A stretch of DNA of 64,000 nucleotides from Diphasiastrum complanatum (taxonomy: Eukaryota; Streptophyta; Lycopodiopsida; Lycopodiales; Lycopodiaceae): NCBI GenBank assembly GCA_029204225.1, contig CM055109.1:22222422-22286421 (forward strand). The letters run 5' to 3'. This document shows positions 1 through 64,000 of the stretch, one piece after another. The notes beneath the pieces were generated by a model. That model worked only from the letters and a program-made list of their open reading frames with translations, ran no database searches and was not told the DNA's origin. Positions within the stretch are counted from its first letter, which is position 1, and each line of letters opens with the position of its first letter. Both the position numbers and the translations under genes were made by a program.

Positions 1-745
1 TGTTGGAAAATCAAACTTGGGATCTTGTTGATCTACCTTATGGAAAGAAGCCTTTTACTTGTAAATGGATATATAGATTGAAATATAATCAAGATGGTTC
101 CATTCATAAGTATAAGGCTAGACTTGTAGCAAAAGGATTTTTGCAAGTCAAAAGGCATAGATTATGATGAAACCTTTGCTCCTGTTGCAAAGCTTGTAGC
201 TATTAGATTGATCATAAGTCTTGCTACTTCTTTCAAATGGGAGCTCTTTCAAATTGATGTGACAAATGCTTTCTTGAATGGATTCTTGGAAGAGGAAATT
301 TACATGTGCCAACCCGAGGGCTTCATCAAAGATGGAGAAGAAGACAAAGTGTGCTTTTTGAAGAAGAGTCTTTATGGAATCAAGCAAGCACCTAGACTCT
401 AGGTCATATTCTTATCTTATTTCCATTGGATTTTTTTTAAGTTCTTATGAACCATCATGGTACTACAAATATAATGATGGAAAGATCATCAATTTGGTTT
501 TATATGTTGATGATATAATTCTCACAGGAAATGATCTTGATGGCATTAGAGATGTAGAAATTTTCTTTTCTAGTGAATTTAAGATGGTAGATCTAGGACT
601 TCTAAAGGTCATACTTGGAATAAAATTCACTAGATGTAATGATTTTACTTTCATATGTCAATCTAAGTATGCTAGATCTAGCTTTGGAATGAAAGATTGT
701 AAAGGAGTTGAAACTCCCATGAAACTAAATGTCAAGGTTTTTTAG
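1..745 (+). pseudogene. Ty1/copia reverse transcriptase fragment
   Basis: This is the amino-terminal and central part of a Ty1/copia reverse transcriptase, the enzyme that copies retrotransposon RNA to DNA. The reading starts before the window in frame 3 with the conserved KARLVAKGF segment, changes to frame 1 near position 150 (one extra base), and changes to frame 2 near 400 after a small deletion just after KQAPR. The catalytic YVDD box is intact at 503-514. Similarity ends abruptly at the stop at 743-745, before the RNase H domain. The same subfamily occurs at 36.8 kb and 57-59 kb. It is a dead, truncated copy; the family call is secure from the domain order and motifs. Confidence 0.9.
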
Positions 746-1492
746 TGGCATTTTTGTAAAGCAACAATTGCTTTATTGGTTAGCTGGATTTTTTCCCACA
801 GTTTCTTGTTCTTTTCAAAAAATGGTTATTGTATTTTAAATGTTGTCTATGCCTGTTTGGAAGCCAATTTGGTTTTAAATCAGTGGGAATAGGCTGTAAT
901 AGAAGCAAAAATACTCTAATCTGTTGGATGTTGAGTGTTGGTGATGTTTGACAAGATTGCAAGGCTGGTTTATGCTTCATTTACCAACAACCTAACAATT
1001 GTAGGTAGAACTTTCAACACATTGTCCACCTCCCTTTAAAAGATCAGCCTCATGTGGAGGAGATCTAGAGCCAAAGATGCCTAGATAGAAGAGAAATCAA
1101 ACCACAAAAGAAAAAAACATAAAAGAAAGAGAAAAGACTAAAAATAAGGAAGCATCACAAGATCTAGCCACCATTCCACTTTCAGATCCTATGTTAAGGA
1201 TGGTGACAACCTTAGTTGCCTAGATCTCCACTTATAGATCAATCTACTCTCCCCTCATTGGATCAAAACCCATACTACAAGTGACACTCACCGATACCCC
1301 CCTTTTAGGCCTCGTTTGTGACCAAAAGGGAAGAGGCATAAAAGGGGACTACATTTTTTTTTTGGTGTTGTTGCTAGGGAGAGTGCTAGATTTGCTCAGA
1401 AGTGATTTTTCCTATTGCTTCTTGTCATTTTTTTGTAGAATAAGTTTCTTTTACTCGCCCTACCTGTTTTTTTTTTTTTTTTGAGATCTTTA
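746..1492. other. No gene recognised
   Basis: AT-rich spacer between two retrotransposon fragments, with a poly-T run at about 1466-1482. I see no coding pattern or family signature. Confidence 0.5.
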
Positions 1493-2303
1493 TGTGAAAA
1501 TACAACGAAAGGGACCAAGAATGGATCCAAATCAGATCCACAAGAGTGATTGGGTGTTAGACTAGATTGATTTACCAATCTACACAAGATTAGATAGCAT
1601 TAGATCAAATCTACATCAACAAATCTAACAAGAACAATCAGTAATGATCAAAACATTGCCTTGCTAGTACGGACTACCAGAGAATGAAGTACACCAAGCT
1701 TAGAAACCAATATAAAATCACAAGACAAATAGAGAGATAACTCAAGAAATGCTCCAAAACCAAGATTTAGCTTGCTTGATGATTATGGCCAAATGAGGCT
1801 CTATATATACATGAGTGGGATCTTGAGCTGCTGTTGAGTCACTTGATCTAGCACGTGTGAGAGTGCCTAGTCACCAAAGGATCTATCAATCACATCAAAC
1901 TTGGCACATGGTACATGGACTTCCAATATGTAAGGCACCTCCTTGATTTGGGGTAATTTTCCTAACTTATAGGAACTTAGACAAAAATCTTCTACAAGCC
2001 TAAACTCGATTTCTACTGATTTTTCCACACATGTGAGTAGACCTCTACACATGGGAGATTAATCCTAAACTCAAGGTGTAGCACTTTCTACCAATAAAAG
2101 GTTGCCATGTGGCATATAGCTAGAAAACTAGATTTTGGCCATTTTAGCCACTAGATCTCAAATCAAATGATACATACATACTAAATGATTGATCTAAATG
2201 ATATATGCATTTAATTCACATGTGGGAACAGGCTCCACACATGTGTAATAATGATATGTACATAGATATGGCCTAGATCAAGCATGATTTTGACATTTCC
2301 ACA
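1493..2303 (-). mobile_element. 3' LTR of a minus-strand copia element
   Basis: The right end ...TTTCCACA at 2303 is followed by CTCCTCCTC, which read on the minus strand is a purine-rich tract (GAGGAGGAG) directly before a TGTGGAAA LTR start. The left end TGTGAAAATA at 1493 is followed by a GGACC...ATGGATC...GATCCACAAG stretch that resembles the matching end of the LTRs at 56316 and 59705, so this is a related LTR. The outer boundary rests on that similarity and is less sure than the inner one. Confidence 0.6.
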
Positions 2304-2430
2304 CTCCTCCTCAAAATCTAGCCTGGTAATCTAACATGCATCTATCTACAACTCCAAGCTGTAATCTTAACTTTACAAATGGATCATTTCCCAATGGCTT
2401 AGTAAGTATATCAGCAATACAGTCTTAAGA
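2304..2430 (-). pseudogene. Copia pol carboxyl-terminal tail (RNase H end)
   Basis: Read on the minus strand this gives the typical end of copia pol, ADILTKPLGNDPFVKLR, a short tail, then the purine tract and LTR at 2303. The element is cut off at the TA microsatellite that begins at 2449, so only about 40 codons of pol remain. The rest of the element is not found beyond the microsatellite. Confidence 0.75.
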
Positions 2431-2446
2431 TGGAACATGAATATAT

Positions 2447-2448
<2 letters not shown>

Positions 2449-2526
<78 letters not shown>
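2449..2526. repeat. (TA)n microsatellite
   Basis: About 39 uninterrupted TA units. It marks the break point of the copia fragment on its left. ORFs reading IYIYIY through it are artefacts. Confidence 0.97.
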
Positions 2527-2528
<2 letters not shown>

Positions 2529-2716
2529 ACGAAATTGCATCAGAAGAGTTCTTACAAAAAGATGCTTCAACTTTCAATTTTCAAAAGAGCTAAAAAATTC
2601 AATAAAACATTTAAGTAAATGTGAGAAAAGGCATTCACAAACATAAAATTGGAAGAAAATTTGCATGCTTACCTCTTTTGGATCCTAATTATTGTCGGAT
2701 GCCATTATTTATTGTG

Positions 2717-2740
2717 ATATATATATATATATATATATAT
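2717..2740. repeat. Short (AT)n microsatellite
   Basis: About 12 AT units immediately before the dispersed repeat at 2745-3010. Confidence 0.95.
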
Positions 2741-2744
2741 ACAT

Positions 2745-3010
2745 GAAAAAGGCTCTCAAAAAGTAGTGTCACATGTGCTTATATAGGCAAAGTTAGGGTT
2801 AAGGTGCGAGTGACCCAAAATCATGTGCCATAGCAACTCGAGTTGCACAAAACCTTTAGATTAAATTCATTTTTAAATACTTGGGTCCAATTTTAACATT
2901 TGGGCCCATTGAGAGCTAGTCTAGCATTATTTCTCGTGCCTTTGGCTTGCAAGTACATTGTCTCATTTTATGCTGTCTGACTTTATAACATTGGTAGTCC
3001 TCTTTGCACT
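2745..3010 (+). repeat. Dispersed repeat copy 1 (matches 41820-42085)
   Basis: Collinear with 41820-42085: shared blocks include TGTCACATG, CTTATATAG, GACCCAAAATC, GGGCCCATT(T)GAGAGCTAG, CCTTTGGCTT and TGAGTACATTG or its variant. Both copies follow a microsatellite, AT here and CT there. The CTTATATAG block is TATA-like, so this may be part of an LTR or of a small element; no termini could be defined. Confidence 0.65.
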
Positions 3011-5000
3011 TATGTGCACTTTTTCAAACGTTGCCATGCTTTTGTTTTGGTTGCGGTATAATTTGGATGTGAGGCACCTGACTTGTTATTCATTTATTGG
3101 CGAGTGGTCCATGGGTCCAATGCTTTGTCCGCTGCTTGTTGATTTTCTTGTGATGGCTTGCTCCCAGGAGATATAGATTCTAGAACTCTGCCATTGCTAT
3201 TCTTCCATCAATGCTCTCAGTAGTTCCGGGGTTTTTGATTCTCAAATTGGTTTGGGTATTCCCATACAATTGGCACTAACTAGAAACCCATTAGAAATTG
3301 TTGTAGGAATTTTATTGATGGGCATGCGCTAATTGACTTAGTGTTATGTCATTTTTTAGGTGGATTCTCTCAAAAGAGATAAATAGGAATAAATTGGAAT
3401 CCAAGTAAATACAGATGGCTAATATGGTGTACTTGTCGGAAAGAGACTTTCCAGCTTCTTTTTTGAATATACAAGTTCATCCTTTTGTGCATTTGCCAAG
3501 GATTGAAGAAAAATTCATTGTTAAGCTTATAACTATTACTAGTATTGTGTTGCTTGAGGACTTAGATCATATTGGAATCTTGAAGGAGAGACTATTTTAT
3601 TGAGTGATTATATTAGTGCAAGCAGAATATAAATTCAATGATTATGTACATAAATGGCACAAGTTTAGGGTTTCTTTATTGCTAAAACTTTAAAATGAAT
3701 TTGTTTACAATTTCAAAATATAGGTCAAGTATAAAAAAGTTGGAGTCAGAATATTTTCTAGTATTTGTAGACTTGTACATTTCTAAATATGTCTAGTCAT
3801 TGATCAAGCAAAAAAGAAAATGGAACTACTTGAATCTTGCCATCTATTTTGAACTATCATAATTGTATAAGAACTAGATCTTCCTGAGAGCTTGTGAAAA
3901 TTGGTTACCTAAACACGTAGTCATCAAGTAAGTTGCATAACAATTCATGATAGAATGACAATACCTAAACATGCTATATTGACAATCAACAAAGAGGTTT
4001 GCTACACTGTACATTAAAAAAAAAATATTATGCAGACTATGTTGATTGCCAATTCTTCAACATTTTGATACATTTTTCATTCTTGAAGCAAGTTATAACA
4101 TCATGTTTTTCTCATATTACTACATCTTGTAAAAGATAGACAATTGGTATGTTGGATGTTTGATGATGCCTTGCTTGCTATGAATATTTATTTCTTCTAA
4201 GACATAATTTTGCTATTATATCCCTCTATAATAGCACAATAATGTAAACTAGTTGGTATGGTCCAAGTATCACATGATAGACCACAATTTTAATCTCCCT
4301 CCTTGGCTTAAGACCAGGAAACTGAAACCTGGTTAATTCTAATTGTGAACTTTCAAAACATGTGATTCATGATGATTAAATGATTGATGGCATCTAACTT
4401 GTCGCATGCTTGAAATCTCAATGGGTGCAAATCTTGCTTGAACCTTTTGGCTTCATCTTTCCATGCTCCCCTTTTCCAACATCTTTTGAGAAGGAAAAAG
4501 GATGAGTGAAAAGGTACTACTAGAAAGATCTAGTTGTAGTACTATCTCAAAGTTCTCGATGATCCTAGCAACTATGTTGAATGTATATGTGAGTTTTCAT
4601 TTGGCCTTTCATATTAGTGACCCATGGATGGTACTTGAATACTCCAATTACTACAATGCAAGCTACTATAGGACTCAAGGGAAGCCATGCAACATAATTG
4701 ACACTTCAATCTTAGTACAAACTTTTGAAAATGTCAAAAGTTTTGATTTTACTATAAATGGTCATGCTAAATTCAAAAAAAGGCAAACTAGATAGAGTTT
4801 CACAATGGATTTGATGATGGTGTGATATTTGTATCATCCTCATGATTCACATTGAAAGGTGATTGATTAAACAAAATGACATACTTTTTGGTTGATGTAT
4901 GATAAGGAAAGCTTAATCCTAAGCTTCTTTTATCAATGTTCTCTTGAAGCATATACCCTTGGGCTGGGAGTTATCCAGATGTAGTATTTTACTTTTGTCT
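3011..5000. other. No gene recognised
   Basis: Two short ORFs (3415-3603 and 4502-4795, plus strand) have no similarity I recognise and no supporting splice or promoter pattern. The remainder is AT-rich, single-copy-looking sequence. Confidence 0.45.
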
Positions 5001-8000
5001 TTCATGAATGCTCTTAATTCATGGTGTAATAAAGAATAATTGCCATTTAGTTCATATTTAAATCCATTTGTAGGACTAGAGTGATAACATGATTACAGCA
5101 ATTGTTGTTTTTTGTCTGGAACCTAGCTATTTTGTTTCCATCTTGTATTTATCCTTACTATCCATTGCATACTTGAGAACAATTGGCATTGACATTACCA
5201 TAATGCATGGGCTGCACTTTGATGACATAGTCACTGTAATTTGTTGATTTTCCTAGAACCTTACCAGGCCCTTATTTATGTGCAAAAAGGAAAAACATGA
5301 AAAGTCTTGCCATTTAACCAGAAAGATCAAGATTCAAGATAATTCTATATGTCCAGATATGAAACCGGATTTTGTGATTCTATCGTGTTAGAAATTAGTT
5401 CTTGTGGAAGAAAGTGAGTCTTTAAACAAGAGCAACTAGTTGATCTCTCAGTTTAAACAAAGCAGACATAGAAGTTACATTTACCAGATGAGTCTCTAGT
5501 ATTTCCAAAAAACTCAAATTACAAGTCACTCTTTGGCTTGAAGGTAGTTAATTGACTGTTCTGTAATTGAAACGGCTGTGCATGTTGCCTCAAGCTGCTA
5601 TATTGTTTTTCTAGATCTTCAGATTGGTGAAAAATTAGAAAAAATTAGAGTTTGCTGTAACGTCTGGTGGATCTAGTTGTGGAATTGCAGCAAATCAATC
5701 TTAATTAATCAAACAATCTAAGATTGTGTTACATACAGAAAGTGAGATTATCTTCAATTTACACCACATTCTACATGTGCTGAATAACCATCCAAGATGA
5801 AATGGTCAGAGCATGACTAAACTGAAGGAGAGAAGTAATTAGGCTCCTGGCATAATAATACTGCTCAAAGGTTCAAGTGGAAATTCACATTTTAAAAGGT
5901 GGAACTGCTCTGGTTAAGTTCACATTCGTTATCTTTTAGTAAACAGCTTTTTCTTGCTGAATATGATTAAGGACTGTTTTTACCTTATGTGGCTGTAAGA
6001 AAATGCATAGATTTATTGTTATACATGATAAAATCTCATGGTAGCGAGGAGCCCAGGTGAGTATTTAAAGGTGTGACCTGATGCATTTGCAAGGAAATGT
6101 CTAAGCGAAGCTGCATCTTACTTCCCCAGTTGACAGTAACAAAAAGCTAAAAGTGATTATGCCGTATCTTTTATAGACAAATCCGGACTCCAGCTTTTTC
6201 TTACAGTCCAGAGGCATGCGTGATCATGTGAATGTACGTTAAAAGTGATGATGTTACCAGGAACGGATCGCTGTAGTCAACAAGCTCTATCGGTTGCTGT
6301 ACTGCTGACTAAGAAGACCTGTTTAGCTATTTGCATCGGATATAGAGCGTTCAGTACTTGTAGTCACTCAAAATAAGGAAAAAAGGGTTATGAAAGCTTC
6401 AAAGATTCCACATCATCTGCTATATCGTCAGCTTCAGTGTCACGCAAGTCATTTAGACTGAAAATTCTTCAAACCCACTGCAAATTGAAAAATTTGCAAG
6501 CAGGAGATGAGATAAAAGTTTACTTGACAGCTAGATCACTTGGCCAAAAACACTTATAAGAGTTTACTTGAGAGAGCCGTTACACATAACGATTGATCTT
6601 AGCTAGATCACTTGGCCAAAAACACTTATGCACACTTATAACTATGCACATCTATTGGTAATTCTGATGATGTTATTCCACATTAACTATTAGTCAGCGA
6701 CATTTTACAAGTGTCCGCTCACAAGTACCAAAATACGATATTGAATAACGCTCAGTCTAGAATATGATAACACTAATTTGTACTTCGCGAGAACAAGCTT
6801 CTTATTTCTAGGAAGCCAAAAGAGATCTCACGAGGAAAAAGGTCTAGGTAACCGATATGAAATTAAGTCCTCACTAAAATGGTTACTTTAATCTCTAGTT
6901 TTTATAAGAAATTGCTGTTGACAAATTTGATTAATTACATAGTCCAAGAGTTTTCTTAACTGAGCATAAAAATGCTGCAGTCCTATACTACAGTAGCATA
7001 AGTGTAGAAATAGCATAACTTTCCAAGATGACGGACATGTTTCATATTCTAACTCAGATTAGTACCAGATCCATAGCCTAAAATATTGATCACACTGCTC
7101 AAACAAAAAGCTAGGAAGCTAAAATCATTGAAGGTGAGAAGGCTTGCTTGTTAAAGGTAAATTGGAATTTTGAACAACTTGAGAACAGGCGTTCTGCAAG
7201 CAATTAAATTACATGGAGGTCCAAAAATTGAGATATTTTGCCTGAAATGATCAGGAAGTGAAAATTTGCTAGAAATTTACCTTTTACACCGGAGGTGATA
7301 ATATTATGGCAAAGGAAGATATGAAACCAAATTTTAATGAAGAAGGATGGACTGCAGAAGAAGCGATTCACAAAAAGGTCTGACACACCATACTGACAGT
7401 AGTACTTCCAATTTATAGCTAATTGTCCGGTCTAGCTAGGTGACATTAACCACACATTGCTTGCATGAAACCTGAACTATAATCTGAAATGAAGAAACAA
7501 GCATCAGAGTGGACAAGTACGGTGTGACTTTGGGAAAGGATCAAAGCTAAAGTTGGAGGCTTAAACGAAGCTTTCAAAACGCAAAGTAGTCTCAAATGTT
7601 GAGTTCACTCTAATATGCTCCCACAACAGCAGGAGAATGTGGATTTAAGTCAAAATTACTAACATTGAGTAGCATTGGTAGATCGGAAAAAATTAAGTTT
7701 TACAGTAGTAAAAAGCAGGTGCTTCCAGCTGAGGATTTGTTTTTCAAACCCAGAAAGTAGGACCACTCTAAAGGTTCCTTTGCTCTCATTCAATAAAGTG
7801 ATTTAAACGCTTAGAATCGGATAGTTTCATGGGAAATGTGCAGCCAAGACAGAATAGAAGAACCTTTTTGTCTGAGACAAGAAATTGAAGGACATTCCCA
7901 AGTTTCTCAGACGTGGGCATTTTAAGCTGTACTGGTCATTGAGCTGGAGCGGTAAAGGCTGCTGAGTACACTCCTGAGAGCACCACCTGGATCTCCCAGA

Positions 8001-9264
8001 TTGTGTCAATAGAAGTCCTCTTTCAAGTTCTGACTAGATATATGATGTATGAGGTTACAAAGCGAGGATCAAAATGACAATGCAAGAAGCCTTAAATCCA
8101 CAGTTCTCAAATAAGAGCTTCATCCGGAAGAAGACGTTTTGAAACTTGAGCATCCAACTATAATCCTATTGCTCAGGAGTGGGACACCCCACTAAGCTCA
8201 GTTAAATCAAAGAAGCTCTGGCAGTAATCCTAGACTCCACAAACTTTTGAAGAAAGTTTCGCAGAAAGAAAGATCGTGCTCTTAAGAGAGATGCAAGCAA
8301 GACGTGCTTTAAGAATAGAATACAGTAGCAATGAGAATCGAAGAGCTCTTGAGATCTGAGAGATAGATGAAGAGGTCATTACTGATGGATCTGCTCTGGA
8401 ATTCGGCTCATTCGCAAAGACTACAGCATACCAAGCATGTTGCCATGGGTTACAGCATAAAAGTTAAAACACCACACCTGTCTTTCTTTAGAACAATCCT
8501 TGCAGAAAATGGAGACATCCCCTTGGATCAGTAAAATCAGATGCTACATAATGAATCAAAACCTCGGCATTAACAAAACAAAATTTTAAGATGATCTATG
8601 AGTGCTGGTAAAAATTGCAGATTCAGTCCAAGGCTACTGGAGATGTGGAGAATGCAAACACTTGGTAATGCTGGTGGAATGTAGTATAAGGAACAACATA
8701 GTTTACATTGTCGGAGCACATGAACTCATTTTCCATTTCAGAAGCTGCCCACTTTTGCAGCAGCCTAGGAGCCTCACGCTCTTGGGGTTATACTGTTCCT
8801 CTATATATGACATATAATTGTAGAAGAAGGTAAGTATATGTGAGGAGTAAATAATAGTTGCCTGTAGAAAAATGTAATCAACCTCATAGCCAAGAGGAAC
8901 TAGGGATAATGATATTCTGCTGCAGTGTCTTGCCATCAGTAGTGCAGAAAGCAATTTTCAAGCACTGAGTGAAGTGCACTGCTGATCATGAAGCTGGGAC
9001 TTTGTGATCGAAGCAGCAATCTTCACCTCCAGAGAGGGGAAACAGAGACATGCTGTAGTATGGTGAGTAGAGCTGGACTGTTGAGATAATATGACTGTTT
9101 TTCAGAAAGAGAAAGATGTTACTATGCTGAATAGCTGCACCTTGGTTTGGACTAGCCAAGTGTTCATCAGCTCCCCATAGAGAAGAGAGGAAGGACTGTC
9201 GCTTTGAGCTAGCTGTGAAACTGGTCTTGCTGGGCTCTGTGATTGTTGGAAGGGAATGGAGTAG
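5001..9264. other. No gene recognised; downstream flank of the ZF-HD gene
   Basis: No transposon signature and no long reading frame. Base composition becomes less AT-rich toward 9 kb. The part next to 9264 should contain the 3' untranslated region of the ZF-HD gene, whose transcript runs leftward. A repeated phrase, AGCTAGATCACTTGGCCAAA, occurs twice at about 6530-6620. A non-coding transcript cannot be excluded. Confidence 0.45.
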
Positions 9265-10056
9265 CTAAGCAAGGTGAGGAGGGGAAAGACTGGGCAGAGG
9301 CTTCTTTCCAAACGTGTGCTTGTTATTGTGCATCCATACTTTGAGAACATGGCGCTTGACACCAACATCAGCACAGAACTGCTGCACAGCAACCTCATCA
9401 TGCTTCTGGATACGCCATCCCAGCTTCTCAGCAAAGATACACATCTTCTCTTTCTGATCAACTGAGAATTTTGTCCGAAATCGTTTTTTCATGGGCGACG
9501 CAGAGAGAGCATATCCCTGTCCGGCTTCCTGGTCCTCCGCATCCAATGCTCGGTTGTTGAGCGCCATGAGCATGGGAACTGAAGGACGGCATAGATTGAC
9601 AGCGCTGGAGGGTAGAGCGAGATGAACGTGAGGCGGGCTGAGCTGCCCACTTCCACCTGAGCGTTTGATCCGATCCTTGTTGCGGGCTTGCAGGCAGTCT
9701 GCACAGGAGAAGGGAGGCTCCCCATCCACCTCTCGCCTATGAAAGTTACGATGGCAGTCGCAGGCAGCGCATTTGAGCGCTTCCATGGTGCCCTCTTCCC
9801 CGCTGGGCATGAATTCCCCGCAGCCATCTATCGCATGGCCACCTATGCTTGCAGCGTGATTTTTCAGGCACTCTCTGTAGCGCACTGCCTTCTTTGCTGT
9901 CGCTGCCTTGATCGCTTCCAGCGCTCGCAGCTCCTCCGGAGGCGTGCCATTGCCGCTGGCCGTAGTCAGCACCTTGAGCTTCGCTGCTTCATGCATGCCG
10001 CCATAGCTCGAAGGAATAGGCATACCTAGATCTGTCTCATGTACTCCCAAATCCAT
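9265..10056 (-). CDS. Zinc-finger homeodomain (ZF-HD) transcription factor
   Basis: A complete intronless 263-residue protein of the plant-specific ZF-HD family, nuclear proteins that bind DNA as homo- or heterodimers. Residues 58-108 are the ZF-HD dimerisation domain with the family phrase RYRECLKNHAASIGGHAIDG, then CGEFMPS and CAACDCHRNFHRRE, providing the Cys/His zinc ligands. Residues about 189-247 are the homeodomain, ending in helix 3 VKRHVLKVWMHNNKH; its Trp and Asn are the core and base-contact positions. Both are intact and length is normal for the family. Between them is an unusual FSCADC sequence (117-121) that adds a CxxC pair. The ATG at 10056 is the only in-frame start ahead of the domain. 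Codon third positions are GC-richer than the surrounding DNA. It is the only intact conventional gene in the window; the exact orthologue cannot be named. Confidence 0.96.
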   Translation of the reverse strand: MDLGVHETDLGMPIPSSYGGMHEAAKLKVLTTASGNGTPPEELRALEAIKAATAKKAVRYRECLKNHAASIGGHAIDGCGEFMPSGEEGTMEALKCAACDCHRNFHRREVDGEPPFSCADCLQARNKDRIKRSGGSGQLSPPHVHLALPSSAVNLCRPSVPMLMALNNRALDAEDQEAGQGYALSASPMKKRFRTKFSVDQKEKMCIFAEKLGWRIQKHDEVAVQQFCADVGVKRHVLKVWMHNNKHTFGKKPLPSLSPPHLA

Positions 10057-10851
10057 GATAATGCACTCCCGCTCTCCTTTTTTCTTTGTCTCTGTCCGCT
10101 CTACCTACGTCCTCACCATAGCTGCTTCCATCACACCTCACTCAGCACAATTGACTTGTCTTTTCCAACCTACAGGCATCCTTCACCAAAAACATAACAT
10201 CAATTTCTAAAATTACTCTTCTTTTCCATCAATAATCCTGCAGCGAATCGGCCTCTTTGCTCCTGCCAATGCAGTTAGCTGCTGCATGCAATCTTCGCAT
10301 GCACCGAGCTTCAGCACCCTCAATCTCAGCCCGCGCAGTGCCAACGCTAGCGCTGCTCCAAGCTAATTAGCTCTCGATCATAAAGCAATCAGAAAGCTAT
10401 TACGAACATTGATCTCACTCAGCCACAGGCTTGGCCTAACCCAAACAGCCAGAACAAGGAATGAGTCAAAGCCGATCAGACTCACGGATTAACACAAATC
10501 TAAACTTGCACCTTTTGGAAGAATGACGCCATCCCAGGCATGCAGAAGCAGACAGAAAGCTTGCGTGAAGTGACAAGAGAGTTGTGTGGATCAAACCACA
10601 GAGCAAGGCAGCGGAATTGATACACCAAAGAGAGGGAGAGAGGCAGCAAGAGGGATATAAAGCAGAGGAGCCCAAAACACAAGGCGAAAAGGCAGGCAAT
10701 GGAGGCGGAAAGACTTGAGACCCACCTGCCAACACGGCTGCTCAAGGCTAAGGAAGAAGCAGGATGGAGGCAGGGCTAGATCGCAACGGGAGGAGGAGGG
10801 TGGACGATATGCCGCAGCGGCAGCGCGCTCGCTCCCTCGCTCGCTCCTCGC

Positions 10852-10883
<32 letters not shown>

Positions 10884-11040
10884 CACGAAAGCGAGAGAGA
10901 GAGAGAGAGAGAGAGATTCTGTTAATGGAATGGAGAAGCGGGGGTTAACTTTTAAAGGAGGGTTTAGGGGGAAGATAACGGAAGTGTGGTTAAAGTAACC
11001 GGAGTTAGGGGTCCAGGAGCGGGCAGGGGGCACGGGCTGC
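10057..11040 (-). promoter_or_regulatory. Upstream region of the ZF-HD gene
   Basis: The segment upstream of the ATG is GC-richer than the flanks and CT-rich on the coding strand, as plant leaders often are. A weak TATA-like box, TTTATATCC on the minus strand at about 10653-10661, is followed by a pyrimidine-rich stretch; if used, the 5' leader would be roughly 570 bases. Short plus-strand ORFs here are shadows of this composition. The promoter assignment is inference from position. Confidence 0.5.
10849..10917 (-). repeat. Interrupted (CT)n tract upstream of the ZF-HD gene
   Basis: GA on the plus strand, CT on the gene's coding strand, about 70 bp with a few interruptions. Tracts like this bind GAGA-binding (BBR/BPC) proteins in plants; a regulatory role here is only inferred. 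Confidence 0.8.
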
Positions 11041-11650
11041 CCGCTGGCGGTCGGGATCGCGCGCCCCTCGGGTCACCCGTGTGCATCAAGCAGCTGCAGG
11101 CTTGGCATTTGCAATGCACGTCAAAGGCTAGTTTGCCTTTCAAAGAAAGGCAATTTTTTTATAAAAAACATGTCATTTCAGCCGCAAACTTAAAAATTGC
11201 TTTTCCATTTGAAAGGTAACTTTGAAAACTCAAACGTCATGTTAGTTTGAAAATTTTAAAACGTTATTGTAAAATATAATTGGAATATATGTATAAGTTA
11301 TTGAAAGGCTCATACTTATTTTCATTTGAAAGGTACCCTTGCAGTATACATGTCATGTCGGGGTGAAAGGTTAAAAAAAAGAAAGCCCATCGGAGGAAAA
11401 GATAGGGGTGCACGTCAGATTCCAAGCCTAATCGCTTTAATCCCTCCAGCACCGTCAGGCTCCTCTTCTCTCCCTCTTGGCGGACGCGCATCACGCGAGG
11501 GCCTTTTTTTTTTCAAATTTCTCCATCATAGTCCAAAGTCTACAAATCAAATTTCTACACAAATTTATCCCAAAGTGCTTGGGCGCACTGTGTTTTCCAT
11601 TTCATATTCCTAGGGGCAACAGAGGCTTTTTTATCATCATCAATATTAGG
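11041..11650. other. No gene recognised
   Basis: A GC-rich edge (to about 11100) passes into AT-rich DNA. The phrase CATTTGAAAGGTA recurs at about 11206 and 11323. No coding evidence. Confidence 0.5.
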
Positions 11651-11950
11651 GGAATGTTTTTCCTTTGTATTTCGAAAGCACCTCCCTTGGCATAATCCAC
11701 TCATGCAAGGTGGATGTTCTTCCTTGGTATGCAAGAGACACTCTCCCCTTGGAATAATCCACTCATGCTAGGTGAATGTTTCTACTTTGTATTTCAAAAG
11801 CACCCCTTGGCATAATCCATTTAACATGTTAGGTGGATGTTTTTCCTTTGTATTCAATAGGCACTTTCTCATAACCCACTTGTGCTAGGTGCATGTTTGC
11901 CCTTTCTATTTGAAAGACATCTCCCCTGGTATAACCTACTCGTGCTTGGC
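11651..11950 (+). repeat. Minisatellite, five units of about 56-62 bp
   Basis: Five diverged tandem units begin at 11651, 11712, 11774, 11835 and 11891. Each starts with a form of GGATGTTTTTCCTTTGTATT and ends with CATAATCCACTCATGCTAGG or a variant. The array ends at about 11950, just before the 178-bp duplication. Confidence 0.85.
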
Positions 11951-11960
11951 TGGCGAGTGA

Positions 11961-12295
11961 GAAACATAACAAAGAAGAACATGGAACATGATATCAAGTG
12001 GTTCAGTAATGTCTCCAAAAGCTTTTGTTATAACATCACTCATCATACATAAGTTGACAAATGGAATCCACGCATTAGCTTTTGGGCTTAGCGTAGAACG
12101 AGCTCAATGATAGGATATTAGAGGTACATAACAAAGAAGAAACATAACAAAGAAGAACATGGAACATGATATCAAGTGGTTCAGTAATGTCTCCAAAAGC
12201 TTTTGTTATAACATCACTCATCATACATAAGTTGACAAATGGAATCCACGCATTAGCTTTTGGGCTTAGCGTAGAACGAGCTCAATGATAGGATA
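11961..12295 (+). repeat. 178-bp tandem duplication
   Basis: Copies start at 11961 and 12139 (offset 178) and are almost identical through AACGAGCTCAATGATAGGAT, so the duplication is recent. It holds no recognisable gene. Confidence 0.95.
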
Positions 12296-13783
12296 ATAGG
12301 ATATTAGCCTTGTGCCAACGAGATGTAATACAGAGGCCACTCATTATTCTTTGGGAAATTCCATAGTCCTCGAGAGATTTGCTTTGTGTGGCCACAACAT
12401 ATATATATCATCTTTAGAAACAAGCGTTTAAATGATAAAAAACCATGTCATAAGCTACACAACATCAGTCTCATCTATGCAATAATGTCTAAATGATGCA
12501 TTAAATTTGTGTAAATTTGATCTTGACTTTTTCATTGGCACATTTGTGTTTTACATATTACACTATCTGAAATCGTTTTATGGAACATTTTGCTAATCAT
12601 TTCTCTCACTAGTTCCACCTATTATTACAACAAAGATTAGACCCTTTGACTTAGAGGAGGAAAATCTTTGGCTCCTTCGTCAAATTCCCCCCCTCTAATT
12701 GAGCAATTCTTCATAGACTGCCTTCCCACTTTTTGCCAAATCCAAATGTTCATTGTCTACCAAGCAAAACTTGTCCCTTTTTCAAATCCAAGAAATAACT
12801 ACTCCACTTCTTCTTTTTTCCATAGATCCCTCAAGTAGTTGTTTTGAGAATCAATTAAATCTAATAAGTTTTTACTCTTTGGTATTGAGTCTATAGGCAA
12901 TTATGATTTATTATGAAAGTATGTTGGTTCTTCTTTGAAATTTTTATCAAGAAGATCTTTTGTGGGCAATCCTAAAGTGTTAAAACAATCTAGTTTTCTT
13001 CAAATAGGCTTCTTAAGACTCAAGTGCATAAGTTATTAAGTACACTCATTGTGAAATATTATACAAATCTCAACTTGATGATTCTAGGCCTCAAGCCTAT
13101 GTCAATTATTGTAGGATTCCACCCTACATTCAAATATTCACAATGGGCCTTCAAGCTTGTGAATGGATCTATGTGCTATAATGGTAAATTGTGTAAAATG
13201 CAATTTTAGGCCAAGAGAGATCCAAAATCTGGCACTTCCTCTACATGTGGATAAGGTTTCTAGAAATTACCAAATTTCAGTGATGCATATCAATCATCTC
13301 TTATTCATCACACTTCTAGAGGCAATATATATAACTGATTTTGATTCATGACTAAATTTATGGAAAAAGGAGATGGCTCATATCTAGCCTAAAATCATTG
13401 AATCTAGATTACCTAATGTGAGGCCCAAACAAGTACGATTAGGTGCTCATTTCATTTCTAAAGTAGCTCGCTTGAAGCAATATTTAGGTTCTTGGCAGAT
13501 TTTTTTCTACCTCATTTCTATCTTTGTGAGTACCTAAGTCATGAGGATATAGGGTGGTCATAAATCTATGATAAATTGATGTTGTAGATGTGATTGTGTT
13601 TTTTATTGTTACAATATTAGATTTCTAGCTTTCTAGGTTTGTAGGTGCATGCAAGTCATAGAAATTGATTCATTCTCAAGATCCAAGTGTAGGTTGGTAT
13701 TGCACCAAAGTGAGTCTTGTGCATGCTCAACTTCTTGGAGATGAAAATCAAAAGCAAGGGTACATGATTTGCCTCTTGTCTTA
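12296..13783. other. No gene recognised
   Basis: AT-rich sequence without transposon motifs. The two short ORFs at 13024-13351 overlap in different frames and look like chance. Confidence 0.5.
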
Positions 13784-14014
<231 letters not shown>

Positions 14015-15559
14015 ATATATTGTCACTCATGTTGTGGATCATACAAAAAGTAGTGATCTCAAAACTGTTACCGTTGTTAGAGTAAAAATAGATTTATTGT
14101 ACTTGAGGTCCAATGAGGACCAGTTGTACATAATAGTGACTTCTTACTCAACAAAATTAGTCAGCAGGACGTGTCTTGTAAGTGGAAACTAGTTCATGTA
14201 GGGATTGCCACCAAAATGAAGTGCATGTATAGTCTTTCTAGTGATAAGATAACATAGCATGCGTTTTTGAAAATATGTTTAAACCATTGAAGAGAATTTC
14301 ACAAATAGGATTAATACCGTAAAAAAATTGGCACTATTGGAGCTTTAGAGCATTGATTTAGGCATATGGAGGTTTATCGAAGTTAAAATTGGAAGTTAAA
14401 AGTTTTCCACATCATCAAATGACATTCAAATCAATTAAAAACTAAGTAGATTGCAATGAATTTTCTGGAAAAATTGCACTAGGATTGTAGCGGCCTTTCC
14501 ACCTATCACGCAATAGTTTGCTCAATTCGAACAAGCTGCTACTTCCTCCCATCCATGCATAGATGACGCTATTGTGTAGCTTGAACCTTGCCAAAAAAAA
14601 TTTCAAAACTCTCCTCTTTCACCACCTATAATTACCCACGTGACTCCTCCCCACACATCACCCTCCATTGAGACTTTTTACCAAACTCTTGTCATAAAAA
14701 GAAAAGGATGCTCAATAGAGAAAGAGTGCATTCGATTAGATGCTATTATCGGGCTTTGTGGAAATGACCTTCTTCAAATACATGAGTATGCCTATCAAAT
14801 TCGAACAAAACTATTACGACAATTTTCATGTTCAATTTTATTTGATTCTAACTTTGAAACCATCATAATCATTAGATTGATTTCATAGACAAACATAACA
14901 AAGTAAATATTGTTGTATTGAAGTACTTGATAGTTCAGACAACACTGTAAGAGAACATAATCAAATTACAATAGAGCAACGAAGTATTCATTTATTCTAG
15001 CATAATATTGAACACAATAAAACTGTATGATTGATTCAGTAAGTCGTATTTACAAATTAGATGAATCGCGAGCACATATCAATGGTGGATGCAACCATGT
15101 ATTTGAAACTAACTCTAAGTATCTCTCTTGCTAAGGTAGTGCATGTCACTGTCCAGGTAGTTAGCAAGCATGGATGTCACTATCCTGGTAAGTGGTAGTC
15201 GTGGTTGTCACTATCTAGACAAATGGTGACGTAGTTGCAGTCATTGTCAAGGTACTTGCAAAGTAGCAAGAGTGGCTAGTATAGTTGACTAGCTTCATTT
15301 TGAGTGGTACCATGTCAGTAGTCGAATTTAACAGTTTTTGAATTTGAATCGAGGTCAAATAGTTGAAGCTTGTCAAGGGTTCAAATGCTCGATTTGAAAA
15401 TTGTTCGAATTGATCATTCGAGCATCAGTCAACAGTTTGACTCAATTGCCTTTGACGGTTTGACTATTGCGTAGGTAACTATCTTCAAATCTCATGTATT
15501 TCTACAGAGTATATGATAACGCGAGCAAATATGTAGCAACATGAATGAATCGAGATTAA
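14015..15559. other. No gene recognised
   Basis: AT-rich. Around 15145-15285 a short phrase, TGTCACTATCC or a variant, recurs about four times at irregular spacing, a decayed tandem repeat. An 82-codon ORF at 14640-14888 has no recognisable similarity. Confidence 0.45.
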
Positions 15560-15795
15560 CAATGGGATTTAGGAAGAAAAGGAGACTAAATTTGACACAT
15601 CCAAGCTTAGTGCCTTAGTGAAAATATCTATTGTCATGTTTTGCATTGGAAAATACTCCAAGATTATTTCCTCGTTGAGAACTTTGCTTCTGACATAGTG
15701 ATACTTCATTCAATGTGCTTACTCTTGGAATAAAACATAGGATTAGCTAATAAAGCAATAGCACTTTGATTATCACAAAAAACAATTGTCAAAGC
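15560..15795 (-). pseudogene. Copia RNase H remnant
   Basis: On the minus strand the segment reads FCDNQSAIALLANP, SKSKHIE and then, after frame changes, IFTKAL, which are the conserved landmarks of the copia RNase H domain and pol end. Several frameshifts and stops are present. It is a short orphan fragment; neither an LTR nor the rest of pol is recognisable beside it. Confidence 0.75.
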
Positions 15796-16186
15796 ATAAT
15801 GTTATTAGAAGATTTTTTATAAAAATTTATACGTGAATTTTCTAACAAGTTCTAGTTGTTAGGACATTCAAAAGTGGAATCATAGCCTTGAGACTACTGC
15901 GAGTGTCGATAAGAAGACTGACAAGGGAGCTCCATATTCCACATCTACCTGGAGCATCAGCACTAATGAAGTTGACAAGTAGTGCACTGGTTAACAAGCA
16001 AAACTGAAGCCCACCAGTGCATTGTGAAAGATTCAACTAGTTTCATGATATTTGCTATATTTCCATATTTGGCATATTGAGGCCAACTTTGTTTTTAGAC
16101 TTCGAGATTGACTTTTCAAGGTTCATTAGTCTAAATGTCATCTGAATAAATACTTTTTGAAAGTGAGAGAAAGATAGAAGGCGAGT
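15796..16186. other. No gene recognised
   Basis: Possibly more decayed retrotransposon sequence, but nothing specific can be read. Confidence 0.4.
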
Positions 16187-16270
16187 TTTGAGTAGATTCA
16201 AATTTGAACTTTGGGTACATTATTGAACTTTGAGTAGATTCAAATTTGAACTTTGGGTACATTATTGAAT
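16187..16270 (+). repeat. 42-bp tandem duplication
   Basis: Two nearly identical copies of a 42-bp unit containing GTAGATTCAAATTTGAACTT (offset 42 bp), about 70 bp before the LTR TATA box. Such duplications in LTR U3 regions can alter promoter strength; that is inference. Confidence 0.93.
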
Positions 16271-16716
16271 CTAGACCCAAAAATAGTAGGGTTAGCATTT
16301 TGGAGGGAAAGCCAAGTGGACAAATAGGGTTTGGACCTTCTATAAAAGGATGTAACTCGTGGAGAGAGTCACTCTTCTCTCTTCTCTATCTCATTTCATG
16401 TTATACATGGTTCTCTTGGGTTCCACTATCCATTAGTGCACTATACTTGTGATTGCATGCAATTTTATGTGTAGAATGATCTATAATTGTTATTTTTGGA
16501 TCTACATGTGTGAAATACAGTAGCTTGCTGGTTTTGTATGGACAACAATAGTACTTTATCATTTCATTCAAGTTTGATCAAGTTCTATTAGTGTTTGCAT
16601 CTCATTTTGTGTGTAGATGCTGATTTTTCTACATTGGTGAGATTGGTAGTGTATTTCTCTTTCTAACCAATGGTCTTTCAAGTTGATTGGATTTTAAGGA
16701 TCTGAAAACTTTCACA
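16271..16716 (+). mobile_element. 5' LTR (right part) of a copia element
   Basis: The right end GAAAACTTTCACA at 16716 is followed by a degenerate primer-binding site and about 0.6 kb downstream by copia gag. Its last 150-170 bp match 42144-42310 in inverted orientation, where the sequence again begins exactly at TGTGAAAGTTTTC, so the terminus is well supported. A TATA box is at 16341. The left boundary is not defined and may include the 42-bp duplication. Confidence 0.7.
16341..16349 (+). promoter_or_regulatory. LTR TATA box
   Basis: TATAAAAGG, a near-consensus TATA box inside the LTR. It would start the retrotransposon RNA roughly 30 bp downstream. Confidence 0.7.
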
Positions 16717-16730
16717 TACTATTAGAGCTT
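16717..16730 (+). other. Degenerate primer-binding site
   Basis: TACTATTAGAGCTT follows the LTR end directly. It corresponds to TGGTATCAGAGC, complementary to initiator-Met tRNA, with several substitutions. Confidence 0.6.
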
Positions 16731-17315
16731 GTGTTTCAGGTTATGAAGGAGGAAATCAGATCTATCAATGATTTGGTGAAGATATCAAGTCTAGAGCATG
16801 CTAGAGGGGATTCTACACCAAAATCAAGTTTTTTGCTTTTGTGGATTGGATCTTTTGTAGATCAAAATCCTATATAGGTCCATAAACTTGATTCCGATTT
16901 TTTATTTCACATACTGGATTTGGCCAATTTTTGGATCATTAGATCAGCCTAAGTGATGGCTAATAGATTGCATAATCAAATATTCAACATTTGCATGTAG
17001 ATTTTGGAATAGTCAATTTTTTGTGATTTTGTCAAAACCCCAATTTTGATTGGATCTCTAGATAGTGAGTTTGATGGACTTCATTTGAGTGTGTTTCAAT
17101 CTTAGGAAGTGGCAAAAATCATTAGATTGAGGTTAGATCATAGGTTAATCAAGATTCCATGATTGTATGTGTTGATTTGCCTGGCATAAGTGCTAGAAGA
17201 GAATTTGTGAGATAGTTTCAAATCTTGGTGATTTCTTTTGAAAGCATTTGTTGTTGTTCAAAGGAGTGCTTTGTGCATTGAAATAGGTTGAAAAAGAAGA
17301 TCAGGTCATTGCTAC
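16731..17315 (+). other. Copia untranslated leader
   Basis: Between the primer site and the gag ATG at 17316. No other feature seen. Confidence 0.55.
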
Positions 17316-18038
17316 ATGGCACCCTCAATTGGAGTCATGTTGGAAGCCAATGATAGGCTTACCTAAGTAGCTATTCATTGTGGAAAGTGAGGATGGAGTC
17401 ACGTCTTGAGATGAATGATGTTTTGGATACTGTTGTAGGTTTGGAGGAGAGATCAGCAACACAACAATATCAAGTGAGGTATGACAAGAGGGCCAAGAAT
17501 GCTCTACACATGATAAAAATGAATGTTACCAATGAGCTTCTCAAGGAAGTTGGTAAGTGCACGTCATCTTTGAGCTTGGAATTCATTAAAGAAGCTTTAT
17601 GAATCCAAGTCTACTTCTAGAGTGTCGACTCTAAGAAGGCAAATCTTTTATTGTTTGCAAAACAATGAAGAAAGTCCAAGTACCTTTGTTTTGAGGATGA
17701 AAGCATTGAATGATGAGTTGGCTTACATTGATGAAAGCATTAAGGAAGGAGAGCTTATTCAAGTAATTCCTAGTGGCTTGTTGGATGCTCATGCTAACAT
17801 TGTTCAAAGTATTTCTATTCAAAAGACCTTGCCAAGTTTGTTGGATCTTCAAGAGATCTTGATCAATGAGGAATATAGGCTTCAAGCAAGAGGTGGATCT
17901 ACATCGACACTTCAAGAGGAAGCTATGATCACAAAGGGCAAATTCAAGGGCAAAACCAAAAGTAAGTGGTTTAAAGGGCAAGATCAAGTGGATGCTTCTT
18001 CAAGTGGCAAAAAGAAGAATAGATCAAAGATCAAGTAG
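17316..18038 (+). pseudogene. Copia gag (UBN2-type), truncated
   Basis: The nucleocapsid-precursor gene of a copia element. It opens MAPSIGVMLEANDRL, then after a frame change near 17365 reads LWKVRMES and HMIKMNVTNELLKEVG, the UBN2-type gag signature. A second frame change near 17585 leads to LYESKSTSR, LRRQIFYCLQ and a Lys-rich tail. The CCHC zinc knuckle expected next is missing: the frame stops at 18038 and the multi-gene block begins. A related gag on the minus strand at 30.8-31.4 kb confirms the family. Confidence 0.88.
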
Positions 18039-18250
18039 ATTAGAGCCATATCCTCTACCATATTTTTTGAGTGAGGAATGGATTTCTCCTGATGCATCAA
18101 TTCGAAAGTTTTCGATCTAGACTATATATTGATATTCAAAGTATATTAAAATGTAGCACTGGATCAAAGAATAATAGATTAAGTTAGTATCTACCTTTTG
18201 CTATTTTTGCTGATTTTTGTTCCAAATGCAATGTTTGGAGAACAAAAACA

Positions 18251-18796
18251 ATGTTTATTTGTAAGGACTTGAGTGCTAATATAATCGCCAAGTTGTTGGA
18301 TGATGGTTGGGATACAAAACAAAATCAGCAAGTTGAGTGCAGAGTGTGTTACTCATCCATGACATTTAGATATCACATCGAAAAACAAATGTTCACTTTG
18401 CTACTGTATTATAGAAGATGGATTAAATACAAAAATGTTTGGAAGCCACTTGATCAAGATTTTGGTATAAACCCTCAAGAGCAACTTCAGATAACAGTGA
18501 AAAGAAATGACAACATTCTTGCAATGGTTGAGGTCGAGGAAAATTGGTGTCTCAATTACATTCGATCAGAACTAGACATGTTGCAATTCGATCTACCTCA
18601 ATGCTATCAATTTCGATTGAATGGTGTAAGGTACATTATGTCATATAAAAATATTTCTTTTTTTCTATTTCTAAGTGAATCAGTTTCATAAAATATATTA
18701 GCTAAAACAATTTCTCTTGTGCAGATAAGAGTAAGGCAGGAAGAGCATATAAAATGCAAAGATATTGAAACATCCATCGAAATTGAAGATCCATAA
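18251..18796 (+). CDS. Two-exon gene of unknown family (first gene of the block)
   Basis: Exon 1 at 18251-18625 (125 codons) ends in a good donor, GGT|GTAAGG. A 99-base intron ends at TTGTGCAG (18724). Exon 2 at 18725-18794 continues in the same phase for 23 codons to a TAA at 18794-18796, giving about 148 residues. Exon 1 has CRVCYSS and YYRRWIKYKNVWKPL motifs and an acidic, regular segment VEVEENWCLNYIRSELDML followed by YQFRLNG, and exon 2 adds IRVRQEEHIK; the pattern resembles a small beta-grasp (ubiquitin-like) domain, a weak suggestion only. The matched splice phases argue for a real gene. An upstream exon may be missing, because the first ATG gives no typical amino terminus. It is transcribed toward the protease gene on the opposite strand. 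Confidence 0.5.
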
Positions 18797-18889
18797 ATTA
18801 TGAGCTATGAAATTTTGTATTATGTAATACAGTTTTTTGTATACATCATTTTTGAAAATATATGAACCACTTTTTCTATGACGCTCTTT

Positions 18890-19012
18890 CATTTATATGA
18901 TCTCCATTTCCATGGTGCAAAACACAATGTAATTGCAACTGGACAATATGAGTTTTCGATAACAAGATTCATTGTCTCATGTAGGAAATACATTATCTCC
19001 ACTGGGGAGATC
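18890..19012 (-). pseudogene. Duplicated terminal exon of the protease gene
   Basis: On the minus strand this reads ISPVEIMYFLHETMNLVIEN followed by SY, clearly related to VSPMEIMHFNQETIELVIEN plus SY in the exon at 19395-19538. Both follow an AAG acceptor-like end. It lies about 525 bp beyond the first copy and has a different carboxyl end. It is either a tandem exon duplication or a remnant of a second gene copy. Confidence 0.6.
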
Positions 19013-19800
19013 TTCAGCCACTTGAACTCCAGTGACTACATATATCAAATCGACGCTTGTCCTTGTTGAAGTCTCGTATACATTGGTTGTATTTTTTAAC
19101 TTCATTGCCTTGGTCTGTATTGTCCTTGTCTTGGCATATTTGGATATGTTCAGATGATGATCTGATCAAAGCTTTGCTACAACAAATCTAAGTGAACTAC
19201 AAGGCAGACCAAGGCTATGAAAAACAAACATGTCGAAAAACTGTAAAAATTAAAGATGAATGAATCATAATCTGAATCAATAACAGGAAAACAAACAAGT
19301 AAGAACAACCATAAAAAATTATAAATATATTTCTATTAAAAAATTTTGTAGATGTGTCTCATCCACATCAAATGAGATGAATTTTTTATCTGTATCAACT
19401 ATCTATGATCTCTAAATCCATTTCTCCAGTTGGAAGTAATTTGGGTGAAGAACACTCTGCCACTACAACTGGATATGAATTTTCGATCACAAGCTCTATG
19501 GTCTCCTGATTGAAGTGCATTATCTCCATTGGAGAGACCTTCGGGCATTTAAATTGAAAAAAACATAAACACAGTTGAATGTTATTAATCAAAGATTAGT
19601 TATTAGGAATTTGATTATGAAAAAAATACAAAAACATAATTAAATGTTATTAATTGAAGATTACCTCTTCTAAATTAGGAAGTCCATCATGTAGTGCAAG
19701 CCAATTAAAAAAGTGTTTGGCGTTGCATACCGTATACCAACCACAACTTATAGAATCAACCTGTTGGGAAGACTGCAGTATCAAAATTTTAACATTATGA

Positions 19801-19871
19801 GATATCGGATCAACGCGCAAGATGCTATAATAAAATCAACAACGAGAACAAGCGCGCATCGAACCAATATC
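19801..19871. repeat. Spaced inverted repeat A
   Basis: Left arm GATATCGGATCAACGCGCA (19801-19819), 31-bp spacer, right arm GCGCGCATCGAACCAATATC ending at 19871. It lies in the intron between protease exons E2 and E3. Confidence 0.85.
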
Positions 19872-19886
19872 CAAAAAATATTGTTT

Positions 19887-19958
19887 GAATATCGGATCAG
19901 CGCGCACGATTTGAAAAGAAACCAAACAATAATTACAAGGACGCGTCGAACCGATATC
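19887..19958. repeat. Spaced inverted repeat B
   Basis: Left arm GAATATCGGATCAGCGCGCA (19887-19906), 34-bp spacer, right arm ACGCGTCGAACCGATATC (19941-19958). It lies in the same intron, 87 bp after unit A. Confidence 0.85.
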
Positions 19959-20289
19959 GATAAATTTTTACCTTTGCATCAACATTTTCGTATATGCTAT
20001 TGCATTAGGTACTAGAAAGAGTTCTTGTATTTTCTGGATATGGCTCTTGGCAATTTTGTGTGTGTGGTAAATAGAGTTCATCTTTAAATAAACTGGATTA
20101 CACACACCCACATCATTGACGTATAAGGACAACACATATAAGCTCCAATGATCACTACAATCAGAAAATAATAAATATATGAGAATCAATGTGAAATCAA
20201 AATTCATATGAAAAATTAAACTTAATAAAATCTGAAAAAAATACACTTACTTTGTTATGTATGGGAGCACAAGAATTAGAGTCCTCAGT

Positions 20290-21078
20290 CTGACGTATTA
20301 GAACATATCATTGTGCAGATGTTTGAAATCAGGGAAGTCAAATGTAGCCATGAATTGAAGGAGAAACAATGCTACATCTATAAACAATGGGGTTTGGAAA
20401 AACTCCATCCAGTACTGAATGGACCACCTCCTACATTGTCACCTAACATTTTATCTCTACTTTCTAATTCAATTGTATCTAATTTAGAAAGGGGAAGACC
20501 AGCATTGGTCTTCGGCATCTTAAAACTATATCTTGGACCTAAAGCTTTAAAAATGTGTTCAATAATTGGTCATACTGTACATATTGAGGAGTATTTACAA
20601 AGGCGAGTGCAGGGGGTGACAGAAGTAATAAAGATAAACCACAAAAAGAATTGTCATTCAAAATTGATTCTACCTTTACATATACAAAATCATCTAAATC
20701 ATTTCCTAGAACAGGAGGCAAAAAACTAATATTTATGGGAGTAGGAGGAGACAGAGATTTTGAAGGAGGAGGAGATTTATTAGGAGAGGAAGATCTAGCA
20801 AGAGAAGTTAATAATAATGGAGTTCTAGGAGGAGAAGAAAGAGACTTGGGAGGAGATTGCCTAGCAAATATAATCTCATTTAGAGCAGATGGCTTTGAAA
20901 AATCCCTCACTTTATTAGAAGGGTCATGAGACCTCCTCTTCTTTGAAACACTCTCGTTCTTTATACGAATAACAAGTTGGGATGGTTGAGATTGCTTTCG
21001 TTTTCTCCTCTCTGAATCTTGTTTTGGAGGAGAGGAAGTAGCACATCTAAAGTACTTTGCAAATTTGTCATATGTGTC
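20290..21078 (-). pseudogene. Basic Ser/Pro-rich region between the H3-like and protease segments
   Basis: Directly after the TAG that ends the H3-like segment, the same frame stays open on the minus strand to about 20539. It opens DTYDKFAKYFRCATSS, is rich in Lys/Arg (ERRKRKQS, SKKRRSHD), then becomes a Ser/Pro-repeat stretch (SPPKSLSSPPRTPLL and SPNKSPPPSKSLSPPTP) and ends acidic (GNDLDDFVYVK) at a possible AAG|GTAGAA donor. Farther on, a second open stretch (about 20543-20380) reads IFKALGPRYSFKMPK and KLDTIELESRDKMLGDN before a stop. This could be the upstream part of the protease domain. The region is low complexity and its function is unknown; it is treated as a linker because frame and strand agree on both sides. 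Confidence 0.45.
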
Positions 21079-21464
21079 CTATAGCCTGAACACAGTGTTG
21101 AAATCCTTGGGCATGATGGTCACCCTCTTGGCATGGACAGCTGCAACAACAATATCTGAAAAACATTTCACTTGAAAATCCTCATATGCAGTGTGCAGCA
21201 CCTCTATTGTCCTTACAATCCATCTCACATCTACAGATAGACTTCTTGTAACTTGTCTGAGATGGATCTCTGTATGTGAGCTTTCGAAATCAGAAGATTA
21301 TTTGCCTTCTGTAGATTTCGAATATCCTTGAGCAAGGGTGGGTCTCGTTTTTTGCCCCTTGGCCTAGGAGGAGTTGGTGCTGGACAAGGCGGTGGTGTTG
21401 CATTTTCCTGACCCCCTCCTGTGATTGGGATTTCACCAGAGTGGACTTGTGTTATCTGCTTAGT
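21079..21464 (-). pseudogene. Histone H3-like fold
   Basis: After an acceptor ATAACACAG at 21465, the minus strand reads TKQITQVHSGE, a Gly/Pro-rich tail, then LLKDIRNLQKANNLLISKAH, which aligns with the alpha-N and alpha-1 region of histone H3. After a one-base frame change near 21235 it reads DVRWIVRTIEVLHTAYEDF (helix 2) and AVHAKRVTIMPKDF, 12 of 13 positions shared with H3 AIHAKRVTIMPKD. A TAG at 21079-21081 follows FNTVFRL. The tail is unlike canonical H3 and the body is diverged, as in centromeric-type or captured H3. The start codon was not found: a first exon should lie between the TATA box at 21705-21714 and 21480, where units C and D sit. The homology is clear; the frameshift indicates decay. 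Confidence 0.72.
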
Positions 21465-21481
21465 CTGTGTTATTAGTATCC

Positions 21482-21550
21482 AATATCGGATCAACGCGCG
21501 ATGGAGGATAACTCAGGTTTTGAGATCAGGTCGATCTCGTCCAACCAATA
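21482..21550. repeat. Spaced inverted repeat C
   Basis: Left arm AATATCGGATCAACGCGCG (21482-21500), 35-bp spacer, weak right arm CTCGTCCAACCAATA (21536-21550). It lies immediately upstream of the H3-like exon, in its leader or first intron. Confidence 0.7.
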
Positions 21551-21565
21551 CTTGAAATAAATTTA

Positions 21566-21647
21566 ATCGATAGTTGGTAGCGGATGCACGCGTGCGAGTA
21601 AAAGCTGATGGAAGGAAGTTTGCTTCGAGCGCGCTGAATCGATATCA
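21566..21647. repeat. Spaced inverted repeat D
   Basis: Extended, diverged left arm (21566-21596, containing GCACGCGTGCG), 31-bp spacer, right arm AGCGCGCTGAATCGATATCA (21628-21647). It lies between the minus-strand TATA box and unit C. Confidence 0.7.
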
Positions 21648-21704
21648 TATGGATATAAGGAACGATAAGAAATTCAAGCAAAAAAATTTCAACGTCGTCT
21701 GTTT

Positions 21705-21714
21705 GTTTATATAG
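21705..21714 (-). promoter_or_regulatory. TATA box of the H3-like/protease gene
   Basis: CTATATAAAC on the minus strand, about 250 bp before the H3-like exon. Position and sequence suit a leftward promoter. Confidence 0.5.
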
Positions 21715-22020
21715 TGAAAATCCGAAATGTTTGCAAACGTAGGGGTTTGGATGTTCGAGACTCGGATTACTTTGAGATATTTAGAGACTTGTCAATCAAA
21801 TCAAATTAAATATCAGTCTTTCTTCATGATTAGTCGATAATAACCACCACAATTAATTAAAACAAAAGTATGGTCACTTCTACAATTAATTCTACAAAAA
21901 TATGGTCACATCTACAATTTATTGCTGAAATTGACAAGGTTAAGCTATAAATATCTGACCTTTTTTATATCTAATTATAATAATTTCGAAAAATTCCAAC
22001 GGCCATTATTTCACTCAATA

Positions 22021-22087
22021 GCAAATCGACGCGCATATACTGAATGTGATAAACAGAGGGGATATTCTCATGTTGAACTGATATTGG
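22021..22087. repeat. Spaced inverted repeat E
   Basis: Left arm GCAAATCGACGCGCAT (22021-22036), 34-bp spacer, right arm TGTTGAACTGATATTGG (22071-22087), a weaker match. The flank before its left arm resembles the flank before unit F, so E and F may share an origin. Confidence 0.6.
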
Positions 22088-22100
22088 AAGATAATATGAA

Positions 22101-22175
22101 TGATCAAAGCTTGACTCGATAATTTCTCCTTAGTTGTGTATAGCATGAAGAGTCTATCGAATCAAGCTTTGATCA
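22101..22175. repeat. Spaced inverted repeat with different arms
   Basis: Arm TGATCAAAGCTTGACTCGAT plus A (22101-22121) pairs with the reverse complement at 22155-22175 with one mismatch in 21. The 33-bp spacer equals that of the CGCG units although the arms share no sequence with them. Confidence 0.85.
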
Positions 22176-22228
22176 TGCAAAATACTCTCCAATAATTTTG
22201 AAAAATTTCCAAATTTTTTCCTACAATA

Positions 22229-22297
22229 GCAATTTGATGCACGCACAGTCCAAGTGAAAAATCATTGCCTTTTCCACAGGCGCGCTGATCCGATATC
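22229..22297. repeat. Spaced inverted repeat F
   Basis: Diverged left arm GCAATTTGATGCACGCACA (22229-22247), 31-bp spacer, right arm GGCGCGCTGATCCGATATC (22279-22297). Confidence 0.75.
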
Positions 22298-22691
22298 TGA
22301 GATGCACTGAATATATATTGGAATGCATTATGAATGCATTATGAAAATGTTCTAAATAAACATTATCTCAAAAGGAAAAATCTCGTCTTTACGGTCCTGA
22401 AATAGGACAAGAGTCTATAATGATTATTCTTGTACACGTTTTTCAATATTGTCCATTTAATATTTGTTTTATGATGATTCGGTGGGCTAATGATAGACTA
22501 CTTAATGTATTCCAGCGTAGGTACAGATTCTAGGATCAGGGCTAATGATGACTCGTAGAATCTAGTGACAGAGTATTTAATGTATTCCGGTGTAGGTACA
22601 AATTTGTCTCACTCTGATTGGTGGATAAATATAGGCTATGTTTCTCAATTCATTATTTGACAAATGTATGGCTGTGATCAACAGGAATTGG

Positions 22692-22700
22692 CTATAAATA
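22692..22700 (+). promoter_or_regulatory. TATA box of the divergent plus-strand gene
   Basis: CTATAAATA, a near-perfect TATA box about 280 bp before the ATG at 22978. It faces away from the minus-strand TATA at 21705-21714, so 21.7-22.7 kb looks like a shared promoter region. Confidence 0.6.
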
Positions 22701-22779
22701 TGAGCACCACTCTCCATATTTCAATTCTGTGATCTTTCGTTCTGAACTCACTAGTCATCTTGTTTTCTTTCTTTCTCGA

Positions 22780-22850
22780 GATATCAAATCGACGTGCGTC
22801 TTCCCATACAATGCATGGTCGGATTCATTTAGACGCGCTGAATCGATATC
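22780..22850. repeat. Spaced inverted repeat G
   Basis: Left arm GATATCAAATCGACGTGCGT plus C (22780-22800), 31-bp spacer, right arm GACGCGCTGAATCGATATC (22832-22850). It lies in the presumed 5' leader of the plus-strand gene. Confidence 0.85.
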
Positions 22851-22897
22851 AGCCTCTTCTGACGTGTGTTTGCAAAAAATTTCATTCTCATCCTAAC

Positions 22898-22968
22898 GAT
22901 ATCGGATCAACGCGCACATTGTGGTTTATCCTTCTACCAATATTATTCTGTCGCGTTGAGCCGATATC
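22898..22968. repeat. Spaced inverted repeat H, the best-paired CGCG unit
   Basis: Left arm GATATCGGATCAACGCGCA (22898-22916), 34-bp spacer, right arm TCGCGTTGAGCCGATATC (22951-22968); 16 of 17 core positions pair. It ends 9 bp before the ATG at 22978. Confidence 0.92.
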
Positions 22969-22977
22969 AGGTTCAAT

Positions 22978-24889
22978 ATGGCTAGTTCCTACATGTCCTT
23001 AGATAAAAAACTTTCGGATTTTCTGAATGCCAGTGATATTCCATCTGAGAAATTAGAGTATTTTGCGAGTATTTCTTTGCTCTCTTCGGTATCGATAAGC
23101 TAGTTTATGAAAATCATTATAATTTAATTTCTTATCTTGATAATTTTTCTCAAATTATTAGTACTCCTATTTTGGTTATAGATAGTTTTTGTTTCATTCA
23201 TTTTCAGAGCCTTGTGCATTCCCAACCATCCTTTAAGCATAAACACAATAGAAAGTACTCTAACCTGCATGACTATTTCAAAAGAAATATATATTGTGAT
23301 ATCCACAAAAGAATATGTCGCCTTATAATCAAAGGAATGGCTTTTATCTTTTACATATCTACTGAAATTTCAGATTATGAGTCTGTTGAATCTTCAACTG
23401 TTTCATTGATCGAAGCATCTGCACCTGCTCTAGTTGATGTAGATGATGTAGATACTGATATAGGAATTGAAGCTGAAGCATCTATGGCTTCAGATTATCA
23501 AAAAACTCTCTCTCGTTTTACAATCTTCATCCAAATTTTGACACAGTAGGTCTATCTTAAAACTGTAAGACAGACCTTAGGGACCCATCCTCGAATTTTT
23601 TTTAAAAATGTCGTTAAAGACTTCAGGAAGACCAACAAACAATACCATTTTCCTTGGGCACCTGAATGTTTCGGTCTCGTCACTCTCCTTCACTTCCAAT
23701 GGGCTTCCATCTCCTTTTCTTCATGCGTCGTCCAGACACGCTCGCTACTTGCCTCACACACACAATTTCTTGTCATCGGATCGAGGCTGGCTTTCATCTA
23801 TCGGCATAACTAGATTGAGCGATTCCCTCGTGGTCTGCCATGTTGTTGGTGAATCTCTCACCGATAAAAACTCCCATACTAGCCAGTTCTTCTCCCTCTT
23901 CCATCTCCATCTCCTATTAATCAATTAACTCTACTCGATGTTCCCTTATATTTTATAAATAATGAAAGCTATATTTTATATAATGATATAGAAGATGTTT
24001 TGAATTTGAGAGAGGACAAAATCCTCTCAATTTTTTTTTCAAAATTTATCAAAATTTTTTGACATTGTTGATTACACATGTGATGACCTTCAAAGTGAGA
24101 TAGATTATGATAAAGATGGCAATTGGAAATCTGGCAATGAGGCCTTGGAGGCCATGATCAAAAAATATAAAGCCTATGAAATAACTTTGCCTACAGAGGA
24201 GGAATTTTTGGAATTCCAAAAAAAATATCCCCCAAGGCCTAGATATGTCCCCTCCGAAAATTTGTAGAGGCCATTGGAGGACATGACATGACATTAGCAG
24301 AGCGAACGTCATTGAATACGATGATTATGATCTGGTACGTAGATATTATATTGGTATTGATATGGTTCAGTTTTTTTATTTCAAACACTATGTTAAAGTA
24401 TGAGTTTGCAGTGTTATGTATCATTCTAAATTTATTTTCTTTTCTCGTCTACAAGATGATATTGAAATTGATGCCTTTGGTATTAGACATGAAGGCGTCC
24501 GAGGTGTATTAGCCGGGAGAAAGAATGTATCTCTATCTCATTATTTGAAAAAATTTCAAAATAATGAGATTTGTATATATCATTCATCTTTTAATTTATA
24601 TTCAACCACTGCCATTATGGCCATCAAATCATTAGTTTGTTTAGGAGGCCATAAGTACGCAAGAGGAACATATAAAATAATTTTTGTGAAAAGAGATTTG
24701 GCTATCAAGATTTTGGGTTATACTCTCAATGAGACTACGAAAAGATCATCTGCAATGGCCCTTTATTCGGGTTATATTGATATGAACAAAAGGAAAAATT
24801 TAGAATTTTTGGATCCATATGAAAGGAAATTATTCCTTCATGACAATACCATTCGTCTGAATCTTGAAGAGGACGATGAAGATAATTAA
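22978..24889 (+). pseudogene. Unrecognised plus-strand gene of the block, broken
   Basis: From the ATG at 22978, 41 codons (MASSYMSLDKKLSDFLNASD and onward) run to a stop at 23101. A second frame is open from about 23088 to 23549 (GIDKLVYENHYNLISYLDN, later an acidic stretch DVDDVDTDIGIEAE). A third is readable around 23590-23800 (KDFRKTNKQYHFPWAPECF), a fourth at 24064-24267 (CDDLQSEIDYDKDGNWKSGN), and the last at 24416-24889 encodes a basic then acidic carboxyl end (GGHKYARGTYKIIFVKRD, ending NLEEDDEDN). The coding-like pieces are in one direction and in order, so they probably come from one gene with introns and frameshifts. I do not recognise the family. TATA box and units G and H lie upstream; it converges on the transposase-like exon ending at 24958. 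Confidence 0.45.
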
Positions 24890-24957
24890 ACAATTTTCTA
24901 TACTAGATTTTTGATATATTGCAAGGATCCCTCTTTTGTTATGAATTTGAATGCCTT

Positions 24958-25447
24958 TCAAAATATTGTAATACTTGGCGAGTTTTTAGCTTGATATCTA
25001 AATTGTGCTCTTCTATAAAACCACTGAAAAAGTTGAACTAAATATTTATTTCTTGAATTGTGTCCTCCATGATTTGTTGCTCTATGAAATGCTCTCCTTG
25101 CTTGCCAATGAGATTTTTCCATGCCTTGTGATGACCAGATACTTAAGCTCCCATATTCTTTTGCAAAATAAGTTGCATGATGAAGAAGGATGTGCTGCAA
25201 ACAATAGTTTTGATTAGTTACATCAGTAGAAGAAAATATAAGCCTGAATGAGAAAAGTACCAATATCAAGAAAAATATTATTGCAATCGTTGTAATTGAA
25301 CTCACCATATTCTTATTTGTATAATTTAGTTATATGGAGTGGTTGACCAACTACTTTGAACATTCCGTCATTATAATAATTTCTTGCTAATCTTACCCGA
25401 TATGGATGCGGAAGATAAATTTTCTTCACCATCACTTGGGAAGAAGC
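24958..25447 (-). pseudogene. Transposase-like gene: last exon and end of the split exon
   Basis: On the minus strand 25447-25313 continues the exon interrupted by the copia insertion (SSQVMVKKIYLPHPYRVRLA, then NYYNDGMFK) and meets a stop. The last exon starts after GTTTGCAG at 25195 and reads HILLHHATYFAKEYGSLSIW, then SSQGMEKSHWQARRAF and TNHGGHNS, WFYRRAQF, to a stop at 24958-24960. The order HxxLHH, EYGSL, QGMEKSH, TNHGG resembles the carboxyl end of transposase-like orphan proteins of large DNA transposons (KDZ-like); this is a resemblance I recall, not a search result. The donor AAA|GTAGTT at about 25355 would keep the phase. Confidence 0.5.
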
Positions 25448-25709
25448 TGTCAAGAATTAGATATGCAACATCAAGCATTCACCATAAGCAATCACCACAA
25501 GAAGACGGAAGAAGAACATGCACTATCACTCTATCACGCTAACTCATACAGAATGTAAAAAGTACAAATAACCCTGAACCCCTGATAGAGAGAGAAAACC
25601 TACGAGTAGACTAATAGACTAGCCTACGGCTAATGACAGCTGGTCACAATTGTCAACATTAATGTACCTCGTAAACAGTAACAATGAAGTTTATCATTGA
25701 TTTCTAACA
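25448..25709 (-). repeat. 3' LTR of the 25.4-30.4 kb copia element
   Basis: 262 bp, TG...CA ends; followed on the right by CTCTCCCTC, the purine tract on the element's own strand. Few differences from the 5' LTR at 30108-30368, so the insertion is fairly young. Confidence 0.93.
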
Positions 25710-28700
25710 CTCTCCCTCAATGATAAAATTACATTCTTCTATTCCTAATAGAGTACGAAACCTCTCAAATTTACATCTACCTAATGACTTAGTAAAAATA
25801 TCTGTCATTTGATCTTCAGATTTACAAAAAACAACATCAATGGCTCCATCAATAATTTTCTCTCGAACAAAATGGTAGTGTATTTCGATGTGCTTGGTTT
25901 GAGCATGTAGAACTGGTTTTTTGGCAAGGTGAATGCAACTTTGATTATCGCAAGATATAGTAGTCGCATCCACCTATGGTTGACCTAAATCCACAAGCAA
26001 TCTTCGTAACCATACCGCTTTTTGTGTAGCATTGCTGAGTGCTCATATTCAGCTTCCGTCGATGATAAGGCTACTATAGGTTGCTTTCTGCTGCTCCTTG
26101 AAATTGCAGCTGTACCATAATTGAATGTATGACCACTGGTAGATCTTCTGTCATCAATCTTACCTACCCAATCGACATCTGTATAACCTACCAACATTGG
26201 CACTTCAGGCTGATCATACTTCAACCCAAATTCAATGTCCCTCGAATGTATATGAGAATACGTTTAGCAGACTTCTAGTGTGCTTGATTAGGATCTTGCA
26301 TAAATTGACTAACAACACCAACAGCATAAGAAATATCAGGTCGTGTGTGTGTCAAATAAATCAAACTACCCACTAGTTGTCAATACAAATAAGCATCCAC
26401 GTTCATCATATGCAGTAAGCTTCATGTTGACATCCATAGGTGTACTCAAAGGCTTACAATCCTGCATATTGAACTTATAAAGCAAATCTTGTGCAAATTT
26501 GCTTTGTGTAAGAAAGACCATGTCTTCCTTTTGCCATACTTCAATGCCAAGACAATAGTGCATCAATCCTAGATCACTCATGTCAAAAGCATTGGAAAGA
26601 TCTGATTTTATTTCATCAAATAAGCTCTCATTACTTCCTGTAATAATCAAATCATCCACGTACAACACAATGAATACTATATCTGAGTCTTGCCTTAGAA
26701 TGTAATTATAAGGATCAGCATCACTCTTTACCATTCCCCTTCACTTGAAGTGTTCATCAATGCAATAGTACCATGTCCGTGGTGCTTGCTTCAATGCATA
26801 AATGGCTTTGTTGAGCTTACAAACGAGATGCTCTCTCCCTGGCTCAACAAATCCTTGAGGTTGTACTAAGTACACCTCTTCATCCAGCACTCCATTAAGA
26901 AAAGCAGATTTAACGTCCATTTGCTGGATCTTCCAACCATAGAAAACAGAAATAGCAATGATAGAATGTATCGTTACCATCTTAGCTACGGGTGCGAAGG
27001 TTTTCTCGAAATCAATACCTTCCTACTGCTCAAATCCTCTTGCAACCAACCGTGCTTTGTACTTGTTGAGTTGCCCATCAGCTCCATATTTGATCTTGTA
27101 GGCGTCTTACAATCAGGTAGCTCAACCAGGTTTCACATCGTATTTTTCGTTATGACTTCCATTTTTGTTTCCATAGCTTCACGCCACTCCTTGTGCTCCT
27201 TTGCTTTATCAAAAGCTTTTGGTTCTTGAGCCTTGAGCACAAAACCCATTAGGGCTAGATTCATCTCTAATCTTGCAGGAGATTTTTGATTTCTACTTGA
27301 TCTTCTAACTCTCCTTGCTCACTTGATTCAAGAGTATCTCCCTTATTAGCATCACTTGTTACTGACAAGTACCACTTAGGCACTCTCCTAGGAATCTCAT
27401 TATTGACCCTGTCTTTTTCCATTGGCTCTTTCATAGCGACACCAACTTCTTCCTTCACTTGCACTTCAGCTTTATCATCAAAGAGATCAATTGTCAATTT
27501 TATTTGGTCATTTTGACCTATCTCATCAAAAGTAGCATCTCTGAAAATCATGATCTTTTGTGCATCTGTGTCATACATCCTATATGCCTTGGCTCTTTCA
27601 TCATATCCAAGGAAAATACACTTAACAGCTTTAACATCCATCTTCTTTCATTTTTCATCAGGTACATGAGCGTAAGCATCACAACCAAATACTCGTAAAT
27701 GAGAAACATTAGGTTTCTTTCTACTAAAAGCTTCGTAAGGTGTCTTACCCTCCACGGACTTTGTAGGACATCGATTCAAGATATGAGTAGCTGTGTTGCA
27801 TGCTTCTACCCAAAAAATATTTGGCAAACCCTTGCTCTTAAGCATTGCCCTAGCCATCTCCACAATGGATTTGTTTTTCTGTTCTGCAACTCCGTTCTGT
27901 TGTGGTGAATAGGATGTAGTGGTTTGTCTCTTGATCCCCTGATTCTTGCAAAAGTTTATAAACTCTGCTGAAAAATACTCACCGCCACCATCTGATCTGA
28001 GGGTCTTAATATAACAACCTGTTTGTTTTTCAACTAGAGCCTTGAACTCTCTAAACTTGGCAAAAGCATCAGATTTCTTGCTTATGAAATAAATCCAGAT
28101 ATGTCTACTATAGTCATCAATGAATGTGATGAAATAGTAATAACCACTAATGGATCTAGTTTGTATTGGTCCACACAGATCACTATGAACAAGATTAAGA
28201 ATGACATTGGCTCTTCTTGCTCCATCTTTGGGAAATTTCTCTCTATGTTGTTTTTCCAAAATGCAACCCTCACAAATTTTTCCTTCAAAAGAGATATCAG
28301 GCAACCCAACCATTAGATTACCTCTTTTAAGAATTTGCAAGCTTTGAGCATTGATATGACCAAACCTTTGATGCCAAAGATCATTTCAACTATCAACAAT
28401 GCTTACTATAGCTGGAGTAAATGATCTCGCATTCAATTTGTAGAGTCGATTCTCGTTGACTCTAGCTTCTGTAGCAATCACTTTGTAGTGTTTCTTGATG
28501 TCTTTGACAAGACATTTGTCGCTGTCAAACTCAACCTTGAGTTGTTGATCAGCCATCATCCCAATAGATAGTAGATTGTTAGCTAAGCCAAGTACATATT
28601 GCACATTGCTTATCTGCTTTATCTTCTCGCTGACTAACTTCACTGGTACCACTCCAACTCCTTTAACAGATAGCAATTTGCCCATCAGCTTGTCCAACTT

Positions 28701-28974
28701 CATCACCATTGTCAGTTTCCTTGAGTTCTGAAAACCATTCTTTCCTTGAAGTCATGTGCTTGGATGCACCACTATCAATGTACCATGTATCCTTGGCTTC
28801 ATCACTTGTCATTAATGTTGTAATGAATAATTTTGAACTCTCACCAGTATCATCTTCATATTGATCATCATCGTATTGATGTTGATCAGTATAATTGTCT
28901 TCATAATAATAGTCATCAAATTGATGTTGATCAGCATAATTTTCCGCTTGCCATTTGTCTTTTCTTTGTTCCAT
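25710..28974 (-). pseudogene. Copia pol (protease, integrase, reverse transcriptase, RNase H)
   Basis: On the minus strand the polyprotein reads protease WYIDSGASKHMT (about 28860), integrase with GKICEGCILEKQHREKFP and core HSDLCGPIQTRSISGYYYF (28340-27648), a linker with FLGYDERAKAYRMYD, reverse transcriptase with FIVLYVDDLIITGSNES (about 26690) and RNase H with ALSSTEAEYEHSAM and TKHIEIHYHFVREKIIDGA, ending near 25704. There are at least five frame interruptions, including a lost segment near 27000-27240, so no full polyprotein can be made. The catalytic YVDD and the DSG of the protease are preserved. Confidence 0.92.
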
Positions 28975-29215
28975 CTCCTTCTGTTTCTTGAAGCATTCAC
29001 GCTCCCAGTGGCCAGGTTTGTTGCAGTACCTACAATTTATAGGTTTATTTTGTCTTGAATAGCTGCATCGCTGACCTCGACCTTGATTCCAATTGCCTCG
29101 ATTCGGACTATCATTGACTTGCTCATGAAATTGTTAGAGTTGCTATTATTGGATAGATGAGTCTGGTTCACAAAATCTATCACACCACAAAACTGTAAAT
29201 TTTTTGGTTGGACAC
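28975..29215 (-). pseudogene. Copia gag zinc-knuckle region
   Basis: Minus strand: a Gly/Arg/Gln-rich stretch followed by CRYCNKPGHWERECFKKQK, a CX2CX4HX4C zinc knuckle that packages the element's RNA. The gag frame is lost above 29215, where the hairpin-bearing array begins. Confidence 0.85.
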
Positions 29216-29217
29216 CT

Positions 29218-29458
29218 GATATCGGTACAATGCGTAGGTGCACGACTACTCGAGATTCTCTTTAGCTCGCGCGCGTGGATCTGATATTGGTACAAATATG
29301 CGATATCACTATGACGCGCGGATGGACAACTGCTCTAGATTTTCTTTACCTCTGGCGCATCGTTCCAATAATGGTACTGATATGTGATATCGGTATGACG
29401 TGCGGATGTACGACTGCTCTTGTTTTTCTTTACCTCTGGCACGTCGATCCAATATTGG
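29218..29458. repeat. Three 84-bp tandem units, each a GATATC/CGCG spaced inverted repeat
   Basis: Left arms start at 29218, 29302 and 29386 (exactly 84 bp apart), beginning GATATCGG or GATATCAC. Right arms are at 29269-29290, 29354-29374 and 29438-29458, for example GGCACGTCGATCCAATATTG. Spacers are 30-32 bp. Arms resemble those of the 19.8-23 kb units in sequence and geometry, with more divergence. They lie inside the copia element, between gag and the 5' LTR. Confidence 0.78.
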
Positions 29459-29730
29459 TATAGACAAGATGAAAAGTAGAGAGAATATAAGAAATTTTAG
29501 AGAGTATTCTAGATTCCCCACTTCAGCACGGCAGCTACGCCACCTCCTCTTTGCAAAGATTTCAAAATGTGTGATCTTTCAAAAGACAGAGATCAGTAAT
29601 GTGAAAAGTAGAAGCTTCCTAACTCTGAATGACAATACTAGACACTATCTAGTGTGATTTGTGGTACTCCAAATAGACAAATGAGAGATTTCTTGGCAAA
29701 CGTCTCACACAAATAGCACTTTCCACAACA

Positions 29731-29927
29731 ACTAGGAATTATTGTAAGAATCCCCCCCACTCAACAAATTTTCAATCTGTCTGATGCTGCCCTAGCCTTT
29801 TCGATGCCTGCAAGACTGTGCTTTTCACAAAAACTAGGAAGTATTGTAAAAATCTCCCCACTCAACATATTTTTAGCTTGTTTGATGTTGCCCTGGCCTT
29901 TCTGATGCCTTCGGGACTATGTCTTTG
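29731..29927 (-). repeat. About 102-bp tandem duplication in the copia leader
   Basis: Copies starting ACTAGGAATTATTG (29731) and ACTAGGAAGTATTG (29833), with shared blocks CCCCACTCAAC and GATGCTGCCCT/GATGTTGCCCT; moderately diverged. Confidence 0.8.
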
Positions 29928-30093
29928 TTCCCCACTGATGATTCTGACCTCCAAACCTGTAAAATACACCAAAGAAAGATTTCTTCCAACCGTTTTTATC
30001 TCTCCAAGCTTTCACCTCTCGTGAAGGACTTTCTCACTTCGTTGCGGAGCCTGTGACAAGCTGTATCCACTGATCAGGCACGCAAGACTATTG

Positions 30094-30107
30094 CTGCTCT
30101 GATACCA
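30094..30107 (-). other. Copia primer-binding site
   Basis: On the minus strand TGGTATCAGAGCAG, complementary to initiator-Met tRNA, directly adjoining the LTR end at 30108. Confidence 0.92.
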
Positions 30108-30368
30108 TGTCAAGAATTAGATATGCAACATCAAGCATTCACCATAAGCAATCACACAAGAAGGCGAAAGAAGAACATGCACTATCACTCTATCACACTA
30201 ACTCATACAGAATGTCAAAAGTACAAATAGACCCTGAACCCCTGATAGAGAGAGAAAACTACGAGTAGACTAATAGACTAGCCTATGGCTAATGACAGAT
30301 GGTCATAGCTGTCAACATTAATGTACCTCGTAAATAGTAACAATGAAGTTTATCATTGATTTCTAACA
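30108..30368 (-). repeat. 5' LTR of the 25.4-30.4 kb copia element
   Basis: 261 bp, matching 25448-25709. It abuts the primer-binding site on its left and host-gene sequence on its right. Confidence 0.93.
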
Positions 30369-30593
30369 AAAGCTTCTTTAACTATTCTAAAAAAAGGAGA
30401 ATAAGCATTTCCGCTAATTCTAGATACATCAAATGCACCTTGTATCACATTTGCATCCAAGTTTGATTGAACCTTAATCAAAACAGTCTCTGCAATTTCA
30501 TTTTTCTCTGTTGACTTTCTTGGTAAAACCTGACTTAAAGATGATCCAATGCATGAACGATATGTTAAATAGTTCTTTGCCACCAAACATGAT
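30369..30593 (-). pseudogene. Transposase-like gene: split middle exon
   Basis: An acceptor GTTGCAG at 30594-30600 opens the exon. With phase 2 supplied by the exon at 32723, it reads KSCLVAKNYLTYRSCIGSSL, then VIQGAFDVSRISGNAYSPFF and RIVKEA, where the copia LTR interrupts it. The frame resumes at 25447. I do not recognise this part of the protein, but the matched phase and the open frame across the insertion show it was one exon. Confidence 0.6.
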
Positions 30594-30639
30594 CTGCAAC
30601 AAACATACGAAACTCAAATTATGTTTAATAAATAATTAA

Positions 30640-32616
30640 TGTTAAATTCACATGTGTGGGACGCCCTACACATGTACTTTTGATCTCCTAAGCCCAATAA
30701 TACCATAAAGATCAGACTAGCATTGATTGACAATAGGAAAGCTGATCATAGAAGAAATATTATTGTTTTACAAGCAAGATCTGTCAACAAAACAAGAAAC
30801 TAAGCATAATAAATGCCTCATAACTTGAACAAGTTCATTTTGGTTGATGGAGTCTCCTATGCATGACAATTCTCTATGGAGGTCTTTAACTCTCATTACA
30901 TAAACTGAAGCACATTCATCACTTCTCTGTACACTTTGAAAAATCTGGTTTCTTAGTGTTAGAAGTCTAGAAGTATTCTTTGCCTCATAGATGGACTTGA
31001 GAGTATCCTAAGCATCTTTGGCATTAGTAAAAGCACCAATTTCTCTTAAGATGTCATTTGAGACATTCATCTTAATATAATGCAGAGCCATCCTAGCTCT
31101 CTTTTGGTACTTTGGAATTTCTTGAGGAATTTGTGGTTCTTCTTCAATTCCAAGTACCATATCCATCACATCTTGTAGTATTAAGACAGATTCCATCCTA
31201 ACCTTCCAAATTGAGTAATTGGAGGTTGACAATCTTTCACTTGCTTCTAATAGAAAGACACTCATTGAAGTCATAAAGAATGATGGAAATAAAAAAAGAT
31301 GGATGAAAAAATTGCTTATCTTCTCACTATAGGAACCAATCAAGGGCAAAAAACCAAATCCTATGTAAAACAAAGCAAAAAAATTGTGAGATAGATCTCA
31401 CTAGCTTGACAATCTCTCTAAAACAAGATTTGAATCATGAAAAAAGATGAAGTATGGCAAAAATTATGGTTCTCTGAATTTCACACGTGTGAAATACTCC
31501 AAAAATGTCAAATTGACTCAAATACAGTCTATTTGTATGAAAGAATTTGCCTAGAACCTATAAATTTTGTCTAAATCACATATAGATGAGATTGGGCAAC
31601 TTTTGGATGATATTTGTGATCATTCAGGCAATAAATGACATGTACTCACGATTTGCCATAGGTCTAGGCACCCTACCTACGACTCTTCAAAAGCTTATAA
31701 CTTCTGATTGGCTTATCCAACTGTCATGATTCAAATTGCATCAAATTCTACACATTTTTAGCTTTCTAGTGGGCTAATTTGCATGAAATTTTGATCTAAG
31801 ATGAGGGAGAAGCACCAAACTGAAAATGGGCAGATTTCACACGTGCCAACACCTGAAATTCCATATAGTACCTGATCTGGACCATTCAAAGTGGTTTGAG
31901 GCTCTAAATCACCAGAAAACTACAAACTAGCTAGAAAGTAGAATCTAGACAATTCCTAGTTTGAAATTTGATCAAATCTGCAAACTTTTTGATTAGATTT
32001 GCTTGTAAATGTTAGGTAGGCTCTGATACCATGTTGAATTCACACGTGTGGGATGCCCTACACACGTACTTTTGATCTCCTAAGCCCAATAATACCATAA
32101 AGATCAGACTAGCATTGATTGACAATAGGAAAGCTGATCATAGAAGAAATATTATTGTGTTACAAGCAAGATCTGTCAACAAAACAAGAAACTAAGCATA
32201 ATAAATGCCTCAACTCGGCTAGTGAGAGAATATGAAAGTACAAAACTCAAGTAGAGAGAGAGGGCACAAAGAGCTTGTCTCCAAATTTGCATTACACCCA
32301 AATTTCATCATTTTCTCAATGAGAGTACATCACATATATATAGATCCATGGACTCTCCTCCTCCTTTGAGTTGAATTGGAGTTGTGAATCCACCTCTCAA
32401 GATATCTAGAATTATTCAAGCCACCTCACTATGTCTAATTGTGCCACCTAGTCTTTTCATGCATTAAATGTGGCATGCAAAGTACAAATGGCAATTCCTA
32501 TGGTAGCTTGAGTTTCTACTTCTACCTACCTTGAATATTTTATTCTAAGATGGGACTTTACCAAGCCAAAAGAGCTCAATTCATCTTTGGCATTTTTAGG
32601 ACCCCTACTCACAACA
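30640..32616 (-). mobile_element. Copia element reduced to LTR piece, gag and full 5' LTR
   Basis: The right LTR (32032-32616, 585 bp, starts TGTTGAATTC, ends CACAACA) is preceded by a primer-binding site (32019-32031). Its first 175 bp recur at 30640-30813, where the sequence jumps directly into gag. The whole of pol and most of the 3' LTR are missing. It sits in the intron between the two transposase-like exons at 32723 and 30593. Confidence 0.8.
30830..31373 (-). pseudogene. Copia gag (UBN2-type) fragment
   Basis: Minus strand: MTSMSVFLLEASERLSTSNY, SIWKVRMES, HYIKMNVSNDILREIG, a stop at about 31008, then continuing IYEAKNTSRLLTLRNQIFQ and VKDLHRELSCIGDSINQNEL before the join to LTR sequence at 30813. 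Same gag family as 17316-18038. Confidence 0.85.
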
Positions 32617-32722
32617 TTAGATAGATTTTTCCAATATTTTGACAAATAATCCATGTTATCAAGTGCAAATCAAACTTAAATGACATATACAAATCAAAGA
32701 AACAGTTTATATGACAACATAC

Positions 32723-32874
32723 TTGAATGCTCGAATTCTTTTTTTCTGATTGCCGCTATGTGTAGATAAGTCATCAATATTCTTCATCGGTACTCTCTTT
32801 CTTTTCCTCTTCATCATTGCCTTATTGATAACTTTTATATCAACAGCTAATTTAAACTCTTGAATCGCAACTTT
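32723..32874 (-). pseudogene. Transposase-like gene: upstream exon
   Basis: Minus strand: VAIQEFKLAVDIKVINKAMM, then a strongly basic KRKRKRVP, and GNQKKRIRAF to a donor CAA|GTATGT at 32723/32722. It joins in phase 2 to the exon beginning at 30593. The basic run could be a nuclear localisation signal. The start of the gene is not visible. Confidence 0.5.
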
Positions 32875-32899
32875 TCAATGGATTCTAACATTTCTTGGT

Positions 32900-33253
32900 T
32901 TGATCGAAAGTGTCGTTTCAGCAAGAAGACAAAGAAGAAGTCATGAAATAGATGCGGAGGAGCATTGCCATTATGTTCAAGGACCATCTACACCAGCCTT
33001 GCAGCCCAAACCAAAATTTGGACCAAAGCACTTTGTACCTGCTCAGACAATGAGCTCAAATTCAAAAACTGTTTATGCACCGGTCAGTTTACCGTCGAAG
33101 AAGCTGGCAGACAACTGTTATAATTGTGGTGCACAAAGCCATTATTCTCTCAATTGCCCAGAGCCTCGCCAACTAATCAGCTATGTCCCATTCTGTTCAA
33201 ATTGCTCGGCATCAATGTTCCCATATAGGAACGCTGCTTTCACAATAATCTAG
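32900..33253 (+). pseudogene. Gag-like fragment with a CCHC zinc knuckle
   Basis: A plus-strand 117-codon frame with Pro/Lys-rich sequence followed by CYNCGAQSHYSLNC, a CX2CX4HX4C zinc knuckle of retrotransposon nucleocapsid type. It ends where a minus-strand reverse transcriptase fragment begins at about 33212. The family (copia or other) cannot be told from this piece. Confidence 0.5.
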
Positions 33254-33390
33254 TGAATTTCTAGATTGTATTTCGTAGCATATGCTAAGAGTGTTCTTAT
33301 GCTGGCCATTTTCATTGTGGGAGAGAAGGTTTTGAAATAATCGATTCCTTTTTTTTGTGAGAAACTTCTTGCTACTAATCTGGCTTTGTA
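33212..33390 (-). pseudogene. Copia reverse transcriptase fragment
   Basis: Minus strand: [54 protein letters not shown]: the first third of a copia reverse transcriptase, with one stop and cut off before YVDD. Confidence 0.8.
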
Positions 33391-34411
33391 AGTACATCAG
33401 GTTGCAGACTGCCCAAAGTCTCAAAAGTCGAGGGTTCTATACAAATATGTCTAGTCTCCAGGTGTAGAACCACAGATAAAGAAGAAGAAGGAAGATGCAG
33501 TCGTACAAAGAATCTAATGCTCTGACAAAGGCACTCTGCTGATCACTGATAACAATTGGCCAAGTGATTTCAAGAATGTTTGTAAAGTTTTCACTCAAAG
33601 CACTTCAAAATCACCCAAACCAATGAAAGAGAATTTAGCTAAGTCTCGAAATAATAAGCGGAAGCATCCGACAAAGCAGTTGAAGAACAAGTCATAAAAC
33701 CAAAGTGCCCGGTTGAAATCAACAGAAATGTTTCAATTGAATGCCTGATAAATGATTGGCCAATTTGGAGAATGGATACCAATTTGTTCCATTGGCACGC
33801 CCAAATCTTTCCATTTAGATCTCTTTGGCATTGGCACATAGTGAGGATCTACCCGCAATTGTTGAGGGCTTGCAACATAATTTTTGATAGAATCTGGAGC
33901 TTTTTTTAAAACTATTTTTTGCCAAGCCGCTCACCCAATGCTGGTAGTTCATCCAATTCCTTTCCTGCCTCTATCTTAGAGTCTTGAACTTGATAACCCA
34001 TCCACCCCCTCGAGGACTCATGTGGATGTTAATGCAAAAAGCTTTGGATCTGGACCTCGATGGTGGTCGACTTTTGAAACAAAATTTTGGTCCCTGATGA
34101 AGATGGACCAGCAGGAAAGGTGACCATTGACTCGAATTTAGCCCTTATATAGCAGAATTTAGAGTTCGTATTAGGTGAAATCCACTTTCCTTTGTTCAGT
34201 TCCACCCAAATTTTGCCAGGGACCTTCTTCACAAAATTCAAAGACCTCGGAGAAGTCTGCAAGAGTTCAAAAGGTGATTTGACTACCCTGCGAAGGTTCT
34301 GCGAAAGTTCGGGCAGTCTGCGAGGGTTCAATCCTCGCAGGAAGTGAATGCTCGCACAACTTTTCCATGGTAGGCTTTTTAAGGTCAGACCATGTAGGCA
34401 GGCTAATTTCA
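33391..34411. other. Decayed retrotransposon-like sequence
   Basis: No domain is identifiable. A plus-strand Lys-rich stretch at about 33540-33700 and a minus-strand ORF at 34029-34412 may be parts of an untranslated leader. The phrases TGCGAAGGTTC and TGCGAGGGTTC recur around 34290-34330. Confidence 0.4.
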
Positions 34412-34424
34412 CTGCTCTGATTCC
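34412..34424 (-). other. Possible degenerate copia primer-binding site
   Basis: Minus strand TGGAATCAGAGCA, one substitution from TGGTATCAGAGC. If genuine, an LTR would start just to the right. Confidence 0.4.
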
Positions 34425-34685
34425 ATTGATGTCCCTTGCAAAGGTTGGTTTGATGATCTTGATGTTCTATGAAGGTTCTGAATGTTCTGCTTTTTGGAAC
34501 CCTCGCATACATTGAAAAATGATTTTTTTTCATCAGTAACTCTCGTAGAGATTTTCATAGATGCATCTAGGTCAGATCTAGTGACAGTCTCAAGAGCTAC
34601 TTCCTAGGGGATCTCCAAAGATCATGAAAAGTGCTCTTTTAGAGTGTTTTTTGACGAGATCTTGAGATTCTCTGATTTTTAACTA

Positions 34686-35763
34686 ATGGCTGATTTCAAT
34701 GTTTATGTAAGAATTACAAATGGGAAGATCATCATTGTAGTTGTGTATGTGGACAACACTCTGATACTCTGCAAGAGTGAGGAGTTTATTGTTGAGGTGA
34801 AGTATGATATCTCAAAAAATTTCGAGATTGCAGACCTGGGAGAAGCCAGATGTTATCTTGGCTTACAGATTGACAGAGACTATGAGGGAGGTAAATTGTA
34901 CCTTCATCAGTCCAAATATATCCAAAAAATCCTAGAAGATTTTGGGATGCTGAGTTACAAAGGAGCAAATACTTCAATACTTGCAAGAATAGTCTTGACG
35001 AATGAAGACTGTTCAAAGACTGAAGAATAAAGAGAATTGATGCAACTTACACCATACAAGAAGCTGATCGGATCGTTGATGTACCTTGTAGATAACACAT
35101 GTATTGACATTGCTTATGCCGTGTTCAGGATGAGCCAATTCTGTACGAATCCAGACTCAACTCATTGGAAGATTGCGAAACAAATTTTGCAATACCTTCA
35201 GTAAATGAAGTATTTTGGATTGTGTTATTCTCGTGATGCAAGGTTCCAGATGCTTTCCTACAATGATGTTAGTTGGGCATCTCTCAAGGACAACTGTAAA
35301 AGTGTCTCAGGAGGATGGACCATCACGTCAGGAGCAGCAATTCTCTGGGCAGCAAGAAGCAGACCATTGTGGCTTAGTCATCCTGCGAAGCAGAGTACGT
35401 AGCAGCAACAAAGATGGCCAATGAAATCATTTGGCTCAAACAATTCCTTGATGAACTAGGCGAAACGAGAAATGAACCTCTGGTTTTGCAAATGGACAAC
35501 ACATTTGCAATACATCTGACAAAAGACCTTTTGTTTCACTCAAGGACAAAACACATTGCAATCAAGTACCACATGATAAGGGATTTGATCGGGTAGAAGA
35601 TGTTGTAGACTACTTTCATTGGACAAAGGAGACGGTTGCTGACATTTTCACAAAGGCCTTAGACAAAGGTCTGTTTAAGAAACATAGGAGTAGTCTTGGA
35701 GTCGTCAAGGTATCATGCTTTGAGAGGGAGCTGAAGAAACAAAACGTTTCAATTGCCAAAGCT
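34686..35763 (+). pseudogene. Copia reverse transcriptase/RNase H fragment
   Basis: Begins inside reverse transcriptase (FNVYVRITNGKIIIVVVYVD). The catalytic box reads YVDN instead of YVDD, an inactivating change. It continues ADLGEARCYLGLQID, YLHQSKYIQKILEDFGM, PYKKLIGSLMYLVDN, then RNase H (KTKHIAIKYHMIRD, TVADIFTKALDKGLFKKH) with several stops. A second copy of the same family lies at 63232-64000 on the minus strand. Confidence 0.9.
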
Positions 35764-36842
35764 TGGCTAGCTTTCCACCCTGATTTTTGACAAAGAAGAC
35801 ACACAAAGCAAAAATATCTGCAAACAATTTCGTGAGACACGACACAAAATTGTTTCGCAACACAAAATCATTCATGCTCCACAAAAGACCAAGAAGATCA
35901 ACCAAGTACCATGGGGTACAAACATTTGATCTGATATCGTGACATCAACAAAAGTACTTTAGGACGTGGCTAATTTGCCACTCTTGTAATCCATGGCTAG
36001 TTATAGATGTTTAATCTTTCTGATTAGGGAAGTTACACGATGCGACACGAAAAAGTTCGCCACTCTATATACTTTCTGCTTGATGCATAAAAAAGTAAGA
36101 CAAAAATATACATAACATATGTCCACCTGTGAGCGAGACAATTTTGTAAGAGGATCAACATATCCAGAAGTCCGCTAGTAAGCGAGACACTATTCGTGAG
36201 AGAATTGTATTTCTCTCACACCAATGCATTGTGTGGATCTATCACACAGTGCTTGAAATCATAAGATCAATAGATAATATTGTAGATGTTATGCACATAT
36301 TATTCTGAATGATTATATGATCTCGAATGAATATTTGTCTACTACTATTATTGTATCTCATTTACTTGTTTATTCAATTCCTCACATTGGTTTGATTTTG
36401 TTAAATGCTATAATAATCTATAACATATGTCAGCAGTGTCTGTCTACATTGTAGAGGATTGTAGGAATGATATAGCTGGCAGTGACCATCAATCATATCT
36501 GAATTCCACACGAATTGATTTTTGTTCGCGAATCTTTTTTGCTTCGTATTTTGCTTCGCTTTGCGATCACTTGGCTTTCAGCATAAATCAATTTCAGAGC
36601 TCATTCAATTTTCGTTTCACTTTGCTTCGAGTTTCGTTTCGTTTTGTTACAGAGCCTAATTGATCTTTTCATGAATTTTTCTCGAGCAAAAATTACTCGT
36701 GATTAGAAGAGTTTTGCGAATAATTTCGCGAATCGCACAAGAGACTCCCATCAGTTTGTCACCAGAATTTTACTAAAATTTCAATTTTGCACTTTCCATT
36801 AGGAAGATACCATAAGGAATGAACCCTCCAGTTCTACTATCT
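35764..36842 (+). other. Probable LTR and flank of the preceding element
   Basis: Directly after pol there is GAGAGGGAGC, a possible purine tract, followed by TGAAGAAACAAAAC, which could start an LTR. No second copy exists in the window to define its end. TTCGCGAATC occurs at 36524 and 36726. No gene seen. Confidence 0.35.
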
Positions 36843-37960
36843 TTAATAGGGAGCTATTCCAACTTGATTTTACAAATGCCTCCTTGAATGGTTACTTGGA
36901 GGAAGAGATCTACATGAGGCCACCCGAGGGCTTCATCAAGGAAAAGCATGAAAGAAAGGTGTGTTTTTTTGAAGAAGAGTCTTTATGGACTCAAGCAAGC
37001 ACCTAGAGCATGGTACTCTAGGTTAAACTCTTTTGTTATCTCCATCAACTTTGTTCTAAGTGCTTATGATCCATCATTGTATATAAGATGTCATGATGGA
37101 AAAATAGTTATCCTTGTATTGTATGTTGATGACATTATTTTGAATGGAAATGAGATGTCTAAAGAGTTTAAGATGGTAGATCTTGGCCTATTGAGCTTCA
37201 TTCTAGGAATAGAAGTCATAAGAGGACGTCATTTTAGTTTTTTTTTATCAATCTAAGTATGATACATCCATCCTAGATAGATTTGGAATGAAGAATTGTG
37301 AAGGCATTGAGACTCCAATAGAGCAACATGTAAAAGCATCTCTTGATGGTGATGAAACATCCTTTGAGGACATGACTATATATAAAAGGCTTATAGACTC
37401 CTTGATATATTTAACTATAACTAGACCTAATCTTAGTTATAAAATTAAAACAATTCATAATATCACATTGGAAGATGGCGAAAAAGAGGTCTTAGATACA
37501 TCTCATCAACTAACAACTTTGGTATATTGTATAGTGGGATTAAGAGCCTATAGTGACTCGGATTTGCAAGTGACAAAATGGATCGAAAGTCCACAAGTGC
37601 ATTTTTTGCCATCTTATGTGATGGAATAGCATCATGGCTTTTCAAAAAGCAAGATAAAATTTTCTTATCTTCCACAGAATCCGAGTATAAGGCCTTGACA
37701 TCAACATGCAAGGAGGTCTTATGGCTCAAGAGGCTATTGGTGGAGCTTCATGTCATTGAGGAAGAGGTTCCTATCATCTATTGTGACAACCAATAAGCCC
37801 AATCAGTTGTTACTAATCCTACATTCCATGCAAGGAGCAAGCACATCGAGATTGCTCATCATTTTGTGAGGGAGAGAGTGCAAGCCAAAGAGATCAAGCT
37901 CCAACACGTCGAATTGCTTAGTTGATCTATTCACTAAATCCTTACCTAAGTATTCATTTG
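36843..37960 (+). pseudogene. Copia reverse transcriptase/RNase H fragment
   Basis: Reads LFQLDFTNASLNGYLEEEIY, a frame change in a run of T near 36965, KKSLYGLKQAPRAWYSRLNS, the catalytic VLYVDDIILNGNEMS at about 37110, then RNase H with DRKSTSAFFAILCDGIASWL, SSTESEYKALTSTCKEVLWL and HARSKHIEIAHHFVRERVQA. Frameshifts at 36965 and 37250, a deletion of part of the connection domain, and a stop after YCDNQ. Same subfamily as 1-745 and 57-59 kb. Confidence 0.92.
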
Positions 37961-37971
37961 TCAAGCTAAGA

Positions 37972-38133
37972 TCTTCAATCGGAGTAATTGATAAAAGTAT
38001 CATAATTTTCAAAGCTAGATTTGAGGAGGAGTGTCAAAAATTGCCTATACTGGCAAATCTAGCTATGTCAAACATGTGTCTTCAATTGGAGTAATTGATA
38101 AGAGTATCATAATTTTCAAGGCTAGCTTTGAGG
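37972..38133 (+). repeat. 55-bp direct duplication across the pol end and LTR start
   Basis: TCTTCAATCGGAGTAATTGA (37972) recurs as TCTTCAATTGGAGTAATTGA (38079) and the match continues for about 55 bp, including the purine tract in altered form. The second copy lies inside the LTR. Confidence 0.88.
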
Positions 38134-38501
38134 ACCGGTGTGCTTGAGAGGAGAAGAGCCATATTGTACATACAATCTATCATTCCATAATGAGGAGATA
38201 GAATTTTCAAAGCACATTGGCAATCTCGAGTTTCCTTTACATTTGTCTTGTGTTTCTGTGAATTTTTGGCAAACTAAACTTGATTACTATCAATATTTGA
38301 TAGCAGTTGTACTAGAGGCCATAGTATTAGTATATATGTTTGATCATTGTATTAATTGCTCATGATTGTGTGATCCATAATTGCTTTTCTAGATCAAGAA
38401 ATTGGTGATTAGTTTTGTAATAGACTAGTGTATCAATCATTTAGTCACTCTTGGAGTCTTATGTAGGTTCATTTATGGTCCTTAGTACCATACTTTCAAC
38501 A
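38032..38501 (+). mobile_element. 3' LTR of the 36.8-38.5 kb copia element
   Basis: Starts TGTCAAAAATTGCC after GAGGAGGAG and ends ...ACTTTCAACA at 38501. Ends match the LTR at 56316-57008 (minus strand), which begins TGTGAAAAATTGCC. At 470 bp it is shorter than that copy and carries the duplicated segment. Confidence 0.85.
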
Positions 38502-39863
38502 TGGTGAGGGCAAATTGAAATCAAGTCTTAGTGTGAAGATTATTGATACAAAATTTTTGAGGGTCAAAATTTGTACTGTCCACACATGTGGGCACTTCAG
38601 TACCCATGTTTAATCTTCATAATTCACAAGATCCAAACAATTTGATTTTATATCATGTTGATAAATTTTTTGATGCTAATTCTAGGAAAAGCATCAAAGT
38701 TTGTTTGTCATCAATTAGATTTAGCTTAGTGTAATGAGATCTAATTATTTAGGTTGAGTTCAAGCCCTTTGAATGTGTTTTACAGGTCTTGAAGAACCAT
38801 CAAGAAGAGAGAGAGAGAGAGAGAGAGATTTAGTCCTATTTTTTGTCCAAATCTAGTGAAAATTGATAGGATTTTATAGTTTTTTAATAAATCTCATCTT
38901 ATCTCCATTCTAGCTTTGTGACAACGTTTGAAAGCCATGACTAGAAGTCCAAAGAAAGGGCTAGAAGTCAAATTTGAGGTAATTAAAACAAGTGAAATCT
39001 TTTTAAGTTTCTAAATTCAAAAACTTCAATTTTCTTGAGCATTGTTTTGTACAGTCCTTCTTAAGAGTTCTTTTGAATCAAGATCAAGAGGATCTTGCTA
39101 CTTGTAAGATTTTGGTGGAAATGTGGTGAGTAGCGGAAGTGGTGAGCAGATGGAGATAGATCGATAGTGCGTCAGTTACCAGCTATGAGTTCAAGATGAA
39201 ACGAATACTACAATATGCAATGGAACCAAAAATGTAGACACAAAAATGCACTCAGATAAAATAAAAAATGTGAGTACAGAAGCTTAAAGTTAGCCACAGA
39301 ACACTAGGGCACTCAACCTTTAGCGGAAATCGTTGATAACTAGATAATCAAAGCTGCAACTAACTAATTCTACATAAGCCTACATAGTCACTGAACATCA
39401 TTGTAGAATATTACCTGTACCATTTGTTATACAAGATGTCTGTCAGATGAAAAGTACATTAAATCCCTAAGAAAATCTACTTACAGTTCCACAAAAGGCC
39501 ATCGTTATTTAACGGTAAGTGTATCTTATTTTTTAGTTAACAGTATCGAAAAATTAACTAAGGTTCAGATTTATACACAAGGTCAAATTTATACAAAGGG
39601 TCGGATTTATACAAAGGGTTGAATTTATGAGACCCAATCCAATCCGATCCAAGGTCAAAGACGCTTGGATTTATTAGATTCGATCTGATCTAATCCAGGG
39701 TCGAAGACGTCTAGATATTTTTCACCTCAATCTGATTCAATTCAGGGTTGAAAAATCACATTTTAATAGGATTGACATTGGGTCAAAAAATAGGCTTGGA
39801 TCAGAAAAATTCGATCTTAAATTTTTTGATTCTTTGTTAAAATTTTGAGCATGAATTCCAACA
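38502..39863. mobile_element. Mostly LTR of the minus-strand copia element to its right
   Basis: The right end ...TTCCAACA at 39863 is followed by CTCCTCCTTAATG, the purine tract on the minus strand. The left LTR boundary is not determined. Short GA run at 38806-38829. Around 39580-39630 and 39640-39730 the phrases TTTATACAAAGGGT and GATC(C)AAGGTC repeat. No gene seen. Confidence 0.5.
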
Positions 39864-41230
39864 CTCCTCCTTAATGTGAATCCTAAAAAATTTTGATCTT
39901 TAGATTTAGTAGGTTGTTAAATTTGAGATGATGCTCCTTTGTTAGAGCCTTGGTAAAGTAATCTGCTACCTGTAACTATGTCTTGAAATAAACTAGAAAA
40001 TTTTTCTTACTTTTCACTTTTTCTCTAAGACAGTGATATCTGATTTTGATATGCATACTTCGCGAGTGGAATCTTGGATTAATAGATAGTGCAATGGCAC
40101 TTTGATTGTCACAATAGAAGGTCGTTGGATGTGAATAGATAGTTTCAATATCTGCAAGCAGGTTTCTCAGCCAAATTGTCTCCTTGATAGCATTTGTGAC
40201 AGCTATGTATTCCAATTCTGTGGAGGATAATGCTATTGAGGTTTGATTCCAACTATTCCATGAAATTGGGTCTTGATTGAACAAGAACACAAATCCAGAG
40301 GTCAATTTTCTTGTGTCGATATCTCCTGCCCAATCTACATCTGTGTAGCCCTCTAGAATGTTCGTAGATTGGCTGTCTCCATAGCAAATGCGGAGGTGTT
40401 TTGTAGCTTGGACATACTTCATGACTTTTATGAGAGCCTTCTAATGGATTGGACCTAGATTTGAAAGAAATTGGCTGAGAGAGCTGATTGAGTAAACAAG
40501 GTCGCAAGTCGAGAGTAGAGCATAGCATACATCAATGAACTAATTGTGGAGTGAAATGGATACTGCTTCATTTCCTCCTTCTCTGACTTAGATTTTAAAC
40601 ATTGCTCATTTGACAGCTTCAAACCAGGGCCGAGTGAGAATTGCTCGGTTTGCACTCGGTCATTCCATATTTCTTCAACACATTGGTGAGGTATCTCTGC
40701 TGGCTGACGAAAATCAGTCAGCTGGGTCAAATTCAAAAAATCTGAATTTTGAGATAGTAGTGTGTAGGACCCATATCTATCATCTTGTGTTCATGTTCTA
40801 ACAATCATTTGGTATACTTCAACAAATTTAAATTGTTACTAAATACTAATGTGTCATCAACATAAAGAGTGATGATTATGAAGGAATCCGATATAGACTT
40901 AAAATAAATATTTGAGTCTATCGAGTTTGGAATGAAACCATTCTCGTTTAGAAATGTATTTATTTTCTGAAACTAGGCTCTTGAAGACTGTTTCAGACCA
41001 TTTGTGAATTTTACTGAGGAATGCAGTTTGGACAACCATTTGGTGAACTTCGAGGTTGGCTGCAGTTGCATAGGAAAGAAGTAAATGAATTGAAACATGC
41101 TTTACCACAAGACTGAATGTTTTTGAATAATCCTGATCTAGAATCTGGGAAAAGCCTTTGGCTACCAATCTGGCCTTGTATCAATTTATTTTTCCTTCGA
41201 CATTATACTTCACTTTGAACAACCACTTGC
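39864..41230 (-). pseudogene. Copia reverse transcriptase/RNase H, decayed
   Basis: Minus strand from the right: VAKGFSQILDQDYSKTFSLV, NLEVHQMVVQTAFLSKIHKW, frame changes, PFHSTISSLMYAMLYSRL, HLRICYGDSQSTNILEGYTD, ALSSTELEYIAVTNAIKETI and FYCDNQSAIALSINPRFHSR. The YVDD region can only be traced as VLYVDDTLVF-like sequence with stops. A different copia subfamily from its neighbours. Confidence 0.88.
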
Positions 41231-41812
<582 letters not shown>

Positions 41813-41819
41813 TTGCAAA

Positions 41820-42085
41820 TGAAAAAGGTGGCTACAAATTGGTGTCACATGCCCTTATATAGACAATACCAGGGCTGGAATTTTTGGTGGACCCAAAATC
41901 GTGTGTCTTAATAACTTGGCTTTCATAAAAGAAATTTATGTCAGATTCATATTTAACTTCTTGAGTTTCTTCTCATTTTGGGCCCATTTGAGAGCTAGGC
42001 TACCATTAATTCTCATTCCTTTGGCTTATGAGTACATTGCACCTTCTACGGGTGACTGACTTTATTTCCTTGATAGTTCTTATGG
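41820..42085 (+). repeat. Dispersed repeat copy 2 (matches 2745-3010)
   Basis: See copy 1 for the shared blocks. Here it follows the TC microsatellite and is followed at 42144 by an inverted LTR end. Confidence 0.65.
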
Positions 42086-42143
42086 CTTTTGCTGAATCAA
42101 TCATGTGTTTGTTCCTGTCACTGTAAAATATATTTGTGATGCG

Positions 42144-42310
42144 TGTGAAAGTTTTCAAATCCTTAAGATCCAATCAACTTGAAAGATCTTTGGTTAGAAA
42201 GAGAAATACACTACCAATCTCACCGAAAAATCAGCATCTACACACAAAATGAGATGCAAACACTAATAGAACTTGATCAGAAAGTATTGTTGCTATCTGT
42301 ACAAACCAGT
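42144..42310 (-). mobile_element. LTR end, inverted copy of 16560-16716
   Basis: Begins TGTGAAAGTTTTCAAATCC and runs for about 165 bp as the reverse complement of the LTR end at 16716; similarity stops near 42320. Probably a truncated solo LTR. Confidence 0.75.
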
Positions 42311-42905
42311 AAGCTACTTGAGCTCTCAAAATAGTAGAGTCTCCTCCTCTCTATTAAGCATAGAAATGGGTTACAAATGGTGCCTTTTTATCTTTGGAGT
42401 GGCCCTTGCACCTTGCTTCCTATTGGCTACTTGCAAAAAATGGGATTGTAATCCACACCATCCACAGGAAACACAAATGCATTAAGGGAAATATGGGCTC
42501 AAAATGGGCCCTTTAAGAAATTTCACTTTAGAGAGAGATTATGTAGAGAGAGAATGCAAACCAGTAACGTTTGGTCACCGTTTTCCGAGTTTTCGGCCTT
42601 GTTTGACGTTTAACTAGTATGGTTAGTTTCAAACAATAGTTAGTTAAGAATGAGATGTAATAATTTCTCTTCATGCTCATTCCAAAATTCGGGACTAGAG
42701 CTTTAAGACTAAAAATCTTGGTGTGCTCAATGCAAAAACTGAAGCGGGAGTGGCATAACTTTTGAAGTCACTATATGCTTATAGTGAAATATGAGACGGG
42801 ACGATTTTTCAATGCGACGTAAACATTACAAATGTAAGGTATGCTAGATCTAATCATATTGATTTACTGTAGTTTGATGCATTTACATGATTGTAGCTTT
42901 TAACA
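42311..42905. other. No gene recognised
   Basis: AT-rich with no motif I can assign. Confidence 0.45.
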
Positions 42906-43241
42906 ATGGCAATGTTCCATTTGCATGTTGCTCTTTCGATGGAATGCACTAAGAAAAACGCGGAAGTTGTAGAGAATGCTGCTGCAGTAGTTAGAGAATT
43001 GAGAATGAATAATCAAATGAATATAGATTTGTGGGTGGATGGATCAATTTATCCTAATGATCCAGCTACCAATTTGTGTCCAGATTTTAAGTCCGTAACT
43101 CATCTTCTCATATTTGTATGTGAAGGAAATAGCGGATTATTTGGATATTGTCAAAGGTTGCGTGATATTGGAATGCATAGCATATCTTGTCTTAATCAAC
43201 AATTACAGTTTGCTAATCAGCAATTGCAACGTGCAAATTAG
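42906..43241 (+). other. ORF of 111 codons, not recognised
   Basis: Opens MAMFHLHVALSMECTKKNAE, has a repeat-like NQQLQFANQQLQRAN end, and overlaps the tail of the gypsy gag on the other strand by a few bases. No domain, promoter or splice support. It could be a fragment of an element carboxyl end or chance. Confidence 0.25.
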
Positions 43242-44066
43242 CGTACTAGTGTTGAAAACAATGCACTCAAGAATGCTATGTCAGATTGAATGCTACAGTC
43301 ACTACTCGCAATCTTTGACATTTCGTAGTTCTCTGCTGTTGCAATAATTTCATCCATGGTATTCAAGGATCCTTGTCGGCAATACTTGTCAATTTTACTT
43401 GGTAGTCCTACAAGGTACCATTCTATCTGCATTGCAATAGGATAAACACCCACCAATTTTCCAATGAAGTTTTTTACCTTTTGGGTATACCTCCTCAGTG
43501 ACTCCTTTTCTTGCTTTTGAACAGAGTTCAGTTGTGCAAGCACTCGGGTAGAGTAACCAATCTCGCAGAACTGAGTGGGAAGCCTCTCTCAGTAGGCCCC
43601 AAGTATTAACAGCTCCACGATCCATTTGGTTGTACCAAATTTGGGCTTGTTTCCACAGCAGACCATGGAGTATGCGTAGTTTGTCTGCATTCGTTACCTC
43701 ACTATTGGAAACAATGATGGATTCAAACTGGGAGATGTAGCTATCAACGTCATCTGAAGAAGTTCCCTTGAAGTAATCATACTTAATTTTTGAACTGGAA
43801 TTGAATCATATTTTAGGTGGGTCCATTTATGGTTCAAGATTAGGATCAAGATTACCAAGAATCTCAGGAAGTTCGGGTTTAGGTTCTGTTTCGGGTTTAT
43901 TGAGTAAGTTATTGAAATAAACTTTGGCTTCTTGATAAGTGGTAAAAGGCGGTGAGCCGTGCTGAAAGGATTGTTGAAGACTTTTGAAAAAGTTCTCACG
44001 AAGGCTTCTGTATCTTTCCAAACACTTAGCTATAGAACTGCTTGAACTGCTTCTTGCAATTGGCAT
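43238..44066 (-). pseudogene. Ty3/gypsy gag
   Basis: Minus strand: begins MPIARSSSSSSIAKCLERYR, later LRILHGLLWKQAQIWYNQMD, EIGYSTRVLAQLNSVQKQEK, ESLRRYTQKVKNF and ATAENYEMSK, the retrotransposon-gag pattern of gypsy elements. Frame changes near 43800, 43620 and 43550. The primer-binding site 40-60 bp before the start supports the assignment. The rest of gag and all of pol are missing on the left. Confidence 0.85.
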
Positions 44067-44108
44067 TCATCTTTAACTAAAAAACATCTAAATCCAACAG
44101 ATTAGCAA

Positions 44109-44126
44109 TCCCCGACAATGGTGCCA
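44109..44126 (-). other. Gypsy primer-binding site (tRNA-Asp type)
   Basis: Minus strand TGGCACCATTGTCGGGGA, close to TGGCGCCGTTGCCGGGGA, the Asp-tRNA-type primer site frequent in plant gypsy elements. Confidence 0.85.
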
Positions 44127-44138
44127 AAAATAAGCATA

Positions 44139-45300
44139 TGTTGCAATATACTTATCTTAATTGTAAGGATATGTAGTATAAAAGATTGTCGTTCCCCAAA
44201 GAGACTGCTTTATATTAGATGTTTTTAACTCATTTATTGTTCTTGGATTAGAAGCTGGTTGTCAGTGGACATTTAGAAGTATCAGCGACCAGTATCACCG
44301 GTTAGGATGTGGTTTCAAACATAAAAAACAAAAGATATTGATGCCGACTAATCTCATATCGAACATGTTGCATTACTGATTACTGTATCCGACTTATCGG
44401 CCAGACCGATCTATTTGTTTGTGCACCTAGTAAAGTTTGTCAGACAAGCGAGGTCTATTGCATCAGATAAACCAAGGCAAAAAAACATTCAAATGTCTCA
44501 GCACAATCCAAATGTAGTCTGACAATCAGTCCTCAACAATAGAATGCGCTCATTCAAAAGAATGACTGACTACTAATTTAAATTGCACGAGTATGCATAT
44601 GCAAATTTCAAAGTATTGATTCACAACAACATAGAGCAAGCTTTAGGATGTGTAAGTCCGGATATACGTCAATGTAATGTAACAATGATTCCAAATGTTA
44701 ACATCACCATTAAGTTCCAAGCAATCGATTATTCGATCACACAAACAGTCAAATAACCAATGAGTTTTAAGACAATCTTAGCAATGAATTTACGGTTGCT
44801 CGCATATGACAATATCAAGTCTAAGGAAGTGTCTGAGCAGAGTTACAATCACAAGCACATCCAACAAGGTGAGGATTACAAACTATAAAAAATAGAAGCA
44901 CTCAACAAGTAGAAAACTTATGAAAGTAGAGAGCATGAAACTCAAACTCTCTCTGTGATCTCCTGAAAAACTAGATGGTTGTATTGAAGCGTAAGTGGTG
45001 TACATATAGGGAGTGAGCGCAAAAGTACGTATCTCTTTAGTTACCGACATGCTTCTTATTTACTTTAATAAACTAATTTTGTCCAATAGGAAAATTACAA
45101 GTATACATTTCCTAGGTGGCATCCTTGTCATGCGACTTTGTGTGAACTCGAGGGTGAAGGCCTGTCCTAAGTTCTTAAAGGACAAAAGATTTAATTGACT
45201 TATCATTCACATAAAGCTAGTCTCGAATCAACTTAAAAGAAAATCAAATAAGACTTTAAATCAAAACTCGAAAACATTGCATCACATAGATTCATTTACA
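44139..45300 (-). mobile_element. Gypsy 5' LTR, outer end approximate
   Basis: The LTR end nearest gag is TGTTGCAATATAC at 44139. No second LTR exists in the window, so the outer limit (about 45300, before the poly-C run) is a guess. CCTATATGTAC on the minus strand at about 45003-45013 is TATA-like. Confidence 0.5.
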
Positions 45301-45334
45301 CAATAGCGGAAGCACTGAGGGGTCAAGATGGGGA

Positions 45335-45349
45335 CCCCCCCCCCCCCCC
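45335..45349. repeat. Poly-C run (15 bases)
   Basis: An uncommon homopolymer in this AT-rich sequence; its length may be affected by sequencing. Confidence 0.95.
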
Positions 45350-45537
45350 AAAGAATTATTTTCTTGTCATTATGCAAATCCAATTGGCCAATGCCAATTA
45401 CATATACAATGGATTCCAATAGGGGTCTCAAAGTAGGAAAATCAACTTAACATAGACTTAGTTCATATCCATTGATCTTAATTCCATTTCTAGCTTATCA
45501 AAGGCATAGAAATTTCTTCATAAGTCTTAATCCTTCC

Positions 45538-45823
45538 GACATGCAATCATGTTGGATCTTAGATTCTTGACATGCAATCCAAATGGATCTTAGTTTCTTG
45601 ACATGCAATCATGAGGGTTCACAGATTCTTGACATGCAACAATCCATGAAGTGACATGCATGGTCATTTGGCAATGCATGGTGTGACATGCAAGCTTCAA
45701 ATATGACATGCAAGCTTTAGATCTGACATGCATGGACAATAGGCCACTGATGGCATGACATGCAAGCTCTAGATCTGACATGCATGGACAATAGGCCACA
45801 GATAGTTTGACATGCAATGGTAC
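45538..45823 (+). repeat. Cluster of (T)GACATGCA repeats
   Basis: GACATGCA occurs about a dozen times in under 300 bp, with irregular spacing on the left and a clear 52-bp tandem unit on the right (45720-45771 and 45772-45823: TGACATGCATGGACAATAGG). CATGCA is the RY core bound by plant B3-domain regulators. More copies occur at 47800-47835. Confidence 0.85.
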
Positions 45824-45889
45824 TGATCAACCATTCTTACATATGGGTAACAGTTTCAAGAGCATACCACGGTTTCAGCAGAAGGTGAA

Positions 45890-45892
<3 letters not shown>

Positions 45893-45973
<81 letters not shown>

Positions 45974-45980
45974 TGTGTTT
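45893..45980. repeat. Compound (GA)n(GT)n microsatellite
   Basis: GA 45893-45933, GT 45934-45970, then imperfect. Confidence 0.97.
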
Positions 45981-48378
45981 GATGTGAAAGAGAGAGAGAA
46001 ATCTAAGAGGGTTTGAGCTCTAAAAAATCCTGCAATCCAAAAAATAGCATAGCCTCCTTGAGCTAATGCCTCAATCCTCGTCTCCAAAGCACTTGTACAC
46101 AACAAACAACAAATGGACAAAGCTTGGATGCAACATCCTTCAATCCTCTTGGTAGATGGGCGCATTTCCACTTATATAGAGAGTGGAGAGTCCTTCCAAA
46201 GTGAGTGAGGTGTCAAGTTTAAGTGCATGATTGGAGTTACGGTGGAGTGGAGTGCATGGATGAGGTGTATTAGTTAGAGAGGGTGAATGAGAGTTGTGTA
46301 CTTGCTTGGGAGAGTTATTATGGTGATTTGGCATATGAAGTGAGAGTGTAGGAGGGCGTCCCATTCTAGGTGTCAAATGGCCTAGAATGCATATGGAAAA
46401 GTAGGTGGGAGGTAGGTGGTACAAGGTTCAAATTTGAGTTTTAATTACACATAATTTTTCATGATTACAAATTGGGAATTCACCCAAGAGCAATCTTCCT
46501 AAGGAAGAGCCAAGTATATGTCCATCTTGTTTTTGCATAATGTCCATCAATTCCTAGGCCCTTTTTTCTAGAGGTTGCCCATCCTCAATCATGGTCATTG
46601 GCATTTTTTCTAGAGGTTGCCCTATCCTCAACCATGGTGAATAGGGTCAAAAAAGTGATCACTCCCTTGTCCTATTCCTGATCTTTATAGACTCCATTGA
46701 GCCTTCATTATAGACTCTTTTGAGCCTTCTTTATAGACTTTGTCAAAAGCCTTCTTGTTTATTGTGTTAAGCTTAGGAGCTTCTTGTTTCAATTCTTGTT
46801 CTTCCGGCACTTTCTCGAGTACCTACACATACCCTTAAAGAGAGGTCAATCCTAAAGCCTAGAGGGCTTCTTATTCTTGTTCTAATTCTTCAGGTATGTT
46901 CGTGTGTACTTGCACATCCCTTCAAAGAAAGGTCAATGTTATAATACCATCAAACATGGTCCATAGAAGATTTTTAGTTCTACAGGTATCAATGCATGTT
47001 ACTCAATTCATTAAAGTAATAAATTCATACAATATTCTAAAAGAATATTGATCATTGATGATTCTATATCATCAAAGTCTATCTGGGTTTGAAGCTGAGA
47101 AAGTCTTTATTACTTAGGAGCAATTTGTCTCTACAAATTACACCCGTCCAACGCATAAAGCGTTGTCCTCAACAAAAAATATTTTAACTAATAATCTTAA
47201 ATCTTTTAAAAATTTTTAAATATTCTAGGAGAATTCTTCTTCCATTCATTGAATGCTTCTTAAACTTTAGGAGATATTGTGTTTATGCTTATTTCTTTCT
47301 TTCAGATTTGATCTTATATGTTAAGGTCAAATTTGGTGAAAGAGTCTTTTTAGTTCCTTGATCTACCTCAGATCTCTTGATCTATGAATTTTGAATTAGC
47401 TTACTGAATCTATCTCGGGTAGATCCAATCATTTTATTTTTTATCCTGGGATTTAGATTGCTCAAAAATAGTTTCCTAGTATATTGTTTCTTTGGGGATT
47501 CAGGAATGGGATAGGGTAAGGCGGTCTTAAAGTTTCCGTCCCCGTTCCTCCTTAGTATGTTGTCATACTAGTCATGCTTTTACATAATGCCTTAGGAGGT
47601 TTAACTTCCTATTCATGATCTCAAAAGATGCTTGAAATCTGGGTCCATCTTAATCAAGAAATCATTTCTAAGAAGCAATACTTCTATACTCTAAGGATAA
47701 TCACTAGGTATTCTTTCTCATGTATGGTTGATTTAATTCAATATATCATCAAGGTTTACTTTTGCATAAAGTATGCAAACAAGTGTAAACTAACATTACA
47801 TGACATGCATGCTTTAATCAACATTACTTGACATGCATTAAGCTACTAAAAGCTTAGATCATGTCAAGCTTATTATCTTGCATGTTCGAAACATTCAAAG
47901 AAAAAGTACTGATAGTATTGAATCAAAATCATTTTTGGAAATAACTTAGGATTCACCATCGTACTTGATGTTTTACTTTAAAGCATTTCAAGATCTACAT
48001 TTAAAACATTCTTGCGGTCCTAGTGGACAATCATTATGGTTCAAGAAATTCTTCCTTTGTTTTACTAGTATGGCCTTCAATGATGATATGGTCGTAACTA
48101 GTCTCGAATTGTATGTTCTTGATAAACATGACCCTCTAGTTCTCCACAAGTAGGCTTCCAGTGTTTTGTTGTCATCTAGTTCTTTGTCATGCCTATCAGG
48201 AGTCTTTGTCTTCTTGATCTTTTCCAAGCAGTTTTTGCTTTTTGAAGCATAAGGCCTCTTAAACATCGGGTGGAGCTTTATGTTCTTCTGCACGCAAGTG
48301 AAGCTCTGCTCAAATTTCGACCAAATTTTCCAAGTTCTCCAAATGCAACCAAACTTCACCCACCACCCCAGATGATAA
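45981..48378. other. No gene recognised; small direct repeat at 46561-46646
   Basis: Two copies of a roughly 43-bp phrase containing TTTTTTCTAGAGGTTGCCC stand at 46561 and 46605. CAACGC-ATAAA-GCGTTG (about 47153-47169) is a small dyad. Possibly LTR or leader sequence of the element behind the decayed ORF at 48.4 kb. Confidence 0.4.
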
Positions 48379-50126
48379 AAGGTCACCGGAGACAATGACG
48401 ATGGCACTGTACAGGTTGTTGGGGCCACTGCCACACAAGCCCCTGCAAGCGCCATTGTACCGGCTGTTCCAATGGACTTAACAATGGCCTACCAAGCCTT
48501 GGGAACATTCATCCAAGATGCGGTAGCAGCCAGGGCATCATTGGATAGCCGTGTACTCCAATTGCAACCAGCAACACCCAACTGCGAGCAGAAATCACAA
48601 AGCTGCAGCAAGAGCTAATAATTGCTCGACAACACGAACAAGACGGGCACCGGGAGCTCACAAACCTGCAACAAAAGGAGGATGGCCTCAACCAGTATAT
48701 CCAGAGCCTCTCCAAAGCGCTAACAGATGCCTTCGCCAAGGTGCGAGAGCTTCAGTTTGAAGCGTCCCAATGGCTTGCCCCCCTCCAGGCACAACTCCAG
48801 ATATATGAAGCAAAAAATACGAGCCTGGGGGTAGAGGTGCAAGCCCTGCAAAGCAAAAAACTTGCCTAGTTAGCTCAACCTGCACCTGACTCAAGGCCAC
48901 TCTCTCAAGCAGAGATGAATCTTTTTAGGCATCAGGTGCAGGTCTATAGTCAAACTTTGAACAGCTACCAGACATAGTTTGATAAATACTGAGCCAACGC
49001 AACTCAAGAGCTCGCCCAAGCCAGACAAGCCCTCAAGGCTTGTCAACAATTTATGGAAAAAAAGGCTCAACCAACCCCGGTGGTGATTCCAATGTCACTT
49101 CTCTTTGATGCTACACAGGCAAGTACGAGCCAAGACCAAGGACAATAGGCAGCAGGGGCAATAAGTCAAGATCAGGATTTAGGAGGGCAAGACCAAGGAC
49201 CTCCTGATACTGGAGCTGAGACACAGGACCAAGGCCAAGACATGGGTCCCAGCCATAGCCACGAGAAAGGACAAGCCTCCTCATCAAGAGGCTCGTGAAC
49301 TATACATGCTAGCTAGGCTTTCCAACGCCCCAAGTCCGTGGAGGAGAAAATCAACGATCTATCCAAATATCTCCACGATTCCTCAAGAGGCGGCTGGCAG
49401 ATATCATTTTCGGCACAAACCATAATAGGCAACGAGCTGCAAGCACTACCCGCCCTCCAACCACAACCTGAGTGGCACCAGCAGCTATTTGAATGGGACC
49501 CTACGGCCATCATGGACTATAACGGACATTTTCTACCATGCACACGATGATCCAAATGGGCGGAATGCGGCACTCCTCTGGACAAGATCACCATCTGGAA
49601 CTATAATTGGCCGAAAATCCCTTCAGAGCACGGTTGGGATACATATGTAGATGCCCGAAGGGCTCTCACCCAATTCTTTAATAAGTATTTCAACTACCCT
49701 GACCCAACGATCCATGCGGCATCCACTTACGCCTGGGACTTAGAGTATCTAAGGAGAATCGAGACCAAGTGGGATAATTTTCTCCCACCAATATTCTTTG
49801 ATCCAAATAAGGTAATAGCCTCAGAGAAAGTGAAAGATTAGCTTCCAATAGCTCGAGTTTACTACCGAGCCACATTCCTTGGCGATCTCTGGACGCGTAG
49901 ATTCCAAGCATGGGTCGACCAAAGCTGGCTAACAGGAGTCCACAAGTCCCTTCACACGCCCAAGGACTTGAAGAAGATAGATCAAATAAGCTTTATGGAA
50001 GATGTCACTGGCTACCTGATCCACTGGGCCAAGAAGACTTTGTACTAAACCGGCAGAGTGCCGAGGGACCAACACTACTTCAAGTCGTGGGTCCTTTTGG
50101 GAATATTCCCAACATATTGTAAATAA
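48379..50126 (+). pseudogene. Large decayed ORF of unknown family
   Basis: A coding relic in a GC-richer patch. After one frame change near 48580, a single frame runs from about 48602 to 50126 (507 codons) with no indel but with internal stops at 48867, 48975, 48990, 49146, 49296, 49314, 49548, 49839 and 50046. Eight of the nine are TAG or TGA. The first part is a Gln/Glu-rich coiled coil (KLQQELIIARQHEQDGHREL, LSKALTDAFAKVRELQFEA), then a Gln/Asp/Gly-rich linker (SQDQDLGGQDQG), then a Trp-rich globular part (DKITIWNYNWPKIPSEHGWD, ALTQFFNKYFNYPDP, STYAWDLEYLRRIETKWDNF). I do not recognise it; a gag or accessory ORF of an uncommon retrotransposon is possible. Confidence 0.7.
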
Positions 50127-51639
50127 ATAATATTGGCTAATAAAATGTGTTGCGAGGGCATGGCATCATGCGCGTATAAGCCCATGGCCCAATGAGCACA
50201 CAAGTTGAGTTGTAAATAGAATAATAGATTTGGGCCCTTTTGTAATTAAAATAAAACTTGAGGCCCAAAGTCAAGTTAGAAACTTAGTGTTAACTCTTTT
50301 AAGTTGGGCCCAACGAGAGGCTCACATGAATCAAACTACATTAATACAAGTGTCACAATCCTATTTACTAGCCTACCTAGCTCAAGATTGCATCACTAAT
50401 GGCTTTTGGCTCAATAGTGGCTTTACATGTGGATTTGACCAATTTGACAACTATGCAAATTTTTAGCCCTATCATGATCCTACACAAAGATGCTTGACAT
50501 AAAAATTTATGAAACCCCTAAAGCTATGATAGATAACTTTTTATAAATTTGACAGGATCCTCTTTGTACATGCAAATGATTCATTCAATGTGAGAGAGAT
50601 CATGATTTTGGAGCACTTCAGAATCTCGAGCTTTTACACCATTTGTGTTGTGATTTTTTGACGTGAATGCAATCTAAACTTAGTGAATTCAATTCTTTGA
50701 TAATAGGCCATACTATAGACTGTACTTCACACTTGTGAGTCCTTCATCAAGTATTTTGCTTGCCAATTTCCAAATCTGCAGATAGGCAACAGTGCCTTCT
50801 AGTGCATGTTCTCATTTGCATGCATCTATCTACGTGTTGAGGTCAAGGAACCAAGGGCAATCTCATCTTCTCCCAAGTTGACTACGACCATTCATGCATA
50901 GTAAAGCACCATTCATGCATAATAAGCACCACAATCAATGCTTTTTTTAAGGCAATATTCAAATACACTGCAAGTAAATCTGTAGGTTTTTACGGATGGT
51001 AAATTTTTTACATCTTTCTTTTTGAATAAGTTGAAGCCAAAACAGAAAAATTAAGTATCAAAATTTGCAAACTAGTGGAAGGGCTTCATCACAGCAATAT
51101 GTGGAAGTAATTTTGTATGTTGAAAGAATACCAAAATGAGGGGGAACTTCTTCAAGCTTTTTGTTCTAGTTTTACAAAAGATAAAACTCCAAGACTATAT
51201 CTAGCTCCTTTGGAACTATGCAAGGCTTGCTAGAATGAGCTCAAAGAGAAGTAAATAGAAATATTATTTATTATTCAGAAGAACAATGATATTGTAGAAA
51301 GTGTTTTAGAAATAATAATCATAATTGTTTATTAGAAATCTAATTTCATTCTGTTGATTATTTCAAGCTTTCTTTTTTTTGTATAGAGAGTTATGCAACT
51401 TACTGGTTATACACAACATATACAGCCCAACAACGTCATCTAGGCCATTAATGCTAAGTGAGAAGCAAGCTAGTTGTATGCTAGCTACAAATAATTTTGA
51501 TGATGTTCTCAATCCTATGGTAGTGTAAAGTTAGTCATAGATTCAATCTAGAAAAAAATTATAACATTTAAAATTGAGATAAATTTTTTATTTGTTGTGA
51601 GATATTAGATATTTTATTAAATCTTTCTTAATTAATCTG
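50127..51639. other. No gene recognised
   Basis: AT-rich. TTGGGCC/GGGCCC motifs near 50220-50310 resemble the dispersed-repeat flanks elsewhere. No coding pattern. Confidence 0.45.
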
Positions 51640-52019
51640 CTATTCTTGTTATTTAGATAAATAAAAACTTATAGAAGATATTCAACATACAAATTAATGT
51701 AAGACAAGGGTGCTCTTTTTCATCTTTGTTGTATGTTAGAGCCTTGATGACTTTGATAAAGAAGATTTCGGAAGTAGTCAAGAATGGAAAAAAAAATGGT
51801 ACTGAATGATGCATCAAGAATTTTGGCACAATTATTTGTAGTGACACTACTTTTTTTTTCCCTCTAAAAGCTAAAACCTTATTTTAAACTTAATTGGAAA
51901 AAATCAATAGCCATATTTATTGGCATTGAAGATAGATAAATTTGGTTAGACAATTATACCCTAAACTGGATTAAATTGAGAGATTTTGAAAATATGTTAG
52001 GGTGTTTCAAGTGGAATGC
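51640..52019 (+). pseudogene. LINE (L1-type) reverse transcriptase fragment
   Basis: Plus strand, with stops: INVRQGCSFSSLLYVRALMT matches the LINE core phrase (G)VRQGCPLSPLLF, and farther on LKLNWKKSIAIFIGIEDR matches the GLKINWEKS region, followed by WIKLRDFENMLGC, the position of the W...YLG motif. The segment between (with the catalytic box) is deleted or unreadable. It breaks at the TG microsatellite. Confidence 0.72.
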
Positions 52020-52020
52020 T

Positions 52021-52794
<774 letters not shown>

Positions 52795-53215
52795 CAGATC
52801 ATAAAACATAGTAACAGCCACACAAAAAGCACTCTCACACTCCAAGCTTATGTAGCAACTGTATTTCTGAAAACCAAAATACATTGTACATATAGTTTTC
52901 TTTTGGCAACCCATGCATGGCCCAAGTTGTCATTGGTGAGACACGTGTCCCGTCAACTTGCCTCATGGCGAGGCCAATTGGTCCTAATCCACTGATCGGA
53001 CCCAAAGTACAGTAGCACATTAGTTCTACCTTTATTCTAATTGTCTCCCTAAAAGTAAAATCTCCTTTTCGTAATCTCATATACATAGTATCAAACTTAA
53101 AAACTTTAAGTACATAAAGTTTTGATTTAAGCTTATCAAACCTTTCTCTAATGAGTGGCTTAGTGAAAATGTCAACTAATTGCTCATCTATACTACAATG
53201 AACAATATTTATTTC
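52795..53215 (-). mobile_element. Copia LTR and pol-end fragment (matches 59825-60240)
   Basis: About 420 bp collinear with 59825-60240: shared blocks ACATTGTACATATAGTT, GGCAACCCATGCATG and TGGCGAGGCCAA. The right part corresponds to the minus-strand pol end (GGCTTAGTGAAAAT). At 53216 similarity stops, so this is a truncated copy. Confidence 0.8.
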
Positions 53216-54083
53216 TTAACTGCATACTCAATATCCAAACCCTACTTATGTCCCATACCATAAGCAAGATCCAAACCCTAAGCATACTACACACAAGAAA
53301 ACACTCTATACACTAGTAGCCACACTAGAGCATAGGCATAGCAAACAAAAGAGATCTCTCCCCCTCCCTATGGGCGCCCTCTTCCCCTCATCCCATATAA
53401 ATGGCAAATGGCACCCTTCAATACACTATGGAGTTTCATGAAGAACCAATGAGAAAGAGAGAGGCCTAGGGGAGTTAAAGTACCTTCATAGGCTTATGGA
53501 AGGTCAAGAGACTTCTTCCATAACCTATGACTCTTTGAATGCCTTTCTTGTGGGAGTTGGGAACTCAATGGACACCTTGGAAGTGCATCCTCCTACTAGG
53601 TCCCATTGCCCAAGTTGTGCTTGTATACTTTGGTCCAAGACCAAAAAGTGATATGGTTCAAGATTTGAGGCCCAAGGTTTAGAAAAATAGCCAAAACACC
53701 CATGGTAATGACTTTCTAACACCTCACTAAATTCCATACCTCCGACCAAGGCATCAACACCTACTTGCCCTTATTCAAGGACACCAGTACCTTATTTTAA
53801 AGGCACATACCCTTAATCCTAAGAGTACTCCTTATCCAAGGATAACTTGATTTCATACCTCGGACCAAGGTATAGTCACTTGTTTGCCCTTATCCAAAGG
53901 CACCTACCCTTAATCCTAAGGGTATCCCTTATCCAAGGGTAACTTGCCATTTAGCCCCCAACACTAAATGGACATATAGGGGTCATTGAAGTACTACTAG
54001 TTACATAGGCATGTAACATCTAAGCCTACTAAGGGTGTCAAGCTTAATTTTGGATCAAAAAGTAGAATGGCTTAGATTGAGGA
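53216..54083. repeat. Unassigned DNA with a roughly 115-bp tandem repeat at 53735-53945
   Basis: Two units share CATACCT(C)GACCAAGG, TTGCCCTTAT(C)CAA, TACCCTTAATCCTAAG and CCTTATCCAAGG. No gene recognised in the rest. Confidence 0.7.
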
Positions 54084-54657
54084 GTGAGGTTCATGTTTCT
54101 TTTATTCTCTTTTTGGGGTTTTCTTGCTTTTGCTTTTATCCTTTTCTTGGATCTTGGTTTCTTGGCTCATCTAGGCATTATTGGCTCTAGATTTTCTCCT
54201 CAAGAGGTTGATATTCTCAAGGGAGGTGGAAAATGGAAGGGAAACTACTTAATGGATCCTAATGATCACTCCAAAGAAACAAGCCACTATCTCATTGTCA
54301 TATAGTGAGGCCGATTACAAAGCACTTATTCATTGCACAAAAACACGAGTCTATGACCATATGTAGTGGAAATTCATCTTCTCACAACAATAAGGCAAAA
54401 TTTTGACACGCTAAAATTCATGTCACAGTAAACTTGAGCATGGCCTTGATGAGGTTTTCTTTGGTTGTTGAAATACTAATAAAGAAACTATGAGATTTTA
54501 AAGCTAAAAGGATTACAGGGAAGATACCGAAATCAACGATAGCAATTCCTAATCATTTGCTGATTGAGAATGAGAAAAAGAGAGAGGACCGGGTCGACGT
54601 ATATGTTGTTGTGGACATTATCGAAAACTGTTTTGGTATGCTTTCTGTCTGCAAAAG
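54084..54657. other. No gene recognised
   Basis: Plus-strand ORF 54084-54305 is hydrophobic at its start but covers ATTCTCAAGGGAGGTGG, a tract shared with about 41405. More likely retrotransposon non-coding sequence than a membrane protein. Confidence 0.4.
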
Positions 54658-54990
54658 ATGGTATGGATCAAGAGGATGATCAAGGATCTTCACCTGCTAG
54701 ATTTTTCAGAGAGCCCAATTATCTTTTGTGACAACCTATCAACCCAAAAGTTGGCAAGCAATCCTATATTTCATGCTAGGAACAAGCATATTGAGGTGGC
54801 ATATCACTTTGTGAGAGAGCAAGTCCTGGCAAAGGAGGTGGAGCTTCAACATGTACCTTCAAAGGAATGTGTAGCTGATATCTTTACCAAAGCATTGGAA
54901 AAAGACTTGGAGACGGGGCTGTCATTTGATGAAAAGAATCCAGTCACTTCTCTTATAGAATATGATAATTTTTTTCAGTTGGCCTTTTGA
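54658..54990 (+). pseudogene. Copia RNase H fragment
   Basis: Plus strand: VWIKRMIKDLHLLDFSESPI, IFCDNLSTQKLASNPIFHAR, NKHIEVAYHFVREQVLAKEV and VPSKECVADIFTKALEKDL, the whole second half of copia RNase H in one open frame. The first half and reverse transcriptase are not recognisable upstream. Confidence 0.9.
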
Positions 54991-55994
54991 AAAGGACAAG
55001 TAATTTCATTTTCAATTTTTTTATATTTTATTTCTTTAAATTAAAATGAAATTCTTTGACACAATTTTTTTTTTTCATATTTGGAACCTTGTAGATAAAA
55101 TATTTGATAAATGAGAAAGGCTTGAAGTAAAAGAATAGCTTCCAAAAGGGTCTTCCTCAACAAAGAAGAAATCCACACAACCAACTCTTGCTCACATCCC
55201 TCAAGATATGGGGATATCATAGTGGAAAAATATGCAAGGCATCCCTTCCAAGGATGTTGTTGTGAGTGTCCTTGCTAACAGACATCTCAACCTTGTTGAA
55301 ATAGAAAAAGAATTTCAAAGGTGAATTTTATTTTTCGATTCAGAATTTTTTATTTTTAATTCATTTGTAAAAAGCTTGAATCTAATTATTCATTTTTTTC
55401 AGACACAAGCTTTCATGAAGGTGCAAGAGGCAATGGTAAAGAACATCAACTGCAAGGATTGAGAAGAATGTCAAAATCTTTACCCAAATAGTTCCAAAGA
55501 TGAGGAGCTTCACAGATTTTTTTATTTTATTCAAGGATATGGTAAGCTCTTTTAACAAATTTTAATTTTAAATTACAATTTGTTAACATTGTTTATGCTA
55601 AACATGGGTGTTTGTCCTCAACTCTTCTTTAAAATATTATTTTTAAGATCATTATTCATGCTTAGCATGATTTCATGTCACTAATAAGTACAAATTTAAC
55701 ATTTGAGAGACCCATGCCTAGCATAAGTTCATTTCTAATGTCCTTACTTTTCTTTTAGATTATTGGTTTTTAAGTTCATCATTCATGTTTATCATAAGTT
55801 CATGTCACTAGTAATGAATTTAACATTTAAAAGACTCATGCCTAGCATAAGTCCATTTCTAATGTCCTCAAATCTTTAGAAATTATTCTTTTTAGGATTT
55901 TTATTCATGCTCAATATAAGTTCCAACATAAGTTCATCATTAGTAGCTAGTTTAACATTTGAAAGATCCATGCTTAACATAAGTGTATTTCTAT
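54991..55994. other. No gene recognised
   Basis: AT-rich; the phrase GCATAAGTTCATTTCTAATGT or a variant recurs several times between 55640 and 55990, a decayed tandem repeat. Confidence 0.45.
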
Positions 55995-56315
55995 CTTTCA
56001 TAGAGTTATGAAGATAAAAAGAGTGGGCAACTTCTTGCACAGTTTAGAACCCACCTTTAGAAAGCTAAGGCTGATGAAAAACAAAGAGAATCTCAACAAA
56101 CTGAGGACTCAAGCATCGATGGTGATCCCAAGGAAACGTTTGTTCCCAAGTCTATTGATGATCCTCCTTGTTTTTACACAATACAACAAGGTGATGCCAG
56201 AGAGATCTCCAAGTTTGTAAAGTGCAGACCTTACACCCTTTGCATCGCTGATATTCCATATGGGTTCAAGCTTGCGGGCTTCTTGAATGATGCTTTTTCT
56301 TTGCAACCCAAGCAT
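55995..56315 (+). pseudogene. Coding-like fragment, not recognised, cut by an LTR
   Basis: One plus-strand frame with a single stop reads YEDKKSGQLLAQFRTHL, KADEKQRESQQTEDSSIDGD, then CFYTIQQGDAREISKFVKC and PYGFKLAGFLNDAFSLQPKH, ending at the LTR start at 56316. The composition suggests real protein, but I cannot name the family. Confidence 0.4.
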
Positions 56316-57052
56316 TGTTGAAAGTACAATACTATAAGGACCATAAATGGATATTTGAATGATACACAAGGTCGATTGTGTGCTTGTTGAACAATCTATC
56401 AGATACTAGTCAACAAAAAACAAGATCTAGTTTAGCAGCTTGATAGAAAACAAGTAGAGACAATCAGAGCGTTGATCATAAACTGAAATCCGAGTTCCCA
56501 CGTGAGAAAATTAGGCTGTAGTACAGCCTGTAGACAGAGTTTAAAGTGTGCCAAAGCTTAGTTTCATTGGAATCAATAGCTATCATCATACAATAGGAGA
56601 AAATCCAAGTGTCCTCTTGAGGCTCCAAAAAGTTTCTATCTTCTCACTATGGAGAATGGAAATACATAGTAGAAGACACTTCCTTTGCAAAGTTAGGTGA
56701 AAATCCAGCATGTAGTAAGGAAGTAGACTCAACTTTCTTGCCCTAAAGTGAAAACCCTAGTCTATATCCAAGAGTCATGCTTGGTAGGTGCATGGTAGGT
56801 ACAAATCTCATCATAAATCAAGGTCTAGATCCTACAAAGTAGGAATCACTACCAAATGGACACAACCACTCCTCTGGACTTGTGGTAACCCACATTAGGT
56901 GTAGAATGACAAGTGGCACTGTGGCCATTCAAGTGACTAACAAAAATTATTGACAAAATATACAATATTCTACATGGCTACATTTGCCAATGTAGGCAAT
57001 TTTTCACACTCCTCCTCAAATCTAGCCTTGGAAACAACAATACTTTTATCAA

Positions 57053-57770
57053 TCACTCCAATTCAAGATCTAAGCTTGACAAATGAATCTTTAGTAAAGA
57101 TTTAGTAAACAAATCGGCCAAGCAACTTGATGATGGCAGATGTTGGAGCTTGATCTCTTTGGCTTGCACTTTCTCCCTCATGAAATGATGAGCAATCTCG
57201 ATGTGTTTGCTCCTTGTATGGAATGTAGGACTAGTTGCAAGTGATTGGGCTGATTGGTTCTCACAATAGATGATAGGGATCTCCTCCTCCATGAGATGAA
57301 GCTCCACCATTAGCCTTTTGAGCCACAAGACCTCCTTGCATGTTGATGTAAAGGCCTTGTATTCGGATTCTGTGGAAGATAAGGAGATGGTATCTTGATT
57401 TTTGGAAAGCCATGATACTACTCCATCACATAGAAAGGTGGAAAAAGCACTTGTTGATCTTCTATCCACTTTGTCACTTGCAAAATCTGAGTCACTATAG
57501 GCTCTTAAGCCAAGATTAAAAATTTTTAGTAGATGAAATGTATCTAAGAACTCTTTTGGCCATCTCCCAATGTGAAACTAGAGGACTTTGCATGAATTGG
57601 CTTAACTTTCCAACAATATATCTAAGATCAGGTCTAGTTATAGTTAGATAAATCAAGGAGCCAATAAGCCTTCTATATAATGTGATGTCCTCAAAGGATG
57701 CTTCATCACCATCAATAGATGCTTTTACATGTTGCTCCATTGGTGTCTCAATGCCTTTACAATTCTTCAT
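57053..57770 (-). pseudogene. Copia RNase H and connection domain
   Basis: Minus strand: MKNCKGIETPMEQHVKASID, RRLIGSLIYLTITRPDLRYI (57770-57516), then after a stop and frame change DRRSTSAFSTFLCDGVVSWL, SSTESEYKAFTSTCKEVLWL, HTRSKHIEIAHHFMREKVQA, CLADLFTKSLLK to the stop at 57053. The second open frame is intact for 138 codons. Confidence 0.92.
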
Positions 57771-57781
57771 TCCAAATATAT

Positions 57782-59360
57782 CTAGGATGGATGTAGCATA
57801 AACATGATAGTAGCATTATCATCTAAATCACAAGCATGTCCTTCATAAAAAATAACATCCCTACTCACTATCACCATGCTAGTGATGGGATTGAAGACTC
57901 TATATCCTTTGCATTTCTCACCATATCCCACAAAGATGCCTTTTGATGGAGTTTTATCCAAGGATTGGTGTACATAGCAAGTGAATCCAAAAACTTTGAG
58001 ATCCTTGGGATTGGGCTTCTCTCCAAATAGAGCTTCAAATGGTGTGATTCCTCCAATGGCTTGGTTAGGCAATCTATTGCACAAATAATTAACAAGCTTA
58101 GCCACAGTAGCAAAAGTCTCATCATAATCAATGCCTTTGGTTTGTAAAAAACCTTTGGCAACAAGCCTAGATTTATGCTTGCTTATTGATCCATCTTGAT
58201 TATACTTCAATCTAAATACCCACTTGCAATCAAGAGGTTTCTTCCCTTGAGGAAGATTCACAAGATCCCAAGTATGATTCTCAATAAGAGCATCATACTC
58301 TACTTGCATAGCATCCATCCAACTTTTAGACTTACAAGCATCTTCATAGCATGTTGGCTCATCTAACATTGAAGTAACAAAGGTGTAAGATGTGAAAGAT
58401 GATGAGCCTTCCTTTTGATCACCTTGACCATCATACGTGAGCCTCAATGGCTCGGATCTTGCCCTTGTAGATCTTCTTGGAGTTCTTGGAGTTCTTGCAT
58501 CTTGAGGTGGATCCTCAAGTTCTTCTTCACTTGGAAGCTCCTCCTCCATCCTAGCATGATCCTTGGCATCAAGATGATTACTATCATTATCATCCAGATC
58601 ACAAGCATGTCCTTCATAAAAAATAACATCCCTACTCACTATCACCTTGCTAGTGATGGGATTGAAGACTCTATAACCTTTGCTATTCTCACCATATCCC
58701 ACAAAGATGCCTTTGATGGATGTTGCATCATCCTTCCTTCTCTTATCCAAGGATTGGTGTACGTAGCAAGTGGATCCAAAAACTTTGAGATCCTTGAGAT
58801 TGGGCTTCTCTTTATATAGAGCTTCAAATGGTGTGATTCCTCCAATGGCTTGGTTTGGCAATCTATTGCACAAATAGTTAGCACAATTATTGCTTCACCC
58901 CAAAATGGTTTGGATAGAGAAGCATCTAGCCTTAAGGCCTTATCACACTCACAAAGAGATCTATTTCTTCTCTCACTCACTCCATTTTGTTGAGGGGTGT
59001 ATGGACATGACAACTCTCTCTTTATGCCATTAGAACTACAAAAGTCAATCAACTTGTTGGAGACATATTCACCTCCATTATCACTCCTTAATACCTTAAT
59101 CTTGGTGCTAAGTTGATTTTTACCAAAGTCTTGAACTTTACAAAAGAATCAAACACCATTGATTTGCTAGACAAGAGGTACATCCAACAATATCTAGAAT
59201 AGTCATCAATGAAGATTAGATAATACTTGGCACCATCATTTGACTCATGTGAAAAGCTATGAACATCCGAGTGAATGAGTTCAAGAGGAGAGCTTGATCT
59301 TGATGTAGATCTTGAGAAGGGTAGTTTGTGAGCCTTTGAGAGGCTGCATGCTTCACATAA
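57782..59360 (-). pseudogene. Copia integrase and reverse transcriptase start, with duplicated integrase segment
   Basis: Minus strand from the right: integrase core remnants (LSCPYTPQQNGVSERRNRSL near 59010), then an open frame of 363 codons (58873-57782): LCNRLPNQAIGGITPFEALY, FVGYGENSKGYRVFN, an acidic/basic linker, reverse transcriptase start HTWDLVNLPQGKKPLDCKWV through TKGIDYDETFATVAKLV, then immediately a second copy of LCNRLPNQAIGGITPFEALF through FYEGHACDLDDN. The reverse transcriptase core with YVDD is absent. Confidence 0.9.
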
Positions 59361-59691
59361 AAAATCAGCCTAGATTAATTAGTTCTCATGACACAATTTC
59401 AAAACTAATTAATGGCAAGTGATCTTGGTAGCTTATCCTAGGATTTGCACTAAAAATTACATCAAACTGACTCCAGATGAGATTATAGTGATCCAATGAA
59501 TATGGGAGTTTAAATGCTGGTTCATAGGTGCCCACATGTGTGAACAGTACGGAATTTGATCCACAAGAAGTTGGGATCAAATCCCCTCACCAATTCCAAG
59601 ATACTAGCTCGCCCTTCCAATACTAGCTTTTTGCACCAGAAACCTACTAAAACTAGATTAGTTTTAAACACTGATCGATAGCCTTGTACTT

Positions 59692-59704
59692 GGCTCTGAT
59701 ACCA
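59692..59704 (-). other. Copia primer-binding site
   Basis: Minus strand TGGTATCAGAGCC, complementary to initiator-Met tRNA, adjoining the LTR end at 59705. Confidence 0.92.
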
Positions 59705-59769
59705 TGTTGAAAGTATAGTACTAAGGACCATAAATGGATCTTTGAATGATCCACAAGGTTGATTGTGTG

Positions 59770-60239
59770 TGATGGAGGATATTTTGCGGTCGGATGAATC
59801 GTGACTTAGAATTTGCTTCGAACAGGAACACAGATCATGCTACACAGTAACACAGACAGAAAACACTCTCCACAGCAAGCTCACATAGCAACTGTATTTC
59901 TCAAAATGAAATTACATTGTACATATAGTTGTTCACTCAGGCAACCCATGCATGACCCAGGTTGCCGTTGGCGAGATGCGTGTCCCATCAACTTGCCTCG
60001 TGGCGAGGCCAACTAATCTTATCAACTGTTAGGATCCACAGTACAATAGCACAATGATTCTACTTTAGTTCTAACTCTCTCTCTTAAAGTAGAGTCTACT
60101 TTTTATACAGTCATATACATAGCTTTAAAGTTAACAAACTTTAAGTATAGAAATCTTTGATCTAAACTTATTAATTTTTCTCCAACAAGTGGCTTAGTGA
60201 AAATATCAGCTAGTTGTTCTTGTAGAATCTATGCTACAA
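59770..60239 (-). mobile_element. LTR and pol end of the next copia element
   Basis: Matches 52795-53215. The purine tract on the minus strand is AAGAGAGAGAG at about 60091-60103, so the LTR lies left of it. The left LTR limit is placed at the break in the neighbouring LTR at 59769. Confidence 0.7.
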
Positions 60240-63231
60240 TGAACAACATGAATTTCACGACTCAGCAGCCTCTCACGTATAAAGTGATACTGAATTTCAA
60301 TGTGTTTGGTTCTTGCATGGAACACTGGATTCTTTGCTAGCTGAATGCCACTCTGACTGTTGCTATGTAATGTCGTGAGATTTTTCTACTTCTTGCCAAC
60401 TTCTTCCAAGATTTGTCTCAACCATATAGCTTCCTGTGCTACACTACACATTGCCTTATACTCTGCTTCTGTGGTGGATAGAGCAATTGTACTTTGCTTC
60501 TTACTAGACCAGGAAAAGCAACTACCACAAAACTGGAATACATACCCTATGGTGGATCTACGATCATCATAGTCACCTCCCCAATCCGCATCCACATAGC
60601 CACACAACTCAGGTAAACCATCATGCTTCCTATAAACTCAAGCCATAATCTGAAGTGCCTTTCACATAACGCAGAATGCACCTTCCAATGCGTTTTCGTA
60701 GGTGCTGCCATAAACTGACTTACAATGCCAACAACATAGCATATATCTGGTCTAGTCATGGTAAGGTAAATCGAGCTCCCTACTAACTGCCTATATAGCG
60801 TAGCATCAAATGACTGTGACTCATCAAGCTTAGGAAGCTTTTTACCTGGTTCAATAGGAGTATTCATTGGTTTGCAATCCTGCAACCTAAACCTGTGCAA
60901 CAACTCTTTGACATACTTCACCCGTGTTAAACCCACTTCATGTCCTTTTTGCCACACCTCTACTCCAAGGCAATAATGCATCAAGCTGAGATCTGTCATC
61001 TTGAATTGTTCCATGAGGTCTTTCTTGATCATATCTATCATCTCTTGATTATTTCCCATAATAATCAAGTCATCAACATAAAGAGCAATCAAAGCAACCA
61101 TACCATCAAAGAATAAGACATATAGATTTGGATCAGAGTGTGTTCTCACCATCCCCTTTGAATGAAAGTAGGCATCAATCCTGCTATACCACGCACGTGG
61201 TGCCTGTTTAAGACCATAAAGTGCTTTCTTCAAGCGACATACTTTATTTTCTTGTCCCTTCACTACAAAGCCTTTAGGTTGATCCATGAACACCTCTTCT
61301 TCTAACTCAACATTTAGAAAAGTAGATTTCACATCCATCTGATGCAAAGGCCAATCAAAATGTGAATCTAAAGCAACAAGTAGACATAGAGTATTCCACT
61401 TACATACCGACGCAAAGGTCTCCTCATAGTCGATGCCTTTACTTTGTGCATACCCTTTGATCACCAATCGGCTACCTGGTTAAAATGTATCCCATGGTAC
61501 ATCCTTCTCCTTGCATTTGTCACCTACAGCTTCAATCTTTCTTGCACCAAAACGTTTGTCTCTACCTCTCCAACCTGTCTCTTGAGGTTGAGTAGTAGTA
61601 TCTTGAGATGTATCCTCATGTTCATCACTCGGAAGGTCAATGAATGGATCATCATCAGGAGGTATCCTCACTATACCATTCTATCCCACTGGATGTGTCT
61701 ATCTTCTCAGCATCCTCGTCTTCATACATCTTGGATTCATCAAATATAACATCACGGCTTACATGGATTTTATTTTCCACTGGATCAAAACATCTATAGC
61801 TCTTCACACATTCATCATATCCTAGGAATATACACTTGATAGCTTTCACATCAAGTTTACGTCTCTCTTCCTTAGGAATGTGTACAAAGGCCTTACATCC
61901 AAAGGTTCGCAAGTGGTTCACCTTTGGCTTCTTCTTCGTGAATGTTTCCTCAAGTGTTATCTTTGTATGGCAATGGTAGGACTTCTATTTTGAAGTTAGA
62001 CTGCCGTACTGCATGCTTTTGACCAAAAATCTTTTGGTAGTTTCATCTCAGCTAGCATAGATCTAGCACTTTCCACAATCGTACAATTCTTGCGCTCAGC
62101 TACACCATTGAGAGCAGGAGTATGAGCTTGCGTAAATTGTCTTTTGATCCCACATTGATCACAAAGGTCATTGAAGTCATTAGACTTGTACTCACCTCCA
62201 CTATATGATCTAGGACTTTGATCTTCCTACCTGTCTAATTTTCGACCAATGCTTTGAAGCTCTTGAAATTGTTAAATGCATCCGATTTCTTCTTCAAGAA
62301 GTAGATCCATGTCTTACGTGACATATCATCAATAAAGGTCATGAAATAGAAGGTTTTACCTGAGGACATGGTCCTCATAGGCCCGCATAAATCTGTGTGG
62401 ATCAAATCCAGGATGTTCTTTGCCCTTGCAACACCATATACACATGACTCGCACATCCATTTCAAGTGGTCTTCTATAGTAGGCAATCCTGTTACCATCT
62501 CCAATTTTCTCATCAAACTGAGGCTTCCCAAGTTCAAGTGACCAAGCCTCTTATGCCACAACTCAGTTTGCGATGGAATGGATGACACAAGTCCATGTTG
62601 CCCCTTGATTGTGGCATTCAACCTGTACAATTTTGTATTGGGCTCTCTTACTCCATCCGCAATAACTTTGAACTTTTGATTCACATCCTTCACATAGCAA
62701 CGATCATGGGTGAATTTTACTTTCAACTTTTGATCAGTTTTGACTCCAACAGAAAGTAGATTTTTCTTCAAACCTGGTACGTAAAGTACCTCCCTGATCA
62801 TCCTACTTTTGCCATCAGATAGTTGGATTGAAACGGGGCCTATCCCCTTGATCTTGCACACATCGCCATTTGCTTGTGAAACGAACGTTCCATTATCCAG
62901 CACTTTCAAGCTACTGAACCAATTTTTGTTACCTGTCATGTGTCTTGTGGCTCCCGAGTCAATATACCACGCTTGATCATCCTGATTAGATGACAATGTA
63001 GATATGAATATGCTAGAGTCTTCAATCTCACCCTCATCGACAAGGTTACCTGCTTGTTTTGGTTTTCCCTTGCCTTGTTCCGCCAGGAATTTGTGACATT
63101 CACTCTTCCAATGGCCCTTTTTACCACAATGGAAGCACTTGCCTTTCTTCTTGGTCTTACTGGAGGATCTCTCATCCCCCTGAGACTTGGCAAATTGCTG
63201 TTTAGACTTCTTCTTGCCCCGTGCAAAATTG
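60240..63231 (-). pseudogene. Copia pol and gag end, nearly full length
   Basis: Minus strand from the right: zinc knuckle CFHCGKKGHWKSEC (about 63130), protease WYIDSGATRHMTGNKNW (62970), integrase zinc region LWHKRLGHLNLGSLSLMRKL, integrase core ILDLIHTDLCGPMRTMSSGK, a damaged stretch 61655-62235, reverse transcriptase with FLNVELEEEVFMDQPKGF and ALYVDDLIIMGNNQEM (about 61070), and RNase H YVDADWGGDYDDRRSTIGYV, ALSTTEAEYKAM. Three or more frame changes. It breaks at 63231 inside gag and continues with pol of another element. Confidence 0.93.
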
Positions 63232-64000
63232 GCTCATCCTGAATACTACATAAGCAATATCAACAGGTGTGTTGTTCGCAAGGTACATCAGTGATCCTAT
63301 CAGCTTCTTGTAAGGTGTGGGCTGTATCTGTTCTCTCTCTTTCTCAGTCTTCGGACAGTTTTCATTTGTCAGTCCCATCCATGTGAGCATTGGAGTATTC
63401 GCTCCTTTGTAGTTCAGCATCTCAAAATCCTCTAGGATCATTTGGGTGTATATGGATTGGTGAAGGTAAAGCTTACCTCCCTGATAGTCCCTTTCAATTT
63501 GTAAGCCCAGGTAACACCTGCTTCTCCCAGATCCACAATCTCAAAATGTTTCGAGATGTTTGTCTTCACTTCAGCAATCAGCTGCTCACTCCTGCAAAGT
63601 ATCAGAGTGTCGTCAACGTATATAGCCACGATGATGATCTGCCCATTTGTAACTCTGACATATACATTGGAATCAACCAACAGAGGCTTGAATCCTAATG
63701 ATTTCAGGGCTTGATCTTTCTTCTTGTACCATTGTCGGGTTGATTGTTTCAGACCGTAGATGCTCCTATGCATTCTGCATGCATAGCCAGGAAGTGAATT
63801 CGAGACATATCTTGGGGGTTGATCCATATAGAGCTCTTCGTCTAGTTTGCCATGCAAGAAGGCTGTCTTCTTATCCACAATGTGGATCCTGAGGACATAA
63901 GCTGTTGTATATGCAAATAACAGACATAGGGACGAATGTTTGACAACATGAGAGAAGGTTTCAGACTAGTCAATACCATATCTTTGAGAAAATCCCTTCG
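63232..64000 (-). pseudogene. Third copia element: reverse transcriptase/connection fragment
   Basis: Minus strand from the right end of the window: FLHGKLDEELYMDQPPRYVS, CRMHRSIYGLKQSTRQWYKK, YVDDTLILCRSEQLIAEV (about 63620), a frame change at 63510, MILEDFEMLNYKGANTPMLT, PYKKLIGSLMYLANNTPVDI, AYVVFRMSQF, ending at 63232. Same family as 34686-35763, with intact YVDD. Continues beyond the window. Confidence 0.92.

Follow-up and report, generated by a model that had tools for sequence, protein, structure and literature searches.

Paired inverted arms of constant geometry in a multicopy DNA transposon of Diphasiastrum complanatum, and their possible role as protein docking sites

Eight spaced inverted repeats crowd together at positions 19801-22968 of a 64,000-nucleotide stretch of Diphasiastrum complanatum DNA (hereafter the window), raising the question of what larger structure they belong to and what they might do there. 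A sequence-only reading of the window had described eight such units with constant geometry and changing, unrelated spacers in a CpG-poor region. All eight were located in the sequence, and the low CpG content was borne out, with an observed/expected ratio of 0.39 in the window; in the element that carries the units, the ratio is 2.2 in their arms and 0.48 elsewhere.

Geometry and abundance of the paired-arm units

Each unit consists of two inverted 18-bp arms (arm sequence RATATCRRWTCRRYGYRY) and spans 71 bp, of which the spacer takes up 35 bp. Arm starts are 53 bp apart in units A, B, D, G and H, and 51 bp and 55 bp apart in units E and F, respectively, in a matrix scan; the right arm of unit C, near 21535, is degenerate and falls below the threshold of that scan. 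The constant geometry proposed earlier was correct in kind, with 53 bp from start to start as the typical value, whereas the spacer lengths of 31, 34 and 35 bp were an artefact of unequal arm lengths. Distances between units (84, 86-87, 94-95 and 118-119 bp) follow no single period. The units and the TATA-like boxes near them are as follows.

19041-19058, plus strand: weak lone arm (score 11.5), probably the remnant of a unit
19801-19871, unstranded: unit A (arms 19801-19818 and 19854-19871), in an intron of the histone H3-like gene
19888-19958, unstranded: unit B (arms 19888-19905 and 19941-19958), in the same intron as unit A
21482-21552, unstranded: unit C (left arm 21482-21499 strong), ending 8 bp before the H3-like start position
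21576-21646, unstranded: unit D (arms 21576-21593 and 21629-21646), in the leader of the H3-like gene
21706-21716, minus strand: TATA-like box of the H3-like gene
21946-21953, plus strand: second TATA-like box, before unit E
22017-22085, unstranded: unit E (arms at 22017 and 22068), downstream of the second TATA-like box
22225-22297, unstranded: unit F (arms at 22225 and 22280), of reversed polarity, T-type then A-type
22693-22700, plus strand: TATA-like box of the plus-strand gene
22780-22850, unstranded: unit G (arms at 22780 and 22833), in the leader of the plus-strand gene
22898-22968, unstranded: unit H (arms at 22898 and 22951), ending 9 bp before the ATG at 22978

A chance origin is ruled out by Markov simulations, reversed-pattern counts and pair-distance counts. 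The window holds 17 arm matches at up to 5 mismatches, a density that random sequence did not approach: five first-order Markov sequences yielded 0, 2, 2, 0 and 0, all of them at 5 mismatches. Genome-wide, the arm matched 2006 times per strand at up to 2 mismatches, compared with 2 and 2 for the reversed pattern, and a degenerate pair pattern permitting gaps of 22-48 bp found 365 places against 0 when reversed. Among the 50 distinct places listed, which were counted by hand and include many copies of one unit that are not independent, the gap was 35 bp in 40, 34 bp in 3, 36 bp in 3 and outside this range in 4, placing 46 within 1 bp of the 53-bp distance.

The pair distance also holds across unrelated spacers. 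In the window and the loci collected from the genome, 140 of 148 units in 16 spacer clusters had arms 51-54 bp apart, a count that admitted only distances of 44-62 bp as units and left 54 arms unpaired; when arms facing each other across up to 200 bp were counted without this limit, 137 of 213 pairs lay at 51-54 bp. The loci had been seeded by a near-consensus arm, such that well-kept units are over-represented. The two arms are generally not identical: 113 of 146 units combine one A-type with one T-type arm, giving a built-in mismatch, and the polarity of the two types goes with the element, regardless of which way its genes are transcribed.

As first described, spacers from different unit positions mostly bear no relation to each other, but at one position they are conserved among copies (mean column identity 0.838), and the units are therefore parts of a larger repeated element. 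The sequence-only reading had named identity through the spacers, as pieces of a longer repeat, as what would speak against it, and this in part proved to be the case. The units are not small transposons themselves, a candidate ruled out because the spacers change with position.

The transposon that carries the units

The larger element is a multicopy DNA transposon of plant type and very common, with 1064 left ends genome-wide at up to 3 mismatches. Terminal inverted repeats (TIRs), distinct in sequence from the 71-bp units, were found at both ends in L010/L029, L017, L039 and L043; inspection by eye of four copies with both ends, which are old or nested, revealed no matching flanks that would indicate a target-site duplication. 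A conserved transposase-like protein has 39 database relatives, 28 of which were aligned, and no Pfam match above cut-off. The copy in the window is interrupted by nested insertions, and its features are listed below.

18035-25448, plus strand: main stretch of the transposon, common with 10-kb loci, its left end absent in this copy
19665-19772, minus strand: exon following the intron (SSQQVDS.SCGWYTV...), read from the sequence
19773-19971, minus strand: 199-bp intron with units B and A, bounded by GT...AG, read from the sequence
19972-20156, minus strand: exon following the extension (SDHWSLYVL...), read from the sequence
20250-20482, minus strand: C-terminal extension of the H3-like gene
21082-21473, minus strand: degenerate copy of the histone H3-like coding part, with ATA in place of the start codon
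22978-24886, plus strand: plus-strand gene, starting at 22978, with its last exon within the open reading frame 24404-24886
25448-30368, minus strand: nested copia LTR retrotransposon (repeats 25448-25709 and 30108-30368, 95% alike)
29218-29456, unstranded: units in the copia leader (arms 29218/29271 and 29386/29439, lone arm at 29302)
30368-32905, plus strand: continuation of the transposon past nested insertions (30368-30640 and 32644-32905)
42480-43307, minus strand: right-end TIR of a transposon belonging to this family

Within the transposon, the units occupy the 5' leaders of two divergent genes and the 199-bp intron. A unit starts approximately 60-90 bp downstream of each of the three TATA-like boxes, and in most copies the leader units end 8-9 bp before the start codons. 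The box at 21946-21953 reads TTTAAATA or is otherwise altered in several copies. The intron with units A and B measures 198-200 bp in 12 of 14 copies, with the two units making up 142 bp of it. Across the examined portions of 19 transposon copies, no unit was mapped to an exon, to the ends or to the transposase gene; in those large copies where both the left end and units are mapped, about 2 kb or more separates that end from the first units. Short non-autonomous derivatives with TIRs at their ends (L039, 1574 bp; L043, 1441 bp) retain units, as does L037, and L039 and L043 do so without recognisable genes. The units of the nested copia element have a tandem period of 84 bp and belong to a spacer cluster common to loci L038 and L042.

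The minus-strand gene encodes a protein that aligns with solved H3 over residues 1-129 (E 6.8e-20). Of 9194 candidates, 150 were scored, and the gene matched in every one of them; one H3-like piece passes the Pfam Histone model (34.3 bits against a cut-off of 26.4), and the others fall short. Lysine 4 is present in 11 of 13 N-termini (absent in L023 and L037) and lysine 9 in none, these 13 being the copies with a start codon; L024 is a deletion copy, and the window copy, having lost its start, is uncounted. For the C-terminal extension, a database of 5.8 billion proteins, possibly poor in intron-bearing genes, supplied 1117 candidates, none of them a homologue at E 0.001. Motifs noticed by eye in this gene (HW and QQ.DSVSCGW) resemble Ulp1, but kinship is unsupported by Pfam or PDB, where sequence searches gave no match, and the likeness is confined to these motifs. 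The pieces of the plus-strand gene that were searched had no Pfam match, and the structure model of its protein was too poor to use (pLDDT 36.5).

Arm constraint and RNA folding

At sites outside CpG, divergence was 0.060 in arms, 0.158 in spacers and 0.102 in flanks, leaving out four arms that likely carry search seeds. CpG-prone sites decay equally fast in arms (0.182) and elsewhere (0.188 and 0.192), and lasting protection is therefore not evident in existing copies. When CpG sites are not corrected for, arms exceed flanks in just five of eight units, and the overall difference is not significant (0.894 versus 0.885, P 0.43). Insertions and deletions accumulate at a similar rate in spacers and flanks (9.6 versus 11.0 events per kb), such that the constraint on spacer length rests on the agreement among unrelated units. 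Among 16 near-consensus representatives, the two arms of a unit were 80.6% complementary, compared with 81.6 +/- 1.0% for arms shuffled between units, and because shuffling does not lower the complementarity, recognition of the units as DNA is a better fit than RNA hairpins.

These data bear directly on two of the roles that had been suggested for the units. Transcribed in leaders and intron, they might act as folded RNA or as sources of small RNAs, and they do sit in apparently transcribed noncoding sequence; in three of them, A (z -3.4), B (z -3.0) and H (z -5.5), folding is clearly stronger than in shuffled sequence. However, the other five window units fold at chance level (z -1.2 to 0.35), most units carry the A/T arm mismatch, and no compensatory stem changes were found among the 16 representatives, a comparison whose power is limited by their closeness to the consensus. 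A single polarity across an element whose two genes run oppositely is also difficult to reconcile with a function in RNA, and a search of 18000-31000 against Rfam gave no family at gathering score, its two sub-threshold matches (22081-22195) lying outside the arms. We thus consider foldback RNAs very unlikely. Binding sites for a transposase acting in excision and insertion would explain why short non-autonomous derivatives with both ends have kept the units, but the sites are not subterminal: in the parts of the 19 loci they lie at an internal divergent promoter region and in introns, far from the ends of large copies, and they are also carried by a retrotransposon, which needs no such transposase. 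This role appears highly improbable.

Possible roles of the units

The remaining earlier suggestion, binding sites for a dimeric protein, appears to be the best-supported role, judging from the spacing of about five helical turns, the constrained arms, the free spacers and the lack of covariation. A precedent may exist in the VANDAL transposons: passages in three papers (PMC5735166, PMC10398659, PMC13317346) describe VANC motifs of 8-9 bp that are arrayed in one orientation, sit in introns and upstream regions and also occur in the unrelated AT9TSD1, as well as some VANC genes with Ulp1 domains. The present element likewise combines motif clusters in noncoding upstream and intron parts of a multi-gene DNA transposon with motifs common to related elements and one unrelated element, here copia. 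Its motifs differ in that 18-bp arms face each other as inverted pairs with a constant 53-bp distance, where VANC motifs are short and share one orientation, and the element itself differs in having clear TIRs, a histone H3-like gene and a transposase-like piece without a MULE match. Neither a MULE-type transposase nor DUF1985 gave a Pfam match among ten translated pieces or in further Pfam searches, although the pieces were degenerate and partial and may conceal a distant relation. The element may work like VANC/KIU of VANDAL, yet it does not appear to be a member by the tests made.

We put at about even odds the proposal that the units are docking sites for a transposon-encoded anti-silencing factor of the VANC/KIU kind. 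A protein encoded by the transposon, with the H3-like gene and the plus-strand gene as candidates, would grip both 18-bp arms together from the same helix face, approximately five turns apart. Once bound, it may keep the promoters of the transposon free of silencing, thereby both protecting and activating the element, an outcome that would be anti-silencing rather than simple promoter control. VANC acts in this way on VANDAL elements, whose motif-bearing copies lose methylation. If so, plant-type transposons would have a second sequence-specific system of anti-silencing, built independently of the first, in an element with an H3 variant that lacks lysine 9; its two-arm geometry would allow the recognition code to be tested directly, and chromatin factors could be targeted by means of the paired site. 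Escape of transposons from H3K9 methylation would thereby become a concrete biochemical test.

The same DNA-level evidence of spacing and arm constraint would also be consistent with operator sites, at which a dimeric transposon or host factor activates or represses the two genes without any link to silencing. The position of units just after the three TATA-like boxes and the use of one site type by two divergent genes fit this explanation, although two units lie inside an intron, and units have been kept in the gene-less L039 and L043 and in copia, where gene-specific control would be less useful; we regard it as a possible but lesser candidate. The (H3-H4)2 tetramer wraps about 71 bp of DNA, and the near-symmetric 71-bp units, located just downstream of TATA-like boxes in an element that encodes an H3-like protein, might accordingly position a special nucleosome or tetrasome containing this histone at the start of the nucleosome array downstream of each promoter. 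The sequence specificity of DNA binding by histones is low, however, whereas the conserved 18-bp arm suggests base-specific recognition, making such positioning unlikely.

A more specific version of the docking-site proposal, which we advance only tentatively and with considerable doubt, concerns the H3-like protein itself: a variant with the active-mark lysine 4 and without the silencing-mark lysine 9, which the 71-bp sites would direct, alone or through a partner, to the element. The host would then be unable to place H3K9 methylation on the element, and non-autonomous copies and copia might exploit the same sites. The protein resembles histone H3 variants in aligning over 129 residues, with a MARTKQT-like start and a histone fold, but unlike them it shares only ~38% identity with canonical H3, lacks lysine 9, has a proline-rich stretch in place of the tail and a long C-terminal extension, and is encoded by a transposon. 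A thin literature search, of titles and abstracts and with most subscription journals outside it, found no description of a transposon-encoded H3.

Other repeat-bearing elements offer partial parallels. Foldback elements and MITEs have inverted repeats, and the present family shares these as well as short non-autonomous derivatives ending in TIRs, but its 71-bp units do not behave as elements and their spacers vary by position. CACTA and hAT transposons carry subterminal repeats, short sites bound by an element-encoded protein; the units are likewise repeated short sites, but they are paired at a fixed distance and placed at gene starts and in an intron instead of near the ends. As a mobile genome with a histone gene, the element is comparable to the viruses with histones treated in PMC9145170, whose two passages mentioning transposition describe no transposon-encoded histone. 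In the related locus L041, the intron corresponding to the lone arm at 19041 holds a whole unit.

Arms and their spacing

The eight spaced inverted repeats (units A to H) were found where the sequence-only reading had placed them, and their arm, GATATCGGATCAACGCGC, has 17 matches in the 64-kb window at up to 5 mismatches, whereas five Markov simulations yielded 0, 2, 2, 0 and 0 matches, each of them with 5 mismatches. The changing spacer lengths reported in that reading arose because arm lengths had been taken as unequal; with 18-bp arms, the distance between arm starts is exactly 53 bp in units A, B, D, G and H, 51 in unit E and 55 in unit F, and the right arm of unit C is degenerate.

Across the genome (1.74 Gb, up to 2 mismatches), the arm was counted 2006 times per strand, against 2 for the reversed pattern, and a degenerate pair pattern with a free gap of 22-48 bp matched 365 places, against 0 when reversed. 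Among the matches listed, a hand count gave 50 distinct pair places, many of them copies of one unit, with a gap of 35 bp in 40, 34 in 3 and 36 in 3; the remaining 4 belong to a class with telomere-like CCCTTAG/CTAAGGG palindromes in the spacer. Units of this CCCTTAGGG/CTAAGGG class lie in short non-autonomous derivatives (L035, L039, L040, L043, L046 and G000:C1:69110763-69111273). A matrix made from loci of the same genome, mostly broken copies seeded by a near-consensus arm so that poor units are under-represented, identified 350 arms in the window and loci, against 5 in reversed sequences. Pairing at 44-62 bp gave 148 units, 140 of them at 51-54 bp, and left 54 arms single; the units sort into 16 spacer clusters.

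The carrier transposon and its genes

Window positions 18035-25448 align with the 10-kb loci, whose common left border starts CATTAGGGGATATTAGAACTCAAAATGGGCCC and whose right border is its imperfect inverse; the left end occurs at 1064 genome places at up to 3 mismatches (0 for the reversed sequence). The window copy lacks this left end, and end-to-end copies, with lengths obtained by subtraction, are represented by L010 with L029 (8.3 kb) and by L017 (6.4 kb). A partial copia gag (Retrotran_gag_2, 17574-18038) adjoins the transposon at 18035. For the product of a minus-strand gene close to the right end, the protein database holds 39 relatives, and GDLK, C..C, VH.CT.H and RI.EK blocks are nearly invariant in the 28 that were aligned; this gene is read as a putative transposase, for which Pfam gave nothing above cut-off. 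The four copies having both ends show no evident target-site duplication.

In 19 transposon loci (L009-L028 minus the copia locus L013), arms lie at the A-H positions, in a half-unit at 19041, or in extra, fused or remnant units of the same region (L010, L012, L015, L022 and L024). By position comparison across these loci, 10 of which cover the left end and 2 the right, no arm falls in an exon, the putative transposase gene or the ends, and L029-L032 contain no units. Within the gene structure predicted from sequence (leaders, intron, exons), unit C stops 8 bp short of the start codon of the H3-like gene, and unit H 9 bp short of the ATG that opens the divergent plus-strand gene, both in most copies seen; in L026, 4 bp are inserted between unit and start codon. 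TATA-like boxes, altered in several copies, lie upstream of units D, E and G. Units A and B fill an intron that, among 14 copies compared, has GT in 14 and AG in 13 and measures 198-200 bp in 12 (204 and 153 in the others). An inverted repeat of 40 bp (22082-22194, loop of 33 bp) lies between unit E and unit F and gave weak sub-threshold matches to mir-1422 and MIR774 (E 0.005 and 0.008).

The H3-like gene begins beside unit C on the minus strand, and its first 129-131 residues match histone H3 (canonical H3 by tblastn, 38% identity, E 1e-20; L027 copy against solved H3 chains, E 6.8e-20); a single piece from the window clears the Pfam Histone cut-off and the others fall below it. The genome holds at least 150 copies; the 150 candidates scored, out of 9194, all match at E 8e-67 or better, and the true copy number is therefore large. 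Lysine 4 is kept in 11 of the 13 N-termini that begin with a start codon (exceptions L023 and L037) and lysine 9 in none, a count that leaves out the window copy, whose start codon is lost; L024 is a deletion copy. Among copies, pN/pS is 0.28 in the extension of this gene (13 copies) and 0.56 in the H3 core (10 copies), so that past constraint is clear on the former and modest on the latter; the other values are 0.65 in the last exon of the plus-strand gene (14 copies), 0.76 in the piece of the putative transposase (8) and 0.40 in a left-end ORF (10). Further exons of the H3-like gene contain HW and QQ.DSVSCGW motifs, with a likeness to Ulp1-type proteases by eye that drew no support from profile or PDB sequence searches. 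One exon of this gene (FKCPKVSPMEIMHF...) occurs twice in the element (18913-19026 and 19404-19553), and a unit remnant at 19041 lies beside its second copy.

Conservation, polarity and folding of the units

Over 12-15 copies per unit, arms exceed spacers in conservation in all eight units (means 0.894 vs 0.838, P 4e-4) and flanks in 5 of 8 only (flanks 0.885 overall, P 0.43). When divergence was split by CpG-prone sites, omitting four arms likely to hold search seeds, non-CpG divergence was 0.060 in arms, 0.102 in flanks and 0.158 in spacers (values without significance test), and CpG-prone sites diverged alike (0.182, 0.192 and 0.188, respectively); indel events per kb were 4.0, 11.0 and 9.6.

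No covariation of arms was detected with one unit per spacer cluster (16, each nearest to consensus): within-unit pairing was 80.6%, against 81.6 +/- 1.0% after right arms were redealt. At position 9, one arm has A and its partner T in 113 of the 146 units where both bases are A or T; this arrangement predominates in 13 of the 16 clusters, ties in one and is outnumbered in two. Along the oriented element, A precedes T in units A (11/12), B (12/12), C (8/8), D (9/10), G (11/11) and H (12/13); the order is mixed in E (6/12) and reversed in F (5/6), and 12 further units were not assignable by spacer. Because transcription of C/D runs opposite to that of G/H, the A/T order is a property of the DNA element, not of an RNA. 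RNA folding z was -3.4, -3.0, -0.7 and -0.3 for units A-D, and -0.1, 0.35, -1.2 and -5.5 for E-H. Since the arms are conserved, the spacers free, the distance fixed at about five helical turns and covariation absent, these features point to a putative protein that would touch both arms on DNA.

Other carriers and the comparison with VANDAL elements

Units also occur in TIR-to-TIR derivatives (L039, 1574 bp; L043, 1441 bp) with no ORF above 79 residues; the derivative L037 still has the H3-like gene's 5' end. A copia element in the window is a further carrier:

25448-25709 and 30108-30368: repeats of the copia element, identified from repeats and domains
29218-29456: copia units

In copia copies L013 and L044, the units lie by eye in the leader upstream of the gag start, a region absent from the window copy. 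Segments have moved, in one direction or the other, between copia and transposon elements, since single-linkage clustering puts the copia-unit spacers in one cluster with those of L038 and L042, the latter carrying a transposon right end. A 101-bp tandem repeat (29719-29910) lies beside the units in the copia leader.

Passages of PMC5735166, PMC10398659 and PMC13317346 place the motifs of VANC/KIU, the anti-silencing factors of VANDAL transposons, within introns and in upstream regions, with a further occurrence in one unrelated element. Here too, units occupy leaders and an intron and have spread to derivatives and copia, and they adjoin a chromatin-type gene; by analogy, these features point to a VANC/KIU-like system, of which the units would be docking sites, although the move from binding sites to an anti-silencing role is our inference. 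By the tests made, the element itself does not class as a VANDAL: its TIRs are clear, the pieces tested match neither MULE nor DUF1985, and its motif geometry differs. The missing lysine 9 of the H3-like protein allows a bolder hypothesis, in which this protein would enter chromatin and take the place of host H3 on the element's own promoters.

Elsewhere in the window, a direct duplication of 178 bp with an identity of about 99% lies at 11960-12299.
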